Source of the DNA: Bradyrhizobium ottawaense
GTDB taxonomy: Bacteria; Pseudomonadota; Alphaproteobacteria; Rhizobiales; Xanthobacteraceae
Assembly (NCBI RefSeq): GCF_002278135.3
Contig: NZ_CP029425.2
Coordinates: 2,828,001-2,892,000 of the forward strand
DNA: 64,000 nt
Reading direction: 5' to 3'
In this document: positions 1 to 64,000 of the stretch, piece after piece
How the letters are laid out: each line of letters opens with the position of its first letter
How positions within the stretch are numbered: position 1 is the stretch's first letter
The notes under the pieces: model-generated
Told to the model about the DNA's origin: nothing
The model's database searches: none
Seen by the model: the letters and a program-made list of their open reading frames with translations, nothing else
Made by a program: the position numbers and the translations under genes

Positions 1-1
1 T

Positions 2-967
2 ACCGCGGCGATCCTGTCGGAAACCCAGTCGCGTGCGTTGAATGTGCATCTGGCGGAGCTCGCGCTGCTGCGCATGGGTGCGCGGCCGTTTCACGTGGTC
101 ATGCCGACACCGCGCAATCGGAATATCGTTCCGGTTCGCTCGACAGGGGCGAGCGAGGCGATCCAGAAGCTTGGTCCGGTCATTACCGCGCTTCAGCAGG
201 CCGGCTTCGTGGTGGATTGCACCATCGAGGGCCTGATGCATGCGGTGGAGACGCCGGAGATCCTCAAGGCCGGCGCGCGGATCCTGGTGATCTCCAACGA
301 GCATCCCGAGGCGCTGGAGCGGATGGTGCCGGATCCCGCGCTCGAGAAGCGCGTTCGTGCGGCGGCCAAGATGTTGCGGGGGACCAAGCGGATGCGGGTG
401 ACGTCGAAGGCCGGCACGGCGCTGGATGTCGACATGGTCGGCGCGTCCACGGTCGGTGTGTGGGGCTGGACCGACAAGCCCGGCACGCTGGCGCATTGGC
501 CCGGTGGAATCGTCGTCAGCTTCCCCAAGAGCGGGACGATCAACGGCACGCTGGTGATGGCGCCGGGCGACATCAATCTCACTTTCAAACGCTACCTCAC
601 GTCACCCGTGAAGATGACCTTGAAAGATGACTATGTCGTCGAGCTGGAAGGCGAGGGCACGGATGCCGCGATGATGCGCGCCTATCTTGCTGCCTGGGGC
701 GATCGCGAGGCTTATGCCGTCTCGCATGTCGGTTTCGGCATGAACCCCGGTGCGCGCTATGAAGCGCTGTCGATGTACGACCAGCGCGACACCAATGGCA
801 CCGAGATTCGGGCCGTCTCCGGCAATTTCCTGTTCTCGACCGGCGCCAACGAATTCGCCGGCCGCTACACGGCGGGGCATTTCGACCTGCCGATGATGGG
901 AACGACCATCGAGCTCGATGGCGTCGCGGTCGTTCGCGAAGGCGTGTTGCAGGACGTCTTCGGCTAG
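2..967 (+). CDS. NicX/M29-like ring-cleaving dioxygenase family protein, 5'-truncated by window edge
   Basis: The reading frame is open from base 2, so the true start lies left of the window; the TTG at 38 is internal. The protein resembles 2,5-dihydroxypyridine 5,6-dioxygenase (NicX), an Fe(II) enzyme related in fold to M29 aminopeptidases. Family landmarks are a VSHVGFG segment, a GNFLFSTG segment and a C-terminal HFDLP motif; in NicX such His, His and Asp residues bind iron, here encoded at 725-727, 878-880 and 884-886. The 3' end overlaps the convergent dehydrogenase gene by 4 bases. Its place beside an aryl-CoA cluster suggests ring cleavage of a hydroxylated aromatic or pyridine (inference). 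An M29-type peptidase is the alternative. Confidence 0.7.
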   Translation, partial: TAAILSETQSRALNVHLAELALLRMGARPFHVVMPTPRNRNIVPVRSTGASEAIQKLGPVITALQQAGFVVDCTIEGLMHAVETPEILKAGARILVISNEHPEALERMVPDPALEKRVRAAAKMLRGTKRMRVTSKAGTALDVDMVGASTVGVWGWTDKPGTLAHWPGGIVVSFPKSGTINGTLVMAPGDINLTFKRYLTSPVKMTLKDDYVVELEGEGTDAAMMRAYLAAWGDREAYAVSHVGFGMNPGARYEALSMYDQRDTNGTEIRAVSGNFLFSTGANEFAGRYTAGHFDLPMMGTTIELDGVAVVREGVLQDVFG

Positions 968-1956
968 TTGCGGTCGAGCACGGGTGGGCGAGCCAGGTCG
1001 AAGTGGCGGAGCAGATCCACCATGGCCTGAAGCCGTTTTACGCGATAGGCGTCAACGTCCATACCCGAATAGTCGAGGAAGCCGGCACCCGTGCGCAAGC
1101 CGATCCTGCCTTCATGCATGTTGCGTGAGATGACGTCCGGCGCGCGGTAGCGGTCGCTGCCGAGCGCGCCTTCGAGATAGCGACTGGCGTAGTACAAGAT
1201 ATCGCCGCCACCCCAGTCGATGAACTCGAGCAGTCCGAGCACGGCGTAGCGGAACCCAAAACCGTAGCGGATCGCCTTGTCGATCTCCTCGGCACTGGCC
1301 ACGCCTTCCTCGACCATGCGTGCGGCCTCGTTCATCGCCAGCGCCTGGATGCGCGGAACGATGAAGCCGGGCGTCGCCGCGCAGACGACCGGGACCTTGC
1401 CGATGCCTTCGAGCAGTCCCTTGACCTCGTCGACGATGGCGGGGTCGGTGGCTCTGCCGGGCGAAACCTCGACCAGCGGGATCAGGTAGGCTGGGTTGAG
1501 CCAATGCACGTTGAGGAAGCGGCGAGGATTCACGATCGCGCCGGAAAGATCATCGACCAGGATGGTCGACGTCGTCGATGCCATGATCGTGTCGGGTCGG
1601 ACCTGCCGTGAGGCTGACCCAAGCACCTCGCGCTTGAGCTCGACGACCTCTGGAACCCCTTCGAAAACCATTCCGGCCTCGGATAGCGCTGCCCCGCTCT
1701 GGCTGGCGGGCACCACCGAGACGCGCGCGATGAGCGGATCGACATCGGCCTCCGTCAGCAGCCCCAGCTTGGACAGGCTGGCAAAGGTCTTCGTGACCTC
1801 GCCGAGCGCGTCGGCCTCAAGCTTGGCGAAGTCTTCTGCGCTACGGGCCTTGACGTCGATCATTGTGACCTGATGGCCAGCGTAGGCAAACGCGACCGCG
1901 ATGCCGCGTCCCATGCGGCCCGCCCCCAGACAGACGATATTGGCGCGATTGGTCAT
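964..1956 (-). CDS. 3-hydroxyacyl-CoA dehydrogenase, NAD-binding
   Basis: Predicted to oxidise a 3-hydroxyacyl-CoA to the 3-ketoacyl-CoA with NAD+, in the cytoplasm. The 330-residue protein starts with a Rossmann segment carrying GAGRMG at residues 11-16 and has a C-terminal 3HCDH domain from about residue 190 containing FGFRYAVLG and a terminal GAGFLDYSG-type segment. Length fits stand-alone members of the family. It is the last gene of a leftward operon led by the hydrolase at 6691, and its ATG lies 3 bases after the stop of the preceding gene. In context it would perform the beta-oxidation-like step on the CoA intermediate (inference). Confidence 0.85.
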   Translation of the reverse strand: MTNRANIVCLGAGRMGRGIAVAFAYAGHQVTMIDVKARSAEDFAKLEADALGEVTKTFASLSKLGLLTEADVDPLIARVSVVPASQSGAALSEAGMVFEGVPEVVELKREVLGSASRQVRPDTIMASTTSTILVDDLSGAIVNPRRFLNVHWLNPAYLIPLVEVSPGRATDPAIVDEVKGLLEGIGKVPVVCAATPGFIVPRIQALAMNEAARMVEEGVASAEEIDKAIRYGFGFRYAVLGLLEFIDWGGGDILYYASRYLEGALGSDRYRAPDVISRNMHEGRIGLRTGAGFLDYSGMDVDAYRVKRLQAMVDLLRHFDLARPPVLDRN

Positions 1957-1959
1957 CGG

Positions 1960-3048
1960 TCAAAATCCATTGCGAAGCAGCGTCTGCAATTCAGCCTTGC
2001 TGAGATTGTCGAGCCCCAGCGTCTCGAGCGTTCGGCCACCTTGCGCAAAATCCTCGCCGCAGACCGCGCCGCCGATTGACAGGAACGCTTTGGCCAGCGG
2101 CGTGGCCACGCCCGCCAGGCCTGCGACGGAGACCAGCAGCGACAGCCCAAGCCGCAGGTCCTCGCGCATATAGCGATGCTCCGTCAGCACGATCCGCTCG
2201 CGCCAGTCCCCTGAATCCGTCAGCCGGTCGTGCGAGCCGCGGCCATACATCCAGATCTCGCCCTCTTTCGCATAGTGATGAGCGAGCGGGAAATGCGGTG
2301 CACCGTAACCAAGCGCCTCGCGCACCGCGATGCGTTCCGCGTCGAGCGCGTCGGTCACCCGCCGAATCGCGGCTTGTGTGCCTTCCTTATGGATGTCCCA
2401 GCGCTCGAAATGTTCGATTGGACCGGCATTCATCACGATCAGCGGCGGATGGATGATGGGTCCTGCATTCATCAGCGCCCCGGACAGCGCGTCTCCGCAC
2501 GGCTCGATCGTATCGGGGAAAGCGCGTCCGATGACTTCGAGCGCATGCGGTGCCCGTTCGAGCGGGAACACGCCGACTGGAAGCCGCTTGGCGCGGATGG
2601 TGATCGCGACCTCGAACGGTCCGTGCTTGCGGGTGAGCCACGGCAGTGTACCGGTTTCGGCAAAGCTTGCCCTGGCCTGGTTCCCAGCTTCCCGCGCAGC
2701 CTCTGCGAAGATCATCGAGCCGAATGTCGCCGGCGGCAAGAATACGACCTGACCGTCCCGCAGATGCGGGGCGAGCAGGCGAGCGATATCAGTCTGTGCG
2801 AAGGCAGGAGCGGGGCACAGGATCAGCTCCGTGCCGTTGACGGCCTCGGCGATATCCGTCGTGACCAGCGCGAGCGTCACGTCGTGGCGGCCGTTGTGAT
2901 CCTTGACCAGGATGCGCGAGCCGGCGGCGCGATGTGCCGCGACCTGACCGGCATCGCGGCGCCAGAGCCGCACCTCATGCCCCGACAGCGCAAAATCGCC
3001 GGCGGCCGCGAAGGAGCCGTTTCCCCCACCGAGAACTGCAATCTTCAA
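1960..3048 (-). CDS. NAD/NADP octopine/nopaline (opine) dehydrogenase family protein
   Basis: The 362-residue protein has an N-terminal dinucleotide fold, with GGGNGS at residues 7-12 and GHEVRLW shortly after, and a C-terminal helical domain with an EHRYMREDLRLG segment, as in the octopine dehydrogenase family. Known members reductively condense an amino acid with a 2-oxo acid or act on related imines. The start overlaps the stop of the upstream synthetase gene by 4 bases, so the two are probably translationally coupled. Its real substrate is unknown. An opine-type enzyme in an aromatic amino-acid operon could act on an imine or amino intermediate, but that is inference. Confidence 0.75.
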   Translation of the reverse strand: MKIAVLGGGNGSFAAAGDFALSGHEVRLWRRDAGQVAAHRAAGSRILVKDHNGRHDVTLALVTTDIAEAVNGTELILCPAPAFAQTDIARLLAPHLRDGQVVFLPPATFGSMIFAEAAREAGNQARASFAETGTLPWLTRKHGPFEVAITIRAKRLPVGVFPLERAPHALEVIGRAFPDTIEPCGDALSGALMNAGPIIHPPLIVMNAGPIEHFERWDIHKEGTQAAIRRVTDALDAERIAVREALGYGAPHFPLAHHYAKEGEIWMYGRGSHDRLTDSGDWRERIVLTEHRYMREDLRLGLSLLVSVAGLAGVATPLAKAFLSIGGAVCGEDFAQGGRTLETLGLDNLSKAELQTLLRNGF

Positions 3049-4571
3049 GATGCTTCTCCTTGCGCGCGGGACTGCGCATCAAGCTGCTTCAGCAGGAAAT
3101 GCTGGACCTTCCCCAGTGCGGTGCGCGGCAGGTCGGCGACGAAGACGATATCGCGTGGCACCTTGTAGCGGGCGAGTTGCGCCTGGAGATGGGCTCTCAG
3201 CTCGTTCGCTTCGGGCCGGCAGCCGGATCGGGGGATGACATAAGCGATCGGCACCTCGTCCCAGCGCGGGTCCGGCCGGCCGATCACGGCGCATTCGCTG
3301 ACATCGGGATGTTCGAGCAGGACGCGCTCGACCTCGGCCGGGTAGACGTTCTCTCCCCCCGAAATGATCATGTTCTTCTTGCGGTCGCGGACCCAGAAAT
3401 AGCCGTCGGCGTCGCACAGGCCGATGTCGCCGGTGCGATACCAGCCGTCGTGCAATGCGTCGCGCGTTGCCGCCTCGTTGCCCCAATATTCGAAGAACAC
3501 ATTGGGTCCGCGTACCGCGATCTCGCCCGGCGTGCCTGCCGGCACCTCGTTGCCGGAATGATCGACCACCTTCGCTTCGCAGCACAGGCCGGCAAGTCCG
3601 GTCGATCCCGCACGCGAGAGGTCGCCGCCAAGCCGCGTGTAGACGGCGATCGGGCAGGTTTCCGTCGAGCCGTAGACCTGAAGCACCGGCACATCGCGGG
3701 CGACGAAACGCTCGATCAGATGGGGAGGCACGATGGTCGAGCCGGTGGCGACGGCTTTGAGTGACGAAAGATCGGTGGCGGCCCAGGCGGGATGCTCGCT
3801 CACCGCCTGGATGATCGCAGGCACCATGACCGTGAGTGTCGGCCGCTCCTGTTCGATGGCCGCAAGCGCGGTCTCCGGCGCGAAGCGTGCATGGACCGTG
3901 ACGGTCGCGCCGAGCTGCAGAGCCGGCGTGGTCTGGATGTTGAGGCCGCCGACGTGGAAGAACGGCAGCACGGTCAGCACATGATCGTCGGACGTCATGT
4001 TGTGCATGTGCTGGCTCATGACGCCGTTCCAGAACAGCGCCTCCTGGCGCAGCACCGCGCCTTTCGGCCGCCCGGTTGTCCCCGATGTGTAGACGATAAG
4101 CAGGGGGCAGGAGAGATCGGTGTGCGGATTTCGGCCGGCGCCGTCGCTGCGCGCGAGCAGGCTTTCGAATGTCGTGCCGCGAGGTGGCGTGAAGTCGAGG
4201 CCGACAACGGACGTCCCCGGCGCAAGCTCGGGGAGAACTCCCTCGAAGGCCCGCTCGAGCACCAGCACCTTGGCGCTCGCATCGGCGAGAATGAAGAGTT
4301 GCTCGGCGACCGCCAGCCGCCAGTTCAGCGGCACGAGCATCGCACCCAGCCGCGCGCAGGCGTAGAGCAGAATAAGATAGTCGGGTCGGTTCAGGCTGAG
4401 GATAGCGACGCGGTCGCCGCGGCCGACGCCGAGCTCCTGTTTCAATGCCGTCGCGGTGCGTTCGATGCGCGCGGCGAACGCCGCATAGCTCAGCCGTTCC
4501 CCTTCGAAGGCAATGGCTGTCTTGTCTGGCGCGAACGCCGCGTTGCGATCGATCAGACTGCAGAGGTCCAC
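3045..4571 (-). CDS. AMP-forming acyl-CoA synthetase
   Basis: A 508-residue ANL-superfamily ligase that would activate a carboxylic acid to its CoA thioester with ATP. Visible motifs are YTSGTTGRPKG (phosphate loop, about residue 160), YGSTE in the middle, GWYRTGDIG, and the C-terminal PRTALGKVQ whose Lys is the usual adenylation residue. It begins with GTG, 2 bases after the stop of the acyl-CoA dehydrogenase gene, and overlaps the next gene by 4 bases. It is a medium- or long-chain-like ligase, different from the aryl-CoA ligase at 14962, so the cluster contains two ligases. Substrate not determined. Confidence 0.85.
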   Translation of the reverse strand: MDLCSLIDRNAAFAPDKTAIAFEGERLSYAAFAARIERTATALKQELGVGRGDRVAILSLNRPDYLILLYACARLGAMLVPLNWRLAVAEQLFILADASAKVLVLERAFEGVLPELAPGTSVVGLDFTPPRGTTFESLLARSDGAGRNPHTDLSCPLLIVYTSGTTGRPKGAVLRQEALFWNGVMSQHMHNMTSDDHVLTVLPFFHVGGLNIQTTPALQLGATVTVHARFAPETALAAIEQERPTLTVMVPAIIQAVSEHPAWAATDLSSLKAVATGSTIVPPHLIERFVARDVPVLQVYGSTETCPIAVYTRLGGDLSRAGSTGLAGLCCEAKVVDHSGNEVPAGTPGEIAVRGPNVFFEYWGNEAATRDALHDGWYRTGDIGLCDADGYFWVRDRKKNMIISGGENVYPAEVERVLLEHPDVSECAVIGRPDPRWDEVPIAYVIPRSGCRPEANELRAHLQAQLARYKVPRDIVFVADLPRTALGKVQHFLLKQLDAQSRAQGEAS

Positions 4572-4573
4572 CG

Positions 4574-5863
4574 TCAGTCGTCCGTCTCGCCGGTCTCATA
4601 CAGCGCCTCGCGTCCGATCCGGTCGAGGCAGAGCTCGGCGGTCCAGGGCAGCATCAGCGAGCCGCAGCGGCTGTCGCGGTAGATCCGTTCCAGCGGCAGC
4701 GAGCGAAGCATGGCCTGACCGCCGCAGGTGCGGATCGCGAGCGCGGCAAGCTCATTGGCGCCTTCCATCACCGAATATTGCGCGGCATAGGCCCGCAACA
4801 CCTGCTCCTTGCTCGGATTGGCGCAGGCTTCGGTGACGGCCTGGAACCAGATCGCCTTGACCTGCTCGAGCTTGATCTGCATCTGCGCGACCGCGATCTG
4901 CTTGGTCGGATACATCCGGCGCTTGACCGGCGGCATGCCCGGCACTTCGCCGCGCAGATAACGCACGGTGAAATCATAGGCCGCTTGGGCCAGGCCCATA
5001 TAGGTCGGCGACAACGTGAGGAACATGTGAGGCCAGCGCATCGCGGCCTGGAAATAGACGCCGCGCGGCATCAGTGCAGAGTCGGCCGGCACGAACACGT
5101 CCTTGAACAGGAGCGTCCGCGAAACCGTTCCGCGCATGCCGAGCGGGTCCCAGTCACCGACGACAGAGACGCCTTCCGATTTGGCGGAGATCGCGAGGTA
5201 AAGCGTGTTGCGGCGCGAGGCCTTCTCGCCTTCCTCGATCTCAGTGCAGAGCACGCCGTAATAGTCGGCATGGCCGGAGAGCGATGCAAAAATCTTCTTG
5301 CCGTTGACGATCCAGCCGCCCTCGACCGGCCTTGCTTCCGTGCCGAAGGCGACGCCGCCTGCGGCGGCCGCTCCACCCTCGGAGAAGGGTTGCGAATAGA
5401 TCGCACCATCCTCGACGATGCGCTTGTAGTGGACTGCGCGACGCCGCTCGTGCTCGGCCCGGGTCCCGGCGTCCATGTCGAGATCGTCGGCGAGGGGCCC
5501 CGACCAGAGGGTCGAGCACACGTGCATGTTCCAGGTCAGCGCGGTCGCGCCGCAATAGCGGCCGATCTCGGCGGCCGCCAAAGCATAGGTCTGGTAGTTC
5601 GCGCCGAGCCCACCGTGTTTCTTGGGAACGGCAATGCCGAGCAGACCGACGCGGTGCAGGTCGCGATAATTCTCGATCGGAAAGGTCGCCTCGCGATCGT
5701 AGGTGGCGGCGCGAGCGGCGAACACGCTCTGACCGATCTCTCTTGCCCGCGTAACGATGCCAGCCTGCTCGTCGCTGAGGCGGAATGCAACGGGATCGAA
5801 GATCGGCGCATCCAGCGCCACCTTGTCAGTCGTGCCGATCGTCTTGCTGACTTGCATGGTCAT
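4574..5863 (-). CDS. Acyl-CoA dehydrogenase family flavoprotein
   Basis: A 429-residue protein with the acyl-CoA dehydrogenase fold: N-terminal helical domain with GLLGIAVPKKHGG, a middle beta domain with SGHADYY and DPLGMRGTVSRT, and a C-terminal helical bundle. Where many family members have the Tyr-Glu-Gly-Thr segment that supplies the catalytic base, this protein reads RDSRCGSLMLPWTAE, so the usual Glu does not seem to be present; the base may lie elsewhere, or the protein may be a monooxygenase-like relative. It is the second gene of the leftward operon, starting 12 bases after the hydrolase stop. A second in-frame ATG lies two codons in. Confidence 0.8.
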   Translation of the reverse strand: MTMQVSKTIGTTDKVALDAPIFDPVAFRLSDEQAGIVTRAREIGQSVFAARAATYDREATFPIENYRDLHRVGLLGIAVPKKHGGLGANYQTYALAAAEIGRYCGATALTWNMHVCSTLWSGPLADDLDMDAGTRAEHERRRAVHYKRIVEDGAIYSQPFSEGGAAAAGGVAFGTEARPVEGGWIVNGKKIFASLSGHADYYGVLCTEIEEGEKASRRNTLYLAISAKSEGVSVVGDWDPLGMRGTVSRTLLFKDVFVPADSALMPRGVYFQAAMRWPHMFLTLSPTYMGLAQAAYDFTVRYLRGEVPGMPPVKRRMYPTKQIAVAQMQIKLEQVKAIWFQAVTEACANPSKEQVLRAYAAQYSVMEGANELAALAIRTCGGQAMLRSLPLERIYRDSRCGSLMLPWTAELCLDRIGREALYETGETDD

Positions 5864-5875
5864 TGCGCGGTCACC

Positions 5876-6691
5876 TTACGCTTTGGTCGCGAGAGAGTTC
5901 AGGAACCGGCCGAGGGCCTCGTCAAAGGCCTCGGGGCGCTCGAGGTTGGCGAGATGGCCGACGCCAGCGAGCTCGACATATTCAGCACCAGGGATGTAGT
6001 TCGCAGTCTTTGCCATCATCGGCGCGGGCGCATTGTTGTCCTTGGAACCCGACAGCAGCAGCGTTGGGACGGAAATATTCGCAAGCGTGCTGCGCTGGTC
6101 GAAGCCGATGAGAGCCAGCATCATGGCACGATAGCTTGCCTCGGGCACGCTCCCCATGCATTCGCGTGCAAGCACCATTCCGTTCGGATCGGGATCGTCC
6201 CCGACAAGCTCCTTCACCAGCGAGGGCGCCAGCGACTTCATCGTCTCTCCGCGATCGAGCGGCCCGAGCCGCGCCGCGATGAACGATTTCTGCCAGTCGC
6301 CGTCGGCCTTGCCGAAGGCCGGGCTGGTCTGCGCCAGTACGACCGCGCGCGCCAGCTTTGGCGATTGCACCAGCCATTTCTGCACGATCATGCCGCCAAT
6401 CGAGTGACCGACCAGAATGGGTCTGGTTGCATCGAGTTGCTCAATGAACTGCTGGAGCGCCTCCGCCAGGGTAGCAATGCTGACGCTGGCGAGCGGTGCC
6501 GATCTGCCGTAACCCGGCATATCCCATGCGATCGCGCGGAAGCGGCCGCCGAACGTGGCAAGTTGCCGCCGCCAGGCCCGCGCTGCGCCGCCGATGCCAT
6601 GAAGGAAGATCAGAGGTATCGCATCCGGATCGCCCGCGGCTTCGTAGGCGAAGCGTCCGTCCTTTGTTATCATTGGCGCAGGCTGCGACAC
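5876..6691 (-). CDS. Alpha/beta hydrolase, first gene of leftward operon
   Basis: A 271-residue alpha/beta hydrolase with oxyanion segment FLHGIGG, nucleophile elbow GHSIGG, an acidic position in SGSKDNNAP and the catalytic His in VGHLANLE. I chose the GTG at 6691-6689 because AAAGGA stands six bases before it; the frame stays open further upstream but without a ribosome site. Family members hydrolyse esters, thioesters or C-C bonds of ring-cleavage products. It leads the operon running down to base 964, and an operator-like palindrome (6751-6765) lies 59 bases upstream. It probably hydrolyses a CoA thioester or ring-fission product (inference). Confidence 0.8.
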   Translation of the reverse strand: MSQPAPMITKDGRFAYEAAGDPDAIPLIFLHGIGGAARAWRRQLATFGGRFRAIAWDMPGYGRSAPLASVSIATLAEALQQFIEQLDATRPILVGHSIGGMIVQKWLVQSPKLARAVVLAQTSPAFGKADGDWQKSFIAARLGPLDRGETMKSLAPSLVKELVGDDPDPNGMVLARECMGSVPEASYRAMMLALIGFDQRSTLANISVPTLLLSGSKDNNAPAPMMAKTANYIPGAEYVELAGVGHLANLERPEAFDEALGRFLNSLATKA

Positions 6692-6750
6692 GCGACATCC
6701 TTTTGCTTGGCCCTTGATGCTAACAGGCCTGTGGGGGATGGGAAGCGATA

Positions 6751-6765
6751 ATTTTATACTTAAAG
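6751..6765. promoter_or_regulatory. Candidate MarR operator, site A
   Basis: ATTTTATACTTAAAG. Read on the minus strand it is CTTTAAGTATAAAAT, close to the cluster consensus ATTTTAAGCCTAAAAT. It lies 59 bases upstream of the leftward hydrolase operon, in the 196-base gap shared with the divergent SDR gene. Confidence 0.5.
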
Positions 6766-6831
6766 CAATTTTCGGGCCGCCCTCTCGTGCCCCGACGTTC
6801 GCGGCCGCGAGGCGCCGCTTTCGTTGCAAAA

Positions 6832-6847
6832 ATTTGAAGGTTAAAAT
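6832..6847. promoter_or_regulatory. Candidate MarR operator, site B
   Basis: ATTTGAAGGTTAAAAT, three differences from the cluster consensus, 40 bases before the SDR start at 6888. With site A it would serve the divergent promoter pair. Confidence 0.55.
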
Positions 6848-6887
6848 ATATCGGAGGAACGATCATCGGATCCGAGGGAGCCAGCGC

Positions 6888-7649
6888 ATGTCCGGATTGC
6901 CGCACTCGCCGCACGCACTGGTGACCGGTGGTGGCCGCGGCATCGGCCGTGCGATCGCGGCGGCCCTCGTCGGCGCCGGCGCCACTGTGACGATAGTCGG
7001 TCGGAACTCCGCGGTCCTCGAAGAGGCGGTCAATGCAGGCGCCGCGCATTTTGCGGCCGTCGCCGATGTTTCGGACGAAGCGTCGTTGAAGGCCGCCATT
7101 AGCGAGGCCAGCGCGCGAAAGCCGATCGATATCCTGATCGCCAATGCGGGCGGCGCCGAATCCGCACCATTCGTGAAATCGGACAGTGCCCTGTTTGCGC
7201 GCATGATGGACATCAATTTCATGGGCGTCGTCCATGCCATTCACGGCGTGCTGCCGGGCATGAAGGATCGCCCGTTTGGCCGCATCGTCGTGATTGCGTC
7301 GACCGCGGGGCTCAAGGGCTATGCCTATGTCAGCGCATACACTGCGGCCAAGCACGCCGCGGTCGGTCTCGTTCGTTCGCTTGCGCTCGAGCTGGCCGGT
7401 AGCAATGTGACCGTGAATGCGGTTTGCCCGGGCTTCACCGACACCGACCTCGTAGCCGGCAGCATCGAGAACATCATGACCAAGACGGGACGAAGCCGCG
7501 AGCAGGCGATCGCCGAACTCGCCAAGCACAATCCGCAAGGGCGCCTGATCGCGCCTCGGGAAGTGGCAGACGCGGTTCTCTGGTTGTGTGGCGAGGGCGC
7601 CGGCGCGATCACCGGGCAGGCGATTGCCGTGGCCGGGGGCGAGGTCTAG
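6888..7649 (+). CDS. SDR family NAD(P)-dependent oxidoreductase
   Basis: A 253-residue classical short-chain dehydrogenase. It has the cofactor motif TGGGRGIG near the N-terminus, NAGG, a catalytic Ser in IASTAG and the YTAAK active site. The ATG at 6888 is preceded by GAGGGAG at a 7-base gap. It is the first gene of the rightward operon that continues with the crotonase and the monooxygenase/reductase fusion. In this setting it would oxidise or reduce an alicyclic hydroxy/oxo-acyl-CoA, but the substrate is inferred only from neighbours. Confidence 0.85.
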
Positions 7650-7692
7650 CGTGAATGCCGCAGGCGCGGAACGAACACACCAAGGAGATCGC

Positions 7693-8529
7693 ATGAGCAG
7701 ACCAGCAAATCCCGTCACCATTCCGCTCGCGGACTATTCGCCGCAGCACTTCGTGCTGGCGGTGGTCGACGGCGTCGCGACGGTCACGCTCAACCGGCCC
7801 GAACGAAAGAATCCGCTGACGTTCGAAAGCTACCGGGAACTGACCGATTTCTTCCGCGCTTGCGCCTTCGACGACGAGGTCAAATCCATCGTAGTCACCG
7901 GCGCGGGCGGCAATTTCTCGTCCGGTGGTGACGTGTTCGAGATCATCGGCCCGCTGGTGAAGATGGACACCAAGGGGCTGACGGCCTTCACGCGGATGAC
8001 CGGCGACCTCGTCAAGGCGATGCGGGCCTGCCCGCAGCCGATCATAGCCGCGGTCGAGGGAATCTGTGCCGGGGCCGGTGCGATCGTCGCCATGGCATCG
8101 GACATGCGCCTCGCGGCAAGCGGGACCAAGGTTGCTTTCCTGTTCAACAAGGTGGGCCTTGCCGGTTGCGACATGGGCGCCTGCGCGATCCTGCCGCGGA
8201 TCATCGGGCAGTCCCGCGCCTCCGAACTGCTCTACACCGGCCGGTTCATGACCGCGGAGGAGGGCGAGCGCTGGGGCTTCTTCAGCCGCATCGTGACGCC
8301 GGTGCAGGTGCTGCCCCAGGCGCAGGTCCTGGCCAAGCAGATCGCGGAAGGGCCGACCTTCGCCAACACCATGACCAAGCGAATGCTGGCGATGGAATGG
8401 GCAATGTCGGTGGAGGAGGCGATCGAGGCGGAAGCCGTTGCCCAGGCCCTGTGCATGACCACAGCCGATTTCGAGCGCGCCTTCGAGGCCTTCGCCAACA
8501 AGGTCAAGCCGGTATTCAGGGGCGACTAA
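7693..8529 (+). CDS. Enoyl-CoA hydratase/isomerase (crotonase) family protein lacking the usual Glu pair
   Basis: A 278-residue crotonase-fold protein, start fixed by AAGGAGA seven bases before ATG 7693. The oxyanion-hole region reads [13 protein letters not shown] and the second active-site segment [15 protein letters not shown]. By eye alignment to rat enoyl-CoA hydratase, the two catalytic Glu residues (144 and 164) correspond to Ile and Lys here, while an Asp appears in GCDMGA. It is therefore unlikely to be a simple hydratase; ring-opening hydrolases and dehalogenases of the same fold use other residues. It lies directly upstream of the aryl-CoA monooxygenase/reductase gene and may act on its product (inference). 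Confidence 0.8.
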
Positions 8530-8577
8530 ACGGCGTCTCTGTCCGAGCCGGCCAGCAAGGGGGACTTGCGCGAAATT

Positions 8578-8593
8578 ATTTTAGGCTTAAAAT
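8578..8593. promoter_or_regulatory. Candidate MarR operator, site C
   Basis: ATTTTAGGCTTAAAAT; its reverse complement is exactly the cluster consensus ATTTTAAGCCTAAAAT. It lies 33 bases before the start of the monooxygenase/reductase gene, which suggests that gene also has its own promoter. Confidence 0.65.
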
Positions 8594-8626
8594 AGTTTCA
8601 TGGCCGGGTGAATTGGCGAGGCTCCC

Positions 8627-10978
8627 ATGAAAGTCGCGATCATCGGTGGCGGACCTGCGGGTCTCTACGCTGCGATCCTGCTCAAGAAGCAGCGCCCGGG
8701 CGCCGACATCACGGTGTATGAGCGCAATCGGGCCGACGACACCTTCGGCTTCGGCGTGGTCTTCTCCGATGCCACGCTGGACAATTTCGAAAAACACGAT
8801 CTGCCGAGCTACCGCCGCATCACCCAGGAGTTCGCATACTGGGACGACATCGCCGTGCATTTCCGCGGCACGGTCCACCGGGTCGGCGGTAACGGCTTTT
8901 GCGGCTGCTCCCGAAGCAAGCTGCTCCTGATCCTTCAGGAACGGGCCCGCGAGCTTGGCGTCGTCCTGCACTTCGAGGTGGACATCGACGACGAAACCCG
9001 GTTCGCCGACGCCGATCTCGTCCTGATCGCCGACGGCATCAACAGCCGCTTCCGCGAGAAATACATCGATCATTTCCAGCCGGAGGTCGACCTCCGCTCC
9101 AACAAGTTCGCCTGGATGGGCTCGACCAAGCCGCTCGATGCCTTCACCTTCATCTTCCAGGAGACCGAGTGGGGGCCGTTCATCGCCCACGCCTATCAAT
9201 ATGAGGCCGGACACTCGACCTGGATCTTCGAGACCGATCCCGAGACGTTCGAGCGGGCTGGCCTCACGGGGCTGGACGAGACGCAGTCCGCCGCGCGGAT
9301 GGCCGAGATTTTTGGCTGGTTCCTCGATGGACACAAGCTGCTCATCAACCGTTCGATGTGGCGCAATTTCCCGATGATCCGCAGCAAGCGCTGGGTCAAG
9401 GACAACATGGTGCTGCTCGGCGATGCCAAGGCGAGCGCGCATTTTTCGATCGGCTCCGGTACCAAGCTCGCGATGGAAGACGCGATTGCGCTGGCCGAGG
9501 CGATGGAGAAAGCTCCCAGCATCGAGGCGACGCTTGATGTCTACGAGCAGGGCCGCCGTGAGGAGGTCGAGAAGACGCAGCATGCCGCCGACGTCTCGCT
9601 GGTCTGGTTCGAGCATGTCGACCGCTTCTGGGATTTTGATCCCGTGCAGTTTGCCTTCGGCGTGATGACGCGCTCGAAGGCGATCACCTATGACAATCTC
9701 AAGCTCCGGGCGCCCGATTTCGTGGCCGAAGTCGAGAAGTCATTTGCCAGACAGGTTCGCGACAGCGGCTTTGACGTCGACACCAAAAAGCCGGCGGTGC
9801 CGTTGTTCCAGCCGTTCCGGCTGCGCGAGATGGAGATCGCCAATCGCGCGGTGATGTCGCCGATGTGCATGTACTCGGCCAAGGAGGGCGTGCCGACCGA
9901 CTTCCACCTCGTGCACTACGGATCGCGTGCGATCGGTGGCGCCGGCCTGATCTTCACGGAGATGACCTGCGTCAGCCGCGACGCCCGGATCACGCCGGGC
10001 TGCACCGGCCTGTGGAACGACGAGCAGGAGGCGGCGTGGCGGCGCATCGTGGACTTCGTCCACGGCAATTCGGCCGCAAAGATCTGCCTCCAGTTGGGCC
10101 ACGCCGGCCGCAAGGGCGCGACCAAGCTGATGTGGGACGGCATGGATCGCCCGCTGGACGAAGGCGGCTGGGACGTGTTCTCCGCATCGCCGCTCCCCTA
10201 TTTTCCCGACAGTCAGGTGCCGCGCGAGCTCGATCGCGCCGGCATGAACGCGGTGAGGGACGCTTTCGTTGCGTCGGCTGAGCGCGGCGAGCGCTGCGGC
10301 TTCGACATGCTGGAGCTGCATTGTGCCCACGGCTATCTGCTCGCCAGCTTCATCTCGCCGCTGACGAACACCAGGACGGACGAATACGGCGGCTCGCTCG
10401 ACAACCGTCTGCGCTTCCCGCGCGAGATCTTCGAGGCGCTCCGCGCGGTCTGGCCGTCGCACAAGCCGATGTCGGTACGCATCTCCGCGACTGACTGGGC
10501 CGATGGAGGCATCACCGGCGACGACGCGGTGGCGGTTGCGCGCGCTTTCGCCGAAGCCGGCGTCGATCTGGTCGATGTCTCGACCGGGCAGACCGTCCGC
10601 GATGCGCAGCCGATCTACGGCCGCATGTTCCAGACGCCGTTCTCGGATCAGGTCCGCAACGAGGCGCGCGTCGCCACGATGTGCGTCGGCAACATCACGA
10701 CGGCGGACCAGGCCAATACCATCCTGGCCGCTGGAAGGGCGGATCTCGTCGCGCTTGGCCGGCCGCATCTGGTCGATCCGTTCTTCACCATGAGGGCGGC
10801 GGCCTGGTACGGGGCAAAGGACGCGTTCTGCCCGCCGCAATATCTGCCCGGAATGGATCAGATTTTCCGCAACAGCGTCCGCGACCGGCAGGATCTGGAG
10901 GAGCTGCGCATTAAGGCTAAGCCCAAGACCCGGGCCGAGCTCAAGGCGGAGACGACAAAGCCGCTTGCGGCGGAGTAA
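8627..10978 (+). CDS. Bifunctional aryl-CoA monooxygenase/reductase (2-aminobenzoyl-CoA monooxygenase/reductase or salicylyl-CoA 5-hydroxylase family)
   Basis: A 783-residue fusion. Residues 1 to about 375 form a class A FAD monooxygenase, with GGGPAG at 7-12 and the GD motif ending at Asp266. From about residue 391 to the end is an old-yellow-enzyme domain, with SPMCMYS, GHAGRK (His492) and HCAHGYL (His565, His568, Tyr570). In the known 2-aminobenzoyl-CoA enzyme the first half hydroxylates the ring at C5 with O2 and the second half reduces it, so aromaticity is lost without ring cleavage. The same architecture is also annotated as salicylyl-CoA 5-hydroxylase/oxidoreductase. The ligase, RidA and amino-compound genes nearby favour an aminobenzoyl substrate (inference). 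Confidence 0.85.
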
Positions 10979-11033
10979 CCGCCCGTGCGACGTTAACCTC
11001 ATTGCCTGGCATGTTTCGAGTGGAGTAAGGGCG

Positions 11034-12284
11034 ATGAAGGCGATTATCGTCGGTGGCGGTATCGGTGGCCTCACCACGGCGCTGATGCTGCGTTCTCGTG
11101 GCATCGGATGCGAGATTTTCGAGCAAGCCGACACCATTCGTGAGCTCGGCGTCGGCATCAATACGCTGCCGCATGCCATGCGCGAGCTCGCCGGACTCGG
11201 CCTGCTTCAGAAACTCGACGATGTCGCTGTTCGCACCGACCAGCTCTATTATCTCAACCGCCATGGCCAGGAGGTCTGGCGCGAAGCCCGCGGCATCGAC
11301 GCCGGTCACGACGTGCCGCAATTCTCGATCCATCGCGGCCGCCTTCAAGGCGTCATCCATCGCGCCGTCGAGGAGCGGCTCGGGCACGAGGCGATCCACA
11401 CCGGCTGCAGGCTCGGCGCTTTCACGCAGGACGAGGGCGGCGTCACCGCTTACTTTTTCGATCGTGCCGGCGCGCATGTCCACACGGCGCGCGGCGATAT
11501 CCTGATCGGCGCCGACGGCATTCATTCCCGCGTCCGAGAGACGTTGTTCCCGAACGAGGGACCGCCGTGCTGGAACGGCCTGATGCTGTGGCGCGGTGCG
11601 CGCGACTGGCCGCTGTTCCTCACCGGCAAATCGATGATCGTGGCCGGCGGCCTCAATGCCAAGGTGGTGATCTATCCGATCGCGGAGGGATCGAGCCCGG
11701 CGAGCCGCCTGACCAACTGGGCCGTGCTGGTGAAGGTGGGCGAGGGCAATGCGCCACCACCGCGGAAGGAAGACTGGTCGCGGCCGGGCCGCCGCGAGGA
11801 GCTGATGCCGCACGTCGCCCGCTTCTCGGTGCCCTATGTCGACGTGAAGAGCCTGATCTCGGCGACGCCCGAATTCTACGAATATCCGACCTGCGACCGC
11901 GATCCCTTGCCCTATTGGTCGTCGGGACGCGTCACGCTACTCGGCGACGCCGCGCACCCCATGTATCCGGTCGGCTCGAATGGCGCCTCGCAGGCGATCC
12001 TCGACGCGCGTTGCCTTGCCGACGCGCTGGTGCGCGCCGAGCATCCGCGCCAGGCGCTACTCGAATACGAGAAGAAGCGCCTGCCGATGACGGCGGATAT
12101 CGTGCGCTCCAATCGCCGGGGCGGCCCCGAGGGCGTCATCGACGCCGTCGAGCAGCTCGCGCCCGACGGCTTCGACAATGTCGACAACGTCCTGAGCTAT
12201 TCCCAGCGCGAGGCCATCGTGCGCGGCTATGCGACCAAGGCGGGCTTCGCCGCAGTGCCGGGGCTCGCGGCGGTGCGCGCCTAA
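11034..12284 (+). CDS. Flavin-dependent monooxygenase (salicylate hydroxylase/PhzS-like)
   Basis: A 416-residue class A flavoprotein monooxygenase. It has GGGIGG at residues 7-12, a GADGIHSRVR segment and the second FAD motif GDAAHPMYP near residue 305. It follows the monooxygenase/reductase fusion by 55 bases and is probably in the same transcript; a GGAG lies upstream of the ATG. Family members hydroxylate aromatic acids, including decarboxylative hydroxylation. It might act on a side product or a free aromatic acid feeding the pathway. The substrate cannot be read from sequence. Confidence 0.8.
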   Translation: MKAIIVGGGIGGLTTALMLRSRGIGCEIFEQADTIRELGVGINTLPHAMRELAGLGLLQKLDDVAVRTDQLYYLNRHGQEVWREARGIDAGHDVPQFSIHRGRLQGVIHRAVEERLGHEAIHTGCRLGAFTQDEGGVTAYFFDRAGAHVHTARGDILIGADGIHSRVRETLFPNEGPPCWNGLMLWRGARDWPLFLTGKSMIVAGGLNAKVVIYPIAEGSSPASRLTNWAVLVKVGEGNAPPPRKEDWSRPGRREELMPHVARFSVPYVDVKSLISATPEFYEYPTCDRDPLPYWSSGRVTLLGDAAHPMYPVGSNGASQAILDARCLADALVRAEHPRQALLEYEKKRLPMTADIVRSNRRGGPEGVIDAVEQLAPDGFDNVDNVLSYSQREAIVRGYATKAGFAAVPGLAAVRA

Positions 12285-12296
12285 GACTCGCGGCTA

Positions 12297-12393
12297 GAGC
12301 ATGATCCGGAAAAGTGCGAGGCGGTTTTCCGAAAGGATCATGCTCAAACAATAATCTAAAGCGCGATGACGGTTCATCGTGATCTCATCGCGC
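12297..12393. repeat. Tandem palindromic intergenic repeat between convergent genes
   Basis: Two hairpins in a row. The first has perfect 11-base arms GAGCATGATCC (12297-12307) and GGATCATGCTC (12335-12345), with inner GGAAAA/TTTTCC pairing. The second has 9-base arms GCGCGATGA (12361-12369) and TCATCGCGC (12385-12393). I recall this pair as a common intergenic repeat in Bradyrhizobium. It separates two convergent genes and may end transcription both ways. Confidence 0.75.
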
Positions 12394-12394
12394 C

Positions 12395-12850
12395 TTAGCC
12401 ACCGGGAGGCGGCGGCAGGAAGTGGATGTTGAACTCGGCCGCCATCGCCACCACGTCCTCCGGCTTCTGTTCCTTCATGTTGTGAAGGCCCCAGAACAGG
12501 TCGAACAGCCTTTTGGTCGGAGACACCCAGAACAGCACCTTTGCGGTCTGCTCCGACTTGTTGAAGATGCCGTGCGGCACGCCCATGCCGAGGCGGATCA
12601 GGTCGCCGGCGGTGGCCTGCGACTCCGAATTGCCGAGCATGAAATCGAGCTTGCCCTCAAGCATGTAGAGATATTCGTCCTGGTCGGGGTGAATGTGCGG
12701 CGGCACGAACGTGCCCGGCGGCAAGGTCGCATGCCAGGAGAAGCTGTGCTCGGTCTTGCTCTTCGGCACGTAGGTTTGACCGAGGATGTTCCAGGAAATA
12801 CCCTGGATCCCCTCATTGGCGCGCGTGATGCCGGTGATTTCGCTGCTCAT
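12395..12850 (-). CDS. Small cupin-domain protein
   Basis: A 151-residue single cupin. The metal-site motif reads PPHIHPDQDEYLYMLEG around residues 50-66 and the second motif GDLIRLGMGVPHGIFN near residues 85-100, so the His and Glu ligands are present. The start at 12850 follows GGGAGGA by six bases; an open frame runs further upstream into the next gene but has no ribosome site. Cupins of this type are dioxygenases, isomerases or binding proteins. It is transcribed leftwards after the binding-protein gene, 28 bases away, so probably in the same transcript. Role unknown. Confidence 0.75.
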   Translation of the reverse strand: MSSEITGITRANEGIQGISWNILGQTYVPKSKTEHSFSWHATLPPGTFVPPHIHPDQDEYLYMLEGKLDFMLGNSESQATAGDLIRLGMGVPHGIFNKSEQTAKVLFWVSPTKRLFDLFWGLHNMKEQKPEDVVAMAAEFNIHFLPPPPGG

Positions 12851-12878
12851 TGAAGTCCTCCCGTAACCCGTCGCGGCT

Positions 12879-14054
12879 TCAGTTCGCCGCCTTACAGTCC
12901 TTGGCGTAGCGGTCGCCGTAATTCTCGAAGACCTTCTGCACGATCTCCGTCTGGAACTTGCCGTCCGGACGCTTGGCAACCTTGGTCAGATAGAAATCCT
13001 GGATCGGATAGCCGTTGGTGTTGAACTTGAAGGTGCCGCGCAGCGAGGTGAAGTCGGCTTTCTTCAGCGCGGCCTGGACCGCGTCCTTGTTCGACAGATC
13101 GCCCTTCACGGCCTTGACCGCGCTGTCGATCAGCATCGCGGCGTCATACGCCTGGAAGGCGTAGGTGCCAGGCACGACGTTATAGGCGGCCTCGTAGGAC
13201 GCGACGAACTTCTTGTTCGGGGGATTGTCCAGATTGGGCGCCCAGTTGGCGCCGCCAAACATGCCGACAGCGGCGTCCTGCTGTGCCGGCAAGGTCGATT
13301 CATCCACCGTGAACGCCGAGAGCACCGGAATGCTGTCAGCAAGGCCCGCCTGCCGGTATTGCTTGACGAGATTGACGCCGAGGCCGCCCGGCATGAACGT
13401 GAACAGGGCATCGGGCTTCTGCGAGGAGATCTTGGAAAGCTCCGGCTGGAAGTCCAGCGTGTTCAGCGGCATGTAGGATTCCTCGACGATCTCGCCCTTG
13501 TAGTCGAGCTTGAACCCCGCCACCGAATCCTTGCCGGCCTGATAGTTCGGGACCATCAGGTACATGCGCTTGTAGCCGCGATCCTGCGCGACCTTGCCGA
13601 GGATCTCGTGCACCTGATCGTTCTGGTACGAGGTCACATAGAAGAACGGGTTGCAGTCCTTGCCGGCAAAGGTCGACGGGCCCGCGTTGGGGCTGATCAG
13701 GAAGGTCTTCGACTCCGTCACGGGCCGGTGGATCGCCTGCAGGATGTTGGAGAAGATCGGGCCGATCACGAAGTCGACCTTGTCGCGTTCGAGCAGACCC
13801 TTGACCTTGGTCACCGCCGCGTCCGGCTTCAGTTCGTCATCGACCACCACGACCTCGACGTCACGGCCGCCCATCTTGCTGCCGAGGTCCTTTACGGCGA
13901 GCGCAAAGCCGTCGCGAACTTGCTGGCCAAGCGCTGCGGCTGGTCCCGACAGAGTCACGATCACCCCGAGCTTGATCTTCTCCTGGGCGAGGGCAGGGGT
14001 CATTGCGGTGCCGACCAGCAGGGCAGTTGCGGCCAAGGTCAATTGCGTCTTCAT
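12879..14054 (-). CDS. ABC transporter substrate-binding protein (LivK/aromatic-binding type), orphan
   Basis: A 391-residue periplasmic binding protein with a clear signal peptide ending near ALAQ at residues 21-24, followed by KIKLGVIVTLSGPAA, the usual start of branched-chain-amino-acid-type binding proteins. Related proteins in Rhodopseudomonas bind benzoate, coumarate and other aromatics. No permease or ATPase gene is present in this part of the window, so those parts must lie elsewhere or be shared. It is divergent from the MarR gene, with two operator-like palindromes in the gap. Its ligand is probably the aromatic acid degraded here (inference). Confidence 0.85.
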   Translation of the reverse strand: MKTQLTLAATALLVGTAMTPALAQEKIKLGVIVTLSGPAAALGQQVRDGFALAVKDLGSKMGGRDVEVVVVDDELKPDAAVTKVKGLLERDKVDFVIGPIFSNILQAIHRPVTESKTFLISPNAGPSTFAGKDCNPFFYVTSYQNDQVHEILGKVAQDRGYKRMYLMVPNYQAGKDSVAGFKLDYKGEIVEESYMPLNTLDFQPELSKISSQKPDALFTFMPGGLGVNLVKQYRQAGLADSIPVLSAFTVDESTLPAQQDAAVGMFGGANWAPNLDNPPNKKFVASYEAAYNVVPGTYAFQAYDAAMLIDSAVKAVKGDLSNKDAVQAALKKADFTSLRGTFKFNTNGYPIQDFYLTKVAKRPDGKFQTEIVQKVFENYGDRYAKDCKAAN

Positions 14055-14196
14055 GATCTGTCCCCCGTGACATCAGGGCTTGCGCTGCAAGCCACGTACT
14101 TTAATCCAAGCTTATGCCGATGATGGTGGCCGCGGCAAGGAGCGCTCAAAGTGTCGCCATCCCGCGGCAGCGGCGCATGCAAGCGGCGCGCCAATT

Positions 14197-14212
14197 ATTT
14201 GAAGCCTAAAGA
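14197..14212. promoter_or_regulatory. Candidate MarR operator, site D
   Basis: ATTTGAAGCCTAAAGA, 142 bases upstream of the leftward binding-protein gene and 81 bases upstream of the MarR gene. Three differences from ATTTTAAGCCTAAAAT. Confidence 0.55.
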
Positions 14213-14265
14213 AAGTCGCGTGCGGTCGATTGTTGCAGCTTTGGACTTGCGGCCGGCGTCGATTT

Positions 14266-14281
14266 ATTTGAAGCTCAAAAT
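14266..14281. promoter_or_regulatory. Candidate MarR operator, site E
   Basis: ATTTGAAGCTCAAAAT, 12 bases before the MarR start codon and 69 bases from site D. Its position suggests autoregulation. Confidence 0.6.
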
Positions 14282-14293
14282 GTTGGGGAATCC

Positions 14294-14824
14294 GTGCCGG
14301 CGCCAATGCCCGCCGAGAGTGAACGCACCGAGATGCTCGATTCCGAGACCAAGGCCGTCGAAACGCCGGAGGACCATGCCGACGAGCTTCGGCTGTGGCT
14401 GCGCCTTCTGACCTGCACCACCCTGATCGAGGGCGAGGTTCGCGGCCGGCTGCGGCAGCGGTTCGACGTCACGCTGCCCCGCTTCGATCTGATGGCTCAG
14501 CTCGACAAGGCGCCTGACGGCATGACGCTATCCGATGTCTCCAAGCGGATGATGGTATCCAACGGCAATGTCACCGGCCTCGTCGAGCGCCTCGTGGAAT
14601 CCGGCCATCTCGATCGTCGGACCTCGGAGACGGACCGCCGTGTCCAGGTGATCCGCCTCACGAAACTCGGTCGCGCCGAGTTCCGCAAGATGGCTGCGGA
14701 GCACGAGACCTGGATCGCCGATCTCTTCGCCGACCTCTCGCCGAAGGATGTGCGCGAGTTAATGCGGCTGCTTGCCAAGACCAAGGCGTCGGCGCAGAAA
14801 TCGGCCGCGCGCCGCCGGCCGTAA
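14294..14824 (+). CDS. MarR family transcriptional regulator
   Basis: A 176-residue winged-helix protein. The DNA-binding region reads LSDVSKRMMVSNGNVTGLVERLVESGHLDRR followed by the wing TDRRVQVIRLTKLG, typical of MarR. The GTG at 14294 is preceded by GGGGA; ATG codons at 14306 and 14333 are alternatives. MarR proteins usually repress and are released by aromatic acids or their CoA thioesters. The palindrome at sites A-F, two of them directly upstream of this gene, is its likely target, making it the regulator of the surrounding catabolic operons (inference). Confidence 0.85.
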   Translation: MPAPMPAESERTEMLDSETKAVETPEDHADELRLWLRLLTCTTLIEGEVRGRLRQRFDVTLPRFDLMAQLDKAPDGMTLSDVSKRMMVSNGNVTGLVERLVESGHLDRRTSETDRRVQVIRLTKLGRAEFRKMAAEHETWIADLFADLSPKDVRELMRLLAKTKASAQKSAARRRP

Positions 14825-14895
14825 GAACCGCCGCCCAACCCCTTTTGCCGCAGGAAAAAGCACGGGTCGCCCAAAATCCGCTATTGCGCCGAATT

Positions 14896-14911
14896 GTTTT
14901 AAGCCTAAAAT
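14896..14911. promoter_or_regulatory. Candidate MarR operator, site F
   Basis: GTTTTAAGCCTAAAAT, one base from the palindromic consensus, 50 bases before the CoA ligase start. Confidence 0.65.
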
Positions 14912-14961
14912 GTTTCCCAGATCGTGCTGCCGGGTGCAATCCATGCTGAAAGGAGCGTGCG

Positions 14962-16653
14962 ATGGCCAACGCCGCCAAGATTCAAGTGTCGGGCTCGCAT
15001 GACGGCAACGCTGCGACGGCCCATGTCGATACGTTTGCGCGGCAGCATCTGCCGCCACGCGAGCTCTGGCCCGAGTTTATCTTCACACGGCCGGAGCTGC
15101 GCTATCCGCCGCGATTGAACTGCGTCAGTTATTTCCTCGATCGCTGGGTCGAGCAGGGACATGGCGAGGCGCCCTGCGTCATCAGTCCCGCCGTCAGTTA
15201 CACCTATCGCGAGCTGCAAGCGCTGGTGAACCGCATCGCCAACGTGCTGGTCGGCAAGCTTGGTCTCGTTCCCGGCGGACGCGTGCTGCTACGCTCCGCC
15301 AACAATCCGATGATGGTCGCGACCTATCTCGCGGTCATCAAGGCCGGCGGCATTGTCGTGGCCACGATGCCGCTCTTGCGCGCCAAGGAGCTGTCATATC
15401 CGATCCAGAAGGCGGAGATCACGCTGGCGCTGTGCGACGGAAAGCTCGCCGAGGAAATGGAGAAGGCGAAAGCTGCGGCGCCGAATCTCAAGCGAGTCGT
15501 TTATTGGGGCAATGGCGCGACGGACTCGCTCGAAGCGCTCAGCGCGGACGCGAGTCCGGAGTTCAAGGCCATCGATACCGCCTCCGACGACGTCTGTCTG
15601 ATCGCCTTTACGTCCGGCACGACAGGCGATCCCAAGGGCACCATGCATTTCCACCGCGACATGCTCGCGGTCTGCGACGGCTATGCGCGCAACATCCTGC
15701 GAGCCGAACAGAAGGATCGCTTCGTCGGCTCGGCGCCGCTCGCGTTCACCTTCGGCTTCGGCGGTGTGCTGTTTCCGATGCATATCGGCGCCTCTTTCGT
15801 GGTGCTGGAGAAGACGACGCCGGACGATATCCTGACGGCGATCGAGCAATACAAGACCACGGTCTGCTTCACGGCGCCGACCGCTTACCGGGCGATGATC
15901 GGCAAGCTGGCTGGCCGCGACATCTCCTCGCTTCGCAAATGTGTTTCCGCGGGCGAGACGCTGCCCAAGCCGACCTTCGACGCCTGGCTCAAGGCGACGG
16001 GGATCAAGCTGATGGACGGCATCGGCTCGACTGAATTGCTGCACATCTTCATCAGCGCGACCGAGGACGAAATCCGTCCCGGCGCAACGGGCAAGCCCGT
16101 GCCGGGCTATGAGGCCAAGATCGTCGACGATGACGGCCATGATTTGCCGCCGGGCACGATGGGGAACCTCGCGGTGCGCGGGCCGACCGGATGCCGCTAT
16201 CTCGCCGACGAGCGGCAGCGCAAATACGTCAGGAACGGCTGGAACATCACCGGCGACACCTACCTGATGGATAATGACGGCTATTTCTGGTACCAGTCGC
16301 GCTCCGACGACATGATCGTGTCGGCCGGCTACAATATCGCGGGCACGGATGTCGAGGCGGCGCTGCTCACGCATCCGGCGGTCGCCGAGTGCGGCGTGGT
16401 CGGCGCCCCCGACGAGGCGCGCGGCATGATCGTGAAGGCCTATGTCGTCGCGACGCCCGGCGTGACGCCGGACGCTCAGCTCGTGACCGAGTTGCAGGAA
16501 CATGTCAAACGCGAGATCGCGCCGTACAAATATCCGCGTGCCATCGAATTCGTGAAGCAACTACCCAAGACCGAGACCGGAAAATTGAAGCGCTTTGCCT
16601 TGCGGCAACTGGCGCAGGCCGCGGCAACGTCCTCAGGCGTCGCGGCGGAATGA
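14962..16653 (+). CDS. 2-aminobenzoate-CoA ligase/benzoate-CoA ligase family protein
   Basis: A 563-residue AMP-forming aryl-CoA ligase. Visible motifs are TSGTTGDPKG at residues 217-226, GIGSTE in the middle, GWNITGDTY, and the C-terminal KTETGKLKR with the catalytic Lys at 541. The long N-terminal part with FARQHLPPRELWPE matches benzoate- and 2-aminobenzoate-CoA ligases rather than fatty-acid ligases. The start follows GAAAGGAG. It would make 2-aminobenzoyl-CoA (or benzoyl/salicylyl-CoA), the substrate of the fusion enzyme at 8627. The RidA gene follows by 15 bases. Confidence 0.85.
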   Translation: MANAAKIQVSGSHDGNAATAHVDTFARQHLPPRELWPEFIFTRPELRYPPRLNCVSYFLDRWVEQGHGEAPCVISPAVSYTYRELQALVNRIANVLVGKLGLVPGGRVLLRSANNPMMVATYLAVIKAGGIVVATMPLLRAKELSYPIQKAEITLALCDGKLAEEMEKAKAAAPNLKRVVYWGNGATDSLEALSADASPEFKAIDTASDDVCLIAFTSGTTGDPKGTMHFHRDMLAVCDGYARNILRAEQKDRFVGSAPLAFTFGFGGVLFPMHIGASFVVLEKTTPDDILTAIEQYKTTVCFTAPTAYRAMIGKLAGRDISSLRKCVSAGETLPKPTFDAWLKATGIKLMDGIGSTELLHIFISATEDEIRPGATGKPVPGYEAKIVDDDGHDLPPGTMGNLAVRGPTGCRYLADERQRKYVRNGWNITGDTYLMDNDGYFWYQSRSDDMIVSAGYNIAGTDVEAALLTHPAVAECGVVGAPDEARGMIVKAYVVATPGVTPDAQLVTELQEHVKREIAPYKYPRAIEFVKQLPKTETGKLKRFALRQLAQAAATSSGVAAE

Positions 16654-16668
16654 GAGAGGGATGAAGAA

Positions 16669-17133
16669 TTGTCTGTGACGACGCCGAAAGGCCCGCAGCT
16701 CGCGGTGCTGCCGACAGCAGCCGAGGATGACGCCCGTTCGCGGGTGCAGGTGCTCCAGCCGTCGGGGTGGCCGATGCCGAAGGGCTATGCCAATGGCATG
16801 GCCGCTGAGGGCCTCATCGTCGTCACCGGCGGGGTGATCGGCTGGGATGCCGAAGAGCGTCTTGCCGACGGCTTTGTCGCGCAGGTGGGGCAGACCTTGA
16901 GCAACATCGCCGCGATCCTGGCTGAGGCAGGCGCGAGGCCCGAGCACCTCGTGCGGCTGACTTGGTACGTCGTCGACATGGACGAGTACCTGTCCAACCT
17001 GAAGGAGCTCGGTAAGATCTACCGTGCCATCTTCGGCGCAAATTACCCGGCGATGGCGCTGGTGCAGGTGGTGCGCCTCGTGGAGAAGGCGGCGCGCGTC
17101 GAGATCGAGGCCACCGCCGTCATTCCGCGCTGA
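16669..17133 (+). CDS. RidA/YjgF family enamine/imine deaminase
   Basis: A 154-residue RidA-type protein. The family hydrolyses reactive enamines and imines to ketones with release of ammonia, usually as trimers. The C-terminal motif ARVEIEATAVIP retains the Arg (143) and Glu (147) needed in active members. I chose TTG at 16669, about eight bases after GAGAGGG; GTG at 16675 is the alternative. It directly follows the ligase gene and is probably cotranscribed. Dearomatised 2-aminobenzoyl-CoA would be an enamine, so a dedicated deaminase is chemically plausible (inference). Confidence 0.85.
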   Translation: MSVTTPKGPQLAVLPTAAEDDARSRVQVLQPSGWPMPKGYANGMAAEGLIVVTGGVIGWDAEERLADGFVAQVGQTLSNIAAILAEAGARPEHLVRLTWYVVDMDEYLSNLKELGKIYRAIFGANYPAMALVQVVRLVEKAARVEIEATAVIPR

Positions 17134-17145
17134 ATCGCGTCTGGT

Positions 17146-17194
17146 TCAGCTTGCCTTAGCTCGCCTTGTCAGCTTGCCTTATCAGCTTGCCTTG
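17146..17194. repeat. Three copies of a 13-base repeat at the end of the CBS gene
   Basis: TCAGCTTGCCTTA at 17146-17158 and 17169-17181, and TCAGCTTGCCTTG at 17182-17194. The last two are directly adjacent, and the third contains the minus-strand stop codon of the CBS-BON gene. Looks like local slippage duplication of the gene end. Confidence 0.7.
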
Positions 17195-17910
17195 GCGAGC
17201 TCGTCGTCCTCGGGCGAGTTCAGATAGACGCCCGACATGGTGTCGACCCAACACAGATGGTCGTGCACCTTCTTCACGCCGTCGACGTTCTCCGCTGCGA
17301 CGATCGCGGCCTGCCGCGTGCGCTCTTCGGTGATGACGCCGCTGAGGTGGACGATGCCGTCGCGGACGATGACGTTCAGCCCGAACGGGCACCAGTCGTT
17401 CTTCTCCATGGTGTCGATGATGCGGTTGCGAATGTGGTCGTCATCCGCCGTCGGATCACGCACTTCACGGGCGAGACCCGCCACCGCCTGCAGCAGATTG
17501 GCGCGGGATACGATCCCGACGACCTTGTCGCCGCGCACCACCGGAAGCCGCTTCACGTTGTTCCGCTCCATCAGGTCGACGATCTCTGCGAGCGCCATGT
17601 CCTCCGTGATGGTTACGGGCGAGTCGGTCATCACCTCCGCAACCTTGCGGCCGTGCTCGTGGACGAAGTCGCTGGCAGACTTGCCCGGCCCCAGGATGAA
17701 CCGCAGCCAGCGCCCGCGCTTGCGCCCGGTGCCGATTTCGCTGCGGCGGATGAAATCCCCTTCCGAGACGACGCCGACCAGCTTGCCGGTATCGTCGACC
17801 ACGGTGAGACCGCTGACGTGCCGCTTCAGCATGATATTTGCCGCCTCGACGATGCTTGTGTCGGGGGTAACCGAGATGACCGACCGGGTCATGATCTGGT
17901 GGGCGCGCAT
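17182..17910 (-). CDS. CBS domain pair plus BON domain protein
   Basis: A 242-residue cytoplasmic protein with CBS domain 1 (about residues 5-60, beginning AHQIMTRSV), CBS domain 2 (about 90-145, beginning VAEVMTDSP) and a C-terminal BON domain (about 160-225, with LSGVITEERTRQAAI). CBS pairs sense adenine nucleotides or similar ligands; BON domains bind membranes or proteins. The ATG at 17910 follows GGAG by six bases. A perfect FixK-type box lies 60 bases upstream, so expression under low oxygen is likely. The partner protein is unknown. Confidence 0.85.
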   Translation of the reverse strand: MRAHQIMTRSVISVTPDTSIVEAANIMLKRHVSGLTVVDDTGKLVGVVSEGDFIRRSEIGTGRKRGRWLRFILGPGKSASDFVHEHGRKVAEVMTDSPVTITEDMALAEIVDLMERNNVKRLPVVRGDKVVGIVSRANLLQAVAGLAREVRDPTADDDHIRNRIIDTMEKNDWCPFGLNVIVRDGIVHLSGVITEERTRQAAIVAAENVDGVKKVHDHLCWVDTMSGVYLNSPEDDELAKAS

Positions 17911-17970
17911 GGACAACTCCGCTTGTCGAATTTCGATGCGCGAAAACTAGCTCGGGTGTCAGGGTGCGGT

Positions 17971-17984
17971 TTGACTCAGGTCAA
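17971..17984. promoter_or_regulatory. FixK/FNR-type box for the CBS-BON gene
   Basis: TTGACTCAGGTCAA matches TTGA-N6-TCAA and ends 60 bases before the leftward start at 17910. Confidence 0.7.
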
Positions 17985-18036
17985 TCGGACGAAGCCCGTC
18001 CGTCCTGATTAAGCAATCGTGATCCGCGCCCCGGAT

Positions 18037-18050
18037 TTGATGCAGCTCAA
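18037..18050. promoter_or_regulatory. FixK/FNR-type box for phaC
   Basis: TTGATGCAGCTCAA matches TTGA-N6-TCAA and ends 67 bases before the phaC start at 18118. Confidence 0.7.
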
Positions 18051-18117
18051 CGCCTCTGCGAAGCCTCGCCATATCCTGCCGCCGACGTCAAACAGCAGCC
18101 CTCGGGAACATTGAGCC

Positions 18118-19971
18118 ATGAGCGTCGTGCAGATCTTTCCACGGGCCGAAGAGCCGGCGGTCCAGGCTCTCCCCATCAGTCCAGCCGCTGGTCCCGAAGC
18201 CGCGACGGTGAGCCCCGAAACACCCGCAGGAGCGCCTGCCGCTGCCGATCCTGCGCCTGCATCGGAGCCATATCCTCTCGATCGCGCGTTTCACGCGATG
18301 CTTGCGCGGTTTACGGGCGGGATTTCGCCACTGGCCTTGTCGCTGGCGTGGCTCGACTGGAGTTCGCATCTCGCTACGGCGCCGCAGCGCCAGATGGAGA
18401 TCTCCCGCAATGTCCTGCGTGACGCCGGCCGGTTGGCGGAAGCCGCCGCGCACGCGGCGTCACCGGGCCAAAAGCCGTGGTCCGTGATCCAGCCGCAGGG
18501 GCGGGATCGCCGCTTTAGTGGACCGCAATGGGAGACCGCGCCGTTCAATCTGCTGGCGCAGGCATTCCTGCTCGGAGAGCGCTGGTGGCACGATGCCACG
18601 ACCGGCGTGCGCGGCGTGTCGCACGCTAATGAAGCCATCGTCGAATTCTCGATGCGCCAGATGCTCGACATGCTGGCGCCGTCGAATTTCGCGGCGACCA
18701 ATCCGAAGGTGCTGGAAAAGGCGTTCCAGAGTGGCGGGGAAAACTTCGTCTTCGGCTGGCAAAACTGGTGCAGCGACCTGATGCGCCTGCTCTCCGCCTC
18801 AAAATTGGCGGGCAGTGAGCAGTTTGTGGTCGGCAAATCGGTGGCGGCTTCGCCCGGCAAGGTCGTCTACCGTAATGAGCTGATCGAGCTGATCCAGTAC
18901 CAACCGACCACGGCGCAGGTGCGACCAGAGCCGATCCTGATCGTGCCGGCCTGGATCATGAAGTACTACATCCTCGATCTCTCGCCGCAGAACTCGCTGG
19001 TCAAATATCTGACCGGTCAGGGTTTCACGGTGTTCGCGATCTCCTGGCGCAACCCGGATGCGACAGATCGGGATCTCGCCTTCGACGACTATCGCAAGCT
19101 GGGGGTCATGGCGGCGCTGGACATGATCGGCCGGATCATGCCGGGTCGGAGGGCCCATGCGCTCGGCTATTGTCTGGGAGGGACATTGCTGTCGATCGCT
19201 GCCGCTGCGATGGAGCGCGACGGTGATAACCGCTTTGGCACCGTTACTCTCCTTGCGGCCCAGACCGACTTCACCGAGGCCGGGGAGCTGACGCTCTTCA
19301 TCAACGAGAGCCAGGTCGCCTTTCTCGAAGACATGATGTGGCAGCGCGGCTATCTCGATACGACCCAGATGGCCGGCGCCTTCCAGCTGCTGCGCTCCAA
19401 CGAACTGATCTGGTCGCGTCTGTCACACGACTATCTGATGGGCGAGGGCGCGCCGCTGAACGACCTGATGGCGTGGAACGCGGACGCAACGCGGCTGCCC
19501 TATCGCATGCATTCGGAATATCTGCGAAAGCTGTTCCTCGACAACGATCTGGCCGGGGGGCGCTATCGCGTCGGCGGCAGGAACGTTTCGCTGTCCGATA
19601 TTCACGCCCCGATGTTCGTGGTCGGCACGCTGGCCGATCACGTCGCGCCGTGGCGATCCGTCTACAAGATCCACTATCAGGTCGATGCCGACGTGACGTT
19701 CCTGTTGACCAGTGGTGGCCACAATGCCGGCGTCGTCGCGCCTCCCGACGAGCCCGGCCACAGCTATCAAGTGCTGAGCAAGGCCGAGGACGCGCCCTAT
19801 GTCGGTGCGGACGAATGGCTGAAGCTGGCTCCGCGCATTGAAGGGTCGTGGTGGCCGGAATGGACCAAATGGCTGGCGGCGCGCTCCGGCGCGCCCTGCG
19901 ATCCGCCGCCGATCGGGCTTGGAGACGCTCCCGGCCTGCCCGATGCGCCGGGGGACTACGTCCACACTTAA
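18118..19971 (+). CDS. phaC: Class I poly(3-hydroxyalkanoate) synthase
   Basis: A 617-residue PHA synthase that polymerises 3-hydroxyacyl-CoA on the surface of storage granules. The lipase-like box reads GYCLGG with the nucleophile Cys at 352; Asp507 in GTLADH and His535 in SGGHN complete the triad. The N-terminal 45 residues are Pro/Ala-rich and look disordered. The size fits class I synthases. A FixK box upstream implies induction at low oxygen, when reducing power is in excess. The stop overlaps the convergent CHAD gene by 4 bases. Confidence 0.93.
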   Translation: MSVVQIFPRAEEPAVQALPISPAAGPEAATVSPETPAGAPAAADPAPASEPYPLDRAFHAMLARFTGGISPLALSLAWLDWSSHLATAPQRQMEISRNVLRDAGRLAEAAAHAASPGQKPWSVIQPQGRDRRFSGPQWETAPFNLLAQAFLLGERWWHDATTGVRGVSHANEAIVEFSMRQMLDMLAPSNFAATNPKVLEKAFQSGGENFVFGWQNWCSDLMRLLSASKLAGSEQFVVGKSVAASPGKVVYRNELIELIQYQPTTAQVRPEPILIVPAWIMKYYILDLSPQNSLVKYLTGQGFTVFAISWRNPDATDRDLAFDDYRKLGVMAALDMIGRIMPGRRAHALGYCLGGTLLSIAAAAMERDGDNRFGTVTLLAAQTDFTEAGELTLFINESQVAFLEDMMWQRGYLDTTQMAGAFQLLRSNELIWSRLSHDYLMGEGAPLNDLMAWNADATRLPYRMHSEYLRKLFLDNDLAGGRYRVGGRNVSLSDIHAPMFVVGTLADHVAPWRSVYKIHYQVDADVTFLLTSGGHNAGVVAPPDEPGHSYQVLSKAEDAPYVGADEWLKLAPRIEGSWWPEWTKWLAARSGAPCDPPPIGLGDAPGLPDAPGDYVHT

Positions 19972-20939
19972 ACCTCCGGCTCGGAACTCGGTGCGAGATC
20001 CGAGGAGCGGAAGGGCTTCGTCTTGTCCAGTTTGCGGTAAGCCGTTGACGCCGTCCGCAACAGCTTCTTTTCACGCTTGCGGTTGCGGAATCGATTGCTG
20101 GCTTCGAGGCCGGCGCCGTTCAACGACGCGGCCAGCGCATGTCCCCGCGCATCATCGTTCAACCGTCCGAGCGACCGTTGCGCCTTGCGCAATTTCTTGA
20201 GGATCGATTTCTGTTTGGTCAGCGATTCCTCGGCGAACAGGTCCTGGAGCGACTCGATCGAATAGGTCAGCCGCTTGTTGAGAATCCGCAGCTTGTGTCG
20301 TTTCTCGACGTCGAGCTTGCGGAGTTTGCGCGCCTTCTTGAGCAGCGTCGTCTCCCACTCGGCCAGCCGCTCCGTTGCGTGTTCGGCGAGCGTGCAGCGG
20401 CGCAATCGCATGGCTTCCTTGCTGCGCCGGGTTGACCAGGGGCCGCTCTCGATCCAGATCGAGGTCTGCTCGACAAGGCGGCGATACCGCGCGGATTGCA
20501 GCGCGCGAGCCAGCAGGCGGTGGCTCTCGGTGCGCTTTTCGTCCCAATGCTGAAGCTCGGCGACCACCGCAAGCTCTTTGCCACTCTCCGCGACGATCCG
20601 CTCGATCGCCACGTCGAGATCCCGCACCATGCCGAGCTGGCCGTTCAGCCATTTCAGTTCGGCCCAGACGTTCGGGCGCAGGGCGTCGTCGACCATCGGC
20701 GAGAAGAAGCGGATGGCAGTTCGCAGATGGGTCAACGCGATCCGGATCTGGTGTAGCGCGTCGGGATCGCCGCGGCAGGTGCCGTCATGCTGGGCGAGCA
20801 CGGCATCGAGGTGACGGCGCGCGATGATGCGGAAAGCCGTATCGCAGGCCATGCCGGGGCTGAGGCGGCCGGGCAGGGCATTGCGCCGCGCCGCCGGCGT
20901 GGTGCGAACGGTCGTCGAGGTCGTGGTGGGTCGCGCCAT
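19968..20939 (-). CDS. CHAD domain protein (polyphosphate-binding type)
   Basis: A 323-residue helical, strongly basic protein with the conserved CHAD pattern: an early HQIRIALTHLRTAIRFF segment and a later EKRHKLRILNKRLTYSIE segment with many Lys, Arg and His. CHAD proteins bind polyphosphate and some are found on PHA granules. The start is ATG 20939 or TTG 20954; either lies within 26 bases of the stop of the preceding kinase-like gene, so the two form an operon. Tail-to-tail overlap with phaC supports a shared storage-granule role (inference). Confidence 0.85.
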   Translation of the reverse strand: MARPTTTSTTVRTTPAARRNALPGRLSPGMACDTAFRIIARRHLDAVLAQHDGTCRGDPDALHQIRIALTHLRTAIRFFSPMVDDALRPNVWAELKWLNGQLGMVRDLDVAIERIVAESGKELAVVAELQHWDEKRTESHRLLARALQSARYRRLVEQTSIWIESGPWSTRRSKEAMRLRRCTLAEHATERLAEWETTLLKKARKLRKLDVEKRHKLRILNKRLTYSIESLQDLFAEESLTKQKSILKKLRKAQRSLGRLNDDARGHALAASLNGAGLEASNRFRNRKREKKLLRTASTAYRKLDKTKPFRSSDLAPSSEPEV

Positions 20940-20964
20940 CTTTGCCCGCGCCAATCAGATTGCC

Positions 20965-22497
20965 CTATTTGCCTTCAGCGATCGCGTCCCGACAGTTCTG
21001 GAGCGTCTGCTCTTGTGTCCCGGATGCATCGATGGTCGCCCAGCCGACGTGACCGATATTATAGTGCTCTTGCTGCGCAGCAACCTCCTGCGTGGCGTCG
21101 GATGCGTCTCCCCGGCGGCTTCCGATCCGCATCTGCCGGGTCGCGAGGTCCGCAACCAGGAACAGGCCGTTCAGCGGCACATTGCGCTCTCGCGCCAATG
21201 CGGCGATCGCATCCCGTTCGTCCTCGCGGGCGAATACGCCGTCGATGATCGCCGAATGGCCCTGCGCCAACACCCGCCGGGCGTGCTGAGCCAGCGTGTC
21301 GTAGACGCGGGCCGCGTGCTCTGGCGTGTAGGCGGACGGCGGCAGGCGGTGCGTGTCCTCGACCCCGAACATCTGCTTGCGAACGAGGTCGCTGCGCAGC
21401 ACGACGGCTCCCGGGGGCGGCGCGACGACGGGCGCGAGCGCATTCGCCAGGACGGTCTTGCCGGTGCCTGACAGGCCGCCGACCGCAACCAGGCGCGGAG
21501 CAGGGGGATGGATCAGCGTCCTGGCAAGGTCAAAATAATGCTGTGCCTGGTCAAGGATGCTGGGGTCATCGGAATGCGGCGGCTTCAGCCGTGCCAGGGC
21601 CACCTGGGCGCGGATCGCCGCCCGGATGGACATCAACAGCGGCAGGGCCGAGAGCGCGTCGAGATTGTCGGCTGGCGTTGCGGCGAGATAGCGGTTCAGG
21701 ACGATGTTGGCGGCGCGGGGCTGATCGTGGTGCAACAGGTCCATCATCGTGAATGCGAGATCGTAGAGCACGTCGACGGTTGCCATCTGCGCATCGAACT
21801 CGATGGCATCGAACAGCACGGGCCGGTCGTCGAGCAGGACGATGTTTGCGAGATGCAGATCGCCATGGCAGCGGCGTACGAAGCCCATCCGGCCGCGCTC
21901 CGCGAGCAGCGGACGAACACGCAGGAATGCCTCGTGGGAGGCTTTGCCGAGCTTTTCGATGTCTTCCGCGATGAAATGGCCGCCGGCCCGCAGACCGTGA
22001 CTGTTGCCGTCGATCAGGGCGGGGATGGAGGCGACCCATGCTTCGCCGTCCGCGCGTGTCGCCGCGCCGTGGGAAGCCACGATCGCGTCGGCGGCAGCCG
22101 CGGCAAGGGTCGCATCCAGCGGGCCGGCCTTTGCCAGATGATCGAGCGTCCGGTTTTCGTCGAAGCGCGCCATCTCCACCGCATATTCCACCGGCAGGCC
22201 CTGTCCGTCGACCTTCAACGATCCGTCCGCCTCTTCGGTGATCGCGACGACCCGGTGGTAGATCTGTGGCGCCAGCGGCCGGTTGATCCGGATTTCCTCC
22301 TCGCAGGCCGCCTTACGTTTCTCGAGCGTCGAATAGTCGAGGAAGGGAAACTGCACAGCCCGCTTGATCTTCAGCGCTCGCTTGCCTTCGAGAAAGACCG
22401 AAGCTGCGTGCGTGTCGACCCGCTTCACGCCCGGATGCCTGCCAGAATCGGAGAGCGCCGCAAAGATCCGGTCCTGGGTCGCAGAATCGTCTGTCAT
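20965..22497 (-). CDS. Fused aminoglycoside-phosphotransferase-like and P-loop ATPase protein
   Basis: A 510-residue two-domain protein. The first part has a kinase-like core with CHGDLHLANI near residue 209 followed by FDAIEFD, as in small-molecule phosphotransferases. The second part has a Walker A motif GLSGTGKT at about residues 340-347 and resembles zeta-toxin/gluconate-kinase-type P-loop kinases. ATG 22497 is preferred; GTG 22509 is possible. The substrate is unknown; resistance to aminoglycosides is not implied. It heads the operon with the CHAD gene and is divergent from the universal stress protein gene. Confidence 0.8.
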   Translation of the reverse strand: MTDDSATQDRIFAALSDSGRHPGVKRVDTHAASVFLEGKRALKIKRAVQFPFLDYSTLEKRKAACEEEIRINRPLAPQIYHRVVAITEEADGSLKVDGQGLPVEYAVEMARFDENRTLDHLAKAGPLDATLAAAAADAIVASHGAATRADGEAWVASIPALIDGNSHGLRAGGHFIAEDIEKLGKASHEAFLRVRPLLAERGRMGFVRRCHGDLHLANIVLLDDRPVLFDAIEFDAQMATVDVLYDLAFTMMDLLHHDQPRAANIVLNRYLAATPADNLDALSALPLLMSIRAAIRAQVALARLKPPHSDDPSILDQAQHYFDLARTLIHPPAPRLVAVGGLSGTGKTVLANALAPVVAPPPGAVVLRSDLVRKQMFGVEDTHRLPPSAYTPEHAARVYDTLAQHARRVLAQGHSAIIDGVFAREDERDAIAALARERNVPLNGLFLVADLATRQMRIGSRRGDASDATQEVAAQQEHYNIGHVGWATIDASGTQEQTLQNCRDAIAEGK

Positions 22498-22579
22498 TCC
22501 CGCTGGCACATCCAGATGCGTCGGAAGGCGGCCCGTCCGCCGACCAAGGTAACCCTTAGAAGCAGATCGCGGCCAGTCC

Positions 22580-22593
22580 TTGACGTCGGTTAA
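22580..22593. promoter_or_regulatory. Imperfect FixK-type box
   Basis: TTGACGTCGGTTAA differs from TTGA-N6-TCAA at one base. It lies 82 bases before the leftward kinase-like gene. Confidence 0.35.
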
Positions 22594-22630
22594 CCCCTGT
22601 TACTGGTGAACTGGACGAGGTTCCCTTGGC

Positions 22631-22644
22631 TTGACCAGGATCAA
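22631..22644. promoter_or_regulatory. FixK/FNR-type box for the universal stress protein gene
   Basis: TTGACCAGGATCAA matches TTGA-N6-TCAA and ends 47 bases before ATG 22692. Confidence 0.75.
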
Positions 22645-22691
22645 GCATCCGGGCGAACGCGGGCGTATTCTGACGACCAAGGAGAATCCCG

Positions 22692-23531
22692 ATGCCCATC
22701 AAGGATGTCTTTCTGCCGCTTGTCGGCCAGCCCCGCGGATCGGCCCTGATTGCGATCGAGAAATGCGTGGCCGTCGCCGCCGACCTCGGCGCCAGGATCA
22801 CGGGGCTCGCGCTCGAGGAAGACATTTTCGAGCGGCCGAAGGTGATGCTGTCTCATGATCGCGATTCCGCGGAGGCCGGCGTTTCGCGTGAGGCGAACGA
22901 GACGCAGCAGCTCCTCGATGCCTTCACCAACGCGGCGTCCCGCGCCGACATTCGCGCCCAGAGCCGAACGGGCAAGGTACCGGCGGACCAGATCGCGGCG
23001 ATCCTGGCCGAGCATGCCCGTTTCAGCGATCTCACGCTGTTTCCCGTGAAGCCGCACGACAGCCGATCGGAGCACATCATCGAAACTCTCCTGTTCGAAT
23101 CCGGGCGGCCGCTGCTGCTCTGCCCGGAGCAGCGTGCGGAGCAGCTGCGGCCGGAATTCGAGAACGTCATGATCGCCTGGGATCATTCTGCCCGCGCTGC
23201 GCGTGCGGTCGGCGACGCTTTGCCCATTCTTCAGGCTGCCACCGTGGTCCGCGTGGTGACGGTCGCAGAGGACAAGGCTGACGCGGTCGCGCAATCCGGC
23301 GCGGCTCTCGTCGACCATCTGAGAGAACACGGGGTCTATGCCTCCTTCGAAACGGTGACCGGCAACGGCAGCTCGATCGGCAAGGCACTGGGAAGTTGGG
23401 CGAATTCCCATGGCATGGATGCGATCGTGATGGGCGCCTACCATCATTCACGCCTGAACGAGATCGTGTGGGGCGGTGTGACAAAGACCGTCATTGGCCA
23501 GCCACCATGCTGGGTTATGATCTCGCACTAG
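22692..23531 (+). CDS. Universal stress protein, tandem UspA domains
   Basis: A 279-residue protein with two UspA-like halves, about residues 1-150 and 155-279. The C-terminal half has FENVMIAWDHSARAARAV at its start and the segment MGAYHHSRLNEIVWGG in place of the usual GSHGRSG-type ATP loop, so ATP binding is uncertain. AAGGAGA precedes the ATG. USPs of this kind are typical FixK/FNR targets in rhizobia and relatives. Expected to help survival when respiration is limited; no direct activity can be assigned. Confidence 0.88.
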   Translation: MPIKDVFLPLVGQPRGSALIAIEKCVAVAADLGARITGLALEEDIFERPKVMLSHDRDSAEAGVSREANETQQLLDAFTNAASRADIRAQSRTGKVPADQIAAILAEHARFSDLTLFPVKPHDSRSEHIIETLLFESGRPLLLCPEQRAEQLRPEFENVMIAWDHSARAARAVGDALPILQAATVVRVVTVAEDKADAVAQSGAALVDHLREHGVYASFETVTGNGSSIGKALGSWANSHGMDAIVMGAYHHSRLNEIVWGGVTKTVIGQPPCWVMISH

Positions 23532-23598
23532 GCTCGCCATTTTTCCCGGCCTGATCGTCAACCATCGGAACCGCCGTTGACCCGGCGCATTTGCTTTC

Positions 23599-26292
23599 AT
23601 GTCAACCTATCGTCTCAACAATCTGCTGGCGCCGCGTTCAGTTGCGCTCGTTGGAGCGAGCGCCCGTCCGGTCTCAGTCGGACGCGCCGTTCTGGAGAAC
23701 ATTCACAAGGCCGAATTCAAGGGGCGGTTCGGCCTGGTCAATCCACGCCATGCCGAAATCGGCGGCGTCGCGGCGGTGAAGAGCCTGGACAGCTTGGACT
23801 TCGTGCCCGAGCTCGTGGTCATCACCGCGCCGGCGCGCGAGATTCCCGGTATCATCGACCAGGCCGGGCGTCGCGGATCGGCGGGCGCGCTGATCGTCTC
23901 GGCCGGGCTCGGCCACGGACCGGGCTCTCTGCACGAGGCTGCAATCGCGGCGGCCCGCAAATACGGCATGCGGCTGATCGGACCGAATTGCCTCGGCATC
24001 ATGATGCCCGGGGTCAGCCTGAATGCCAGCTTTGCCGCGCACATGCCGGGGGCGGGCAGCCTCGCGCTGATCTCGCAATCGGGCGCGATTGCTGCCGGCA
24101 TGGTCGACTGGGCTGCACAGCGCGGCGTCGGCTTTTCCGGCATCGTCTCCATCGGCGATCAGATCGACGTCGATATCGCCGATCTGCTCGACTATTTCGC
24201 GATGGATCACAAGACTCGCGCGATCCTGCTCTACATCGAATCCATCAAGGACGCGCGCAAGTTCATGTCGGCAGCGCGTGCCGCCGCGCGCGTGAAGCCC
24301 GTCGTCGTAGTGAAGTCGGGGCGCATGGCGCAGGGCGCAAAGGCGGCCGCCACGCATACCGGCGCGCTCGCCGGCGCGGACGCGGTCTATGACGCGGCGT
24401 TCCGCCGCGCGGGTGTCCTGCGGGTCTCCGATCTGCGTGAGCTGTTCGATTGTGCCGAGACGCTCGGCCGCGTCGAATCGCCGACGGGAAAGCGTCTCGC
24501 CATCCTGACCAACGGTGGCGGCATCGGCGTCCTCGCCGTCGATCGATTGGTCGAACTCGGCGGAATCCCGGCGACCATCTCGCCGGAGGTGCGCAAGACG
24601 CTCGATGCGGCCCTGCCGCCGACCTGGTCCGGTGCAAATCCCGTCGACATCGTGGGCGACGCCGACGCCTCGCGCTACGCGGCGGCGCTCGAGGTGCTGC
24701 TGGCCGATTGCGACAATGACGCGGTGCTGGTCCTCAACGTGCAAACGGCGATCGCCTCGGCCGCCGAGATTGCCACGACCGTGACCGAGCTCGTCGCTAA
24801 ATATCGCGAGAAGCACCGCCGATGGGCCAAGCCCGTATTGGCCGCCTGGGTCGGGGCCGATCAGGACATCATCCAGGCGCTTTCCGGCGCCGGTATGCCC
24901 AACTATCCGACCGAGGACGACGCCGTGCGCGGCTTCATGCATCTGGTCCGGCACCGAGAAGTGGTGGAGGAGCTGAGCCAGGTTCCTCCCGCGATGCCCG
25001 ATACGTTCGTGCCGGATGCCCGGGGGGCGAGGCAGATCGTCACCGCCGCGATCGCCGATGGCCGTGAATGGCTCGAACCGGTCGAGATCAAGCACCTGCT
25101 CGAAGCTTACGACATCGCGATGGTGCCGACCTATGCGGCGACCGATGTCGAGCAGGCGGTGGCCTATGCGAAGGAAATCTTCGCGCAGGGCGGCACCGTG
25201 GTGCTGAAGATCATGTCGCGGGACATCATCCACAAATCCGATGTCGGTGGCGTCGTGCTCAATCTGACGACGCCGGAGGCCGTGCGAGCGGCCACCTCCG
25301 ACATTCTCGCCCGGGCGAGAAAGCTGCGGCCCGAGGCCCGCATCGGCGGCGTCATCGTCCAGGCGATGGTCGTCAAGGCGAAGGCGCGCGAGCTGATCCT
25401 GGGCCTCGCCGACGATCCCACCTTCGGCACCGTCGTCGTGTTCGGCCGCGGTGGCACGGCGGTGGAGATCATCAACGACAAGGCGCTGGCGCTGCCCCCG
25501 CTGGACTTGCAGCTCGCTCGCGATCTGATCGACCGCACCCGCGTGTCGCGGCTGCTAAAGGCCTATCGTGATGTGCCGGCGGTCAAGCAGGACGCCGTCG
25601 CCATGGTGCTGGTCAAGCTGGCGCAGATGGCGGCCGACATTCCCGAGATCCGCGAATTCGACATCAATCCGCTGCTGGCGGACGAAACCGGCGTGACCGC
25701 GGTCGATGCCCGCGTCGCGGTCGGGCCGCCGCAACGAAAGTTCGTCGGCTCAGGCCCGGCCAATTTCGCCGTTCGCGCCTATCCGTCGCAATGGGAGCGG
25801 CGCCTCAAGCTCAAGGACGACTGGCGCATCTTCGTGCGGCCCATGCGCCCCGAGGACGAGCCGACCATCCACGAATTCCTGCGTCACGTCACGCCGCACG
25901 ACCTTCGCCTGCGGTTCTTCGCACCGATGAAGGAGTTTACCCACGAGTTCATCGCGCGCCTGACCCAGCTCGACTATGCGCGCGCGATGGCCTTCATCGC
26001 CTTCGACGAGGCCACCGGCGAAATGGTCGGCGTGGTCCGGCTCCATTCGGATTCGATCTACGAGAGCGGCGAATACGCGATTTTGCTCCGGTCCGATCTC
26101 AAGGGCAGGGGGCTCGGCTGGGCCCTCATGCAGCTGATCATCGACTACGCGCGGTCGGAGGGACTGAAGATCATATCGGGCGACGTGCTCAAGGAGAACA
26201 GCGTGATGCTCGAGATGTGCCGGCACCTCGGCTTCGAGGTCAAGCCGGACCCGGCCGAGCCCGATATCTGCGACGTCAAATTGAAGCTGTGA
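23599..26292 (+). CDS. ADP-forming acyl-CoA synthetase fused to a GNAT acetyltransferase
   Basis: An 897-residue protein with a CoA-binding Rossmann domain (about 8-130), a succinyl-CoA-synthetase-like middle (about 150-460), an ATP-grasp domain (about 480-700) and a C-terminal GNAT domain (about 730-897, with LLRSDLKGRGLGWALM). The architecture is that of PatZ/Pat protein lysine acetyltransferases. Unlike acetyltransferases whose synthetase half is inactive, this protein has THTGALAG with His253 at the place of the phosphohistidine of active ADP-forming synthetases. It may therefore both make acyl-CoA and acetylate proteins (inference). It lies 67 bases after the stress protein gene. Confidence 0.85.
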   Translation: MSTYRLNNLLAPRSVALVGASARPVSVGRAVLENIHKAEFKGRFGLVNPRHAEIGGVAAVKSLDSLDFVPELVVITAPAREIPGIIDQAGRRGSAGALIVSAGLGHGPGSLHEAAIAAARKYGMRLIGPNCLGIMMPGVSLNASFAAHMPGAGSLALISQSGAIAAGMVDWAAQRGVGFSGIVSIGDQIDVDIADLLDYFAMDHKTRAILLYIESIKDARKFMSAARAAARVKPVVVVKSGRMAQGAKAAATHTGALAGADAVYDAAFRRAGVLRVSDLRELFDCAETLGRVESPTGKRLAILTNGGGIGVLAVDRLVELGGIPATISPEVRKTLDAALPPTWSGANPVDIVGDADASRYAAALEVLLADCDNDAVLVLNVQTAIASAAEIATTVTELVAKYREKHRRWAKPVLAAWVGADQDIIQALSGAGMPNYPTEDDAVRGFMHLVRHREVVEELSQVPPAMPDTFVPDARGARQIVTAAIADGREWLEPVEIKHLLEAYDIAMVPTYAATDVEQAVAYAKEIFAQGGTVVLKIMSRDIIHKSDVGGVVLNLTTPEAVRAATSDILARARKLRPEARIGGVIVQAMVVKAKARELILGLADDPTFGTVVVFGRGGTAVEIINDKALALPPLDLQLARDLIDRTRVSRLLKAYRDVPAVKQDAVAMVLVKLAQMAADIPEIREFDINPLLADETGVTAVDARVAVGPPQRKFVGSGPANFAVRAYPSQWERRLKLKDDWRIFVRPMRPEDEPTIHEFLRHVTPHDLRLRFFAPMKEFTHEFIARLTQLDYARAMAFIAFDEATGEMVGVVRLHSDSIYESGEYAILLRSDLKGRGLGWALMQLIIDYARSEGLKIISGDVLKENSVMLEMCRHLGFEVKPDPAEPDICDVKLKL

Positions 26293-26303
26293 GCGCGCCT
26301 GCT

Positions 26304-26792
26304 TCACGAGCGCGCTTCAGCCGAATTCGCCGCGGCGGATGATTTGGCCGTGGTCCGCAAATTCCTGATGATGATCGCGATCAACGGCACCAGCACCGGC
26401 ACGATCGTGCTGAGCGGATGATGTACCGCGCCTGACACCTGGGCCTGGAGCGCGCGCGCCTCGAGCTGAAGGGCTTCGATGGAGGTGTCGTGAATTTCGT
26501 TGGCGAGCTCGATATCGCGGCCTGACGGAGCGCGGCCGGCGATTGCGAACAGAGCGGCCGCGATGGCGAAATTGACGGCGCCGAGGATGGCCGCCGCGGC
26601 AATCGCGCTCCAGATCTGCACCAGCGCGAAATAGGTCGACAGTTCCAGCATCAGAAGCCCGAACGCCGCGATCAGGGCCGCAAAGGCACGCAGGCCGAGG
26701 CCAACAAGCAGATGGCGCAGCCTGATGTCCGCGATGATCCTGTCGGTGCGCCACAACGCGCGCAGATGTTTGACCACATTCTCGGTATTCAC
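26304..26792 (-). CDS. Holin-like/YqjE-type inner-membrane protein
   Basis: A 162-residue protein with two close membrane segments around residues 30-95 (LRAFAALIAAFGLLML, then IAAAAILGAVNFAIAAALF) and a third near 130-145 (IVPVLVPLIAIII). This matches the phage-holin-superfamily/YqjE family of small membrane proteins usually found next to YqjD/ElaB-like proteins. The GTG start directly abuts the TAG of the upstream gene, so both are one operon. Function is poorly known in the family. Confidence 0.7.
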   Translation of the reverse strand: MNTENVVKHLRALWRTDRIIADIRLRHLLVGLGLRAFAALIAAFGLLMLELSTYFALVQIWSAIAAAAILGAVNFAIAAALFAIAGRAPSGRDIELANEIHDTSIEALQLEARALQAQVSGAVHHPLSTIVPVLVPLIAIIIRNLRTTAKSSAAANSAEARS

Positions 26793-27068
26793 CTAGTGTC
26801 TCCTCAGCATGAAGCCGACAGCGACGCCGAGCGCGAAGGCGGAGGCGAGCGATGTGATCGGACGGTCCGCAATGAGACCCTGAAGCTGCGCCTGCTCTTC
26901 GTCCACGGTCTCGCCGAGCTCGGTCAGCGCCGCCCTGATCTGATGGGCGAGGGCCTCGGCGCGGTCCTTCGAGCTCTCGAACATTTCCTCGCCGGCGGTC
27001 CTCAGCAAGCGTGTGACGTCAACCTTCAGTGCCCGCAATTCTTCGCTCATCCTGTCTCTGTCGAACAT
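26793..27068 (-). CDS. DUF883 (ElaB/YqjD-like) membrane-anchored protein
   Basis: A 91-residue protein with a long amphipathic helix (about 5-65) followed by a short C-terminal membrane anchor, ASAFALGVAVGFMLRRH. Relatives in E. coli bind ribosomes and tether them to the membrane in stationary phase. ATG 27068 is preferred; ATG 27050 is possible. A FixK-type box ends 57 bases upstream, so it is likely made under low oxygen together with the holin-like protein. Confidence 0.75.
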   Translation of the reverse strand: MFDRDRMSEELRALKVDVTRLLRTAGEEMFESSKDRAEALAHQIRAALTELGETVDEEQAQLQGLIADRPITSLASAFALGVAVGFMLRRH

Positions 27069-27125
27069 GGACTTGATATCCCCATTGAATGGACGCAAGC
27101 CTAGGGCCCGCGCGCGCGATCGCGC

Positions 27126-27139
27126 TTGATTTGCGTCAA
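27126..27139. promoter_or_regulatory. FixK/FNR-type box for the DUF883/holin-like operon
   Basis: TTGATTTGCGTCAA matches TTGA-N6-TCAA, 57 bases before the leftward start at 27068. Confidence 0.65.
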
Positions 27140-27160
27140 TCGGGCAGCGCAGTTCAGCTC

Positions 27161-27174
27161 TTGAGACAGGTCAA
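27161..27174. promoter_or_regulatory. FixK/FNR-type box for the MlaE-like operon
   Basis: TTGAGACAGGTCAA matches TTGA-N6-TCAA, 69 bases before GTG 27244. It lies 21 bases from the box serving the opposite strand. Confidence 0.7.
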
Positions 27175-27243
27175 GCGGGCCGCCATATGCTGGCCTAGAA
27201 ATGCCGTCTGAATGGGGACCGATTGTCCCGATGAGGTGGAAGC

Positions 27244-28380
27244 GTGAACCACGAACCGCTGTTGCTCGCGACGCCGTCCGGCGACGTGCTGAACCTGCGC
27301 CCTGAAGGGCCCTGGACCGCCGCGAATGTGGTCACGCTCGAGACGTTGTCCCGGTCGGTCGGTGCCGACGTCGATCGCTCGCGCGTCGTCACCCTGGACA
27401 TGTCGGGCGTCAGTGCGCTCGACACGCTCGGTGCCTGGGTCCTGGAAAAGCTGTCGCGCAGGGCCGCAACATCGGGCAGGTCGGCCGAATTCGTCGGCGT
27501 CGCCGATCATTTCAGCGGGCTGCTGGATGAGGTGCGCCAGGTCAACCGCCACACGCCGGCCCCGACGGCTGCGCCCAATCCGGTGCTGGCGAGGCTGGGC
27601 GATCTCGGCAAGTCCACGGCCGACGCGCGGGAAGACGTCACGATCTTCCTGCAGATGCTCGGCGCATTGTTCATGGCCGTGATAGGCGTGCTGCGTCGGC
27701 CGCGTTCGCTGCGGCTGACCTCGCTGGTGTATCAGCTCTACCGCATCGGGTGGCAGGCGATCCCCATCGTCGCGCTGATCACCTTCCTGATCGGCGCCAT
27801 CATCGCACAGCAGGGCTTCTTCCACTTCCGCAGGTTCGGCGCGGAGTCCTACACCGTCGATATGGTCGGCATCCTGGTGCTGCGCGAGCTCGGCGTGCTG
27901 ATCGTCGCCATCATGGTCGCGGGACGGTCGGGAAGCGCCTACACCGCCGAGCTCGGCTCGATGAAGATGCGCGAGGAGATCGACGCGCTCTCGACCATGG
28001 GGCTCGATCCCGTCGACGTCCTGATCCTGCCGCGCGTTGCGGCCCTGGTCATTGCGCTGCCGATCCTCACCTTCATCGGATCGGTCGCCGCGCTCTATGG
28101 CGGCGGTCTCGTCGCGCAGTTCTATGGCGACATGGGGCCGGCGATCTACATCGCGCGGCTGCACGAGGCCATCTCCGTTACCCATTTCGAGGTGGGCATC
28201 CTGAAGGCGCCGTTCATGGCGCTGGTGATCGGAATCGTGGCCTGCAGCGAGGGCTTGCGCGTCAAGGGCAGCGCGGAGTCGCTGGGGCGGCAGACCACGA
28301 CGTCGGTGGTGAAGTCGATCTTCCTGGTGATCGTGCTCGACGGCCTGTTCGCGATCTTCTTTGCCTCGATCGGAATGTGA
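27244..28380 (+). CDS. MlaE-type ABC permease with N-terminal STAS domain
   Basis: A 378-residue protein. Residues about 15-100 form a STAS-like domain (VVTLDMSGVSALDTLGAWVLE), and residues about 130-378 form the MlaE permease with several membrane segments and the EEIDALSTMGLDPVDVLILPR motif that contacts the ATPase. MlaE-type systems move phospholipids or other lipids between membranes. GTG 27244 follows GAGGTGG. The stop is 2 bases before the ATPase gene. In E. coli the STAS protein MlaB is separate; here it is fused. Confidence 0.88.
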   Translation: MNHEPLLLATPSGDVLNLRPEGPWTAANVVTLETLSRSVGADVDRSRVVTLDMSGVSALDTLGAWVLEKLSRRAATSGRSAEFVGVADHFSGLLDEVRQVNRHTPAPTAAPNPVLARLGDLGKSTADAREDVTIFLQMLGALFMAVIGVLRRPRSLRLTSLVYQLYRIGWQAIPIVALITFLIGAIIAQQGFFHFRRFGAESYTVDMVGILVLRELGVLIVAIMVAGRSGSAYTAELGSMKMREEIDALSTMGLDPVDVLILPRVAALVIALPILTFIGSVAALYGGGLVAQFYGDMGPAIYIARLHEAISVTHFEVGILKAPFMALVIGIVACSEGLRVKGSAESLGRQTTTSVVKSIFLVIVLDGLFAIFFASIGM

Positions 28381-28382
28381 CG

Positions 28383-29150
28383 ATGGACGTATCGCAGGAC
28401 GAGTTCGCGATCCGCGTCCGTGATCTCGTGGTCGGATTCGGCCGCCAGACCGTGCTCGACCATCTGTCGCTCGACGTTCGCCGCGGCGAGATTCTCGGGC
28501 TGGTGGGGGCGTCCGGCGGCGGCAAGTCGGTGCTGATGCGCACCATCATCGGCCTCATCCCGCGCCAGGGCGGGACCATCGAGGTCATGGGCCAGCCCAC
28601 CGGCGGCCACGGCCGCGGCGCAGCCACGACATGGGGCATCCTGTTCCAGCAAGGCGCGCTGTTCTCCTCGCTGACGGTCCGCCAGAACGTCCAGTTTCCC
28701 TTACGCGAAAATCTTGTCCTGTCGCAGGAGCTGATGGACGAGATCGCGATCGCCAAGCTCGAGATGGTCGGCTTGCGCGCCCAGGACGCCGACAAATATC
28801 CGGCGGAGCTGTCGGGCGGCATGACCAAGCGCGTGGCGCTGGCGCGCGCGCTCGCGCTCGATCCGCCGATCCTGTTCCTGGACGAGCCGACCTCCGGCCT
28901 CGATCCGATCGCCGCCGGCGATTTCGACGCGCTGATCACGACGCTGCAAAGAACGCTGGGGCTGACCGTGTTCATGGTGACCCACGACCTTGCGAGCCTG
29001 ACCACGGTCTGCGACCGCGTCGCCGCGCTGGCCGACGGCAAGATCGTGGCGATCGGCCCGATGCGCGAATTGCTGCAATCCGAGCATCCCTGGGTGCGCG
29101 CCTATTTCCACGGCAAGCGCTCGCAGATGCTGCAACACGAGATGAGATGA
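28383..29150 (+). CDS. MlaF-type ABC transporter ATPase
   Basis: A 255-residue ATPase with Walker A GASGGGKS, Q-loop in ILFQQGALF, signature LSGGM, Walker B ILFLDEP and the switch His in VMVTHDL-type context (FMVTHDLA). It powers the permease encoded just upstream. The next gene begins 3 bases after its stop. Confidence 0.92.
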   Translation: MDVSQDEFAIRVRDLVVGFGRQTVLDHLSLDVRRGEILGLVGASGGGKSVLMRTIIGLIPRQGGTIEVMGQPTGGHGRGAATTWGILFQQGALFSSLTVRQNVQFPLRENLVLSQELMDEIAIAKLEMVGLRAQDADKYPAELSGGMTKRVALARALALDPPILFLDEPTSGLDPIAAGDFDALITTLQRTLGLTVFMVTHDLASLTTVCDRVAALADGKIVAIGPMRELLQSEHPWVRAYFHGKRSQMLQHEMR

Positions 29151-29153
29151 GAC

Positions 29154-30257
29154 ATGGAAACCCGCGCTCCCTACGTGCTGATCGGCAGTTTCGTGCTGGC
29201 CGCGATCCTCGCGGTGTTCGGCTTCGTCTATTGGCTGAACAACACCGGCGGCATCGGGCCGCGTACGAACTACCACGTGCAGTTTCAGGGGCCGGTCCCG
29301 GGCCTCCTGGTCGGCGCCGGTGTGCTGTTCAACGGCATCCGTGTCGGTGAGGTGACCCAGCTCGCGCTCGCGCCGGATAACCCGCGCTTCGTCAATGCGA
29401 CGATCTCGGTTGCGACCGCCACGCCGGTGCGTTCCGACACCAGGGTCGGCCTCGAATTCCAGGGCCTGACCGGCGTGCCGGTGGTGACGTTGGAGGGCGG
29501 GGTTGTCGTTGCCAAATCCGGCGAGCCCGTGACCTTGATCGCCGAGGCCGGCGCCGGCCAGAGCATGACGCAGGCGGCGCGCGATGCGCTGCGGCGGGTC
29601 GACACGGTGCTTCAGGACAATTCCGGCCCGCTGAAGGACACCATCGCGAATTTCAGGACGTTCTCCGACGGCCTCGCGCGCAACACCGGCAAGCTCGACG
29701 GCATCATTGCGGGCCTGGAGAAGATGACCGGCGGTGGGACGCCCGCGCAGAAAATAACCTACGACCTGCGCACGCCGAAGAATCTCGGGCCGGCCGGCAA
29801 GACGCTCTCCGCTTCCCTGGCCATTCCCGAGCCGACCGCGGTCGCAATGCTGCAGACCCAGCGCATGCTGTTCGCGCCCGTCGGGGACAGACCGGGCTTT
29901 GCGGATTTCCTCTGGGCCGACAGCATTCCAAAATTGGTGCAGGCACGCCTGATCGACAGTTTTGAGAATTACGACATCGCCCACGCCCCCCTACGCACGA
30001 CCGACCTCGGTCAGGCGGATTACCAGCTCCTGATCGACATCCGGCGCTTTCGGATCGCCACGGAGGGCGAGGCACGGGTGGAGATCGAACTGTCGGCGCG
30101 GATCGTCGACAAGAACGGCAAGGTGGTGGCATCCCGCCTGGTCGAGACCAGCGAAAAGCTCGACAAGGTCGAGCCGGCCGCTGCAGTCGCCGCCTTCGAT
30201 GCAGCCTTTGCCCGCATCGCCAAGGAGCTGATCGGGTGGAGCGTGCAGGCAGTGTGA
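29154..30257 (+). CDS. MlaD (MCE) domain protein fused to a PqiC-like auxiliary domain
   Basis: A 367-residue protein with an N-terminal membrane anchor (about 8-30), one MCE domain (about 38-118, with GLLVGAGVLFNGIRVGEV), a helical linker, and from about residue 200 a domain resembling the ABC-transport auxiliary lipoprotein family (PqiC/DUF330; begins ITYDLRTP, includes YQLLIDIRRFRI). The MCE ring binds lipid in the periplasm. In other bacteria the auxiliary part is a separate lipoprotein; here it has no lipobox and is fused. A gap of 3 bases to the ATPase gene shows one operon. Confidence 0.82.
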   Translation: METRAPYVLIGSFVLAAILAVFGFVYWLNNTGGIGPRTNYHVQFQGPVPGLLVGAGVLFNGIRVGEVTQLALAPDNPRFVNATISVATATPVRSDTRVGLEFQGLTGVPVVTLEGGVVVAKSGEPVTLIAEAGAGQSMTQAARDALRRVDTVLQDNSGPLKDTIANFRTFSDGLARNTGKLDGIIAGLEKMTGGGTPAQKITYDLRTPKNLGPAGKTLSASLAIPEPTAVAMLQTQRMLFAPVGDRPGFADFLWADSIPKLVQARLIDSFENYDIAHAPLRTTDLGQADYQLLIDIRRFRIATEGEARVEIELSARIVDKNGKVVASRLVETSEKLDKVEPAAAVAAFDAAFARIAKELIGWSVQAV

Positions 30258-30263
30258 CGCCGT

Positions 30264-30581
30264 CTATTCCAGCGTCTTCAGGTAGGACAGGAGATCGTGG
30301 ATCTGGTCCGGACTGAGCTCGAAGGCCGGCATGTCGTCGTGACCGGTGTAGATCCCTTCGGCCAGCGCCTCACCAAGGGTCTCGATCGGATAACGCCGGT
30401 GCAGCGTGCGTAGCGGAGGCGCGCCCTCGAGCGGGCTGTGGGAGACGCGGTCGATCGCGTGACAGCGTGCGCAATTGGCCCGTGCGAAGGCCTTGCCGCG
30501 TTGTTCGGCGGTCGGGGCCGCCAGCGCAGGCGTCATCAGAAGCAGCCCAATCAGGCCGTGACGCAGGGCGGCTTGCAGCAT
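30264..30581 (-). CDS. Small periplasmic cytochrome c
   Basis: A 105-residue class I c-type cytochrome. A signal peptide (about 1-21, LIGLLLMTPALAA) precedes the heme motif CARCH at 37-41; Met84 in DDMPAF is the likely distal ligand. It would carry single electrons in the periplasm. ATG 30581 was chosen because the signal peptide begins there; the frame is open slightly further. It lies convergent to the MCE gene with 6 bases between, and has a FixK box 56 bases upstream, shared with the regulator gene. Confidence 0.85.
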   Translation of the reverse strand: MLQAALRHGLIGLLLMTPALAAPTAEQRGKAFARANCARCHAIDRVSHSPLEGAPPLRTLHRRYPIETLGEALAEGIYTGHDDMPAFELSPDQIHDLLSYLKTLE

Positions 30582-30637
30582 GGAAAGTGATCCCGTCGAA
30601 CTCTGGAAGCAGAATATGACGGGGATGCCACTCAAAT

Positions 30638-30651
30638 TTGATCTCTGTCAA
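30638..30651. promoter_or_regulatory. FixK/FNR-type box between cytochrome c and fixK1
   Basis: TTGATCTCTGTCAA matches TTGA-N6-TCAA. It is 56 bases from the cytochrome start and 83 bases from the regulator start, so either or both may use it. Confidence 0.7.
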
Positions 30652-30734
30652 TTGGCTTTGGCGCAGTGCAGTAAAATGCACGGGCGCGGTGGACCCGACC
30701 CGGTGTCGGGAGCAGCCGGCGCGGGGAGCGGTGG

Positions 30735-31448
30735 ATGAAGCCTTCCGTGGTCACGATTGAGCCGAACGGGCATTTTTGCAGCGATTGCGCCGTACGCGGA
30801 GCGGCGGTTTGTTCGTCGCTGGATGCGGCCGAGCTCAGGGAATTCGAGCATCTCGGCCGCCGCGTTCATTTTGACTCCGGCGAGACCGTGTTCTCCGAGG
30901 AGGACATGACGACCTCGTTCTACAACGTCCTCGAAGGCGTCATGCGGCTGTACAAGCTGCTGCCCGACGGCCGGCGGCAGATCGTCGGTTTTGCCTTGCC
31001 CGGCGATTTCCTGGGGATGAACATCTCCGGCCGGCACAATTTTTCGGCCGATGCGATCGGCGCGGTGACCGTGTGCCAGTTTGCCAAAGCGCCCTTCGGC
31101 CGCTTCATCGAGGACCGGCCGCAGCTGCTCAGGCGGATCAACGAGCTGGCCATCCGCGAATTGAGCCAGGCACGCGACCATATGGTCCTGCTCGGCCGAC
31201 GCTCGGCCGACGAGAAGGTCGCGACCTTCCTGCTCGGCTGGCGGGAAAGGCAGGTCGCGCTCAAGGGTCTGTCCGACACGGTCCCGCTTCCGATGAGCCG
31301 TCAGGACATCGCCGACTATCTCGGCCTGACCATCGAAACCGTCAGTCGCACCTTCACCAAGCTGGAGCGTCACGGCGTGATCGAGATCATTCACGGCGGC
31401 ATCAGCCTGCTCGATCCTGTCCGTGCCGAGGCGCTGGCCGCAGCCTGA
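30735..31448 (+). CDS. fixK1: Oxygen-sensing FNR/FixK1-type transcriptional regulator
   Basis: A 237-residue Crp/Fnr-family regulator. Cys15, Cys18 and Cys26 (C-x2-C-x7-C) with Cys114 match the ligands of the oxygen-labile 4Fe-4S cluster of FNR, AadR and FixK1. After the nucleotide-binding-like fold comes a helix-turn-helix with LTIETVSRTFTKLE, the E-x-x-S-R recognition pattern for TTGAT half-sites. It should activate the TTGA-N6-TCAA promoters around it when oxygen is low. FixK2-type proteins lack the Cys cluster, so FixK1/FnrN is the closer match. I recall fixK1 and a phaC gene lying near each other in B. diazoefficiens. Confidence 0.8.
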   Translation: MKPSVVTIEPNGHFCSDCAVRGAAVCSSLDAAELREFEHLGRRVHFDSGETVFSEEDMTTSFYNVLEGVMRLYKLLPDGRRQIVGFALPGDFLGMNISGRHNFSADAIGAVTVCQFAKAPFGRFIEDRPQLLRRINELAIRELSQARDHMVLLGRRSADEKVATFLLGWRERQVALKGLSDTVPLPMSRQDIADYLGLTIETVSRTFTKLERHGVIEIIHGGISLLDPVRAEALAAA

Positions 31449-31476
31449 TAGCCCATCCGCAACGCCCCCGACGTTT

Positions 31477-31490
31477 TTGATCTCGATCAA
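31477..31490. promoter_or_regulatory. Perfectly palindromic FixK/FNR box for a microprotein gene
   Basis: TTGATCTCGATCAA is a TTGA-N6-TCAA site, symmetric in its outer ten bases, ending 52 bases before ATG 31543. Confidence 0.75.
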
Positions 31491-31542
31491 TGACGCTGGC
31501 CTGCTGCAGCAAAATAATGCCCCAGACCTTTGGGAGGGGATA

Positions 31543-31668
31543 ATGCCCGCTGATGCGTTGCTGGTGACCATCGTCGTCGTCGCGATCTTCGTCGCATTCG
31601 CCGCAGCTCTGGCTTGGGCAGACCGGCAAACCAGTGCGGGCCGGCTCGATCCGGATTCCAAGCGCTGA
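31543..31668 (+). CDS. 41-residue single-span membrane microprotein
   Basis: The product starts MPADALLVTIVVVAIF, has one hydrophobic segment at about residues 6-26, and a polar, positively ended tail finishing DPDSKR. GGGAGGGG stands just before the ATG, and a FixK box lies 52 bases upstream, so translation and low-oxygen transcription are both well supported. I do not recognise the family. Small single-span proteins often stabilise terminal oxidases or transporters; that is only an analogy here. It could be tested by tagging its product or checking conservation in relatives. Confidence 0.7.
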   Translation: MPADALLVTIVVVAIFVAFAAALAWADRQTSAGRLDPDSKR

Positions 31669-31942
31669 CCTCCTGAGGTCTTGATCCGCTCAGACGCGCC
31701 AACAGCCGACGCTTGGCCGGCTTGGCCTTCGCCAGCGCCTCAACGCAAGCGCGGCTTGCGCTGCCTGCAACTCTGCATCGACCGGACCGCATCGGCGCAT
31801 CCTTCGGATGCAGGCTTTCGGCTTGAACGCGGCCTTTTCGGGGCATTTGCCACAAATCGCGCGGGTGCTTTCCGGTTGAAAAGCCTGATAACGTTGACTA
31901 CGCAGGAACCTCAGTGCCTCGCAGTCTTAGGAGCCCCGCGGC

Positions 31943-32671
31943 GTGCCTCAGGACAAGACCGGCGACCCCCGACAGTCGGCGGGCAATAAACTATCGGTCC
32001 TGCGCAAGCACCCGATCTTCGCGGATCTGGAGCCGGAAGCGCTCGATCAGCTTTGCCGCTACGCCAAGCACACCACCGTGAAGCGCGGCGCGACGATCGC
32101 TGCCAAGGGCGATCCCGGCAACAATCTGTTTGCGGTGATCACGGGGACAGTGAAGATTTCCTCCTCGTCGCCCGACGGACGGAACGCCATTCTCAATCTG
32201 ATCGGTCCCGGAGAAATCTTCGGCGAGATCGCGGTGCTTGACGGCGCTCCCCGGTCAGCCGATGCGACCGCCAACACCAATTGCGAGCTCTACATCATCG
32301 ATCGCCGGGACTTCCTCCCGTTCGTGAAGAGCCAGCCGGCGCTGGCGATGAAATTCATCGAGCTGCTCTGCGCCCGTCTGCGCTGGACCAGCCAGCAGGT
32401 CGAGCAGGTCATCCTGCAAAATCTGCCGGGGCGGCTGGCGAGCGCGCTGCTCGGTCTCACCGAGGAGCGCAAGTTCGACTCCGGCAGCGGCACGCTCGCC
32501 ATCACGCAGCAGGAGATCAGCGAGATGGTGGGGATGACGCGCGAGAGCATCAACAAGCAATTGCGCGCCTGGGCCGGCCGCAACTGGGTTCGCCTCGAGC
32601 ACGGCGCCATCGTCGTGCTCGATACGGATGCGCTGCGCGAACTCGCCGAGAGCGGCCTCGACGGCGAGTGA
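31943..32671 (+). CDS. Crp/Fnr family regulator without Fe-S cysteines
   Basis: A 242-residue regulator with an N-terminal cyclic-nucleotide-binding-like fold (VKRGATIAAKGDPGNNLF, then GEIFGEIAVLDGAPRSADA with the phosphate-cassette-like GEIAVLDGAPRSA) and a C-terminal helix-turn-helix (ITQQEISEMVGMTRESINKQL). The binding cassette looks intact, so a cyclic nucleotide could be the ligand. No N-terminal Cys motif is present. GTG 31943 follows TAGGAG by nine bases. It lies after the microprotein gene with a 274-base gap and no FixK box of its own. Confidence 0.82.
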   Translation: MPQDKTGDPRQSAGNKLSVLRKHPIFADLEPEALDQLCRYAKHTTVKRGATIAAKGDPGNNLFAVITGTVKISSSSPDGRNAILNLIGPGEIFGEIAVLDGAPRSADATANTNCELYIIDRRDFLPFVKSQPALAMKFIELLCARLRWTSQQVEQVILQNLPGRLASALLGLTEERKFDSGSGTLAITQQEISEMVGMTRESINKQLRAWAGRNWVRLEHGAIVVLDTDALRELAESGLDGE

Positions 32672-32681
32672 GCGCGTACGC

Positions 32682-33494
32682 CTAGCCATCGATGATGGCG
32701 ACTGCGCGGGTCCAGCCCGCGGAGGCGCGTTCGATCTTCACCGGAAAGCACGAGACCGTGAAGCCGGTCGAGGGCAGCTGGTCGAGATTGTGCAGTTTCT
32801 CCAGATGGCAATAGCCGATGTGCCGTCCCGCCTTGTGGCCTTCCCAGATCAGGCCGGCATCTTTTGTCTCGGCATATTTCTTCGCGGTGTAGAGGAACGG
32901 CGCGTCCCAGCTCCAGCCGTCCGTGCCGGTCAGCCGCACCCCGCGTTCGAGCAGATACATGGTGGCCTCATAGCCCATGCCGCAGCCGGAATTGACGTAG
33001 TCGGCCTTGCCGAATTTGGCGCCGGCGCTGGTGTTGACGACCACGATCTCTAGCGGCGACAGCGCGTGCCCGATGCGCTTCAGCTCCTTCTCGACGTCCT
33101 CAGCACTCGCCACGTAGCCGTCGGGCAGATGCCGGAAGTCGAGCTTCACGCCGGGCTGAAAGCACCATTCCAGCGGCACCTCGTCGATCGTCCAAGACCG
33201 CTCGCCGCGGTTCATGGTCGGATGGAAGTGCCAGGGCGCATCGAGATGCGTGCCGTTATGGGTCGACAGCGAGACCTGCTCGACGGCCCAGCCCTGGCCA
33301 TCGGGCAAATCCTGCGCCTTGAGGCCGTCGAAAAACTGCAGCATGCGCGGCAGGCCCTGCTGGTGATCGATGTACTGGATGGTCGGATGGTTGCCCGGCG
33401 GATCGGCCGTCACGTCGTTTCTGAGCGGCACCGAGATATCGATCAGCTTCCGCGGCATGGGCATTCCTTCGAAATAGTCCGCTGTTTCGGACAT
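32682..33494 (-). CDS. Cyclase/kynurenine-formamidase-like metal-dependent hydrolase
   Basis: A 270-residue protein of the cyclase family. The metal-binding motif HNGTHLDAPWHF is present with His79, His83, Asp85 and His89. Members hydrolyse N-formylkynurenine, isatin or similar amides and lactones. It is convergent with the Crp gene (10 bases between) and divergent from a TRAP transporter operon, with a long palindrome in the shared gap. It may process the compound imported by that transporter (inference). Confidence 0.82.
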   Translation of the reverse strand: MSETADYFEGMPMPRKLIDISVPLRNDVTADPPGNHPTIQYIDHQQGLPRMLQFFDGLKAQDLPDGQGWAVEQVSLSTHNGTHLDAPWHFHPTMNRGERSWTIDEVPLEWCFQPGVKLDFRHLPDGYVASAEDVEKELKRIGHALSPLEIVVVNTSAGAKFGKADYVNSGCGMGYEATMYLLERGVRLTGTDGWSWDAPFLYTAKKYAETKDAGLIWEGHKAGRHIGYCHLEKLHNLDQLPSTGFTVSCFPVKIERASAGWTRAVAIIDG

Positions 33495-33582
33495 CTTGAG
33501 GAGCCTCTCTTGGTCGCGTCAAGTCACGTGCCGGCGACGCAAGCCGTCCCGCCGGCTTCCACGACGACGCGAATTGCGCCAG

Positions 33583-33613
33583 ATTGATCGATGCAACTGC
33601 TGCATCGATCAAT
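33583..33613. promoter_or_regulatory. 31-base perfect palindrome in a divergent promoter region
   Basis: Arms ATTGATCGATGCA (33583-33595) and TGCATCGATCAAT (33601-33613) are perfect reverse complements around a 5-base centre. It lies 88 bases before the cyclase start and 137 bases before the TRAP gene. No T-run follows, so an operator is more likely than a terminator. Confidence 0.6.
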
Positions 33614-33750
33614 GCCGGATTTGGCTTGGACATGGAATGCCGCGCGCCCTAGGGACGACATTGGCGCTTGACTTCACACCTGAAGGGGAGCGACCCAAGG
33701 CGGCCTGCAGCCTGCCGACAACGACATAATCAACCCAGGAGGAAGCCCAG

Positions 33751-34722
33751 ATGAAGACACTCACCGGTATCATCGCAGCCGTTGCATTGGTGCTCTCAGC
33801 GCCGCTGGCGACCGCACGCGACTTCCGCTCCGCCGACATCCATCCCGCCGATTATCCGACCGTCGAGGCCGTCAAGTTCATGGGCAAGCAGCTCGCGGCG
33901 GCGAGCGGCGGCAAGCTCGGCGTGAAGGTGTTTCCGAACGGAGCCCTGGGCTCGGAGAAGGACACCATCGAGCAACTCAAGATCGGCGCGCTCGACATGA
34001 TGCGGATCAACGCGTCGCCGCTCAACAACTTCGTGCCGGAAACGATCGCATTGTGCCTGCCGTTCGTCTTCCGCGACACGCAGCACATGCGCACCGTCCT
34101 CGACGGGCCGATCGGCGATGAGATCCTGGCGGCGATGGAGCCCGCAGGCCTGGTCGGCCTTGCCTATTACGATAGCGGCGCCCGGTCCATTTACACCGTG
34201 AAGGCGCCGGTCAAGTCGCTCGCGGACCTGAAGGGTCTGAAGATTCGTGTCCAGCAGTCCGATTTGTGGGTGGGCATGATCCAGAGCCTCGGCGCCAACC
34301 CGACGCCGATGCCGTATGGCGAGGTCTACACCGCGCTCAAGACCGGCCTGGTGGATGCAGCCGAAAACAACTGGCCTTCTTACGAGTCGTCGCGCCATTT
34401 CGAGGCCGCCAAGTTCTACAACATCACCGAGCACTCCCTGGCACCCGAAGTTCTGGTGATGTCCAAGAAGGTCTGGGACACGCTGAGCAAGGAGGATCAG
34501 GCGATGGTCCGCAAGGCGGCCAAGGAATCGGTACCAGTCATGCGCAAGCTCTGGGACGAGCGTGAGCAGGCGTCCCGTAAGACGGTCGAGGCCGCCGGCG
34601 TTCAGGTCGTGACGATCGCCAACAAGGCGGAATTCGTCGACGCGATGAAGCCGGTGTACCAGAAGTTTGCGGGTGACGAGAAGCTGCAGGGCCTCGTCAA
34701 GCGTATCCAGGACACGAAGTAA
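33751..34722 (+). CDS. TRAP transporter substrate-binding protein (DctP family)
   Basis: A 323-residue periplasmic binding protein with signal peptide (about 1-22, ending ATARD). It has the DctP landmarks LKGLKIRVQQSDLWVGMIQSLGANPTPMPYGEVYTALKTGLVDAAENN, which include the conserved Arg that holds the ligand carboxylate. AGGAGGAAG precedes the ATG. Together with the DctQ and DctM genes that follow, it forms a complete sodium-driven importer of an organic acid. Confidence 0.92.
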   Translation: MKTLTGIIAAVALVLSAPLATARDFRSADIHPADYPTVEAVKFMGKQLAAASGGKLGVKVFPNGALGSEKDTIEQLKIGALDMMRINASPLNNFVPETIALCLPFVFRDTQHMRTVLDGPIGDEILAAMEPAGLVGLAYYDSGARSIYTVKAPVKSLADLKGLKIRVQQSDLWVGMIQSLGANPTPMPYGEVYTALKTGLVDAAENNWPSYESSRHFEAAKFYNITEHSLAPEVLVMSKKVWDTLSKEDQAMVRKAAKESVPVMRKLWDEREQASRKTVEAAGVQVVTIANKAEFVDAMKPVYQKFAGDEKLQGLVKRIQDTK

Positions 34723-34786
34723 CGCCACAGCGTCGGGTCCGGCGTCGCCGCGAAGGCGACCCGGACCCTTGCAAGGAGACGCGGGA

Positions 34787-35338
34787 ATGACAGACCCACA
34801 CGTCGCAGACCACGAGCAGGGGGCGGTCGCCGTACGCCCGGCGACCGGCTTGCTGTCGCGCGTCAATGCCGTCGTCGCGCGCGCGGGCATGTATCTGTCC
34901 GTGAGCGGACTGCTCCTCATCGTCACCGTCGTGTTCTATCAGGTGTTCGGTCGTTACGTGCTCAATTCGAGCCCGACCTGGACGGAGAACCTTGCGCTGG
35001 TTCTCATCCTGTATGTCACGCTGATCGGCGCCGCCGTCGGCGTGCGCGATGCCGGACACATCGGCATGGACAGCCTGCTGGTGATGCTTCCGGATCACGC
35101 GCGAGAGAAGATCGAGCTCGTCATCCACGTCCTGGTGGCCGCGTTTGGCGTCGCGATGGCCTATAACGGCTGGATTCTCGGCGCATCCGTGGGGACCGTG
35201 AAGATTCCCAATCTCGGCCTCCCCGAGGTCATCCGCTACGTCCCGCTGATCGCCTCCGGCGTCCTGATCGTCTCCTTTTCAATCGAGCACATCATTGCTC
35301 TCCTGCGCGGCGAAGAGGTCGTCCCCTCATGGAACTGA
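34787..35338 (+). CDS. TRAP transporter small permease (DctQ family)
   Basis: A 183-residue protein with four membrane segments (about 37-60, 70-90, 105-130, 148-170) and the DctQ motif VFGRYVLNSSPTWTENLAL. AAGGAG stands upstream of ATG 34787. Its end overlaps the start of the large permease gene by 10 bases. Confidence 0.9.
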   Translation: MTDPHVADHEQGAVAVRPATGLLSRVNAVVARAGMYLSVSGLLLIVTVVFYQVFGRYVLNSSPTWTENLALVLILYVTLIGAAVGVRDAGHIGMDSLLVMLPDHAREKIELVIHVLVAAFGVAMAYNGWILGASVGTVKIPNLGLPEVIRYVPLIASGVLIVSFSIEHIIALLRGEEVVPSWN

Positions 35339-36621
35339 TCATCCTCGGCGCCACGTTCTTCGGCTTCCTGATCCTCGGCGTCCCGGTTGCCTTCGCGATC
35401 GGTCTTTCGGCGATCTGCACCATCCTCTACGAAGGTCTGCCGGTCGCCGTCATCTTCCAGCAGATGATGTCGGGGATGAACATCTTCTCGTTCCTTGCGA
35501 TTCCCTTCTTCGTCTTCAGCGGTGAGCTGATGCTGCATGGCGGGGTCGCCGACAAGATCGTGCAGCTCGCCAAGAATCTCGTCGGTCACATCCGCGGCGG
35601 GCTCGGCATGTCGAACGTGGTCGCCTGCACCCTGTTCGGCGGCGTCTCCGGCTCGCCCGTGGCCGACGTGTCGGCGATGGGCGCGGTGATGATCCCGATG
35701 ATGAAAAAGGAGGGGTTCGACACCGACTACGCCGTCAATGTCACGACCCACGCTTCGCTGGTGGGCGCCTTGATGCCGACCAGCCACAACATGATCATTT
35801 ATGCCCTGGCAGCCGGGGGCAAGGTATCGATCGGCGCGCTGATCGCCGCGGGCCTCCTGCCGGCAATCGTGTTGATGGCGTGCATGCTGGTCGCCGCTTA
35901 TGGCGTTGCCGTGAAGCGCGGCTATCCGGCCGGCAAGTTCCCGGGCTGGGCCGAGGTTTTCCGCTCGCTCGCGGCCGCGCTGCCGGGCCTTCTGATCGTC
36001 GGCATCATCCTGGCGGGCATCCTGTCCGGCGTCTTCACGGCAACCGAATCTGCCGCCGTCGCGGTCACCTATACGATGCTGCTGACGTTCTTCATCTACC
36101 GCACCATGACCTGGAGCAACTTCCTGCGCGCCGCCGCCAAGGCGGTGAAGACGACGGGCGTGGTGCTGCTGCTGATCGGCGTCTCCACCATGTTCCAGTA
36201 TCTGATGGGGCTGTACGAGGTGGCGGACCTCGCCGGCGACCTGATGAGCAAGGTCTCCACGCAGCCCTGGGTCATCTTCCTGCTCATCAACGTCATCCTG
36301 TTCGTGCTCGGCACGTTCATGGACATGGCCGCGACCATCCTCATCTGCACCCCGATCTTCCTGCCGATCGCGATGAAGGCGGGCATGGATCCGGTGCAGT
36401 TCGGCATGCTGATGCTGATCAATTGCGCCCTCGGGCTGAACACCCCGCCGGTCGGAACCACGCAGTTCGTCGGTTGCGCCATTGGCGGCATTTCGGTGGG
36501 CGCGGTGATGCGCACCATCCTGCCGTTCTACGCCGCGCTGATCGCAGCACTGATGTTCGTGACCTACGTCCCTGCATTCTCGCTGTGGCTGCCTCGCCTG
36601 CTGATGGGTTACAAGGGCTAG
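35329..36621 (+). CDS. TRAP transporter large permease (DctM family)
   Basis: A 430-residue permease with about 11-12 membrane segments. It has typical DctM motifs: FSFLAIPFFVFSGELM, GGVSGSPVADVSAMG and the late NTPPVGTTQFVGCAIG loop. It forms the transport channel with the DctQ and DctP proteins encoded upstream. Confidence 0.92.
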   Translation: MELIILGATFFGFLILGVPVAFAIGLSAICTILYEGLPVAVIFQQMMSGMNIFSFLAIPFFVFSGELMLHGGVADKIVQLAKNLVGHIRGGLGMSNVVACTLFGGVSGSPVADVSAMGAVMIPMMKKEGFDTDYAVNVTTHASLVGALMPTSHNMIIYALAAGGKVSIGALIAAGLLPAIVLMACMLVAAYGVAVKRGYPAGKFPGWAEVFRSLAAALPGLLIVGIILAGILSGVFTATESAAVAVTYTMLLTFFIYRTMTWSNFLRAAAKAVKTTGVVLLLIGVSTMFQYLMGLYEVADLAGDLMSKVSTQPWVIFLLINVILFVLGTFMDMAATILICTPIFLPIAMKAGMDPVQFGMLMLINCALGLNTPPVGTTQFVGCAIGGISVGAVMRTILPFYAALIAALMFVTYVPAFSLWLPRLLMGYKG

Positions 36622-36642
36622 CAGCTACAGGAGAAGCTATCA

Positions 36643-37449
36643 GTGACTGACTATCGCAAGCTCTTTGATCTCACCGGCAAGACGGCCGTGGTGCTCGGCG
36701 CCGCATCGGGCATCGGCAAATCGTCGGCCGAGGCGCTGGCTGGGCTCGGGGCCCGCGTCGTCTGCGCCGATCGCGCGCTTGACGCCGCGGAGGCGACCGC
36801 CGCCGGGATTCGCGACAAGGGCGGCTGGGCGGAAGCAGCCAGCTGTGACGCCGCGAGCGCTGCGGACGTCAATGCGCTGGCCAAAACCGTGATGCAGAAA
36901 TTTGCCCGGCTCGACATCGCGGTGACCACGCCCGGGCTCAACATCCGCAAGACCATCCTCGACTACACCGAGGAGGACCTCGACCGTGTCCTCAACCTCA
37001 ACGTCAAGGGCACGGTGTGGTTCTTCCAGGCGTTCGGCCGCATCATGGTCGCGCAAAAGGGCGGCAGCATCATCGCCTGCTCGTCGGTGCGCGCGGTGAC
37101 CATCGAGCCGGGCCTCGGCGTCTACGGCTCGACCAAGGCGGCCATCGGCCTGCTGGTGAAGGGCTTTGCCTCCGAGGTCGGCCATGCCGGCGTGCGCGTC
37201 AACGCGATCGCGCCGAGCATCGCCGAAACCGCGCTGACCGGCCCGTTCAAGCAGCGCCCCGACATCTACAATCTCTACGCCGGCCACACCGTGTTCAACC
37301 GCTGGAGCAGCGCCGACGAGGTCGCGACCGCAGTGGCCTATCTCGCTTCGGACGCCGCCAGCTATGTCAGCGGCAGCACGCTGTTCGTCGATGGCGGCTG
37401 GACCGCCGTCGACGGCCCGCCGACAGGCCTCACCCAGCTGCACAAATAG
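36643..37449 (+). CDS. SDR family oxidoreductase downstream of the TRAP transporter
   Basis: A 268-residue classical short-chain dehydrogenase with GAASGIGK near residue 19, catalytic Ser in ACSSVRA and YGSTK as active-site Tyr/Lys, ending in a VDGGW-type C-terminus. It starts with GTG after AGGAGAAG, 21 bases after the DctM stop, so it is part of the TRAP operon. It probably oxidises the imported hydroxy acid or a derivative (inference). Confidence 0.85.
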   Translation: MTDYRKLFDLTGKTAVVLGAASGIGKSSAEALAGLGARVVCADRALDAAEATAAGIRDKGGWAEAASCDAASAADVNALAKTVMQKFARLDIAVTTPGLNIRKTILDYTEEDLDRVLNLNVKGTVWFFQAFGRIMVAQKGGSIIACSSVRAVTIEPGLGVYGSTKAAIGLLVKGFASEVGHAGVRVNAIAPSIAETALTGPFKQRPDIYNLYAGHTVFNRWSSADEVATAVAYLASDAASYVSGSTLFVDGGWTAVDGPPTGLTQLHK

Positions 37450-37462
37450 GGCGTCATCGGCT

Positions 37463-38161
37463 CTAGCCGGTAAAGCCAGCGCGCTGGCGCAGGTCCTTCC
37501 GATCTGCGCCGGTCAGCAACGCGATCAGCGCGGCCGCCTCTGTCGGATGCGCTGCCCGCATTGTCACGCCGGCCGTGTACATCGTCACGAGTTCGCAGCC
37601 GGGCGGCAGCGCCCCCGACAATGCAATGCCGTCTGTCGCGATGATCTCGGTCGCCTGCGTGCATCCGATCGGCTTTGCCGCGCCAGATGCCGCGAGCTCC
37701 CGCATCGCGGTTGCACCGTTCGGAAATATCTTCAGGCGCGATGCCACCTCATAGCCGATGCCGAGCTGGTCCAGCACTTTTGCGAAATGCTGGCCCGCGG
37801 TCGAGGCCTTGGTGTCGGGGACATAGATTGCATCGGCGCCGCGCAGCACGTCGCGCAGATCGGCCTCCGTCTTCACCGTCACCTTGAGATCGCGGCTGCG
37901 GACCGCCAGCGCGGTCTCGACCCGGCCGACATCCGTGATCGATGAGGGGACGATGAGCTTCTCCTCGGCAAGCCTCGCAAGCAGTGCCTGCGTCAGGATC
38001 ACAAGATCGGCCGGCGTGCTCGCGCGCAGCTTGTCCGCCATCACGCCGACCGCGCCGAACTCGCCGGCGATACCGAGGCCGGTTTGCGCCTTGAAAGCGT
38101 CGGTGACGCCGCGCACCAGGCCTTGTGCCGCGCCGCCGCTCAAAACGTTCACTGTCGTCAA
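37463..38161 (-). CDS. ModA-like substrate-binding domain protein without signal peptide
   Basis: A 232-residue protein with the periplasmic-binding fold of ModA/SBP-11 type (start TTVNVLSGGAAQGLV, later LVILTQALLARL, DTKASTAGQHFAKVLDQLGI). No signal peptide is visible: the frame begins at a TTG that overlaps the TGA of the molybdenum hydroxylase gene as TTGA, with GGAG eight bases upstream. An extension upstream gives no leader peptide either. A cytoplasmic binding protein co-translated with a molybdoenzyme is odd; it might hold molybdate, a cofactor or a substrate (inference). Confidence 0.7.
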   Translation of the reverse strand: MTTVNVLSGGAAQGLVRGVTDAFKAQTGLGIAGEFGAVGVMADKLRASTPADLVILTQALLARLAEEKLIVPSSITDVGRVETALAVRSRDLKVTVKTEADLRDVLRGADAIYVPDTKASTAGQHFAKVLDQLGIGYEVASRLKIFPNGATAMRELAASGAAKPIGCTQATEIIATDGIALSGALPPGCELVTMYTAGVTMRAAHPTEAAALIALLTGADRKDLRQRAGFTG

Positions 38162-40290
38162 GGCGCACGCTCCATCGCTGCAATGATCTTGTCGCGCGTG
38201 ATCGGCAGGTCGCGCACACGCACGCCGAGGCAATCATACACCGCATTGGCGATCGCCGCCGTCACCGGGCCGTGCGCGGCTTCGCCGGCGCCGACCGGCT
38301 CGATCTCCGGCCGCTGGATGATCTCGACGTCCACGGCCGGCACCTCGCTGAAGGTCAGGATCGGATAGTCCGTCCAGGAGGTCGAGGTGATGCCGGTGCG
38401 GTCGAACCGGACGCGCTCCTTCAGCACCCAGCTCGTGGCCTGGATCGCGCCGCCCTCGATCTGGTTGACCACGCCGTCCGGATTGATGGCCTCGCCGACG
38501 TCGACTGCAAGCGTCAGCCGCTTGACGCGGATGTCGTCGGTGCCCTCGATCTCGGCAATCGCAGCGCAATAGGCGCCCATGTTCTTGTAGCGGGCAAAGC
38601 CGACGCCGTGACCGATGCCGGGCTGCTTCTGCGGCTTCCATGCGGCGCGTCGCGCCGCAGCGCTGATGACATCGTGCGCCCGCTCGTCACGCAAATGCCG
38701 CAGACGGAACGCGATCGGATCTTCGCCGCGCAGGGCAGCGATCTCGTCGAGCAGGGACTCGATGGCGAACACGTTGCCTTGCCCGCCCAGCGTCCGCAGC
38801 GCCGAGGTGCGCACCGGCATGGTCAGCAGCCGGTGGCTCGTGATCGTCCAGGCCGGGAAGTCGTAGAGCGGGACGGAGTTGCGGTCGCCGCCGCCGCCAT
38901 TGGCGGCCGGCGGGTTTGTCGAGATCATGCGGGGATAGGGATTGGCGATCTCGGTTGCGGCAAGCAGCGCCGGCTGCGCCGCGCGTCCCGGCCTTGCTGC
39001 ATGGCCGTTGCTCCAGATCGCGTGGCGCCAGCCGGCGATCTCGTTGCCTGCATCGAGATCGGCCTCGATCTCGATGGCCATCGCCGCCCCAAAGGGCGCG
39101 TGGGACATCTCGTCGTGCCGTGACCACTGCACGCGCACCGGACGGCCACCGGCCGCCTTCGCCAGCAGCACGGCGTCGAGCGCGACGTCGTCGGCCGCAT
39201 TGTGTCCGTAGCAGCCGGCGCCCTCGATGTGCTCGACGACGATGTTCTCGGCCGGCAGCTTCAGCACGATCGCGAGATCGGCGCGCAGGAGGTAGACGCC
39301 CTGGCTGTGCGTCCAGACATGGACACGGTCACTATCCCATCGGCCGATGGCGCAGGACGGGGCGATCGAGGCGTGGGCGATGTAGGGGCGGGTGTATTGC
39401 CGGCGGAGGGTCTGGACGGGCTTGCGCGCCGGCTCCGCCATCCTGGTGTCGATGATGCTGCTCTCGACCGGCTGGCTCTTCAAAAAGCCCGCCAGATCGT
39501 CTTCATCGGGCAGCGGCTCGCCCGCCGACCATGTCGCGCTCTTGCGCAAGGCCTTGAGCGCTGCGTCCGCGGCCGCCTCGTTGTCGGCGACCACGCCGGC
39601 AAAGCCGCCGTCGCGGACGATCGCAATGAGGCCGGGGACTGCGCGTGCAGCCTCCTCATTAAGTGCGATCAATTTGGCGCCCGAGATATCCGGCCGCAGC
39701 ACCCGTCCGTGCACCAGTCCCGGCAGCGCAAGGTCGTGGATGAAGCGCGGTCGCGCGAACACCTTGTCGGGAATGTCAACACGCTGGACCGAATGTCCGG
39801 CGACGGTGCGCCCGGCGGCACTCTTCGCTGTCGGGCCTGCGGTGACGTCGTGGTCGAGCGAGACCTCGTCCATCAACTCCCAATAGCTGGTCCTGACATT
39901 GCCGGGACCAGAGATGGTGCCGTCGTCGACATCGAGCAGCGATGCATCGACTCCGAGACGTTCCGATGCCGCGCGAAGGAAGCGCTGGCGTACCTCGGCA
40001 CAGACCTGACGCAGCGCGCGGCCGGACTGCTGGATCGAGAGACTGCCGGAGGTGACGCCTTCGTTCGGGCTCGTCGCCGTCGAGGCACGGATCATGTCAA
40101 TGCGGCCGATCTCGACATCGAGCTCGTCCGCCGCGATCTGCGCCAGCGCCGTGACGATGCCCTGGCCGATCTCGACCTTGCCGGGCGAGATCGCCACACG
40201 GCCGCCATCGGTGAATCGCAGCCATGACGACAGCTTGGGATTGGCCACGAGGCTCACCGGCAGATTCGGGGCAGGGGATGGCATGCTCAT
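38158..40290 (-). CDS. Xanthine-dehydrogenase-family molybdopterin subunit (IorB/CoxL-like)
   Basis: A 710-residue molybdenum hydroxylase large subunit. It binds molybdopterin cytosine dinucleotide and hydroxylates a ring or aldehyde carbon with water. Visible landmarks are KVEIGQGIVTALAQIAADEL near the N-terminus, RTLGGQGNVFAIESLLDE in the middle and the C-terminal VGAGEAAHGP with the catalytic Glu position. No FAD-binding subunit gene is adjacent, so electrons probably pass via the Fe-S subunit to a cytochrome or quinone, as in isoquinoline 1-oxidoreductase. Its start overlaps the Fe-S subunit gene by 4 bases. Substrate unknown. Confidence 0.85.
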   Translation of the reverse strand: MSMPSPAPNLPVSLVANPKLSSWLRFTDGGRVAISPGKVEIGQGIVTALAQIAADELDVEIGRIDMIRASTATSPNEGVTSGSLSIQQSGRALRQVCAEVRQRFLRAASERLGVDASLLDVDDGTISGPGNVRTSYWELMDEVSLDHDVTAGPTAKSAAGRTVAGHSVQRVDIPDKVFARPRFIHDLALPGLVHGRVLRPDISGAKLIALNEEAARAVPGLIAIVRDGGFAGVVADNEAAADAALKALRKSATWSAGEPLPDEDDLAGFLKSQPVESSIIDTRMAEPARKPVQTLRRQYTRPYIAHASIAPSCAIGRWDSDRVHVWTHSQGVYLLRADLAIVLKLPAENIVVEHIEGAGCYGHNAADDVALDAVLLAKAAGGRPVRVQWSRHDEMSHAPFGAAMAIEIEADLDAGNEIAGWRHAIWSNGHAARPGRAAQPALLAATEIANPYPRMISTNPPAANGGGGDRNSVPLYDFPAWTITSHRLLTMPVRTSALRTLGGQGNVFAIESLLDEIAALRGEDPIAFRLRHLRDERAHDVISAAARRAAWKPQKQPGIGHGVGFARYKNMGAYCAAIAEIEGTDDIRVKRLTLAVDVGEAINPDGVVNQIEGGAIQATSWVLKERVRFDRTGITSTSWTDYPILTFSEVPAVDVEIIQRPEIEPVGAGEAAHGPVTAAIANAVYDCLGVRVRDLPITRDKIIAAMERAP

Positions 40291-40757
40291 GACGCCGCCA
40301 TCTCCGCCGCCGCACGCAGCACGGCGCGGACCATGCGGTTATGCGACCCGCAGCGGCACAGATTGCGATCCAGTGCGGATCTGACCTCTGCCTCCGTCGG
40401 TGACGGATTGCGCTTGAGCAGCGCCGCGGCGCTGACGAGAATTCCTGCGACGCAATAGCCGCACTGCATCGCCTGTCCGGCGATGAAGGCACGTTGCAGC
40501 GGGTGCGGCTGCTCCACTGTCCCGAGGCCTTCCACCGTGACGACGTCCTTGTCCGCGACCGACCACATCGGCATGTCGCAGGAGGTCATCGCGCGATCAC
40601 CGACCATGACGTGACAGGCGCCGCACTCACCGGCGCCGCAGCCGAAATGCGGACCGGTGACGCCGAGCCGGCCGCGGAGCACATCGAGCAGCGCCTGGTC
40701 AGAATCGGTTTCGACGACGACGGTCGCGCCGTTGAGCCGGAATTGAATGGTCGGCAT
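40287..40757 (-). CDS. 2Fe-2S subunit of molybdenum hydroxylase
   Basis: A 156-residue protein with two 2Fe-2S sites. The plant-ferredoxin-type site uses CGAGECGAC (about residues 40-48) and a later Cys near 60. The second is CGYC (about 99-102) with CRC (about 134-136). This is the standard small subunit of xanthine-dehydrogenase-family enzymes. It is first in the operon with the large subunit and the ModA-like gene. Confidence 0.92.
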   Translation of the reverse strand: MPTIQFRLNGATVVVETDSDQALLDVLRGRLGVTGPHFGCGAGECGACHVMVGDRAMTSCDMPMWSVADKDVVTVEGLGTVEQPHPLQRAFIAGQAMQCGYCVAGILVSAAALLKRNPSPTEAEVRSALDRNLCRCGSHNRMVRAVLRAAAEMAAS

Positions 40758-40772
40758 GATCGCTCTGCGGCC

Positions 40773-41747
40773 TCAGGACTTGTCGAACTTCTTGACGACG
40801 TCGGCCCATTTCTCGATGTCGCCGCGCAGGAATTTGTCGAACTGTTCCGGCGTCATCGACATGGGCACGGCGCCCTGTTCTGTCCAGAGCTTGACGATGT
40901 CGGGCCGCTTCACCATTGCGTTGACGGCTGCTTTGAGCTTGTCGATCACGGGCTTCGGCGTGCCGACCGGCGCCATCAGGCCGAGCCAGATCGTCGCCTC
41001 GTAGCCTGCTACACCGGCTTCGCCTGCTGTCGGCACGTTCGGCAGCACGGTCGAACGCTCCTTGCCGGTGGTTGCGAGCGCGCGAACTTGATTTTCGCCG
41101 ATATTCGGCGCCATCGCCGGCACCGCGTCGATCATCATCTGCACCTGTCCGCCGATCACGCCGCTGCGCGCCTCGCCGCTGTTGCGATAGGGAACGTGCA
41201 CGACATCGATGCCGGCCATGGCTTTGAACAGCTCGCCGGCCATGTGGTAGGGCGTGCCCTGACCGGAGGAGGCGTAGTTCAGCTTGCCCGGCTGCGCCTT
41301 GGCGAGCGCGATGAACTCGGCCAGCGTCTTCGCCGGGACTTGCGGGTTCACCACGATGACGAGATCGGAATAATTCACCGGCGCGATCGGCGCGAGGTCG
41401 CGCATCAGCTCATACTTGCGCTTGTCCGCCGTCAGCAGCGATTCATTCGCGGTCTGGGTGTTGGACATCATCAGCAGCGTGTAGCCGTCGGCCGGCGACT
41501 TCACAGCTTCCACCGTGCCGATGACGCCGCCGGCGCCGGTGCGGTTCTCGACCACGAAGGGCTGACCAAAACTCTCCTGGAGCACGTTGCCGATCAGCCG
41601 GGCGGCGACGTCGGCCGGCCCGCCCGCGCCGAACGGCACGACAATCCGGACCGAATGGCTGGGATAATCCTGCGCGAATGAGGGGGCTGCGGAGACTACG
41701 GCAAGCAAGCCGGCCGCCAATGCCAGCACGGATCGTCGGGCGATCAT
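40773..41747 (-). CDS. Bug-family tripartite tricarboxylate transporter binding protein
   Basis: A 324-residue periplasmic protein with signal peptide (about 1-25, ending SFAQD), then YPSHSVRIVVPFGAGGPADVAAR, the hallmark of Bug/TctC receptors. AGGGAGGTGGGC precedes the ATG at 41747. The frame stays open far upstream antisense to the next gene, but the signal peptide fixes this start. No TctA/TctB genes lie beside it. The molybdenum hydroxylase genes 15 bases downstream may handle the ligand (inference). Confidence 0.9.
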   Translation of the reverse strand: MIARRSVLALAAGLLAVVSAAPSFAQDYPSHSVRIVVPFGAGGPADVAARLIGNVLQESFGQPFVVENRTGAGGVIGTVEAVKSPADGYTLLMMSNTQTANESLLTADKRKYELMRDLAPIAPVNYSDLVIVVNPQVPAKTLAEFIALAKAQPGKLNYASSGQGTPYHMAGELFKAMAGIDVVHVPYRNSGEARSGVIGGQVQMMIDAVPAMAPNIGENQVRALATTGKERSTVLPNVPTAGEAGVAGYEATIWLGLMAPVGTPKPVIDKLKAAVNAMVKRPDIVKLWTEQGAVPMSMTPEQFDKFLRGDIEKWADVVKKFDKS

Positions 41748-41981
41748 GCCCACCTCCCTGATATCGTTCTTGTTGGCCGGCACTGTAGCGGCAGGGAATG
41801 CGGACTGTCGACGCCTCACAAAGCCGATCGCATCAGGGAATATCGGGCGGTTTTCGGTGTGACCGCGCCGCCTTCGCGGCTGCAGCAGGAACCCGCGGCG
41901 CGCGCGCCTTGAGCAAATCGCATGGGCCGTGCCGGATAAATGCGCTCGGCTGGCTGGTATTTTGGTGTTACGAACTGGGCC

Positions 41982-44072
41982 ATGAACCAGCACGCCAAAA
42001 TCGAAATCCGCCATTCGACCTGTCCGCATGATTGCCCCTCGGCCTGTGCCCTCGATGTCGAGGTGGTCGAAGGCCGCAGCATCGGCCGTGTCCGCGGTTC
42101 GAAAAAGCAGACCTACACGGCCGGCGTCGTCTGCGCCAAGGTCGCCCGTTACGCCGAGCGCATCCATCACCCCGAGCGGGTCACGTTTCCGATGCGCCGC
42201 GTTGGGCCGAAGGGCTCGGGGCAATTCGCGCGCATCTCGTGGGACGAGGCGCTGGACGAGATCGGGCATCGCTTCAATCAAGCCGAACGCGAATTCGGCG
42301 CGGAATCGATCTGGCCCTATTACTACGCCGGCACGATGGGCCTCGTGATGCGGGACGGGCTCAACCGTCTCACGCATGTGAAAAAGTATTCGCGCTTTTA
42401 TCAGACCATCTGCGCCAATGTCGCGCGCATCGGATTCGCGATCGGCACCGGCAAGATCGCCGGCGTCGATCCGCGCGAGATGGCGCTGTCCGACCTCGTC
42501 GTGATCTGGGGCACCAATCCCGTCAACACCCAGGTCAACGTGATGACGCACGCCTCCCGTGCGCGCAAGGAGCGCGGCGCGAAAATTGCGGCGGTCGACA
42601 TCTACGACAACGAGACCATGAAGCAGGCTGACATCAAGATCATCCTGCGGCCCGGCACCGACGGCGCCTTCGCTTGCGGCGTGATGCATGTCCTGTTCCG
42701 TGACGGTTACGCCGACCGCGGCTATCTGGACAAATACACCGACTGCCCCGCCGAGCTCGAAGCGCATCTGGAGACGCGCACGCCGGAATGGGCGTCCGCG
42801 ATTTGCGGCGTTCCGGTGGCGGAAATCGAAGCCTTCGCGAAAGCGGTTGGCGAGACCAAGCGCACCTTCTTCCGCTTTGGCTACGGCTTTACGCGCAGTC
42901 GCAACGGTGCCACGCAGATGCACGCGGCAAATTGCATTCCCGCGGTGACCGGCGCCTGGCAGTATGAGGGCGGCGGCGCCTTCTTCAACAATTACGCGCT
43001 GTGGCATTTCAACGAATCCATCATCGAGGGCCACGACGCCATCGACCAGAGCATCCGTGCGCTCGACCAGTCCAAGATCGGCCGCATCCTCACCGGCGAT
43101 TCCGAGGCCCTGCGCGGCAAGGGGCCGGTCAAGGCGATGCTGATCCAGAACACCAATCCGATGACGGTGGCGCCGGAGCAGGCGCTGGTCCGGCAGGGCT
43201 TTGCGCGCGAGGATCTGTTCGTCGCGGTGCACGAGCAGTTCATGACCGAGACGGCGCAGATGGCGGACATCGTGCTGCCGGCGACCATGTTCATGGAGCA
43301 TGACGATCTCTATTACGGCGGCGGCCATCAGCACATCTCGGTCGGACCGAAGCTGATCGACCCGCCCGGCGAATGCCGCTCCAACCACGAGGTCCTGCAA
43401 GGGCTGGCGCCGCGGCTCGGCGCAAAACATCAGGGCTTCGAGATGACGCCGCGCGAGCTGATCGACGCGACCTTGAAGCTCAGCAACCACGGCGACATCG
43501 GCGGTCTCGAAGCGGACCTCTGGCGCGACCTGCAACCGGACTTCCGCACCTCGCATTATCTCGACGGCTTTGCCCATGCGGACGGGAAATTCCACTTCAG
43601 GGCCGATTGGGCGCATCCGCCGTTCGGCGTGACCATGGGCGATTTCGACAAGATGCCGTCGCTGCCGGACCATTGGGCGGTGATCGAGCACACCGACCAG
43701 ACCCATCCGTTCCGGCTCGCGACCAGCCCCTCGCGCAGCTTCCTCAACACCACCTTCAACGAGACGCCGTCCTCGCAGGCACGCGAGGGCAAGGCGAGCG
43801 TGATGATCCATCCCCTGGATGCCGCCGCGCTCGACATCGCCGACGGCGATGCGGTGACGCTCGGCAATCCCCGCGGCGAGACCACGCTGGTGGCGACGCT
43901 GTTCGACGGCGTGCGGCGCGGCGTGCTGATCGCGGAGTCCGTTCATCCCAACAAGAACCATATCGGCGGCCGCGGCATCAACATGCTGACCGGCGCCGAG
44001 GCCGTGGCGCCGATCGGTGGGGCCGCGTTCCACGACAACAAGGTCTGGATCAGGAAAGCCGCTCCCGTCTAA
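41982..44072 (+). CDS. Molybdopterin oxidoreductase, DMSO reductase family, with 4Fe-4S site
   Basis: A 696-residue molybdoenzyme. The N-terminal Cys14, Cys18, Cys22 and Cys51 (CPHDCPSAC and VVCAK) form a 4Fe-4S site. Further motifs are VIWGTNPVNTQ, NTNPMTVAPE and the C-terminal molydopterin-binding GDAVTLGNPRGE segment. No Tat signal is seen at ATG 41982, so it is probably cytoplasmic. No subunit genes are adjacent; relatives include assorted uncharacterised BisC-like proteins. It ends convergent with the caspase-fold gene with a 4-base overlap. Substrate unknown. Confidence 0.85.
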   Translation: MNQHAKIEIRHSTCPHDCPSACALDVEVVEGRSIGRVRGSKKQTYTAGVVCAKVARYAERIHHPERVTFPMRRVGPKGSGQFARISWDEALDEIGHRFNQAEREFGAESIWPYYYAGTMGLVMRDGLNRLTHVKKYSRFYQTICANVARIGFAIGTGKIAGVDPREMALSDLVVIWGTNPVNTQVNVMTHASRARKERGAKIAAVDIYDNETMKQADIKIILRPGTDGAFACGVMHVLFRDGYADRGYLDKYTDCPAELEAHLETRTPEWASAICGVPVAEIEAFAKAVGETKRTFFRFGYGFTRSRNGATQMHAANCIPAVTGAWQYEGGGAFFNNYALWHFNESIIEGHDAIDQSIRALDQSKIGRILTGDSEALRGKGPVKAMLIQNTNPMTVAPEQALVRQGFAREDLFVAVHEQFMTETAQMADIVLPATMFMEHDDLYYGGGHQHISVGPKLIDPPGECRSNHEVLQGLAPRLGAKHQGFEMTPRELIDATLKLSNHGDIGGLEADLWRDLQPDFRTSHYLDGFAHADGKFHFRADWAHPPFGVTMGDFDKMPSLPDHWAVIEHTDQTHPFRLATSPSRSFLNTTFNETPSSQAREGKASVMIHPLDAAALDIADGDAVTLGNPRGETTLVATLFDGVRRGVLIAESVHPNKNHIGGRGINMLTGAEAVAPIGGAAFHDNKVWIRKAAPV

Positions 44073-45460
44073 GGAGTGCATTCCGTGACGCCGTATCCTG
44101 CGAACTCCTTCGCAATGTTCGGGTTCATGGACTTTGCCTGCGCGATATCGGTGGCGCCGTCACCGCCGCTCCTGCGGGTGGCGATGCCGCGGCCGAACAG
44201 CGACGATGACGAGCGCGGGTTGCGCTGGATCGCGTCGGTGTAGTCCTTGATCGCCTCAGCGGTCCGGCCGAGCTTGAGGTTGACGAGCCCGCGGCTGTCG
44301 AGTGCATCGCTCAATCCAGGATCGACCTGGAGCGCCAGATTGCAGTCGGCGAGCGCGCCCTGCAGATCGCCGGTCGCGGCGCGCGTCCAGCAGCGATTGT
44401 TGAGCGCCTCGCCATCCCCGGGATTCCTGCGGATCACGACGTCGAAATCCTGCATGGCGAGCGCGTAGGCGCGCTTGATCGCGTAGACTTGGCCGCGCTT
44501 GTAACGCGAGGCGACGTCATTGGGATTCGCCGCGATCTTGCGGCTGAGATCGGCGATGACGGGATCCCTGGCGAGATCGTCCGCGCTCGGGAGCGGCTCT
44601 GCCTGCGGCGCCTCGCAGACCGGTTTCTGCGGCTCGGGTTTCTGAGGCTCCGGCTTGGTCGGGTCGCCGGCCTTGGTGTCGGGCGGCCGCGTCACTGAAC
44701 CCGCGAACGAGAATTCCGTGGTCAGCGAGGACGACAGCCACGGCACCTGCTCGCGCTTGGTGGCGGCGACGACGCCGTTCTTGGTGTTGGTCAGGGCCTG
44801 CTCGGCGCTGATGTTCGGCGCGCGCATCTCGCGCAGCAACTCGGCGACGAACAGGCCATGCTCGGTCTTGCCGCTGGCCGCGACCGCACCGAGCGCGGCG
44901 GAGTAGAGCACGAGCGAATTGCTCGGCGCGATCGCCGGCGCAAGGCCCGCCGAATAGCGGCGGAAGCGCCGTTCGAACGGGTTGCGGCGCGAGGCGTCGA
45001 TCAGCGCGATCTTGATCGCAGCGCCGCGCGTGTTCATCTCGGCGAGGATAGTATCAAGGCTGAAGCCGTCGCGTGCCACATCCGGCTCGGTCCAGATCTG
45101 CGCGTCGACCGGAAGCAAATAGGTCTGCCGGTTGGACTGGATGGCAAAACCGTCGAAGAAGATCAGCGCCACCGCGCCGCGTTCGATCCGGGCATAGAAC
45201 CGATCCAGCACCTGCCGCATGGCGTCGGCCGTGAGATTGTTCTGCCGGTCGACGACGAAGCCGTCGCGCTTCAATTCTTCAGTGACGTCCTGGGTGTCGT
45301 TGGCGACCTCGTTCAGCACGAACTCGTTGTCGGGGTATCTTGCGTTGCCGATCACCAGCGCCAGCTTCGCGGCATCAGCCGCGTGGCTTGCGCGGCCTGC
45401 GCCCAGCGCGAGCAAGCCTGTCAGCAACAAAATCATCGCGGCGCGCATGAAATGGCTCAT
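44069..45460 (-). CDS. Exported caspase-fold (pseudo-metacaspase) protein with TPR repeats
   Basis: A 463-residue protein. A signal peptide (about 1-28) precedes a peptidase C14-like domain (about 30-255; KLALVIGNARYP is the typical first strand). The catalytic His position, normally GHG, reads DGFA (Phe105), and the catalytic Cys, normally DACR, reads DASR (Ser157), so protease activity is probably lost. A Pro/Lys-rich linker then leads to about three TPR repeats (about 310-430). It is likely a periplasmic scaffold or binding protein. It converges on the molybdoenzyme gene, with 4 bases shared. Confidence 0.8.
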   Translation of the reverse strand: MSHFMRAAMILLLTGLLALGAGRASHAADAAKLALVIGNARYPDNEFVLNEVANDTQDVTEELKRDGFVVDRQNNLTADAMRQVLDRFYARIERGAVALIFFDGFAIQSNRQTYLLPVDAQIWTEPDVARDGFSLDTILAEMNTRGAAIKIALIDASRRNPFERRFRRYSAGLAPAIAPSNSLVLYSAALGAVAASGKTEHGLFVAELLREMRAPNISAEQALTNTKNGVVAATKREQVPWLSSSLTTEFSFAGSVTRPPDTKAGDPTKPEPQKPEPQKPVCEAPQAEPLPSADDLARDPVIADLSRKIAANPNDVASRYKRGQVYAIKRAYALAMQDFDVVIRRNPGDGEALNNRCWTRAATGDLQGALADCNLALQVDPGLSDALDSRGLVNLKLGRTAEAIKDYTDAIQRNPRSSSSLFGRGIATRRSGGDGATDIAQAKSMNPNIAKEFAGYGVTECTP

Positions 45461-45628
45461 CGGTGATCAAAATCTCCAGTCAGGATAGCGGCCGTCACCC
45501 GCAATTCAATCGCCGAGCGAATTTGCGCCCACACGCTATGGTGACACGGCGTTGCAGATTGCCCTTGCGCGCGCCGCCCGTCCTGCCGCAAATGGCTGCA
45601 AAACGGATGGCAAGGAAGCGAGCGTAGC

Positions 45629-46411
45629 ATGACCGACACCACAGCAATCATCACCGAGAAGCGCGGGCAGGCGTTCTGGATCACCATCAACCGGCCGGAG
45701 AAACGCAACGCGCTGAACGGCGAGGTCATCGCCGGCATCACCAAAGGCTATCGCGACGCGCATGACGACAAGGACGTCCGCGTCATCGTGCTGACGGGCG
45801 CGGGCGACAAGGCGTTCTGCGCGGGCGCCGATCTGCAGAATTCCGGCGCGGCTTTCGCGATGGATCATTCCAAACCAAATGTCGACTATGCCGATCTGTT
45901 ACGTTTGTCACAGAACGCCACCAAACCGGCGATTGCGCGGGTCGGCGGCGTCTGCATGGCCGGCGGCATGGGCCTGCTCTGCATGACCGACATGGCGGTC
46001 GCGGCCGATCACGTCGTCTTCGGCCTGCCGGAGGTGAAGGTCGGCGTGTTCCCGATGCAGGTGCTGAGCCTGTTGCAGAACATTGCGCCGCCGCGCCTCG
46101 TCAACGAATGGGCGCTCACCGGCGAGCCGTTCGATGCCAAGACGGCGCAAGCCGCGGGTCTGCTCAACTACGTCGTGCCCACCGCCGAGCTCGATGCCAA
46201 GGTCGACTGGCTGATCGGCCGCATCGTCGACAAATCCCCGACCGCGATCCGCCGCGGCAAATACGCCATGCGCGCCATCGCCTCGATGTCGTTCGACGAG
46301 AGCATCGCCTACACCGAAAGTCAGATCGCGCTGCTCTCGATGACCGAGGACGCCAAGGAAGGGTTGAAGGCGTTCAGCGAGAAGCGGAAGCCGGTCTGGA
46401 CGGGACGGTGA
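45629..46411 (+). CDS. Enoyl-CoA hydratase/isomerase family protein
   Basis: A 260-residue crotonase. It has ITINRPEKRNALN, oxyanion segments AFCAGADL and GVCMAGGMGL, and the active-site region GLPEVKVGVFP. Compared with the classical hydratase the first Glu is replaced (by Leu) but the second Glu is kept in LPEVKVG. It stands alone, with no CoA-pathway partner within a few kb. Reaction uncertain: hydratase, isomerase or another crotonase activity. Confidence 0.85.
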   Translation: MTDTTAIITEKRGQAFWITINRPEKRNALNGEVIAGITKGYRDAHDDKDVRVIVLTGAGDKAFCAGADLQNSGAAFAMDHSKPNVDYADLLRLSQNATKPAIARVGGVCMAGGMGLLCMTDMAVAADHVVFGLPEVKVGVFPMQVLSLLQNIAPPRLVNEWALTGEPFDAKTAQAAGLLNYVVPTAELDAKVDWLIGRIVDKSPTAIRRGKYAMRAIASMSFDESIAYTESQIALLSMTEDAKEGLKAFSEKRKPVWTGR

Positions 46412-46422
46412 GGGGGCTCGCT

Positions 46423-46563
46423 CTCGTGTCCCGGACGCGCTGCAACGCTCTTGGCGTTGCGGCGCAGAGCCGGGACCCAGGAGGCGGCAAAGTAGGCGGC
46501 GAGATGGGCCCCGGCTCTGCAGCGCACCGCCGAAGGGGTGCTGCGCTGCGTCCGGGGCACGAG
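46423..46563. repeat. Long inverted repeat (141 bases)
   Basis: Outer arms CTCGTGTCCCGGACGC (46423-46438) and GCGTCCGGGGCACGAG (46548-46563) pair with one mismatch. Internal GCTGCAACGC/GCGTTGC stretches can fold too. I recall this type as a frequent intergenic repeat in Bradyrhizobium. It follows the crotonase gene directly and could help end its transcript. Confidence 0.7.
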
Positions 46564-46567
46564 GGTG

Positions 46568-47215
46568 TGCTCAACCAACTTCACATCTCGAACAGCAGAC
46601 ACGCCTTCGCCTTCCCGCGGCGCATTTCGCCCGGGGTTTGCTTTCGCTTCACGCCCTGTCCGAGGAAAGGGCGCAGGGAAGGCCGGGCGCCGGCTGGCAC
46701 CCGCAAGACTCCCGTGCAAGAATGATGCACACGCAAGGCACAGGAGAAATACAGGGCAGCCCAACGTCCGGCCTTCCCTGCGCAGTGGTTTGACGGCTTA
46801 TGCGTGCTCTCCCCGGAGACGAGTTCTGTCTTGCCTCCGTCACTTCCGCGAAAGTCACGGACGCGCCTCGGTCGAAGCGACGCCGCATTCGCGGGGCTTG
46901 ACCGTAGCAACGACGGCCAGGACCACACGGTTTTGCCGTACGCAGGCTTCCCGCTCTGCCCCAGGGCGTCTTCGCCCAAGGGCCTGGCAGGCATCGAGCG
47001 CCGTTCGTACAACGCGGCTTGCGGGACGCTCACAGGGTTCGGCTCAATCCATCGCCCCGCCCTGCGTCTCACATCCGCGACGGCGCTGCCCAGCGTCCAC
47101 CGCAGCCCGATCCGCGGTTCGTGACGACGTACGACCGCCCCTTGTCACGGGATCAGGATGGGGCGACAATGCGATAAATCAGAAATTCGGTAAAGGCGAA
47201 TATTTTGGGATGTGA
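46568..47215. other. Non-coding, strongly structured block
   Basis: About 650 bases without a credible gene: the open frames here lack ribosome sites and domain motifs. The strongest structure is a perfect 16-base inverted repeat, GCGCAGGGAAGGCCGG (46671-46686) and CCGGCCTTCCCTGCGC (46768-46783), with an 81-base loop that holds a smaller hairpin, GTGCA/TGCAC. A second hairpin is CCAGGGCG...CGCCC near 46960. I remember similar blocks in many copies in Bradyrhizobium genomes, often annotated as short hypothetical proteins. It may be a mobile repeat or a structured RNA; neither is shown here. Confidence 0.55.
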
Positions 47216-47272
47216 CGGTTGACCGAGCGATGGGTGTTTCGCCCGTCGGGTGGCGCAAGGGCTTGTAGGTGT

Positions 47273-47387
47273 CGTAGGGTGGATTAGCGTCAGCGTAATC
47301 CACCACTGTCTGTCCCGCAGAAGCAGAAGAGGTGGGTTACGCCCTGCGGCCGCGCTTTGCGCGCCCACAGGGCTAGCCCACCCTACG
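47273..47387. repeat. Inverted repeat of the GTAGGGTGG type
   Basis: Arms CGTAGGGTGG (47273-47282) and CCACCCTACG (47378-47387) are perfect reverse complements. The inside contains GGATTAGCG and a GTGGGTTACGCC counterpart. This is a widespread type of bacterial intergenic repeat. It lies just after the stop of the GlcG-like gene. Confidence 0.7.
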
Positions 47388-47392
47388 GGACC

Positions 47393-47821
47393 TTACCCCG
47401 CGTTCGGCTTCAGCCCCGCGGCCTGGATGCCCGCCACCGCGCAGGCCTCGTCATTGTCGGAGGTGTCGCCGGAGACGCCGACGGCGCCGAGCAGCGTCGC
47501 GCCGTCCATGATCAGGACGCCGCCGGGGACCGGCACCAGCGCGCCCTTGGCGATGGTGTTCACGGCGTCGATGAAAAAGGCCTGCTCCTGGGCGCGCTGG
47601 AACAGCGCGCGCGAGCCCATGCCCATGGCGAGCGCGCCATAGGCCTTGCCATGCGCGATCTCGCCGCGCATCAGGCTGGTGCCGTCCTGCGCAGCGGCGA
47701 GCTTGAGCACGCCGCGCGCGTCGAGGATGGTGACGACCAGCGGCTTCAGCTTGAGTTCGCCGGCCTTCGCGAAGGCGGCGTCCAGGATCTTGCGGGCGGT
47801 GTCGAGGGTGAGGTCAGCCAT
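47393..47821 (-). CDS. GlcG/HbpS-like (DUF336) protein
   Basis: A 142-residue protein with the pattern of the GlcG/HbpS family: TARKILDAAFAKAGELKLKPLVVTILDARG at the start and PVPGGVLIMDG and GAVGVSGDTSDNDEACAVAGI near the end. Such proteins accompany glycolate oxidase genes or bind heme. Its start overlaps the end of the FAD/Fe-S dehydrogenase gene by 8 bases, so both are one operon and a glycolate- or lactate-related role is likely (inference). Confidence 0.8.
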   Translation of the reverse strand: MADLTLDTARKILDAAFAKAGELKLKPLVVTILDARGVLKLAAAQDGTSLMRGEIAHGKAYGALAMGMGSRALFQRAQEQAFFIDAVNTIAKGALVPVPGGVLIMDGATLLGAVGVSGDTSDNDEACAVAGIQAAGLKPNAG

Positions 47822-50800
47822 GGCTGGTTTCCTTTGCAGCAGTTGAGGTGGAATTGGTTTCAGTACGATCGAGGCTCATCGCCAGCACGCGCGCGACGTG
47901 AAGCGCCTCGCGCCGGGTGCCGTCATGGATCTGGTGGCGGCAGGAGGTGCCGTCGGCGACGACGAGAGTCGTCGGGTCTGCGCGCCGCACGGCCGGCAGC
48001 AGCGACAGCTCGGCCATCTCGATCGAGGCATCATAGGTGTCCGCGCCATAGCCGAACGCGCCGGCCATGCCGCAGCAGCTCGACTCGATGGTCTCGACCG
48101 CGAGGCCCGGGACGAGCCGCAGCACCTGCTCGACCGGCTTGAAGGCGCCGAAGGATTTTTGATGGCAATGGCCGTGCACGACGGCCTTGTGAGCGATGGT
48201 GCCGAGCGGCAGTTGCAGCCGGCCGGCCTCGGCCTCGCGCACCAGAAATTCCTCGAAGGTCAGCGCGTGCGCGCCGACCGCCTTGGCGTCGTTGTCCTTG
48301 CGCAGCGAGGCGAGCTCGTCGCGCAGCGTCAACAGGCAGCTCGGCTCGAGGCCGACGATCGGCACGCCGCGCGCGGCAAAGGGCGCAAAGGCAGCGACCA
48401 GCCGATCGAGCTCGACCCTGGCTTCATCGACGAGGCCTGCGGACAGGAAGGTGCGGCCGCAGCAGAGCGGACGGCTGCCGCTGGTGGGCTTCGGCAGGTG
48501 AACGCGATAACCGCCGGCCGCGAGCACGCGCAGCGCGGCATCGAGGTTCTCGCGCTCATAGATGCGATTGAAGGTGTCGGCGAACAGCACGACCTCGCGG
48601 CCATCAACCGGCCCAACCACTTCGGTCGCCGGCGCAAACACGTCGTTGCGGAAGGCGGGCAGGGCGCGGCGTGCGCTGATGCCGGCGAAGCGCTCGAACA
48701 GCTTTCGGAGCAGCGAGCTGCGGTTGCGCAAATTGGCCAGCGGCGCGAAGCGCGCGGCAAGGCCGGCATAGCGCGGCAGATAACCCACCAGGCGGTCGCG
48801 CAACGTCAGGCCGTGGGAGGCGGCGCGCGCGGCCAGCACCTCGATCTTCATCTTGGCCATGTCGACGCCGGTCGGGCATTCGTGGCGGCAGGCCTTGCAG
48901 GAGACGCAGAGTTTCAGCGTTTCCATCATCTCGTCGGAGGACAACGCATCCGGGCCGAGCTGGCCGGAGATCGCGAGCCGCAAGCTGTTGGCGCGGCCGC
49001 GGGTGACGTCCTTCTCGTTGCGCGTGGCGCGGTAGGACGGGCACATCACGCCGCCCTCGAGCTTGCGGCACGCGCCGTTGTTGTTGCACATCTCGACCGC
49101 GCCCTGGAAGCCGCCGCCGGCGCCGGGATAAGCCGACCAGTCGAGCTTCGTCTTCAGCTCGCCGACCCGATAGTCGGGCTTGAAGCGGAACAGCGAGCGG
49201 TCGTCCATTTTGGGCGCATCGACGATCTTGCCGGGATTGAGCACGCCATCGGGATCGAAGCGCTGCTTGACCTCGCGGAAGTCGGCGACGAGACGCTCGC
49301 CGAACATCGTCTCGTGGAATTCGGAGCGCACCAGGCCGTCGCCATGCTCGCCGGAATGCGAGCCCTTGTACTCGCGCACCAGCGCGAAGGCCTCCTCGGC
49401 GATGGCGCGCATCGCCTTGACGTCCTTCTCCAGCTTCAAATTCAACACCGGGCGCACGTGCAGGCAGCCCTCGGAGGCGTGCGCATACATCGTGCCGCTG
49501 GTGCCGTGCTTGGCAAACACCTCGTTCAGCCGTGCGGTGTAGTCGGCGAGGTGCGGCAGCGGCACGGCGCAGTCCTCGACGAAGGAGACCGGCTTGCCCT
49601 CCTGCTTCATCGACATCATGACGTTGAGGCCGGCGGCGCGGAAATCCGCGATGCCGCTCTGCAGCGCGAGTTCGGTGATCTCGACCACGCCGCCCCATTT
49701 GCGTTTGTCGTTGGTCCAGCCGAAGCCGAGATCGCCCATGAGCTCACCGAGCTGCTTCAGGCGCACGAGGTTGTCCGCCTGGTCTTCTTCGGCGAACTCG
49801 ACGACCAGCACGGCGTCCGGATCGCCCTTGATCGCGGCAGAGATGATGGGGCGGAACATCGCGATGTCGCGGCCGAGCGCGAGCATGGTGCGGTCGACCA
49901 GCTCGACCGCGATCGGCTTCAGCTTGACGAGATGCTGGGCCGCATCCATCGCCTCGTAGAAGCTGCCGAAATGACAAACGCCCAGCGCCTTGTTGCGGAT
50001 CACGGGCCACAGCTTCAGCTCGACCTTGGTGGTGAAGGCCAGGGTGCCCTCGGAGCCGACCAGGAGGTGCGCCATGTTGTTGCGCGCATTGCGCGGCACC
50101 AGCGCATCGAGATTGTAGCCGCCGACGCGGCGCTGCACTTTTGGAAAGCGCGCCGCGATCTCGTCGGCCTCGCGCGTGCCGAGATCGAGCATGTCGCGGA
50201 ACAGGGCGCGGGCGCTGTTGCCCGCGTCGAGATCGGAGAGATCGCGCGAGACCTCGCCGTAACGGCCGAGCGTGCCGTCGGCAAGCGCGGCCTCCATCGA
50301 TAGCGTGTTGTCGCGCATCGTGCCGTAGCGGAGTGAGCGTCCGCCGCAGGAATTGTTGCCGGCCATGCCGCCGATGGTGGCGCGCGAGGCCGTGGAGACG
50401 TCCACCGGGAACCAGAGACCGTGCTTTCTGAGCTGCCGGTTGAGATCGTCGAGGACGATGCCGGGCTCGACCACGCAGGTGCGGCCTTCGACGTCGAGCG
50501 AGAGGATGCGGTTCAGGTGTTTCGACAGATCGACCACGATCCCGTCATTGACGGTCTGGCCGCATTGCGAGGTGCCGCCGCCGCGCGGGGTGACCTTGCG
50601 CCCCTCATCGCGGGCGATCGCCAGGGCCAGCAGGGCCTCGTCCATGGTCTTGGGCACGACCACGCCGGCCGGCACGATCTGGTAGAACGAGGCGTCGGTG
50701 GCGTAGCGGCCACGGCTGAAGCGGTCGAACAGGACATCGCCGGTGATTTCCCGGGCCAGGCGTGCCGCCAGGCCGTCCTTTTCAGCCGATTCCGGTGATT

Positions 50801-50822
50801 TTCCAGCCACTTCCGCCGCCAT
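47814..50822 (-). CDS. FAD-linked and Fe-S oxidoreductase (GlcD-GlcF/Dld-II fusion, YdiJ-like)
   Basis: A 1002-residue fusion. The N-terminal half is a PCMH-type FAD domain (VTPRGGGTSQCGQTV near residue 80; GGMAGNNSCGGRSLRYGTM near 150) plus a FAD-oxidase C-terminal domain. Around residues 640-650 comes a 4Fe-4S ferredoxin motif CVSCKACRHECP, then two CCG-type domains (CCGRTF near 760; CCGMAGAFGYG near 915). It likely oxidises a 2-hydroxy acid such as D-lactate, glycolate or 2-hydroxyglutarate and passes electrons to quinone. ATG 50822 is my choice; an open frame extends 19 codons upstream. Confidence 0.87.
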   Translation of the reverse strand: MAAEVAGKSPESAEKDGLAARLAREITGDVLFDRFSRGRYATDASFYQIVPAGVVVPKTMDEALLALAIARDEGRKVTPRGGGTSQCGQTVNDGIVVDLSKHLNRILSLDVEGRTCVVEPGIVLDDLNRQLRKHGLWFPVDVSTASRATIGGMAGNNSCGGRSLRYGTMRDNTLSMEAALADGTLGRYGEVSRDLSDLDAGNSARALFRDMLDLGTREADEIAARFPKVQRRVGGYNLDALVPRNARNNMAHLLVGSEGTLAFTTKVELKLWPVIRNKALGVCHFGSFYEAMDAAQHLVKLKPIAVELVDRTMLALGRDIAMFRPIISAAIKGDPDAVLVVEFAEEDQADNLVRLKQLGELMGDLGFGWTNDKRKWGGVVEITELALQSGIADFRAAGLNVMMSMKQEGKPVSFVEDCAVPLPHLADYTARLNEVFAKHGTSGTMYAHASEGCLHVRPVLNLKLEKDVKAMRAIAEEAFALVREYKGSHSGEHGDGLVRSEFHETMFGERLVADFREVKQRFDPDGVLNPGKIVDAPKMDDRSLFRFKPDYRVGELKTKLDWSAYPGAGGGFQGAVEMCNNNGACRKLEGGVMCPSYRATRNEKDVTRGRANSLRLAISGQLGPDALSSDEMMETLKLCVSCKACRHECPTGVDMAKMKIEVLAARAASHGLTLRDRLVGYLPRYAGLAARFAPLANLRNRSSLLRKLFERFAGISARRALPAFRNDVFAPATEVVGPVDGREVVLFADTFNRIYERENLDAALRVLAAGGYRVHLPKPTSGSRPLCCGRTFLSAGLVDEARVELDRLVAAFAPFAARGVPIVGLEPSCLLTLRDELASLRKDNDAKAVGAHALTFEEFLVREAEAGRLQLPLGTIAHKAVVHGHCHQKSFGAFKPVEQVLRLVPGLAVETIESSCCGMAGAFGYGADTYDASIEMAELSLLPAVRRADPTTLVVADGTSCRHQIHDGTRREALHVARVLAMSLDRTETNSTSTAAKETSHG

Positions 50823-51028
50823 GATCCGCTTTCGCCTGTTCGCCGGCACCGTCTTGCCTCCCGTCACGGCCCTTGGCAAGCGAGCCCTGCTTCTTGTGCA
50901 TTGACGGACCTCGCCGGGCGAGGGACAAGCCCGGCGAATAGTGATATGCGAGCGGCTCGCGGGAGCCCTGAATTCGGGCCGACCGACGCCAAAGCCGAGA
51001 CAAGCTTCAAAGACCGGGAAGGACGCCG

Positions 51029-52228
51029 ATGACCGTGCACACTGGAAGGCATTTCTTACAGATTCCAGGACCGACCAACGTGCCCGACCGGGTGCTGCGG
51101 GCGATGGACATGCCGACCCTGGACCATCGCGGTCCGGAGTTCGCCGAGCTCGGTTTTGCGGTTCTCGCCTCGATGCAGCGGGTGTTCCGCACCAAGCAGC
51201 CCGTGATCATCTTCCCCTCGTCCGGCACCGGCGCCTGGGAAGCGGCGATGGTCAACGTGTTCGCGCCCGGCGACAAGCTCCTGATGTGCGAGACCGGCCA
51301 GTTCGCCGTGCTGTGGCGCGGCATCGCCGACAAGTTCAAGTTCGACGTCGACTTCATCCCGAGCGACTGGCGCCACGGCGCCGACCTCGCCGAGATCGAG
51401 AAGCGCCTCGTCGCCGACAAGCAGCACGCGATCAAGGCGGTCTGCGTCGTGCACAACGAGACCTCGACCGGCTGCGTGACGCCGCCGCTGGAGGTGCGCA
51501 AGCTGCTCGACCGCGTCAAGCATCCGGCGCTGCTGATGGTCGACACCATCTCCGGCCTCGGCTCGATGGAATATGAGCACGACGCCTGGGGTATCGACGT
51601 TTCGGTCGCGGGCTCGCAGAAGGGCCTGATGCTGCCGCCCGGCCTCGGCTTCAACGCCGTCTCGGAGAAGGCGCTCGCCGTTGCGAAGGCCAACCCCGGC
51701 ATGCGCTCCTACTGGGACTGGCAGGAAGTCATCAACTTCAACAAGCTCGGCACCTTCCCCTACACGCCCGCCACCAACCTGCTCTACGGCCTGCGCGAGG
51801 CGGTCAAGATGCTGGAAGAGGAGGGGCTGGAGAACGTCTGGACCCGCCACAAGCGCCACAGCGCGGCGACGCGTGCCGCGATCAAGGTCTGGGGCCTGGA
51901 GACGCAGTGCGCCGACCCGGCTGCGCATTCGCCGGCGCTGACCGGCGTGCGCGTGCCTGATGGCCACGACGCCGACGCCTTCCGCAAGGTTGTGCTGGAG
52001 AACTTCGACATGTCGCTCGGCACCGGCCTGAACAAGGTCAAGGGCAAGGTCTTCCGCATCGGCCATATCGGCCACTTCAACGATCTGATGCTGATGGGCA
52101 CGCTCGCCGGCGTCGAGATGGGCCTGGATCTGACAAAGATCCCCCACCGGAGCGGCGGCGTCCTGGCGGCCATGGACGTCCTGAAGGGACGCGACGCGGT
52201 GCCGATGACCAAGGCCCAGGTAGCTTAA
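51029..52228 (+). CDS. sgaA: Serine-glyoxylate aminotransferase
   Basis: A 399-residue PLP enzyme of the alanine/serine-glyoxylate aminotransferase family, transferring the amino group of serine to glyoxylate to give hydroxypyruvate and glycine. The motif VAGSQKGLMLPPGL holds the PLP Lys at residue 198, and the start HFLQIPGPTNVPDRVLRAM is the standard N-terminus. GGAAGGAC lies before the ATG. It diverges from the FAD/Fe-S dehydrogenase gene, which would supply glyoxylate if glycolate is its substrate (inference). Confidence 0.92.
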   Translation: MTVHTGRHFLQIPGPTNVPDRVLRAMDMPTLDHRGPEFAELGFAVLASMQRVFRTKQPVIIFPSSGTGAWEAAMVNVFAPGDKLLMCETGQFAVLWRGIADKFKFDVDFIPSDWRHGADLAEIEKRLVADKQHAIKAVCVVHNETSTGCVTPPLEVRKLLDRVKHPALLMVDTISGLGSMEYEHDAWGIDVSVAGSQKGLMLPPGLGFNAVSEKALAVAKANPGMRSYWDWQEVINFNKLGTFPYTPATNLLYGLREAVKMLEEEGLENVWTRHKRHSAATRAAIKVWGLETQCADPAAHSPALTGVRVPDGHDADAFRKVVLENFDMSLGTGLNKVKGKVFRIGHIGHFNDLMLMGTLAGVEMGLDLTKIPHRSGGVLAAMDVLKGRDAVPMTKAQVA

Positions 52229-52273
52229 AGGCTCAACTGGCCTGGACCGACCTAGACAAGAAGAGAGCGCGCG

Positions 52274-53071
52274 ATGAACGCACCGACGACTGCCAACGAA
52301 GACCTGCTCTACTCCGTCCAGGACGGCATCGCGCGGATCACCTTCAACCGCCCGCAGGCGCGCAACGCCATGACCTTCGCCATGTATGATCGCATGGCGG
52401 AGATCTGCCAGGAGATCAACGCTGACCGCTCGATCAAGGCGCTGATCCTGACCGGCGCCGGCGACAAGGCCTTCGCCTCCGGCACCGACATTTCCCAGTT
52501 CCGTGCGTTCAAGACCGCGCAGGACGCGCTCGACTACGAGGCCCGCATCGACCGCGTGCTCGGCACGCTCGAGCAGTGCCGCGTGCCCGTGATCGCGGCC
52601 ATCGCCGGGGCCTGCACCGGCGGCGGCGCCGGCATCGCGGCCTGCTGCGACCTGCGCATCGGCACCGAGACGACGCGGATGGGCTTTCCGATCGCGCGCA
52701 CGCTCGGCAACTGCCTGTCGATGTCGAACATCAGCCGCGTCGTCGCGCTGGTCGGACCCGCCCGCACCAAGGATCTGATCTTTAGGGCGCGCCTCGTCGA
52801 GGCGCCGGAGGCGCTGGCGCTCGGCCTCCTCAACGAGATCGTGCCCGACGTCGAGACGCTGCAGCGCCGCGCCGACGAGACCGCAAAGCTGGTCGCCAGC
52901 CATGCGCCGCTCACGCTTGAAGCGACCAAGGAAGCGGTGCGCCGCATCCGCCGTACGCTGTCGCGCGAAGAGGGCGAGGACCTGATCCTGAAAGCCTATA
53001 TGAGCGAAGATTTCCGCGAAGGCATGGATGCCTTCCTCAACAAGCGCACGCCGAACTGGAAGGGCAGGTAG
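52274..53071 (+). CDS. Enoyl-CoA hydratase/isomerase family protein
   Basis: A 265-residue crotonase with ITFNRPQARNAM, DKAFASGTDISQF and CTGGGAGIAACCDLRIG. The first catalytic Glu position is Ile and the second also seems to be lost (GFPIARTLG), so classical hydratase chemistry is doubtful. It follows sgaA by 45 bases on the same strand and is probably in the same operon. Substrate unknown. Confidence 0.85.
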   Translation: MNAPTTANEDLLYSVQDGIARITFNRPQARNAMTFAMYDRMAEICQEINADRSIKALILTGAGDKAFASGTDISQFRAFKTAQDALDYEARIDRVLGTLEQCRVPVIAAIAGACTGGGAGIAACCDLRIGTETTRMGFPIARTLGNCLSMSNISRVVALVGPARTKDLIFRARLVEAPEALALGLLNEIVPDVETLQRRADETAKLVASHAPLTLEATKEAVRRIRRTLSREEGEDLILKAYMSEDFREGMDAFLNKRTPNWKGR

Positions 53072-53657
53072 CCCGCGTCCTCGGCCGGCTGCGCCGTGCT
53101 GGGTGCGGCGCGACCGGTGGAAGCGATTGCTGACCCCTCATGGTCAGCGGCCCCCGCGCAATTGCAATGTCACAAATCTTTCAAGCGGTTCCGCCCTCCG
53201 GAGCCGCAATTGCACGCGCCTGCGGTTACGCGTCCACGTTGACGGCGCGACGAGCTCGGGCATAAGATCGCAGAGGTTGCATGATGCCTTCTCGTATTCC
53301 TCGAGCCGACAGGCCGGCCAGCAAGTGATTTCAAGTCCGATTGAATCCATTGACGTGAATTTTGCGAAGCGTTCTGACCGACCGTCCTGCAACCGGACGT
53401 CATTGAACTGAAATTGAACTGAAGACATAGCGACGTAATTTCCACGACGCGAGCCGCGCCAATTCTATTGCTGCCAACCATCCCGGGACGGCCTCGCGAA
53501 CAAGCCCAAGCTCCTGAATCAAGCTCCTAGATCAAGACCCTAAGCCAACGCTTTGATGCAAGACCGTTGAGTCTCGTCTGATTTCTCGGACCGATCAGTC
53601 ACGTCGCCGCGCCCTCGTGCGGCGGCGCCTCCATGGCAACCAGGCAGGGAATTTTCC
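53072..53657. other. Intergenic region before the adhesin gene
   Basis: 586 bases without a supported gene. It holds a short hairpin GCTGACC/GGTCAGC (53129-53148) that might end the crotonase transcript, although no T-run follows, and the triple 13-base repeat listed separately. Short open frames lack ribosome sites. The adhesin ribosome site CAGGGAA lies just before 53658. Confidence 0.55.
53507..53545. repeat. Three tandem 13-base repeats upstream of the adhesin gene
   Basis: CAAGCTCCTGAAT (53507-53519), CAAGCTCCTAGAT (53520-53532) and CAAGACCCTAAGC (53533-53545) follow one another exactly, ending 112 bases before the start codon. They could be activator sites or a slippage tract that varies expression. 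Confidence 0.55.
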
Positions 53658-56600
53658 ATGACCAACCACACGCCGGTTTTCACCTCGTCATCCGCGACGG
53701 GCAGCTTCACCGAATTTGCCAACCTCAACGATTCAACCACGCTGCACACTCTGTCCGGGACGATGAGCTTCAGGGACAGCGACAGGACCGACGCCCATAC
53801 GACGTCGGCGACGCTGCATTCCGCGGTGGTCTCGGGCGGAACGATCGTTCCGGCGGCCTCGCTTGCGCATTTCCAGACCGCGATGCAATCGCAGATCCTG
53901 AGCGATTCAAACGGCTCGGGGCAGCTCAAATGGAGTTTCAGCGACCAGGACCAGGATTTCGACTTCCTGGCCAAGAACCAGACGCTGGTCCTGACCTATG
54001 ACGTCAAGATCCTCGACAACCACGGCGGCTTCGCGATTCAGACCGTCAAGATCACCATCACCGGCACCGACGACAAGCCGGTGATCAACATGACCACGGC
54101 GGCGACAGTCACCGAGCAGACCAACCAGACGCTGTCGCTCTCGCCCGACACGGTTCACGTCGCGCTCAACTTCACCGATGACGACCTCGCCAACACCGGG
54201 CACACCGCGACAGTGATCGGCGTCTCCGCCTCCGGCGCCACCGCGGGCCTGTTGCCGGGCCCGTTCGGCAACGCCGAGCTGATGTCGTTCTATCACGTCG
54301 ACAACGTCGTCAAGACGTCGGGCTCGGCGACCGGCACCATCAACACCACCTTCTCGGCGCCCGACCCCGCCTTCGACTATCTTGCGGCGGGCCAGCATCT
54401 CGATATCACCTACACGGTGCAGCTCGACGACCATGCCGGCGGGATCTCGACGCAGACCGTCACCGTGACGGTGGTCGGCACCAACGACAAGCCATTTTTC
54501 CTGTCGTGCCCGGAATCGGCCGCGCTCGTCGAGAATCAGAATGTCGACCCCGGCGGCAATCTCACCGCCCATGACAGCCTGCTCTTCACCGACATCGATC
54601 TTGCCGACGCGCACAGCGTCTCGACGACGGTCACCGCGACCCGTTCGGGCGGCGGAGCGATCCCGCTGACCAATGCGCAGCTGCTGGCGGCATTCGGCAC
54701 CGCACTTCAGGATTCGACCGGCCATCTGATCGGTGAGGTCGACTGGAATTTCGCGTTTCCCAATTCCTCCGCCAATTTCCTCAACGGCGGCGAGACGCTC
54801 AAGCTTGTCTATCACGTCACGGTCGACGACGGTCACGGCGGCTCCACGACCCAGGACGTCACCATCACCGTCCTCGGGGTCAACCAACCCGTGGTGATCA
54901 CGAGCGGTCCGGAATCCTCCACCGTTGCCGAACAGGACGCCACGACGGGCTCCCCGGTCCTGGACACGACGCCGACGATCCCGGCGGGCACGCTCGCCTT
55001 CACCGACCAGGACACCAGCGATACGCACACGGTGACGGTCACGCTGGACTCGACCTCGGGGCCGACGCCGCCCGCCGCGACGCAGGCGGATCTCGCAGCG
55101 GCGCTGACGACGACATTGCACGATTCCACGGGCACCGGCACCGGCAGCATCGACTGGAACTTTGCGATTGCCGACAACGATCTCGACTATCTCGCGTTCA
55201 ACGAGACGCTGACGGTGACCTATAACATCAAGGTCGCGGACGGCTCGACCAGTTCGACGCAGACCGTCTCCGTCGTGATCACCGGCGCCAACGACGCGCC
55301 GGTGATCACCAGCGGACCGGGATCCGCGTCGCTGTCCGAGCAGCCTGGCGTGACCGGATCGCAATCGCCCGACACCACCAGTCCGGTGCCGACGGGAACG
55401 CTGAGCTTCAATGACGTCGATCTGTCGGACGCCCATTCCGTCAGCGTCGTGCTGAATTCGGCGGTGTGGTCGGCCAACAGTTTTGCCGCCCCGGCGCAGA
55501 CGCTGGTCGACCTTCAATCGGCGCTCGCAACGGTGCTGCATGATTCCACGGGCACGGGAATCGGCAGCATCGACTGGACTTTCAGCATTCCCGACGCCGA
55601 TCTCGACTTCCTGAGCGTCGGCGAGACGCTGACCGTGCAATACGACGTCAATGTCTGGGACGGCTTTACCAATTCGGTCCAGACCGTCACCGTCACCATC
55701 GACGGTGCGGCTGATCCGCTGGTCCTGACGCCGCTGACGATCGCGGCGTCCGATACGGCGGGCCCGGATGCCGGTACGGGAATCGCAAGCGGTGCCATCT
55801 TCGACATCACCCAGCCGGTCGACCAGAGCACGCCGCGGACCATTACCGAGGTCAACGGCAGCGCCGCCAATGTCGGCCATTCGGTCGCCGGTGCGCATGG
55901 AACGCTGGTGCTCAACGCCGATGGCTCTTACGGCTACGTCGCGGATGCGTCGGTCGACGCGCTGCTCGCCGGCGACAACGTCACCGACCAGTTCACCTTC
56001 ACGGTCGCCGACGGCCAGGGCCACCAGGCCTCGACCACGATCACCTTCGATATCGCCGGCGCCAACGACAACCCGCTAGTTACCGCGGCCAATCTCAGCG
56101 GAGCGGTCACCGAGGACGCCGGCCCGCCGGTGATCCTCAACGGCGATTTCGAGACCGGCAATCTGGCCAATTGGACGGTGAGTGGCGGCGGCCACATCCA
56201 CGTCGCGCAGCTCGAGCTCGGCGGCAGCTTCGGCCATTACTCGGTCGAGCTGTTGCCGACGAGCAATCCGGAAACGCTGTCGCAGAACGTCGCGACCACG
56301 CCCGGCCAGCACTATTTCGTCAGCTTCGACGTCATCGGCGATCCCGAGAGCGTCAGTGCGCCGTTCACGGTATCGTGGGACGGCGCCACGATCCTGTCGC
56401 TCGGCAACGTGCCGGCCGGCGTCAACCATTATTCCTTCGATATGCTCGGCGACGGCGTGCTGTCATCCACGCTGCTGCAGTTTTCCTATGAGGACAATGA
56501 CACCGGCATGATCCTCGATTCCGTCAGCGTCAGCCCGGCGACGGGGCCGGCCACCGAATCCACGGCGGGCTCGCTGTCGTTCTCCGACGCCGAGACGGGG

Positions 56601-57563
56601 CATACGCACAGCGCGAGCTTCGTGCCGAACGGCAGCGGCTATGTCGGCACGTTCTCGCTCGATCCGATCAGCGAGGCCGGCGGCGCCGGCTCGCTCGCCT
56701 GGCACTTCACGGTCGACAATGCCGACATCCAGTTCCTGGCGCAGGGGCAGACGCTGACCCAGGACTATCTGGTGACGATCGCCGACAACAATGGCGGCTC
56801 GACCACGCAGGATGTCACCGTCACCATCAGCGGCACCAATGATGCGCCGACGGCGGCCAGCGAGACCGTGATCACCGATGTCGGCGCCAATGCGACGGTC
56901 CAGATCCCCGGCTGGGCCCTGGCCTTGAACGACACTGACCCCGACACCATCGACCATCTTTCGCTTGGCGGTATCACGACGAGCTCCGGTGGTGGTGCTG
57001 TCGCGTTCGGAGATGCCTTCTTCACCGACGACGGGACGCTTGGCGGCTCGTTCAGCTACACCACCTCCGACGGAACGACCTCGTCCAATGCGACCACGGC
57101 AACGATCATCAACAACACGGCCGGCGCGAGCGCGCTGACCGGCACCGGCGGCGACGACATCCTGATCGCGGCCAACGGGAGCGAGACCATGAGCGGGGGC
57201 GGCGGCAACGACGTCCTGATCGCCACGGCCAGCGGCCATGCGATGACCGGCGGCGGCGGCAACGATACCTTCGCCTTCCTCCAACCATCCGGTCCGAGCA
57301 CAATCGGCGACTTCAACAACACCACCGAGCACGACCGCATCGCCGTCTCCGCGAGCAGCTTCGGTGGCGGGCTGACGGCAGGGATGGACGTGACGTTCGA
57401 GACCTCCGGCGACGATGTGTTCTCGGGCTTCTCCCAATTCCATTTCGACACCGGCAACCAGACGCTCTATTACAGCGCTGATGGCACCCAGGGTGCGGCG
57501 GTCGCAGTTGTCAGCGTCCAGAACGGCGTGCTGCTCAATCAGCACGACATATTGGTCGTGTAG
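53658..57563 (+). CDS. Large VCBS/RTX secreted adhesin-like protein
   Basis: A 1301-residue acidic protein built of VCBS/cadherin-like repeats. Repeat junctions of the ITGTNDAP type occur near residues 134 (ITGTDDKPVI), 272 (VVGTNDKPF), 541 (ITGANDAPVI), 799 (IAGANDNPL) and 1057 (ISGTNDAPT). Residues about 825-962 are different: NGDFETGNLANWTVSG opens a jelly-roll-like domain. Near 1163-1200 are RTX-like glycine/aspartate repeats (GGDDILIA, GGGGNDVLI, GGGGNDTFAF) that bind calcium. No N-terminal signal peptide is seen, so type I secretion is expected. Exported surface binding or biofilm role is likely. Confidence 0.85.
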   Translation: MTNHTPVFTSSSATGSFTEFANLNDSTTLHTLSGTMSFRDSDRTDAHTTSATLHSAVVSGGTIVPAASLAHFQTAMQSQILSDSNGSGQLKWSFSDQDQDFDFLAKNQTLVLTYDVKILDNHGGFAIQTVKITITGTDDKPVINMTTAATVTEQTNQTLSLSPDTVHVALNFTDDDLANTGHTATVIGVSASGATAGLLPGPFGNAELMSFYHVDNVVKTSGSATGTINTTFSAPDPAFDYLAAGQHLDITYTVQLDDHAGGISTQTVTVTVVGTNDKPFFLSCPESAALVENQNVDPGGNLTAHDSLLFTDIDLADAHSVSTTVTATRSGGGAIPLTNAQLLAAFGTALQDSTGHLIGEVDWNFAFPNSSANFLNGGETLKLVYHVTVDDGHGGSTTQDVTITVLGVNQPVVITSGPESSTVAEQDATTGSPVLDTTPTIPAGTLAFTDQDTSDTHTVTVTLDSTSGPTPPAATQADLAAALTTTLHDSTGTGTGSIDWNFAIADNDLDYLAFNETLTVTYNIKVADGSTSSTQTVSVVITGANDAPVITSGPGSASLSEQPGVTGSQSPDTTSPVPTGTLSFNDVDLSDAHSVSVVLNSAVWSANSFAAPAQTLVDLQSALATVLHDSTGTGIGSIDWTFSIPDADLDFLSVGETLTVQYDVNVWDGFTNSVQTVTVTIDGAADPLVLTPLTIAASDTAGPDAGTGIASGAIFDITQPVDQSTPRTITEVNGSAANVGHSVAGAHGTLVLNADGSYGYVADASVDALLAGDNVTDQFTFTVADGQGHQASTTITFDIAGANDNPLVTAANLSGAVTEDAGPPVILNGDFETGNLANWTVSGGGHIHVAQLELGGSFGHYSVELLPTSNPETLSQNVATTPGQHYFVSFDVIGDPESVSAPFTVSWDGATILSLGNVPAGVNHYSFDMLGDGVLSSTLLQFSYEDNDTGMILDSVSVSPATGPATESTAGSLSFSDAETGHTHSASFVPNGSGYVGTFSLDPISEAGGAGSLAWHFTVDNADIQFLAQGQTLTQDYLVTIADNNGGSTTQDVTVTISGTNDAPTAASETVITDVGANATVQIPGWALALNDTDPDTIDHLSLGGITTSSGGGAVAFGDAFFTDDGTLGGSFSYTTSDGTTSSNATTATIINNTAGASALTGTGGDDILIAANGSETMSGGGGNDVLIATASGHAMTGGGGNDTFAFLQPSGPSTIGDFNNTTEHDRIAVSASSFGGGLTAGMDVTFETSGDDVFSGFSQFHFDTGNQTLYYSADGTQGAAVAVVSVQNGVLLNQHDILVV

Positions 57564-57594
57564 GCTACTGCATCCGGGTTTGAAGCCCCAAGGC

Positions 57595-57622
57595 GCGGGC
57601 TCCGCAAGGAGCCCGCTTTTTT
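57595..57622 (+). terminator. Rho-independent terminator after the adhesin gene
   Basis: Stem GCGGGCTCC (57595-57603), loop GCAA, stem GGAGCCCGC (57608-57616), then six T. A perfect 9-base stem. Confidence 0.9.
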
Positions 57623-57758
57623 GCGTTGCGTCATCTCATTCCAAAGTCATAACGGGGATGACGTCGGACGGCTTGAACTTGGCCGGATTCGCCAGCACAA
57701 TGGTCGTTGAATTCATCTCTGAATTTCCAATCCGAACAAGAACATAGGGAAGACGCCC

Positions 57759-58745
57759 GTGGGACATGGAATGAAGGCCGCGATTGCGCTGACAGTCGCG
57801 CTTTGCGGCACGCCGGCTGTTGCCAGCTGGGAGCCGGCAAAGCCCGTCGAGATCGTGGTGGCGGCGGGCGCGGGCGGCGCCTCCGACCAGATGGCGCGGA
57901 TGATGCAGGCCGCGATCCAGAAGAACAATCTGATGAAGCAGCCGATCGTGGTCTCGCTCAAGGGCGGCGCCTCGGGTGCGGAAGCGCTGATGTACATGAA
58001 GTCCAGCGAGGGCGATCCGAACAAGGTGCTGATCGCCTATTCGCTGATCTACATGCTGCCGCTGTCGGCCAAGATCCCGTTCAACTGGCGTGAACTGACC
58101 CCGGTTTCGGTGGTCGCGCTCGACCAGTTCGTGCTCTGGGACAACAGCGCGGGCCCCAAGACGGTGAAGGAATTCGTCGCGGCCGCGAAGGCGGCGAGCG
58201 CTCCGTTCAAAATGGGCGGCACCGGCTCCAAGCGCGAGGATCACGTGCTGACCGTCTTCCTCGAGCAGAAGACCGGCGCAAAATTCTCCTATCTGCCCTA
58301 CAAGTCCGGCGGCGAGGCCGCGACCCAGCTGGTCGGCAACCACACCGAAGCCAACGTCAACAACCCATCCGAAAATCTCGAGGTCTGGCGCGCCGGCCAG
58401 GTGCGCCCGCTCTGCGTGTTCGACAAGGAGCGCATCTCCTACACCAGCAAGGTGACGGACACGCAGTCCTGGGCTGACATCCCCACCTGCAAGGAGGAGG
58501 GGGTCGACGTGCAATATCTGATGCTGCGCGCGATGTTCCTGCCCGGCAAGGTGACGGCTGAGCAGCAGGCGTTCTTCGTCGATCTGTTCCACAAGGTGAC
58601 GCAGACCGCCGAGTACAAGGACTACATGGAGAAGCAGGCGCTGAAGCCGATCTTCCTCACCGGCAAGGACATGGTGCAGTTCCTCGAGGAGGATGATGCC
58701 ATCAACAAGTCGCTGATGACCGAAGCCGGATTCGTCGCGAAGTAA
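57759..58745 (+). CDS. Tripartite tricarboxylate transporter substrate-binding protein (TctC/Bug)
   Basis: A 328-residue periplasmic receptor with signal peptide (about 1-24, ending AVASWEPAK). It then shows KPVEIVVAAGAGGASDQMARMMQ, the Bug/TctC pattern. GTG 57759 is used; ATG 57771 four codons later is possible. With the TctB- and TctA-like genes that follow, it completes a tripartite tricarboxylate importer. The ligand is some carboxylic acid; the sequence does not say which. Confidence 0.9.
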   Translation: MGHGMKAAIALTVALCGTPAVASWEPAKPVEIVVAAGAGGASDQMARMMQAAIQKNNLMKQPIVVSLKGGASGAEALMYMKSSEGDPNKVLIAYSLIYMLPLSAKIPFNWRELTPVSVVALDQFVLWDNSAGPKTVKEFVAAAKAASAPFKMGGTGSKREDHVLTVFLEQKTGAKFSYLPYKSGGEAATQLVGNHTEANVNNPSENLEVWRAGQVRPLCVFDKERISYTSKVTDTQSWADIPTCKEEGVDVQYLMLRAMFLPGKVTAEQQAFFVDLFHKVTQTAEYKDYMEKQALKPIFLTGKDMVQFLEEDDAINKSLMTEAGFVAK

Positions 58746-58747
58746 CC

Positions 58748-58898
58748 CTCCTCTTCACCTCGCCCGCTTGCGGGGAGAGGTCGGATCGCATCGGAAGATG
58801 CGATCCGGGTGAGGGGGACTCTCCGCGAGCTCAACTTTCACCGTCACTGTGGAGACTCCCCCTCACCCTGACCCTCTCCCCGCAAGCGGGGAGAGGGG
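58748..58898. repeat. Palindromic repeat of the CCGCAAGCGG type between tctC- and tctB-like genes
   Basis: CGCCCGCTTGCGGGGAGAGG near 58760 and CTCTCCCCGCAAGCGGGG near 58874 form hairpins, with GGATCGCATC/GATGCGATCC between them. This kind of sequence is common between genes in many Proteobacteria. It separates the receptor gene from the permease genes and may lower their expression relative to it. Confidence 0.7.
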
Positions 58899-58925
58899 AT
58901 TGGCCACAGTATTTGTTGTTAGCCC

Positions 58926-59468
58926 ATGTCCCAAACCGATCTCGAAATCGTCGTCGACGATCCGACCGCGCCCGAAGACGACTCGCCTTCCGTCGTCTCG
59001 TCCGGCACGGTCGAGATATTCGTCTGCCTGCTGCTGCTCGCTCTGGCCGTCACGCTCGGCTACGACAATTGGCGCACCGGCGCGTCCTGGGATTCGACCG
59101 GGCCCGAACCCGGTTATTTTCCGTTCTATCTCTCGGTCATCCTCGGCGGCGGCAGCCTCTACGGCCTGATCGTGGCGCTGCTGGCGCGGCGTGCGGCGTC
59201 CGGAACCTTCGTCACGCGCGCGCAGGCCCGCCGCGTCATGGCGGTGTTCGTGCCGACGCTGCTGTTCTGCCTCGTGATGCAGTTCCTCGGCCTCTATGTC
59301 GCGAGCTTCCTGCTGATCTCGGGCTTCATGCGCTTCGTCGGCAAGATCGCCCTGTGGAAGTCGCTGCTCACCGCTGTTGTGTTCACGGCGATCATGTTCG
59401 TCACATTCGACGTCGCCTTCGACGTCATCATGCCGAAAGGGCCGCTCGAAGCGGCCTTCGGCCGCTAG
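58926..59468 (+). CDS. Tripartite tricarboxylate transporter TctB family protein
   Basis: A 180-residue membrane protein with about four membrane segments (about 29-45, 66-87, 103-125, 145-165), including GPEPGYFPFYLSVILGGGSLYG as in TctB. No clear ribosome site precedes ATG 58926. It is followed by the large permease gene with 11 bases between. Confidence 0.85.
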   Translation: MSQTDLEIVVDDPTAPEDDSPSVVSSGTVEIFVCLLLLALAVTLGYDNWRTGASWDSTGPEPGYFPFYLSVILGGGSLYGLIVALLARRAASGTFVTRAQARRVMAVFVPTLLFCLVMQFLGLYVASFLLISGFMRFVGKIALWKSLLTAVVFTAIMFVTFDVAFDVIMPKGPLEAAFGR

Positions 59469-59479
59469 GCGGTCCCGCG

Positions 59480-61003
59480 ATGGAAGCTTTCGGTCTCCTG
59501 CTTCACGGCTTTGCCGTCCTGCTGACGTGGAAGACACTCGTCCTGATGATGGTCGGGCTGGTGCTCGGCATCTTCGTCGGCGTGCTGCCGGGCCTCGGCG
59601 GCCCGAACGGCGTCGCGATCCTGCTGCCGCTCACCTTCACGATGGATCCGACCTCGGCGATCGTGATGCTGTCCTGCATCTATTGGGGCGCGCTGTTCGG
59701 CGGCGCGATCACCTCGATCCTGTTCAACATCCCCGGCGAAGCCTGGTCGGTCGCGACCACTTTCGACGGCTATCCGATGGCGCAGCAGGGCAGGGCCGCG
59801 GAGGCGCTGACCGCGGCGTTCACCTCCTCCTTCATCGGCTCGCTGGTCGCGGTGCTGCTGATCACGTTCCTCGCGCCGATGATCTCGTCCTTTGCGCTGA
59901 AGTTCGGCCCGCCCGAGTTTTTCGCGGTTTATCTGCTGACATTCTGCTCGTTCGTCGGATTGGGGCGCGAGGCCAAGCACAAGACCGTCATCTCGATGTC
60001 GCTGGGGCTGCTGCTCGCCGGCATCGGCATGGATACCGTGTCGGGCAATCTCCGCATGACCTTCGGCTCGCCGGAGCTGCTCCGCGGCATCAACTTCCTG
60101 GTGGCCGTGATCGGCCTGTTCGGTATCAGCGAGATCCTGCTGACGATGGAGGAGCGGCTGGCGCTGCGGGGACATGCGGCGAGCATTTCGCTCCGCGTCG
60201 TGCTCGGTGTCTGGAAGGACCTGCCGAAATACTGGGCGACGCTGCTGCGCTCCTCCTTCATCGGCTGCTGGCTCGGCATCACCCCGGGCGGCGCGATCGC
60301 GGCCTCCTTCATGGGCTATAACCTCGCCAAGCGCTTCGCCAAGGATCCCGAAAGTTTCGGCAAGGGCCGCATCGAGGGCGTGTTCGCGCCTGAGACGGCG
60401 GCGCATGCGTCAGGCACCTCGGCGCTGCTGCCGATGCTGGCGCTCGGCATTCCCGGCTCGGGGACCGCGGCGATCCTGCTCGGCGGCCTGATGGTGTGGG
60501 GGCTCAATCCGGGGCCGCTGCTGTTCGTCGAGCACAAGGACTTCGTCTGGGGCCTGATCGCATCGATGTATCTCGGCAATGTCGTCGGCCTCGTGCTGGT
60601 GCTGACGACGGTGCCGATCTTCGCCTCGATCCTGCGTGTGCCGTTTGCCGCGGTGGCGCCGATGATTGTGGTGTCCTGCGCGATCGGCGCCTACGCGATC
60701 CAGAATGCGATGTTCGACATCTGGCTGATGCTCGGCTTCGGCATCGTCGGCTACGTCTTCAAGAAGATCGGCATTCCGCTGGCGCCGTTCACCCTCGCGC
60801 TCGTGCTCGGCAATCGCGCCGAGGACGCCTTTCGTCTGTCGATGATCGGCTCCGGCGGCGACCTCAAGGTGTTCTGGTCGAACGGCCTGGTCGGCTCGAT
60901 CACGACGCTGGCGATCGTCCTGCTGTTCTGGCCGGTGATCGACGGCGTGCTTTCCCGCGTCGGATGGACGCAGCGGACCAGGGCGACATCGCGACAAGCA
61001 TAA
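59480..61003 (+). CDS. Tripartite tricarboxylate transporter permease (TctA family)
   Basis: A 507-residue permease with about 11-12 membrane segments. The two hallmark loops are GVLPGLGGPNGVAILLPLTF near residue 35 and ALGIPGSGTAAILLGG near residue 325. It forms the transport path with the TctB protein and receives ligand from the TctC receptor. Likely driven by a proton or sodium gradient. Confidence 0.93.
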   Translation: MEAFGLLLHGFAVLLTWKTLVLMMVGLVLGIFVGVLPGLGGPNGVAILLPLTFTMDPTSAIVMLSCIYWGALFGGAITSILFNIPGEAWSVATTFDGYPMAQQGRAAEALTAAFTSSFIGSLVAVLLITFLAPMISSFALKFGPPEFFAVYLLTFCSFVGLGREAKHKTVISMSLGLLLAGIGMDTVSGNLRMTFGSPELLRGINFLVAVIGLFGISEILLTMEERLALRGHAASISLRVVLGVWKDLPKYWATLLRSSFIGCWLGITPGGAIAASFMGYNLAKRFAKDPESFGKGRIEGVFAPETAAHASGTSALLPMLALGIPGSGTAAILLGGLMVWGLNPGPLLFVEHKDFVWGLIASMYLGNVVGLVLVLTTVPIFASILRVPFAAVAPMIVVSCAIGAYAIQNAMFDIWLMLGFGIVGYVFKKIGIPLAPFTLALVLGNRAEDAFRLSMIGSGGDLKVFWSNGLVGSITTLAIVLLFWPVIDGVLSRVGWTQRTRATSRQA

Positions 61004-61157
61004 ATCATTTGGATTCAATTACATAAAGGGAGGGCATGTCGTTGTGGTCCGGAGCGCCACACGCTGCGATTGTTTCTGGATGTTGCCGGCATGGCACAGC
61101 CTTTGGGCAGGCGGTGACGTATGTTTCGATTACAAAATCGTGCGGAGGGGGTTCTCC

Positions 61158-62036
61158 ATGAAGCGGATCGTGATGGGAATGGCAGCGGCGATGTCGCTGT
61201 TCGCGACGGGCGCGCTGGCTGCCGATATCGCAGCAAGGCCCTATGTGAAGGCGCCTATCGTCGATCCGGTCTGGAGCTGGACCGGCTGGTACGTCGGCGC
61301 CAATGGCGGCTACAGCTGGGGCCGTTCGCGCACCGACGTCTCCTATTTCAACACTCCGACCGGCACGCCGATCGCGCCTCCGGCCGGCTCCATCACCAGC
61401 GCGGCGTTCGACATGAACGGCGGCATCGCGGGTGGCCAGGCCGGCTACAACTGGCAGCGGGACAATTGGGTGTTCGGCGTCGAAGGCGATCTGCAATGGT
61501 CGGGTGAGAAGGGTGGCGCCGGCTATAGCTGCGTGGGTGCCCCGATCGCGCCGGGCGCCGGTCCCTGTCTTCCGACCTTTACGTTCCTTCCGCCCGGCGG
61601 TCTGGCCGGCACGACTCTGTCGGTCGACCAGAAGCTCCAGTGGTTCGGCACGGTTCGTGGTCGCGTCGGTATCCTGGCGACCCCGAAGGTGCTGTTCTAC
61701 GGCACCGGCGGTCTGGCCTTCGGTGAGATCAAGACCACGGGCACGATGTCGAGCTTCAGCACCGTCGCGCCCTTCGGCCCGATCTCGTCGGTCGGCTCGA
61801 CCTCCACGACGCGCGTGGGCTGGACTGCCGGCGTGGGCGTCGAAGGCAAGATCACCCGGAACTGGAGTGCCAAGCTCGAATATCTCTACATGGATCTCGG
61901 GCGCTTCTCGTCCGGTCCGTTCACGCTGTCGCCGGCATTGCCGATCAGCGCCAATGTCTCGTCGCACTTCACCGACCACATCCTGCGCGCCGGCATCAAC
62001 TACCAGTTCGACAGCCCGGTCGTCGCCAGGTACTAA
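61158..62036 (+). CDS. Outer-membrane beta-barrel protein, Omp25/RopB-like
   Basis: A 292-residue outer-membrane protein. A signal peptide (about 1-21, ending LAAD) leads into W-T-G-W-Y-V-G-A-N-G-G-Y, the typical start of small alphaproteobacterial barrels, and the C-terminus ends with alternating strands (RAGINYQFDSPVVARY). The strand DNA ends with a strong terminator. It is probably a structural or surface-exposed porin-like protein. Confidence 0.88.
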   Translation: MKRIVMGMAAAMSLFATGALAADIAARPYVKAPIVDPVWSWTGWYVGANGGYSWGRSRTDVSYFNTPTGTPIAPPAGSITSAAFDMNGGIAGGQAGYNWQRDNWVFGVEGDLQWSGEKGGAGYSCVGAPIAPGAGPCLPTFTFLPPGGLAGTTLSVDQKLQWFGTVRGRVGILATPKVLFYGTGGLAFGEIKTTGTMSSFSTVAPFGPISSVGSTSTTRVGWTAGVGVEGKITRNWSAKLEYLYMDLGRFSSGPFTLSPALPISANVSSHFTDHILRAGINYQFDSPVVARY

Positions 62037-62062
62037 GATCAACAGAGGCGTCCAACAAGAAG

Positions 62063-62088
62063 CAAAGCCCGGCTCGCGCCGGGCTTTG
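62063..62088. terminator. Hairpin terminator between the barrel and CoA-transferase genes
   Basis: Perfect 11-base arms CAAAGCCCGGC (62063-62073) and GCCGGGCTTTG (62078-62088) with a 4-base loop, followed by TCGTTT. Lies between two convergent genes and may stop both. Confidence 0.8.
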
Positions 62089-62114
62089 TCGTTTGGCGAC
62101 GTCAGGCGAGGGAC

Positions 62115-63308
62115 TCACACCACCTTGGCGTCCCTGAGCTTGCTGATCTCGTCCGCGCTGAGGCCGAATTCCTTCAGGACCTCGTCGGTCTGCTCGCCGA
62201 ATTCCGGCGGCCGCGCCACCATCCTGCTCGGCGTACGTGACAGCGTCACGGGCTGGCCGACCAGGCGGATGTGGCGGTCCTCGTCGTTCGGCACGTCCTG
62301 GGCGATGCCGAGATGCTTGACCTGGGCGTCCTCGAACATCTGGTCGATCGCGTAGATCGGTCCGCAGGGCACGCCGGCCTCGTTGAGCTCGCTGACCCAG
62401 GTCTCGGTCGACTTCGTCACGGTGCGCTTCTCGATCTCGGCGTTGAGCGCGTCGCGATTCTTGGAGCGGGCAGGGGCCGTCGCATAGTCCGGATGGGCAT
62501 AGAGTTCCGGTGCGCCGATCGCCTGGGCGCAGCGCTCCCAGATCCGCCCGCCCGTGGTGGCGATGTTGATGTAGCCGTCCGAGGTCTTGAACACGCCGGT
62601 CGGAATGCTGGTCGGGTGGTTGTTGCCGGCCTGCTTGGCGACCTCCTTCTCCATCAGCCAGCGCGCGGCCTGGAAGTCGAGCATGAAGATCTGGGCCTGG
62701 AGCAACGAGGTCTGCACCCACTGGCCCTTGCCCGAGACCTCGCGCTCGAGCAGCGCGGTAAGGATGCCCATGGCGCAGAACAGCCCGGCCGTCAGGTCGG
62801 CAACGGGAATGCCGACCCGCATCGGGCCTTCGCCCGGCGCCCCGGTGATCGACATCAGCCCGCCCATGCCTTGCGCGATCTGATCGAAGCCGGGCCGCTT
62901 GTGATAGGGGCCGTCCTGGCCGAAGCCGGAGATGCTGCCATAGACGATGCGCGGGTTGATTGCGGCAAGGCTCTCATAGTCGATGCCGAGCTTCTTCTTC
63001 ACGTCGGGCCGGAAATTCTCGACCACGACGTCGGCCTTGGCGGCGAGGCGCTTGAACAATGCGAGCCCGCGCTCGTCCTTCAGGTTCAGCGTCATGGCTC
63101 TCTTGTTGCGGTGCAAATTCTGGAAGTCGGAACCCCGGCGGGGGCCGCCCGGCTGCTCGCCGCCGGCGTCCTCGGTCAGCGCGTCGATCTTGACGACATT
63201 GGCACCCCAGTCCGCCAGCTGCCGCACGCAGGTGGGCCCGGAGCGGACGCGGGTCAGATCGAGCACGGTAAAGCGCGACAGGGCTTCCGAGGCATGCGGA
63301 AAGGGCAT
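62115..63308 (-). CDS. CaiB/BaiF family (class III) CoA-transferase
   Basis: A 397-residue type III CoA-transferase that moves CoA between carboxylic acids. The catalytic Asp is Asp171 in GIPVADLTAG, matching Asp169 of formyl-CoA transferase. Also present are the start VLDLTRVRSGP, HRNKRAMTLNLKDERG and GFGQDGPYHKRPGFD. ATG 63308 follows GGAG. The convergent gene is the barrel protein; no obvious pathway partners lie beside it. The TctCBA-type importer nearby might supply its substrate (inference). Confidence 0.9.
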   Translation of the reverse strand: MPFPHASEALSRFTVLDLTRVRSGPTCVRQLADWGANVVKIDALTEDAGGEQPGGPRRGSDFQNLHRNKRAMTLNLKDERGLALFKRLAAKADVVVENFRPDVKKKLGIDYESLAAINPRIVYGSISGFGQDGPYHKRPGFDQIAQGMGGLMSITGAPGEGPMRVGIPVADLTAGLFCAMGILTALLEREVSGKGQWVQTSLLQAQIFMLDFQAARWLMEKEVAKQAGNNHPTSIPTGVFKTSDGYINIATTGGRIWERCAQAIGAPELYAHPDYATAPARSKNRDALNAEIEKRTVTKSTETWVSELNEAGVPCGPIYAIDQMFEDAQVKHLGIAQDVPNDEDRHIRLVGQPVTLSRTPSRMVARPPEFGEQTDEVLKEFGLSADEISKLRDAKVV

Positions 63309-63426
63309 TTTGAGAGGCTCCGGGACAGATTGCGGGCCTACCATAGTGCCGAAAGACCATGCGACAAGCCGGCCCGGCGCCGATGCCGCCTACCGAAATG
63401 CCATGCCTGATGCGGTGCCCGAGCGA

Positions 63427-63729
63427 TCAGCGCGACAGGCGCTTCAACTCCGTGCGTGCCTGCTCGGCCAGGGGATCATCGCCGTGGCGCGCAATGAAGA
63501 GCTCGAGCGCCTCCCGCGTTCCCTTGCGGCGGGCGGCTTCGTATTCCTCTGCCACGGCAACGGCGGGATCGCGGGCCATCGGCATGGAGGGCGCACGCGC
63601 CGCCTTGCCGCTGTCGTCCGCCTTGGCCTTGTCCACCATGACAGGCAGTCCTCCGAAGGTTTGATGACCCTGTCCCGCAAGCGCCATCAAGGCGCCAAAC
63701 AGACCGGCCATGATTGAACGTCGTTTCAT
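63427..63729 (-). CDS. Small exported protein of unknown function
   Basis: A 100-residue protein with a likely signal peptide (about 1-20, MKRRSIMAGLFGALMALAGQG) and a C-terminal helical region YEAARRKGTREALELFIARHGDDPLAEQARTELKRL. That helical tail resembles TPR-like or SEL1-like helices but is too short to assign. GCAGGG lies before the ATG at 63729. I do not recognise the family. Confidence 0.6.
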   Translation of the reverse strand: MKRRSIMAGLFGALMALAGQGHQTFGGLPVMVDKAKADDSGKAARAPSMPMARDPAVAVAEEYEAARRKGTREALELFIARHGDDPLAEQARTELKRLSR

Positions 63730-63927
63730 GAAACCCTGCAAATTATGGTGCCGCAGGAACCGAGGCTGTTGTTGCGCCCCGTATGACTACGGGATCTGAT
63801 GGCTAACACAGTCTTATGGAAGAGGGGCAGGCGGAGCTGCCCAATTTAAACCAAACGTTTAACTCTCACGCTAGAATCATGTGCTTTCGTCCCGAATCGC
63901 ACGCGACGCGTTGCTCTGGAGAGTCCA

Positions 63928-64000
63928 TTGGCTACCGCTGTTAATGTCAGTGCCACCAACAACGCCGAGATCGACGGCCTGCTGTCCGGCTACAAATGGA
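63928..64000 (+). CDS. Start of a serralysin-like (M10) protease gene, cut by the window edge
   Basis: From a TTG at 63928, after GGAGAG, the frame reads ATAVNVSATNNAEIDGLLSG then YKW up to the last base. This opening resembles serralysin-type metalloproteases of Bradyrhizobium, where a non-cleaved N-terminus precedes the HExxH domain. The protease domain itself lies outside the window, so the call rests on 24 residues. Such proteins are type I secreted, like the adhesin at 53658. Confidence 0.45.
   Translation, partial: MATAVNVSATNNAEIDGLLSGYKW

Follow-up and report, generated by a model that had tools for sequence, protein, structure and literature searches.

The MarR-type regulator encoded in the window, a 64,000-nucleotide stretch of the Bradyrhizobium ottawaense genome (contig NZ_CP029425.2, positions 2,828,001 to 2,892,000), probably represses a predicted anthranilate cluster together with a distant operon. 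Judging from sequence comparisons, it would act through operator boxes common to both until a metabolite derived from anthranilate releases the protein.

Six boxes in a probable anthranilate cluster

The putative MarR box has the consensus ATTTTAAGCTTAAAAT, a 16-bp palindrome, and the core TTTAAGCTTAAA. Its six copies in the window, A to F, and the surrounding genes are as follows.

964..5863, minus strand: remainder of the left operon, four genes after HYD
964–1956, minus strand: 3-hydroxyacyl-CoA dehydrogenase (left operon)
1960–3048, minus strand: octopine-dehydrogenase-like protein (left operon)
3045–4571, minus strand: AMP-binding ligase (left operon)
4574–5863, minus strand: acyl-CoA dehydrogenase (left operon)
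5876..6691, minus strand: HYD, alpha/beta hydrolase, first in the left operon (PF00561, PF12697; frame from GTG 6691)
6751..6766, no strand: box A, ATTTTATACTTAAAGC, 59 nt upstream of the HYD start (GTG 6691)
6832..6847, no strand: box B, ATTTGAAGGTTAAAAT, 40 nt upstream of the SDR start (6888)
6888..7649, plus strand: SDR-type oxidoreductase (best NCBIfam matches under cut-off)
7693..8529, plus strand: ECH, enoyl-CoA hydratase family (NF006107, 466.1 bits, cut-off 330)
8578..8593, no strand: box C, ATTTTAGGCTTAAAAT, 33 nt upstream of the ABM start (8627)
8627..10978, plus strand: ABM, fused flavin monooxygenase and old-yellow-enzyme-type reductase (NF006101, 1131.3 bits, cut-off 1078)
11034..12284, plus strand: FMO, FAD monooxygenase (PF01494; NF005720, 576.9 bits, cut-off 400)
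12879..14054, minus strand: SBP, periplasmic binding protein (PF13458, 259.1 bits)
14197..14212, no strand: box D, ATTTGAAGCCTAAAGA, 142 nt upstream of the SBP start (14054, minus strand)
14266..14281, no strand: box E, ATTTGAAGCTCAAAAT, 12 nt upstream of the marR start (GTG 14294)
14294..14824, plus strand: MarR regulator (PF12802, 46.7 bits, cut-off 27; PF01047, 39 bits, cut-off 24.6)
14896..14911, no strand: box F, GTTTTAAGCCTAAAAT, 50 nt upstream of the LIG1 start (14962)
14962..16653, plus strand: LIG1, benzoate-CoA-ligase family, probable 2-aminobenzoate-CoA ligase (TIGR02262, 386.9 bits, cut-off 375.25)
16669..17133, plus strand: RIDA, RidA-type protein (PF01042, 71.8 bits; under the NCBIfam cut-off)

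The original prediction had listed six palindromes and no others in the window, and both points were borne out. Each string occurs once, at 6751, 6832, 8578, 14197, 14266 and 14896, and they fall within four intergenic regions; box A is read here as a 16-mer, having been given earlier as a 15-mer. A symmetrised matrix built from the six sites scored 21.3–29.5 bits on the boxes and 11.6 on the next best place, so the boxes stand clear of everything else in the window, and the top score in 30 simulated Markov windows was 14.4. Leave-one-out scores ranged from 16.7 (A) to 28.2 (C). As palindromes, A and D are weak, with 4 of 8 arm positions mismatched, a point against the operator reading. The MarR gene is flanked by E and F, not by D and E as had been thought: D and E both lie in the intergenic region from which the binding-protein gene and marR diverge. 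The marR frame starts at GTG 14294, with a later ATG at 14306 or 14333 possible. A scan for sigma-70 consensus promoters gave one match, away from the boxes, and no promoter at them, which counts against reading them as operators.

An aryl-CoA ligase (TIGR02262) and a fused monooxygenase/reductase (NF006101), both above cut-off, stand in this one cluster, the combination by which a 2-aminobenzoyl-CoA pathway is recognised. ABM is a probable 2-aminobenzoyl-CoA monooxygenase/reductase; FMO sits downstream of it without a box of its own.

Conservation of box and regulator

Close loci, taken as the best 80 of 498 confirmed relatives and nearly all Bradyrhizobium, carry the boxes in matching promoter regions. 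Among these best 80 of 498, 57 of 61 loci have two boxes between HYD and SDR and the other 4 have one; between SBP and marR there are two in 67 of 77, one in 7 and none in 3. Box C is kept in 56 of the 57 loci having the gene pair and box F in 62 of 62. The boxes sit inside conserved promoter blocks, as would also be seen if they were AT-rich elements kept for RNA polymerase. We consider that reading very improbable, as permuted matrices of the same composition fail to find the boxes and the core, with at most one mismatch, occurs in just three genome places (box C, box F and a kynureninase operon) against ten for the reversed core.

Among 75 distant loci whose MarR is 40–72% identical (L120–L199 without L193, chosen with MarR identity up to 75%), a box lies upstream of cluster genes in 53; 60 permuted matrices found a mean of 0.5 and a maximum of 22 such loci. 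Boxes of at least 20 bits numbered 79 in 63.9 kb upstream of cluster genes vs. 11 in 1,268 kb elsewhere in these loci. Plain promoter conservation was rejected on the permuted-matrix control, and chance AT-rich palindromes on the window and genome scores, the Markov simulation, the permuted matrices and the reversed core. Counting against the operator reading, the box is missing from 22 of the 75 loci at 20 bits and from 15 at 18 bits, and one of the permuted matrices got as far as 22 loci. Beyond the class (L204–L219), inspection by eye just upstream of ABM found boxes scoring 15 bits or more in 10 of 16 loci and 19 bits or more in 6; some of these genomes are AT-richer, and weak matches there therefore mean less.

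The regulator's winged-helix domain exceeds the curated cut-offs of the MarR models PF12802 and PF01047, and its Pfam list holds no Lrp/AsnC family. Its recognition segment is near-constant among nonredundant proteins, V84 and T90 being present in 77 of 77 and G87 and N88 in 76 of 77. The nearest solved structure, 3boq (79 bits), was considered as an orthologue but is no more than a candidate member, having I at the position of the family's W136. Binding of the boxes by some other regulator, or an activating or dual role for MarR, appears unlikely. Two loci beyond the class, L213 and L217, show a box at ABM with no MarR seen alongside, which we count against our preferred explanation, and box D lies far from its gene (142 nt). 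Set against this are the joint occurrence of box and MarR in the 53 distant loci, the constancy of the recognition segment, and the placement of B, C, E and F 12–50 nt ahead of starts, the spacing one would expect for a repressor. Conservation in relatives near and far lends good support to the view that the neighbouring MarR uses the boxes as operators for at least the four transcripts originally named (the hydrolase-to-dehydrogenase operon, the SDR operon, the binding protein and the ligase/RidA pair). That list is incomplete: ABM has its own site, C, and marR has site E.

ABM has been lost in ten strains, and in 10 of 10 a distant version, ABM2, stands behind the same box; overall ABM2 has it in 11 of 11 loci, and box C decays where ABM is lost. 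The ABM2 search took in 21 of 22 loci, all except L026, and L223 was taken as strain L047 on the grounds that its contig coordinates equal those of G897. The repeated swap offers a natural experiment on how a substitute enzyme can be recruited into an established regulon by way of its operator. A broader reading seems to us finely balanced: an old operator code may join tryptophan and anthranilate breakdown across much of Alphaproteobacteria and partly beyond, the regulator and box staying fixed while enzymes are swapped. The main monooxygenase would then have been deleted in several separate Bradyrhizobium lineages where the distant version is present, accompanied by a MarR2 of its own and the same box, and two paralogous regulators would share one operator set.

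A tryptophan operon behind the same box

The regulon had been described as local, and no palindrome had been noticed elsewhere in the window; extended to the genome, neither statement holds. In the genome scanned, one contig of 8,589,152 bp, TTTAAGCTTAAA is perfect in just one place of the 8.59 Mb, ahead of a hydrolase–tryptophan 2,3-dioxygenase–kynureninase operon (C1:4735586), on the same chromosome 1.9 Mb from the cluster; a purely local regulon was rejected on this site. Without mismatch, RTTTKARGSYYAAARW is confined to B, C, D, E and F in the whole genome; allowing one mismatch brings in four unrelated places, the reversed control giving nine. Counting against our explanation, the window's matrix gives C1:961992 a score of 21.9, above the 21.3 of the kynureninase box; this site has no clear target gene, a P450 gene ending on one side of it and an integrase-type gene lying on the other. 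This site and C1:707377, beside which no gene-like frame is listed, are at most three mismatches from the consensus; we treated both as chance, being without a clear target and the reversed control also giving two.

The distant box is present in 25 of the 26 named Bradyrhizobium genomes having the dioxygenase, a set reached via named loci that may overlap the family sample, and is kept in 11 of 16 family loci. At class level, a box of at least 15 bits was found in only 4 of 29 dioxygenase loci, with short flanks searched, and this we count against the best explanation. This seventh box precedes genes making anthranilate from tryptophan, so a single regulator probably governs both the formation of anthranilate from tryptophan and its breakdown. 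The route is most likely tryptophan to anthranilate to 2-aminobenzoyl-CoA. The model that ABM matches, NF006101, carries the name salicylyl-CoA 5-hydroxylase/oxidoreductase and would suggest a salicylyl-CoA pathway instead. That is quite improbable given the ligase followed by a RidA-type protein, the operator common to the dioxygenase/kynureninase operon, and the co-occurrence of MarR with the dioxygenase in the class (31 of 45 dioxygenase genomes vs. 52 of 289 overall, kinship ignored).

The proposed switch and known systems

Under the repression model, a MarR dimer would sit on the 16-bp palindrome at the hydrolase, SDR, ABM, binding-protein, marR and ligase promoters and at that of the distant operon, holding their transcripts low. 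Once tryptophan or anthranilate is available, a metabolite derived from anthranilate would free MarR from DNA, and the steps from tryptophan through kynurenine, anthranilate and 2-aminobenzoyl-CoA to beta-oxidation would be expressed. Auxin degradation may be a further source of anthranilate in Bradyrhizobium. The ligand is most likely 2-aminobenzoyl-CoA, the probable product of the ligase; CoA-ester enzymes are constant neighbours of the MarR, an indirect argument against the free acids. Free anthranilate or kynurenine acting on the same regulon is a lesser but real possibility: both are intermediates of the kynureninase pathway, whose operon stands behind the same box.

We found no description of a MarR/anthranilate regulon, nor a function described for this MarR family, in the open-access literature searched. 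The family now has a precise predicted operator and target list, which would bring tryptophan catabolism and the 2-aminobenzoyl-CoA route of Bradyrhizobium under common control, and the MarR–box pair could serve as an anthranilate biosensor.

CouR-type MarR repressors answer to aryl-CoA thioesters, and the logic proposed here, a repressor freed by the CoA ester of the substrate, would be the same. Pseudomonas KynR is of the Lrp/AsnC type. The regulator described here resembles KynR in its predicted control over tryptophan-to-anthranilate genes and differs in being of the MarR family and in covering the lower pathway as well. KynR is described as kynurenine-responsive (PMC12164975). In Variovorax, the account of MarR_73/IadR presents a MarR repressor of an auxin-degradation locus with indole-3-acetate as ligand (PMC9613470); our putative repressor is likewise assigned to an aromatic pathway, with a predicted operator next to the gene that encodes it, but the genes and the ligand are others and the boxes are spread over seven promoter regions. 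The aerobic 2-aminobenzoyl-CoA pathway of Azoarcus evansii comprises a ligase, a fused monooxygenase/reductase and beta-oxidation-type enzymes (review PMC4539516), all of which are also found in the Bradyrhizobium cluster. The passages of that review on the pathway name no regulator, whereas here a MarR protein with its operators and a tie to kynureninase are proposed.

Six boxes in the window and on the chromosome

The original prediction placed six copies of a palindrome, read as candidate MarR operators, in the gene cluster, and all six were found where claimed.

Box A, 6751: between the alpha/beta hydrolase (HYD) and SDR genes
Box B, 6832: in the same gap
Box C, 8578: between the enoyl-CoA hydratase family gene (ECH) and the fused monooxygenase/reductase gene (ABM, 8627..10978)
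Box D, 14197: between the divergent periplasmic binding protein (SBP) and marR genes
Box E, 14266: in the same gap
Box F, 14896: between marR and the ligase gene (LIG1)

The pair flanking marR is E and F, and not D and E as first proposed. The claim that the window holds no further copy stood: with a symmetrised matrix built from the six boxes, these scored 21.3–29.5 bits versus 11.6 bits for the next-best place, and the top score among 30 Markov-simulated windows was 14.4 bits. Leave-one-out scores ranged from 16.7 (A) to 28.2 (C), and the degenerate form of the motif, searched with zero mismatches across the whole chromosome, returned B, C, D, E and F only.

Boxes B, C, E and F lie 12–50 nt ahead of start codons, box A 59 nt (to a hydrolase start picked by eye) and box D 142 nt. 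At both C and F, the hexamer TTGCGC stands 6 nt ahead of the box, and a promoter whose spacer and -10 region are covered by the box is, judged by eye, plausible there; a consensus promoter scan gave no confirmation of promoters at the boxes. The six boxes are almost certainly functional operators, and the adjacent MarR very probably binds them. By occlusion at these sites MarR would act as a repressor, and through box E it would regulate itself.

The neighbours of marR encode a benzoate-CoA-ligase-family ligase, ABM, a RidA-type protein, an SDR and an enoyl-CoA hydratase family protein, and further a hydrolase-to-3-hydroxyacyl-CoA dehydrogenase operon and a periplasmic binding protein. The conserved cluster also includes an FAD monooxygenase (11034–12284) and a cupin protein (12395–12979), neither of which has its own box, and an octopine/nopaline-dehydrogenase-like protein (1960–3048) is encoded midway along the beta-oxidation-type operon.

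Box conservation in close and distant relatives

As the close set, reached through the MarR, we took the best 80 of 498 confirmed relatives, nearly all from Bradyrhizobium, in which gene order was mostly unchanged (exceptions: a solo MarR in L041 and rearrangements in L087 and L088). Across 1.53 Mb, these 80 loci contained 415 boxes of at least 14 bits. Apart from two low scorers (14.8 and 14.9 bits) past the last cluster gene in view, all were assigned to promoter regions of cluster genes. Counting in these best 80 only loci where the script saw both genes adjacent, the HYD/SDR gap held two boxes in 57 of 61 loci and one in 4, the ECH/ABM gap one box in 56 of 57, the SBP/marR gap two in 67 of 77, one in 7 and none in 3, and the marR/LIG1 gap one in all 62. 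Even where the ligase was less than 65% identical (16 loci of the 80), box F was present (16/16). Most boxes are among the best conserved blocks of their intergenic regions, with ranks of 4/84 (C), 5/124 (F), 8/111 (A and B), 16/238 (D) and 46/238 (E). Shared ancestry accounts for part of this conservation, and distant loci were therefore needed.

A second MarR copy in Bradyrhizobium sp. Ghvi (L041:10001-10507), 95% identical and without the cluster, has a 20.5-bit box ahead of it. L087, L088 and L138 carry near the MarR locus a rearranged ABM-SDR-ECH-RidA cluster, 46–61% identical, with a strong box of its own (26.8–28.9 bits).

MarR matches were found in 153 of 296 family genomes (1e-10) and 52 of 289 class genomes (1e-20). 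In a distant set of 75 loci, with MarR 40–72% identical and the order often SDR-marR-hydratase-ligase-RidA divergent from ABM, the window's matrix found 79 boxes of at least 20 bits within 63.9 kb of sequence preceding cluster genes, versus 11 in 1,268 kb elsewhere. An upstream box was present in 53 of the 75 loci at 20 bits and in 60 at 18 bits, where the other 15 had none; 60 control matrices with permuted half-site columns gave a mean of 0.5 loci and a maximum of 22. The consensus across 116 distinct sites (L120-L199 and L204-L233) is ATTTTAAGCTTAAAAT with an A-rich flank. Outside the class, a by-eye count over 16 loci gave 10 with a box directly upstream of ABM at a threshold of 15 bits, and 6 when the threshold was 19 bits. 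Among 77 nonredundant MarR proteins, recognition-segment residues V84 and T90 are constant and G87 and N88 occur in 76, as expected if protein and box were kept together. The nearest solved structure, PDB 3boq, listed as a MarR-family regulator with no functional name, has the same VTNGNVSGL recognition segment and may be a relative.

A distant kynurenine operon

ABM passes the cut-off of a curated model whose name refers to salicylyl-CoA, so the substrate calls for independent evidence, here a distant kynurenine target. With up to three mismatches to the consensus, the host genome has seven sites (B, C, E, F and three outside the cluster; two for the reversed control). One, CTTTTAAGCTTAAAGC at C1:4735586 on the host's single contig, lies 45 nt upstream of the longest open frame of an operon for an alpha/beta hydrolase, tryptophan 2,3-dioxygenase (TDO) and kynureninase (KynU); the ATG conserved among relatives is more distant from the box. 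TDO and KynU exceed curated cut-offs. The hydrolase matches best to a model of a hormone-sensitive-lipase family and is therefore a putative formamidase. The core TTTAAGCTTAAA, with at most one mismatch in 8.59 Mb, occurs in exactly three places, the kynurenine operon, C and F (reversed core, ten), and its sole perfect copy is the kynurenine-operon box.

TDO occurs in 16 of 198 family-sample genomes (1e-40), with the box in 8/8 loci of hydrolase-TDO-KynU order, 3/3 of KynU-TDO order and 0/5 where KynU was not in view. Among 30 named genomes searched, 26 had TDO and 25 of these the box; the exception, L308, has a different gene order. When eight loci were aligned, the sequence ahead of the box proved to have diverged, and the box together with the nucleotides directly downstream was nearly constant. 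At L247 and L248, the kynurenine genes adjoin cluster-type ligase and RidA genes. MarR was found in 31 of 45 class genomes with TDO versus 52 of 289 overall (Fisher 2e-17, kinship ignored), but only 4 of 29 class-level TDO loci had a box scoring 15 bits or higher within their short flanks (L256, L270, L275, L276), and only L275 has it directly ahead of TDO. A point against the kynurenine link is C1:961992 (L235:2993), which scores 21.9 bits with the window's matrix versus 21.3 for the kynurenine box. This site has no clear target, with a P450 gene on one side and an integrase-type gene on the other, and is read as chance or a relic. Judged from sequence, Bradyrhizobium and its close kin show a firm operator link to kynurenine genes; the link is not a general one.

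Apparent enzyme replacement, proposed ligand and known systems

ABM is missing from the ECH-FMO interval, between the hydratase and FAD monooxygenase genes, of ten Bradyrhizobium loci (L023, L025, L043, L047, L053, L055, L056, L064, L066, L078), where the hydratase lies 144–477 bp from the next gene versus 2,506 in L010. In the ten loci, every copy of A, B, D, E and F scores 14 bits or more. Box C is strong in L066 and L078 and degenerate in L025 (15.2 bits); in the other seven loci it was not found. A distant version, ABM2 (49–52% identical), occurs elsewhere in all ten genomes versus 1 of the 11 ABM-bearing genomes searched. In all 11 ABM2 loci (L223-L233; the ten ABM-less strains and one with both versions), it adjoins a second MarR, 45–53% identical, with a 26.1–28.9-bit box between. 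On a tree of 58 loci, parsimony requires seven changes for ABM loss (shuffled labels: mean 9.4, minimum 6), and L052, with both versions, is sister to L066, which lost ABM and kept box C. The deletions were apparently several separate events, and the simplest reading is that ABM2 was gained first and ABM lost afterwards, several times.

An anthranilate-derived ligand would release MarR from the boxes. The genes kept most constantly beside marR encode CoA-ester enzymes, which is why 2-aminobenzoyl-CoA is favoured as the somewhat likelier ligand, free anthranilate or kynurenine being possible.

MarR repressors with palindromic operators are a known kind of regulator in aromatic catabolism, and the box regulon is a solid finding, ordinary in kind. 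In the original prediction of a local MarR regulon, the operator reading stood and the confinement to the cluster did not. With the distant operon, the class-wide conservation and the enzyme swaps, the regulon extends further than first proposed. Among the papers listed in searches of open-access literature, none was seen to describe the regulator, the box or the kynurenine tie. As outlined in the cited passages, aerobic 2-aminobenzoate degradation in Azoarcus evansii proceeds by a ligase, a monooxygenase/reductase and beta-oxidation (PMC4539516), and the cluster here resembles it in all three. The regulator nearest in spirit, as far as the cited passages describe it, is the MarR type controlling auxin loci (PMC9613470).
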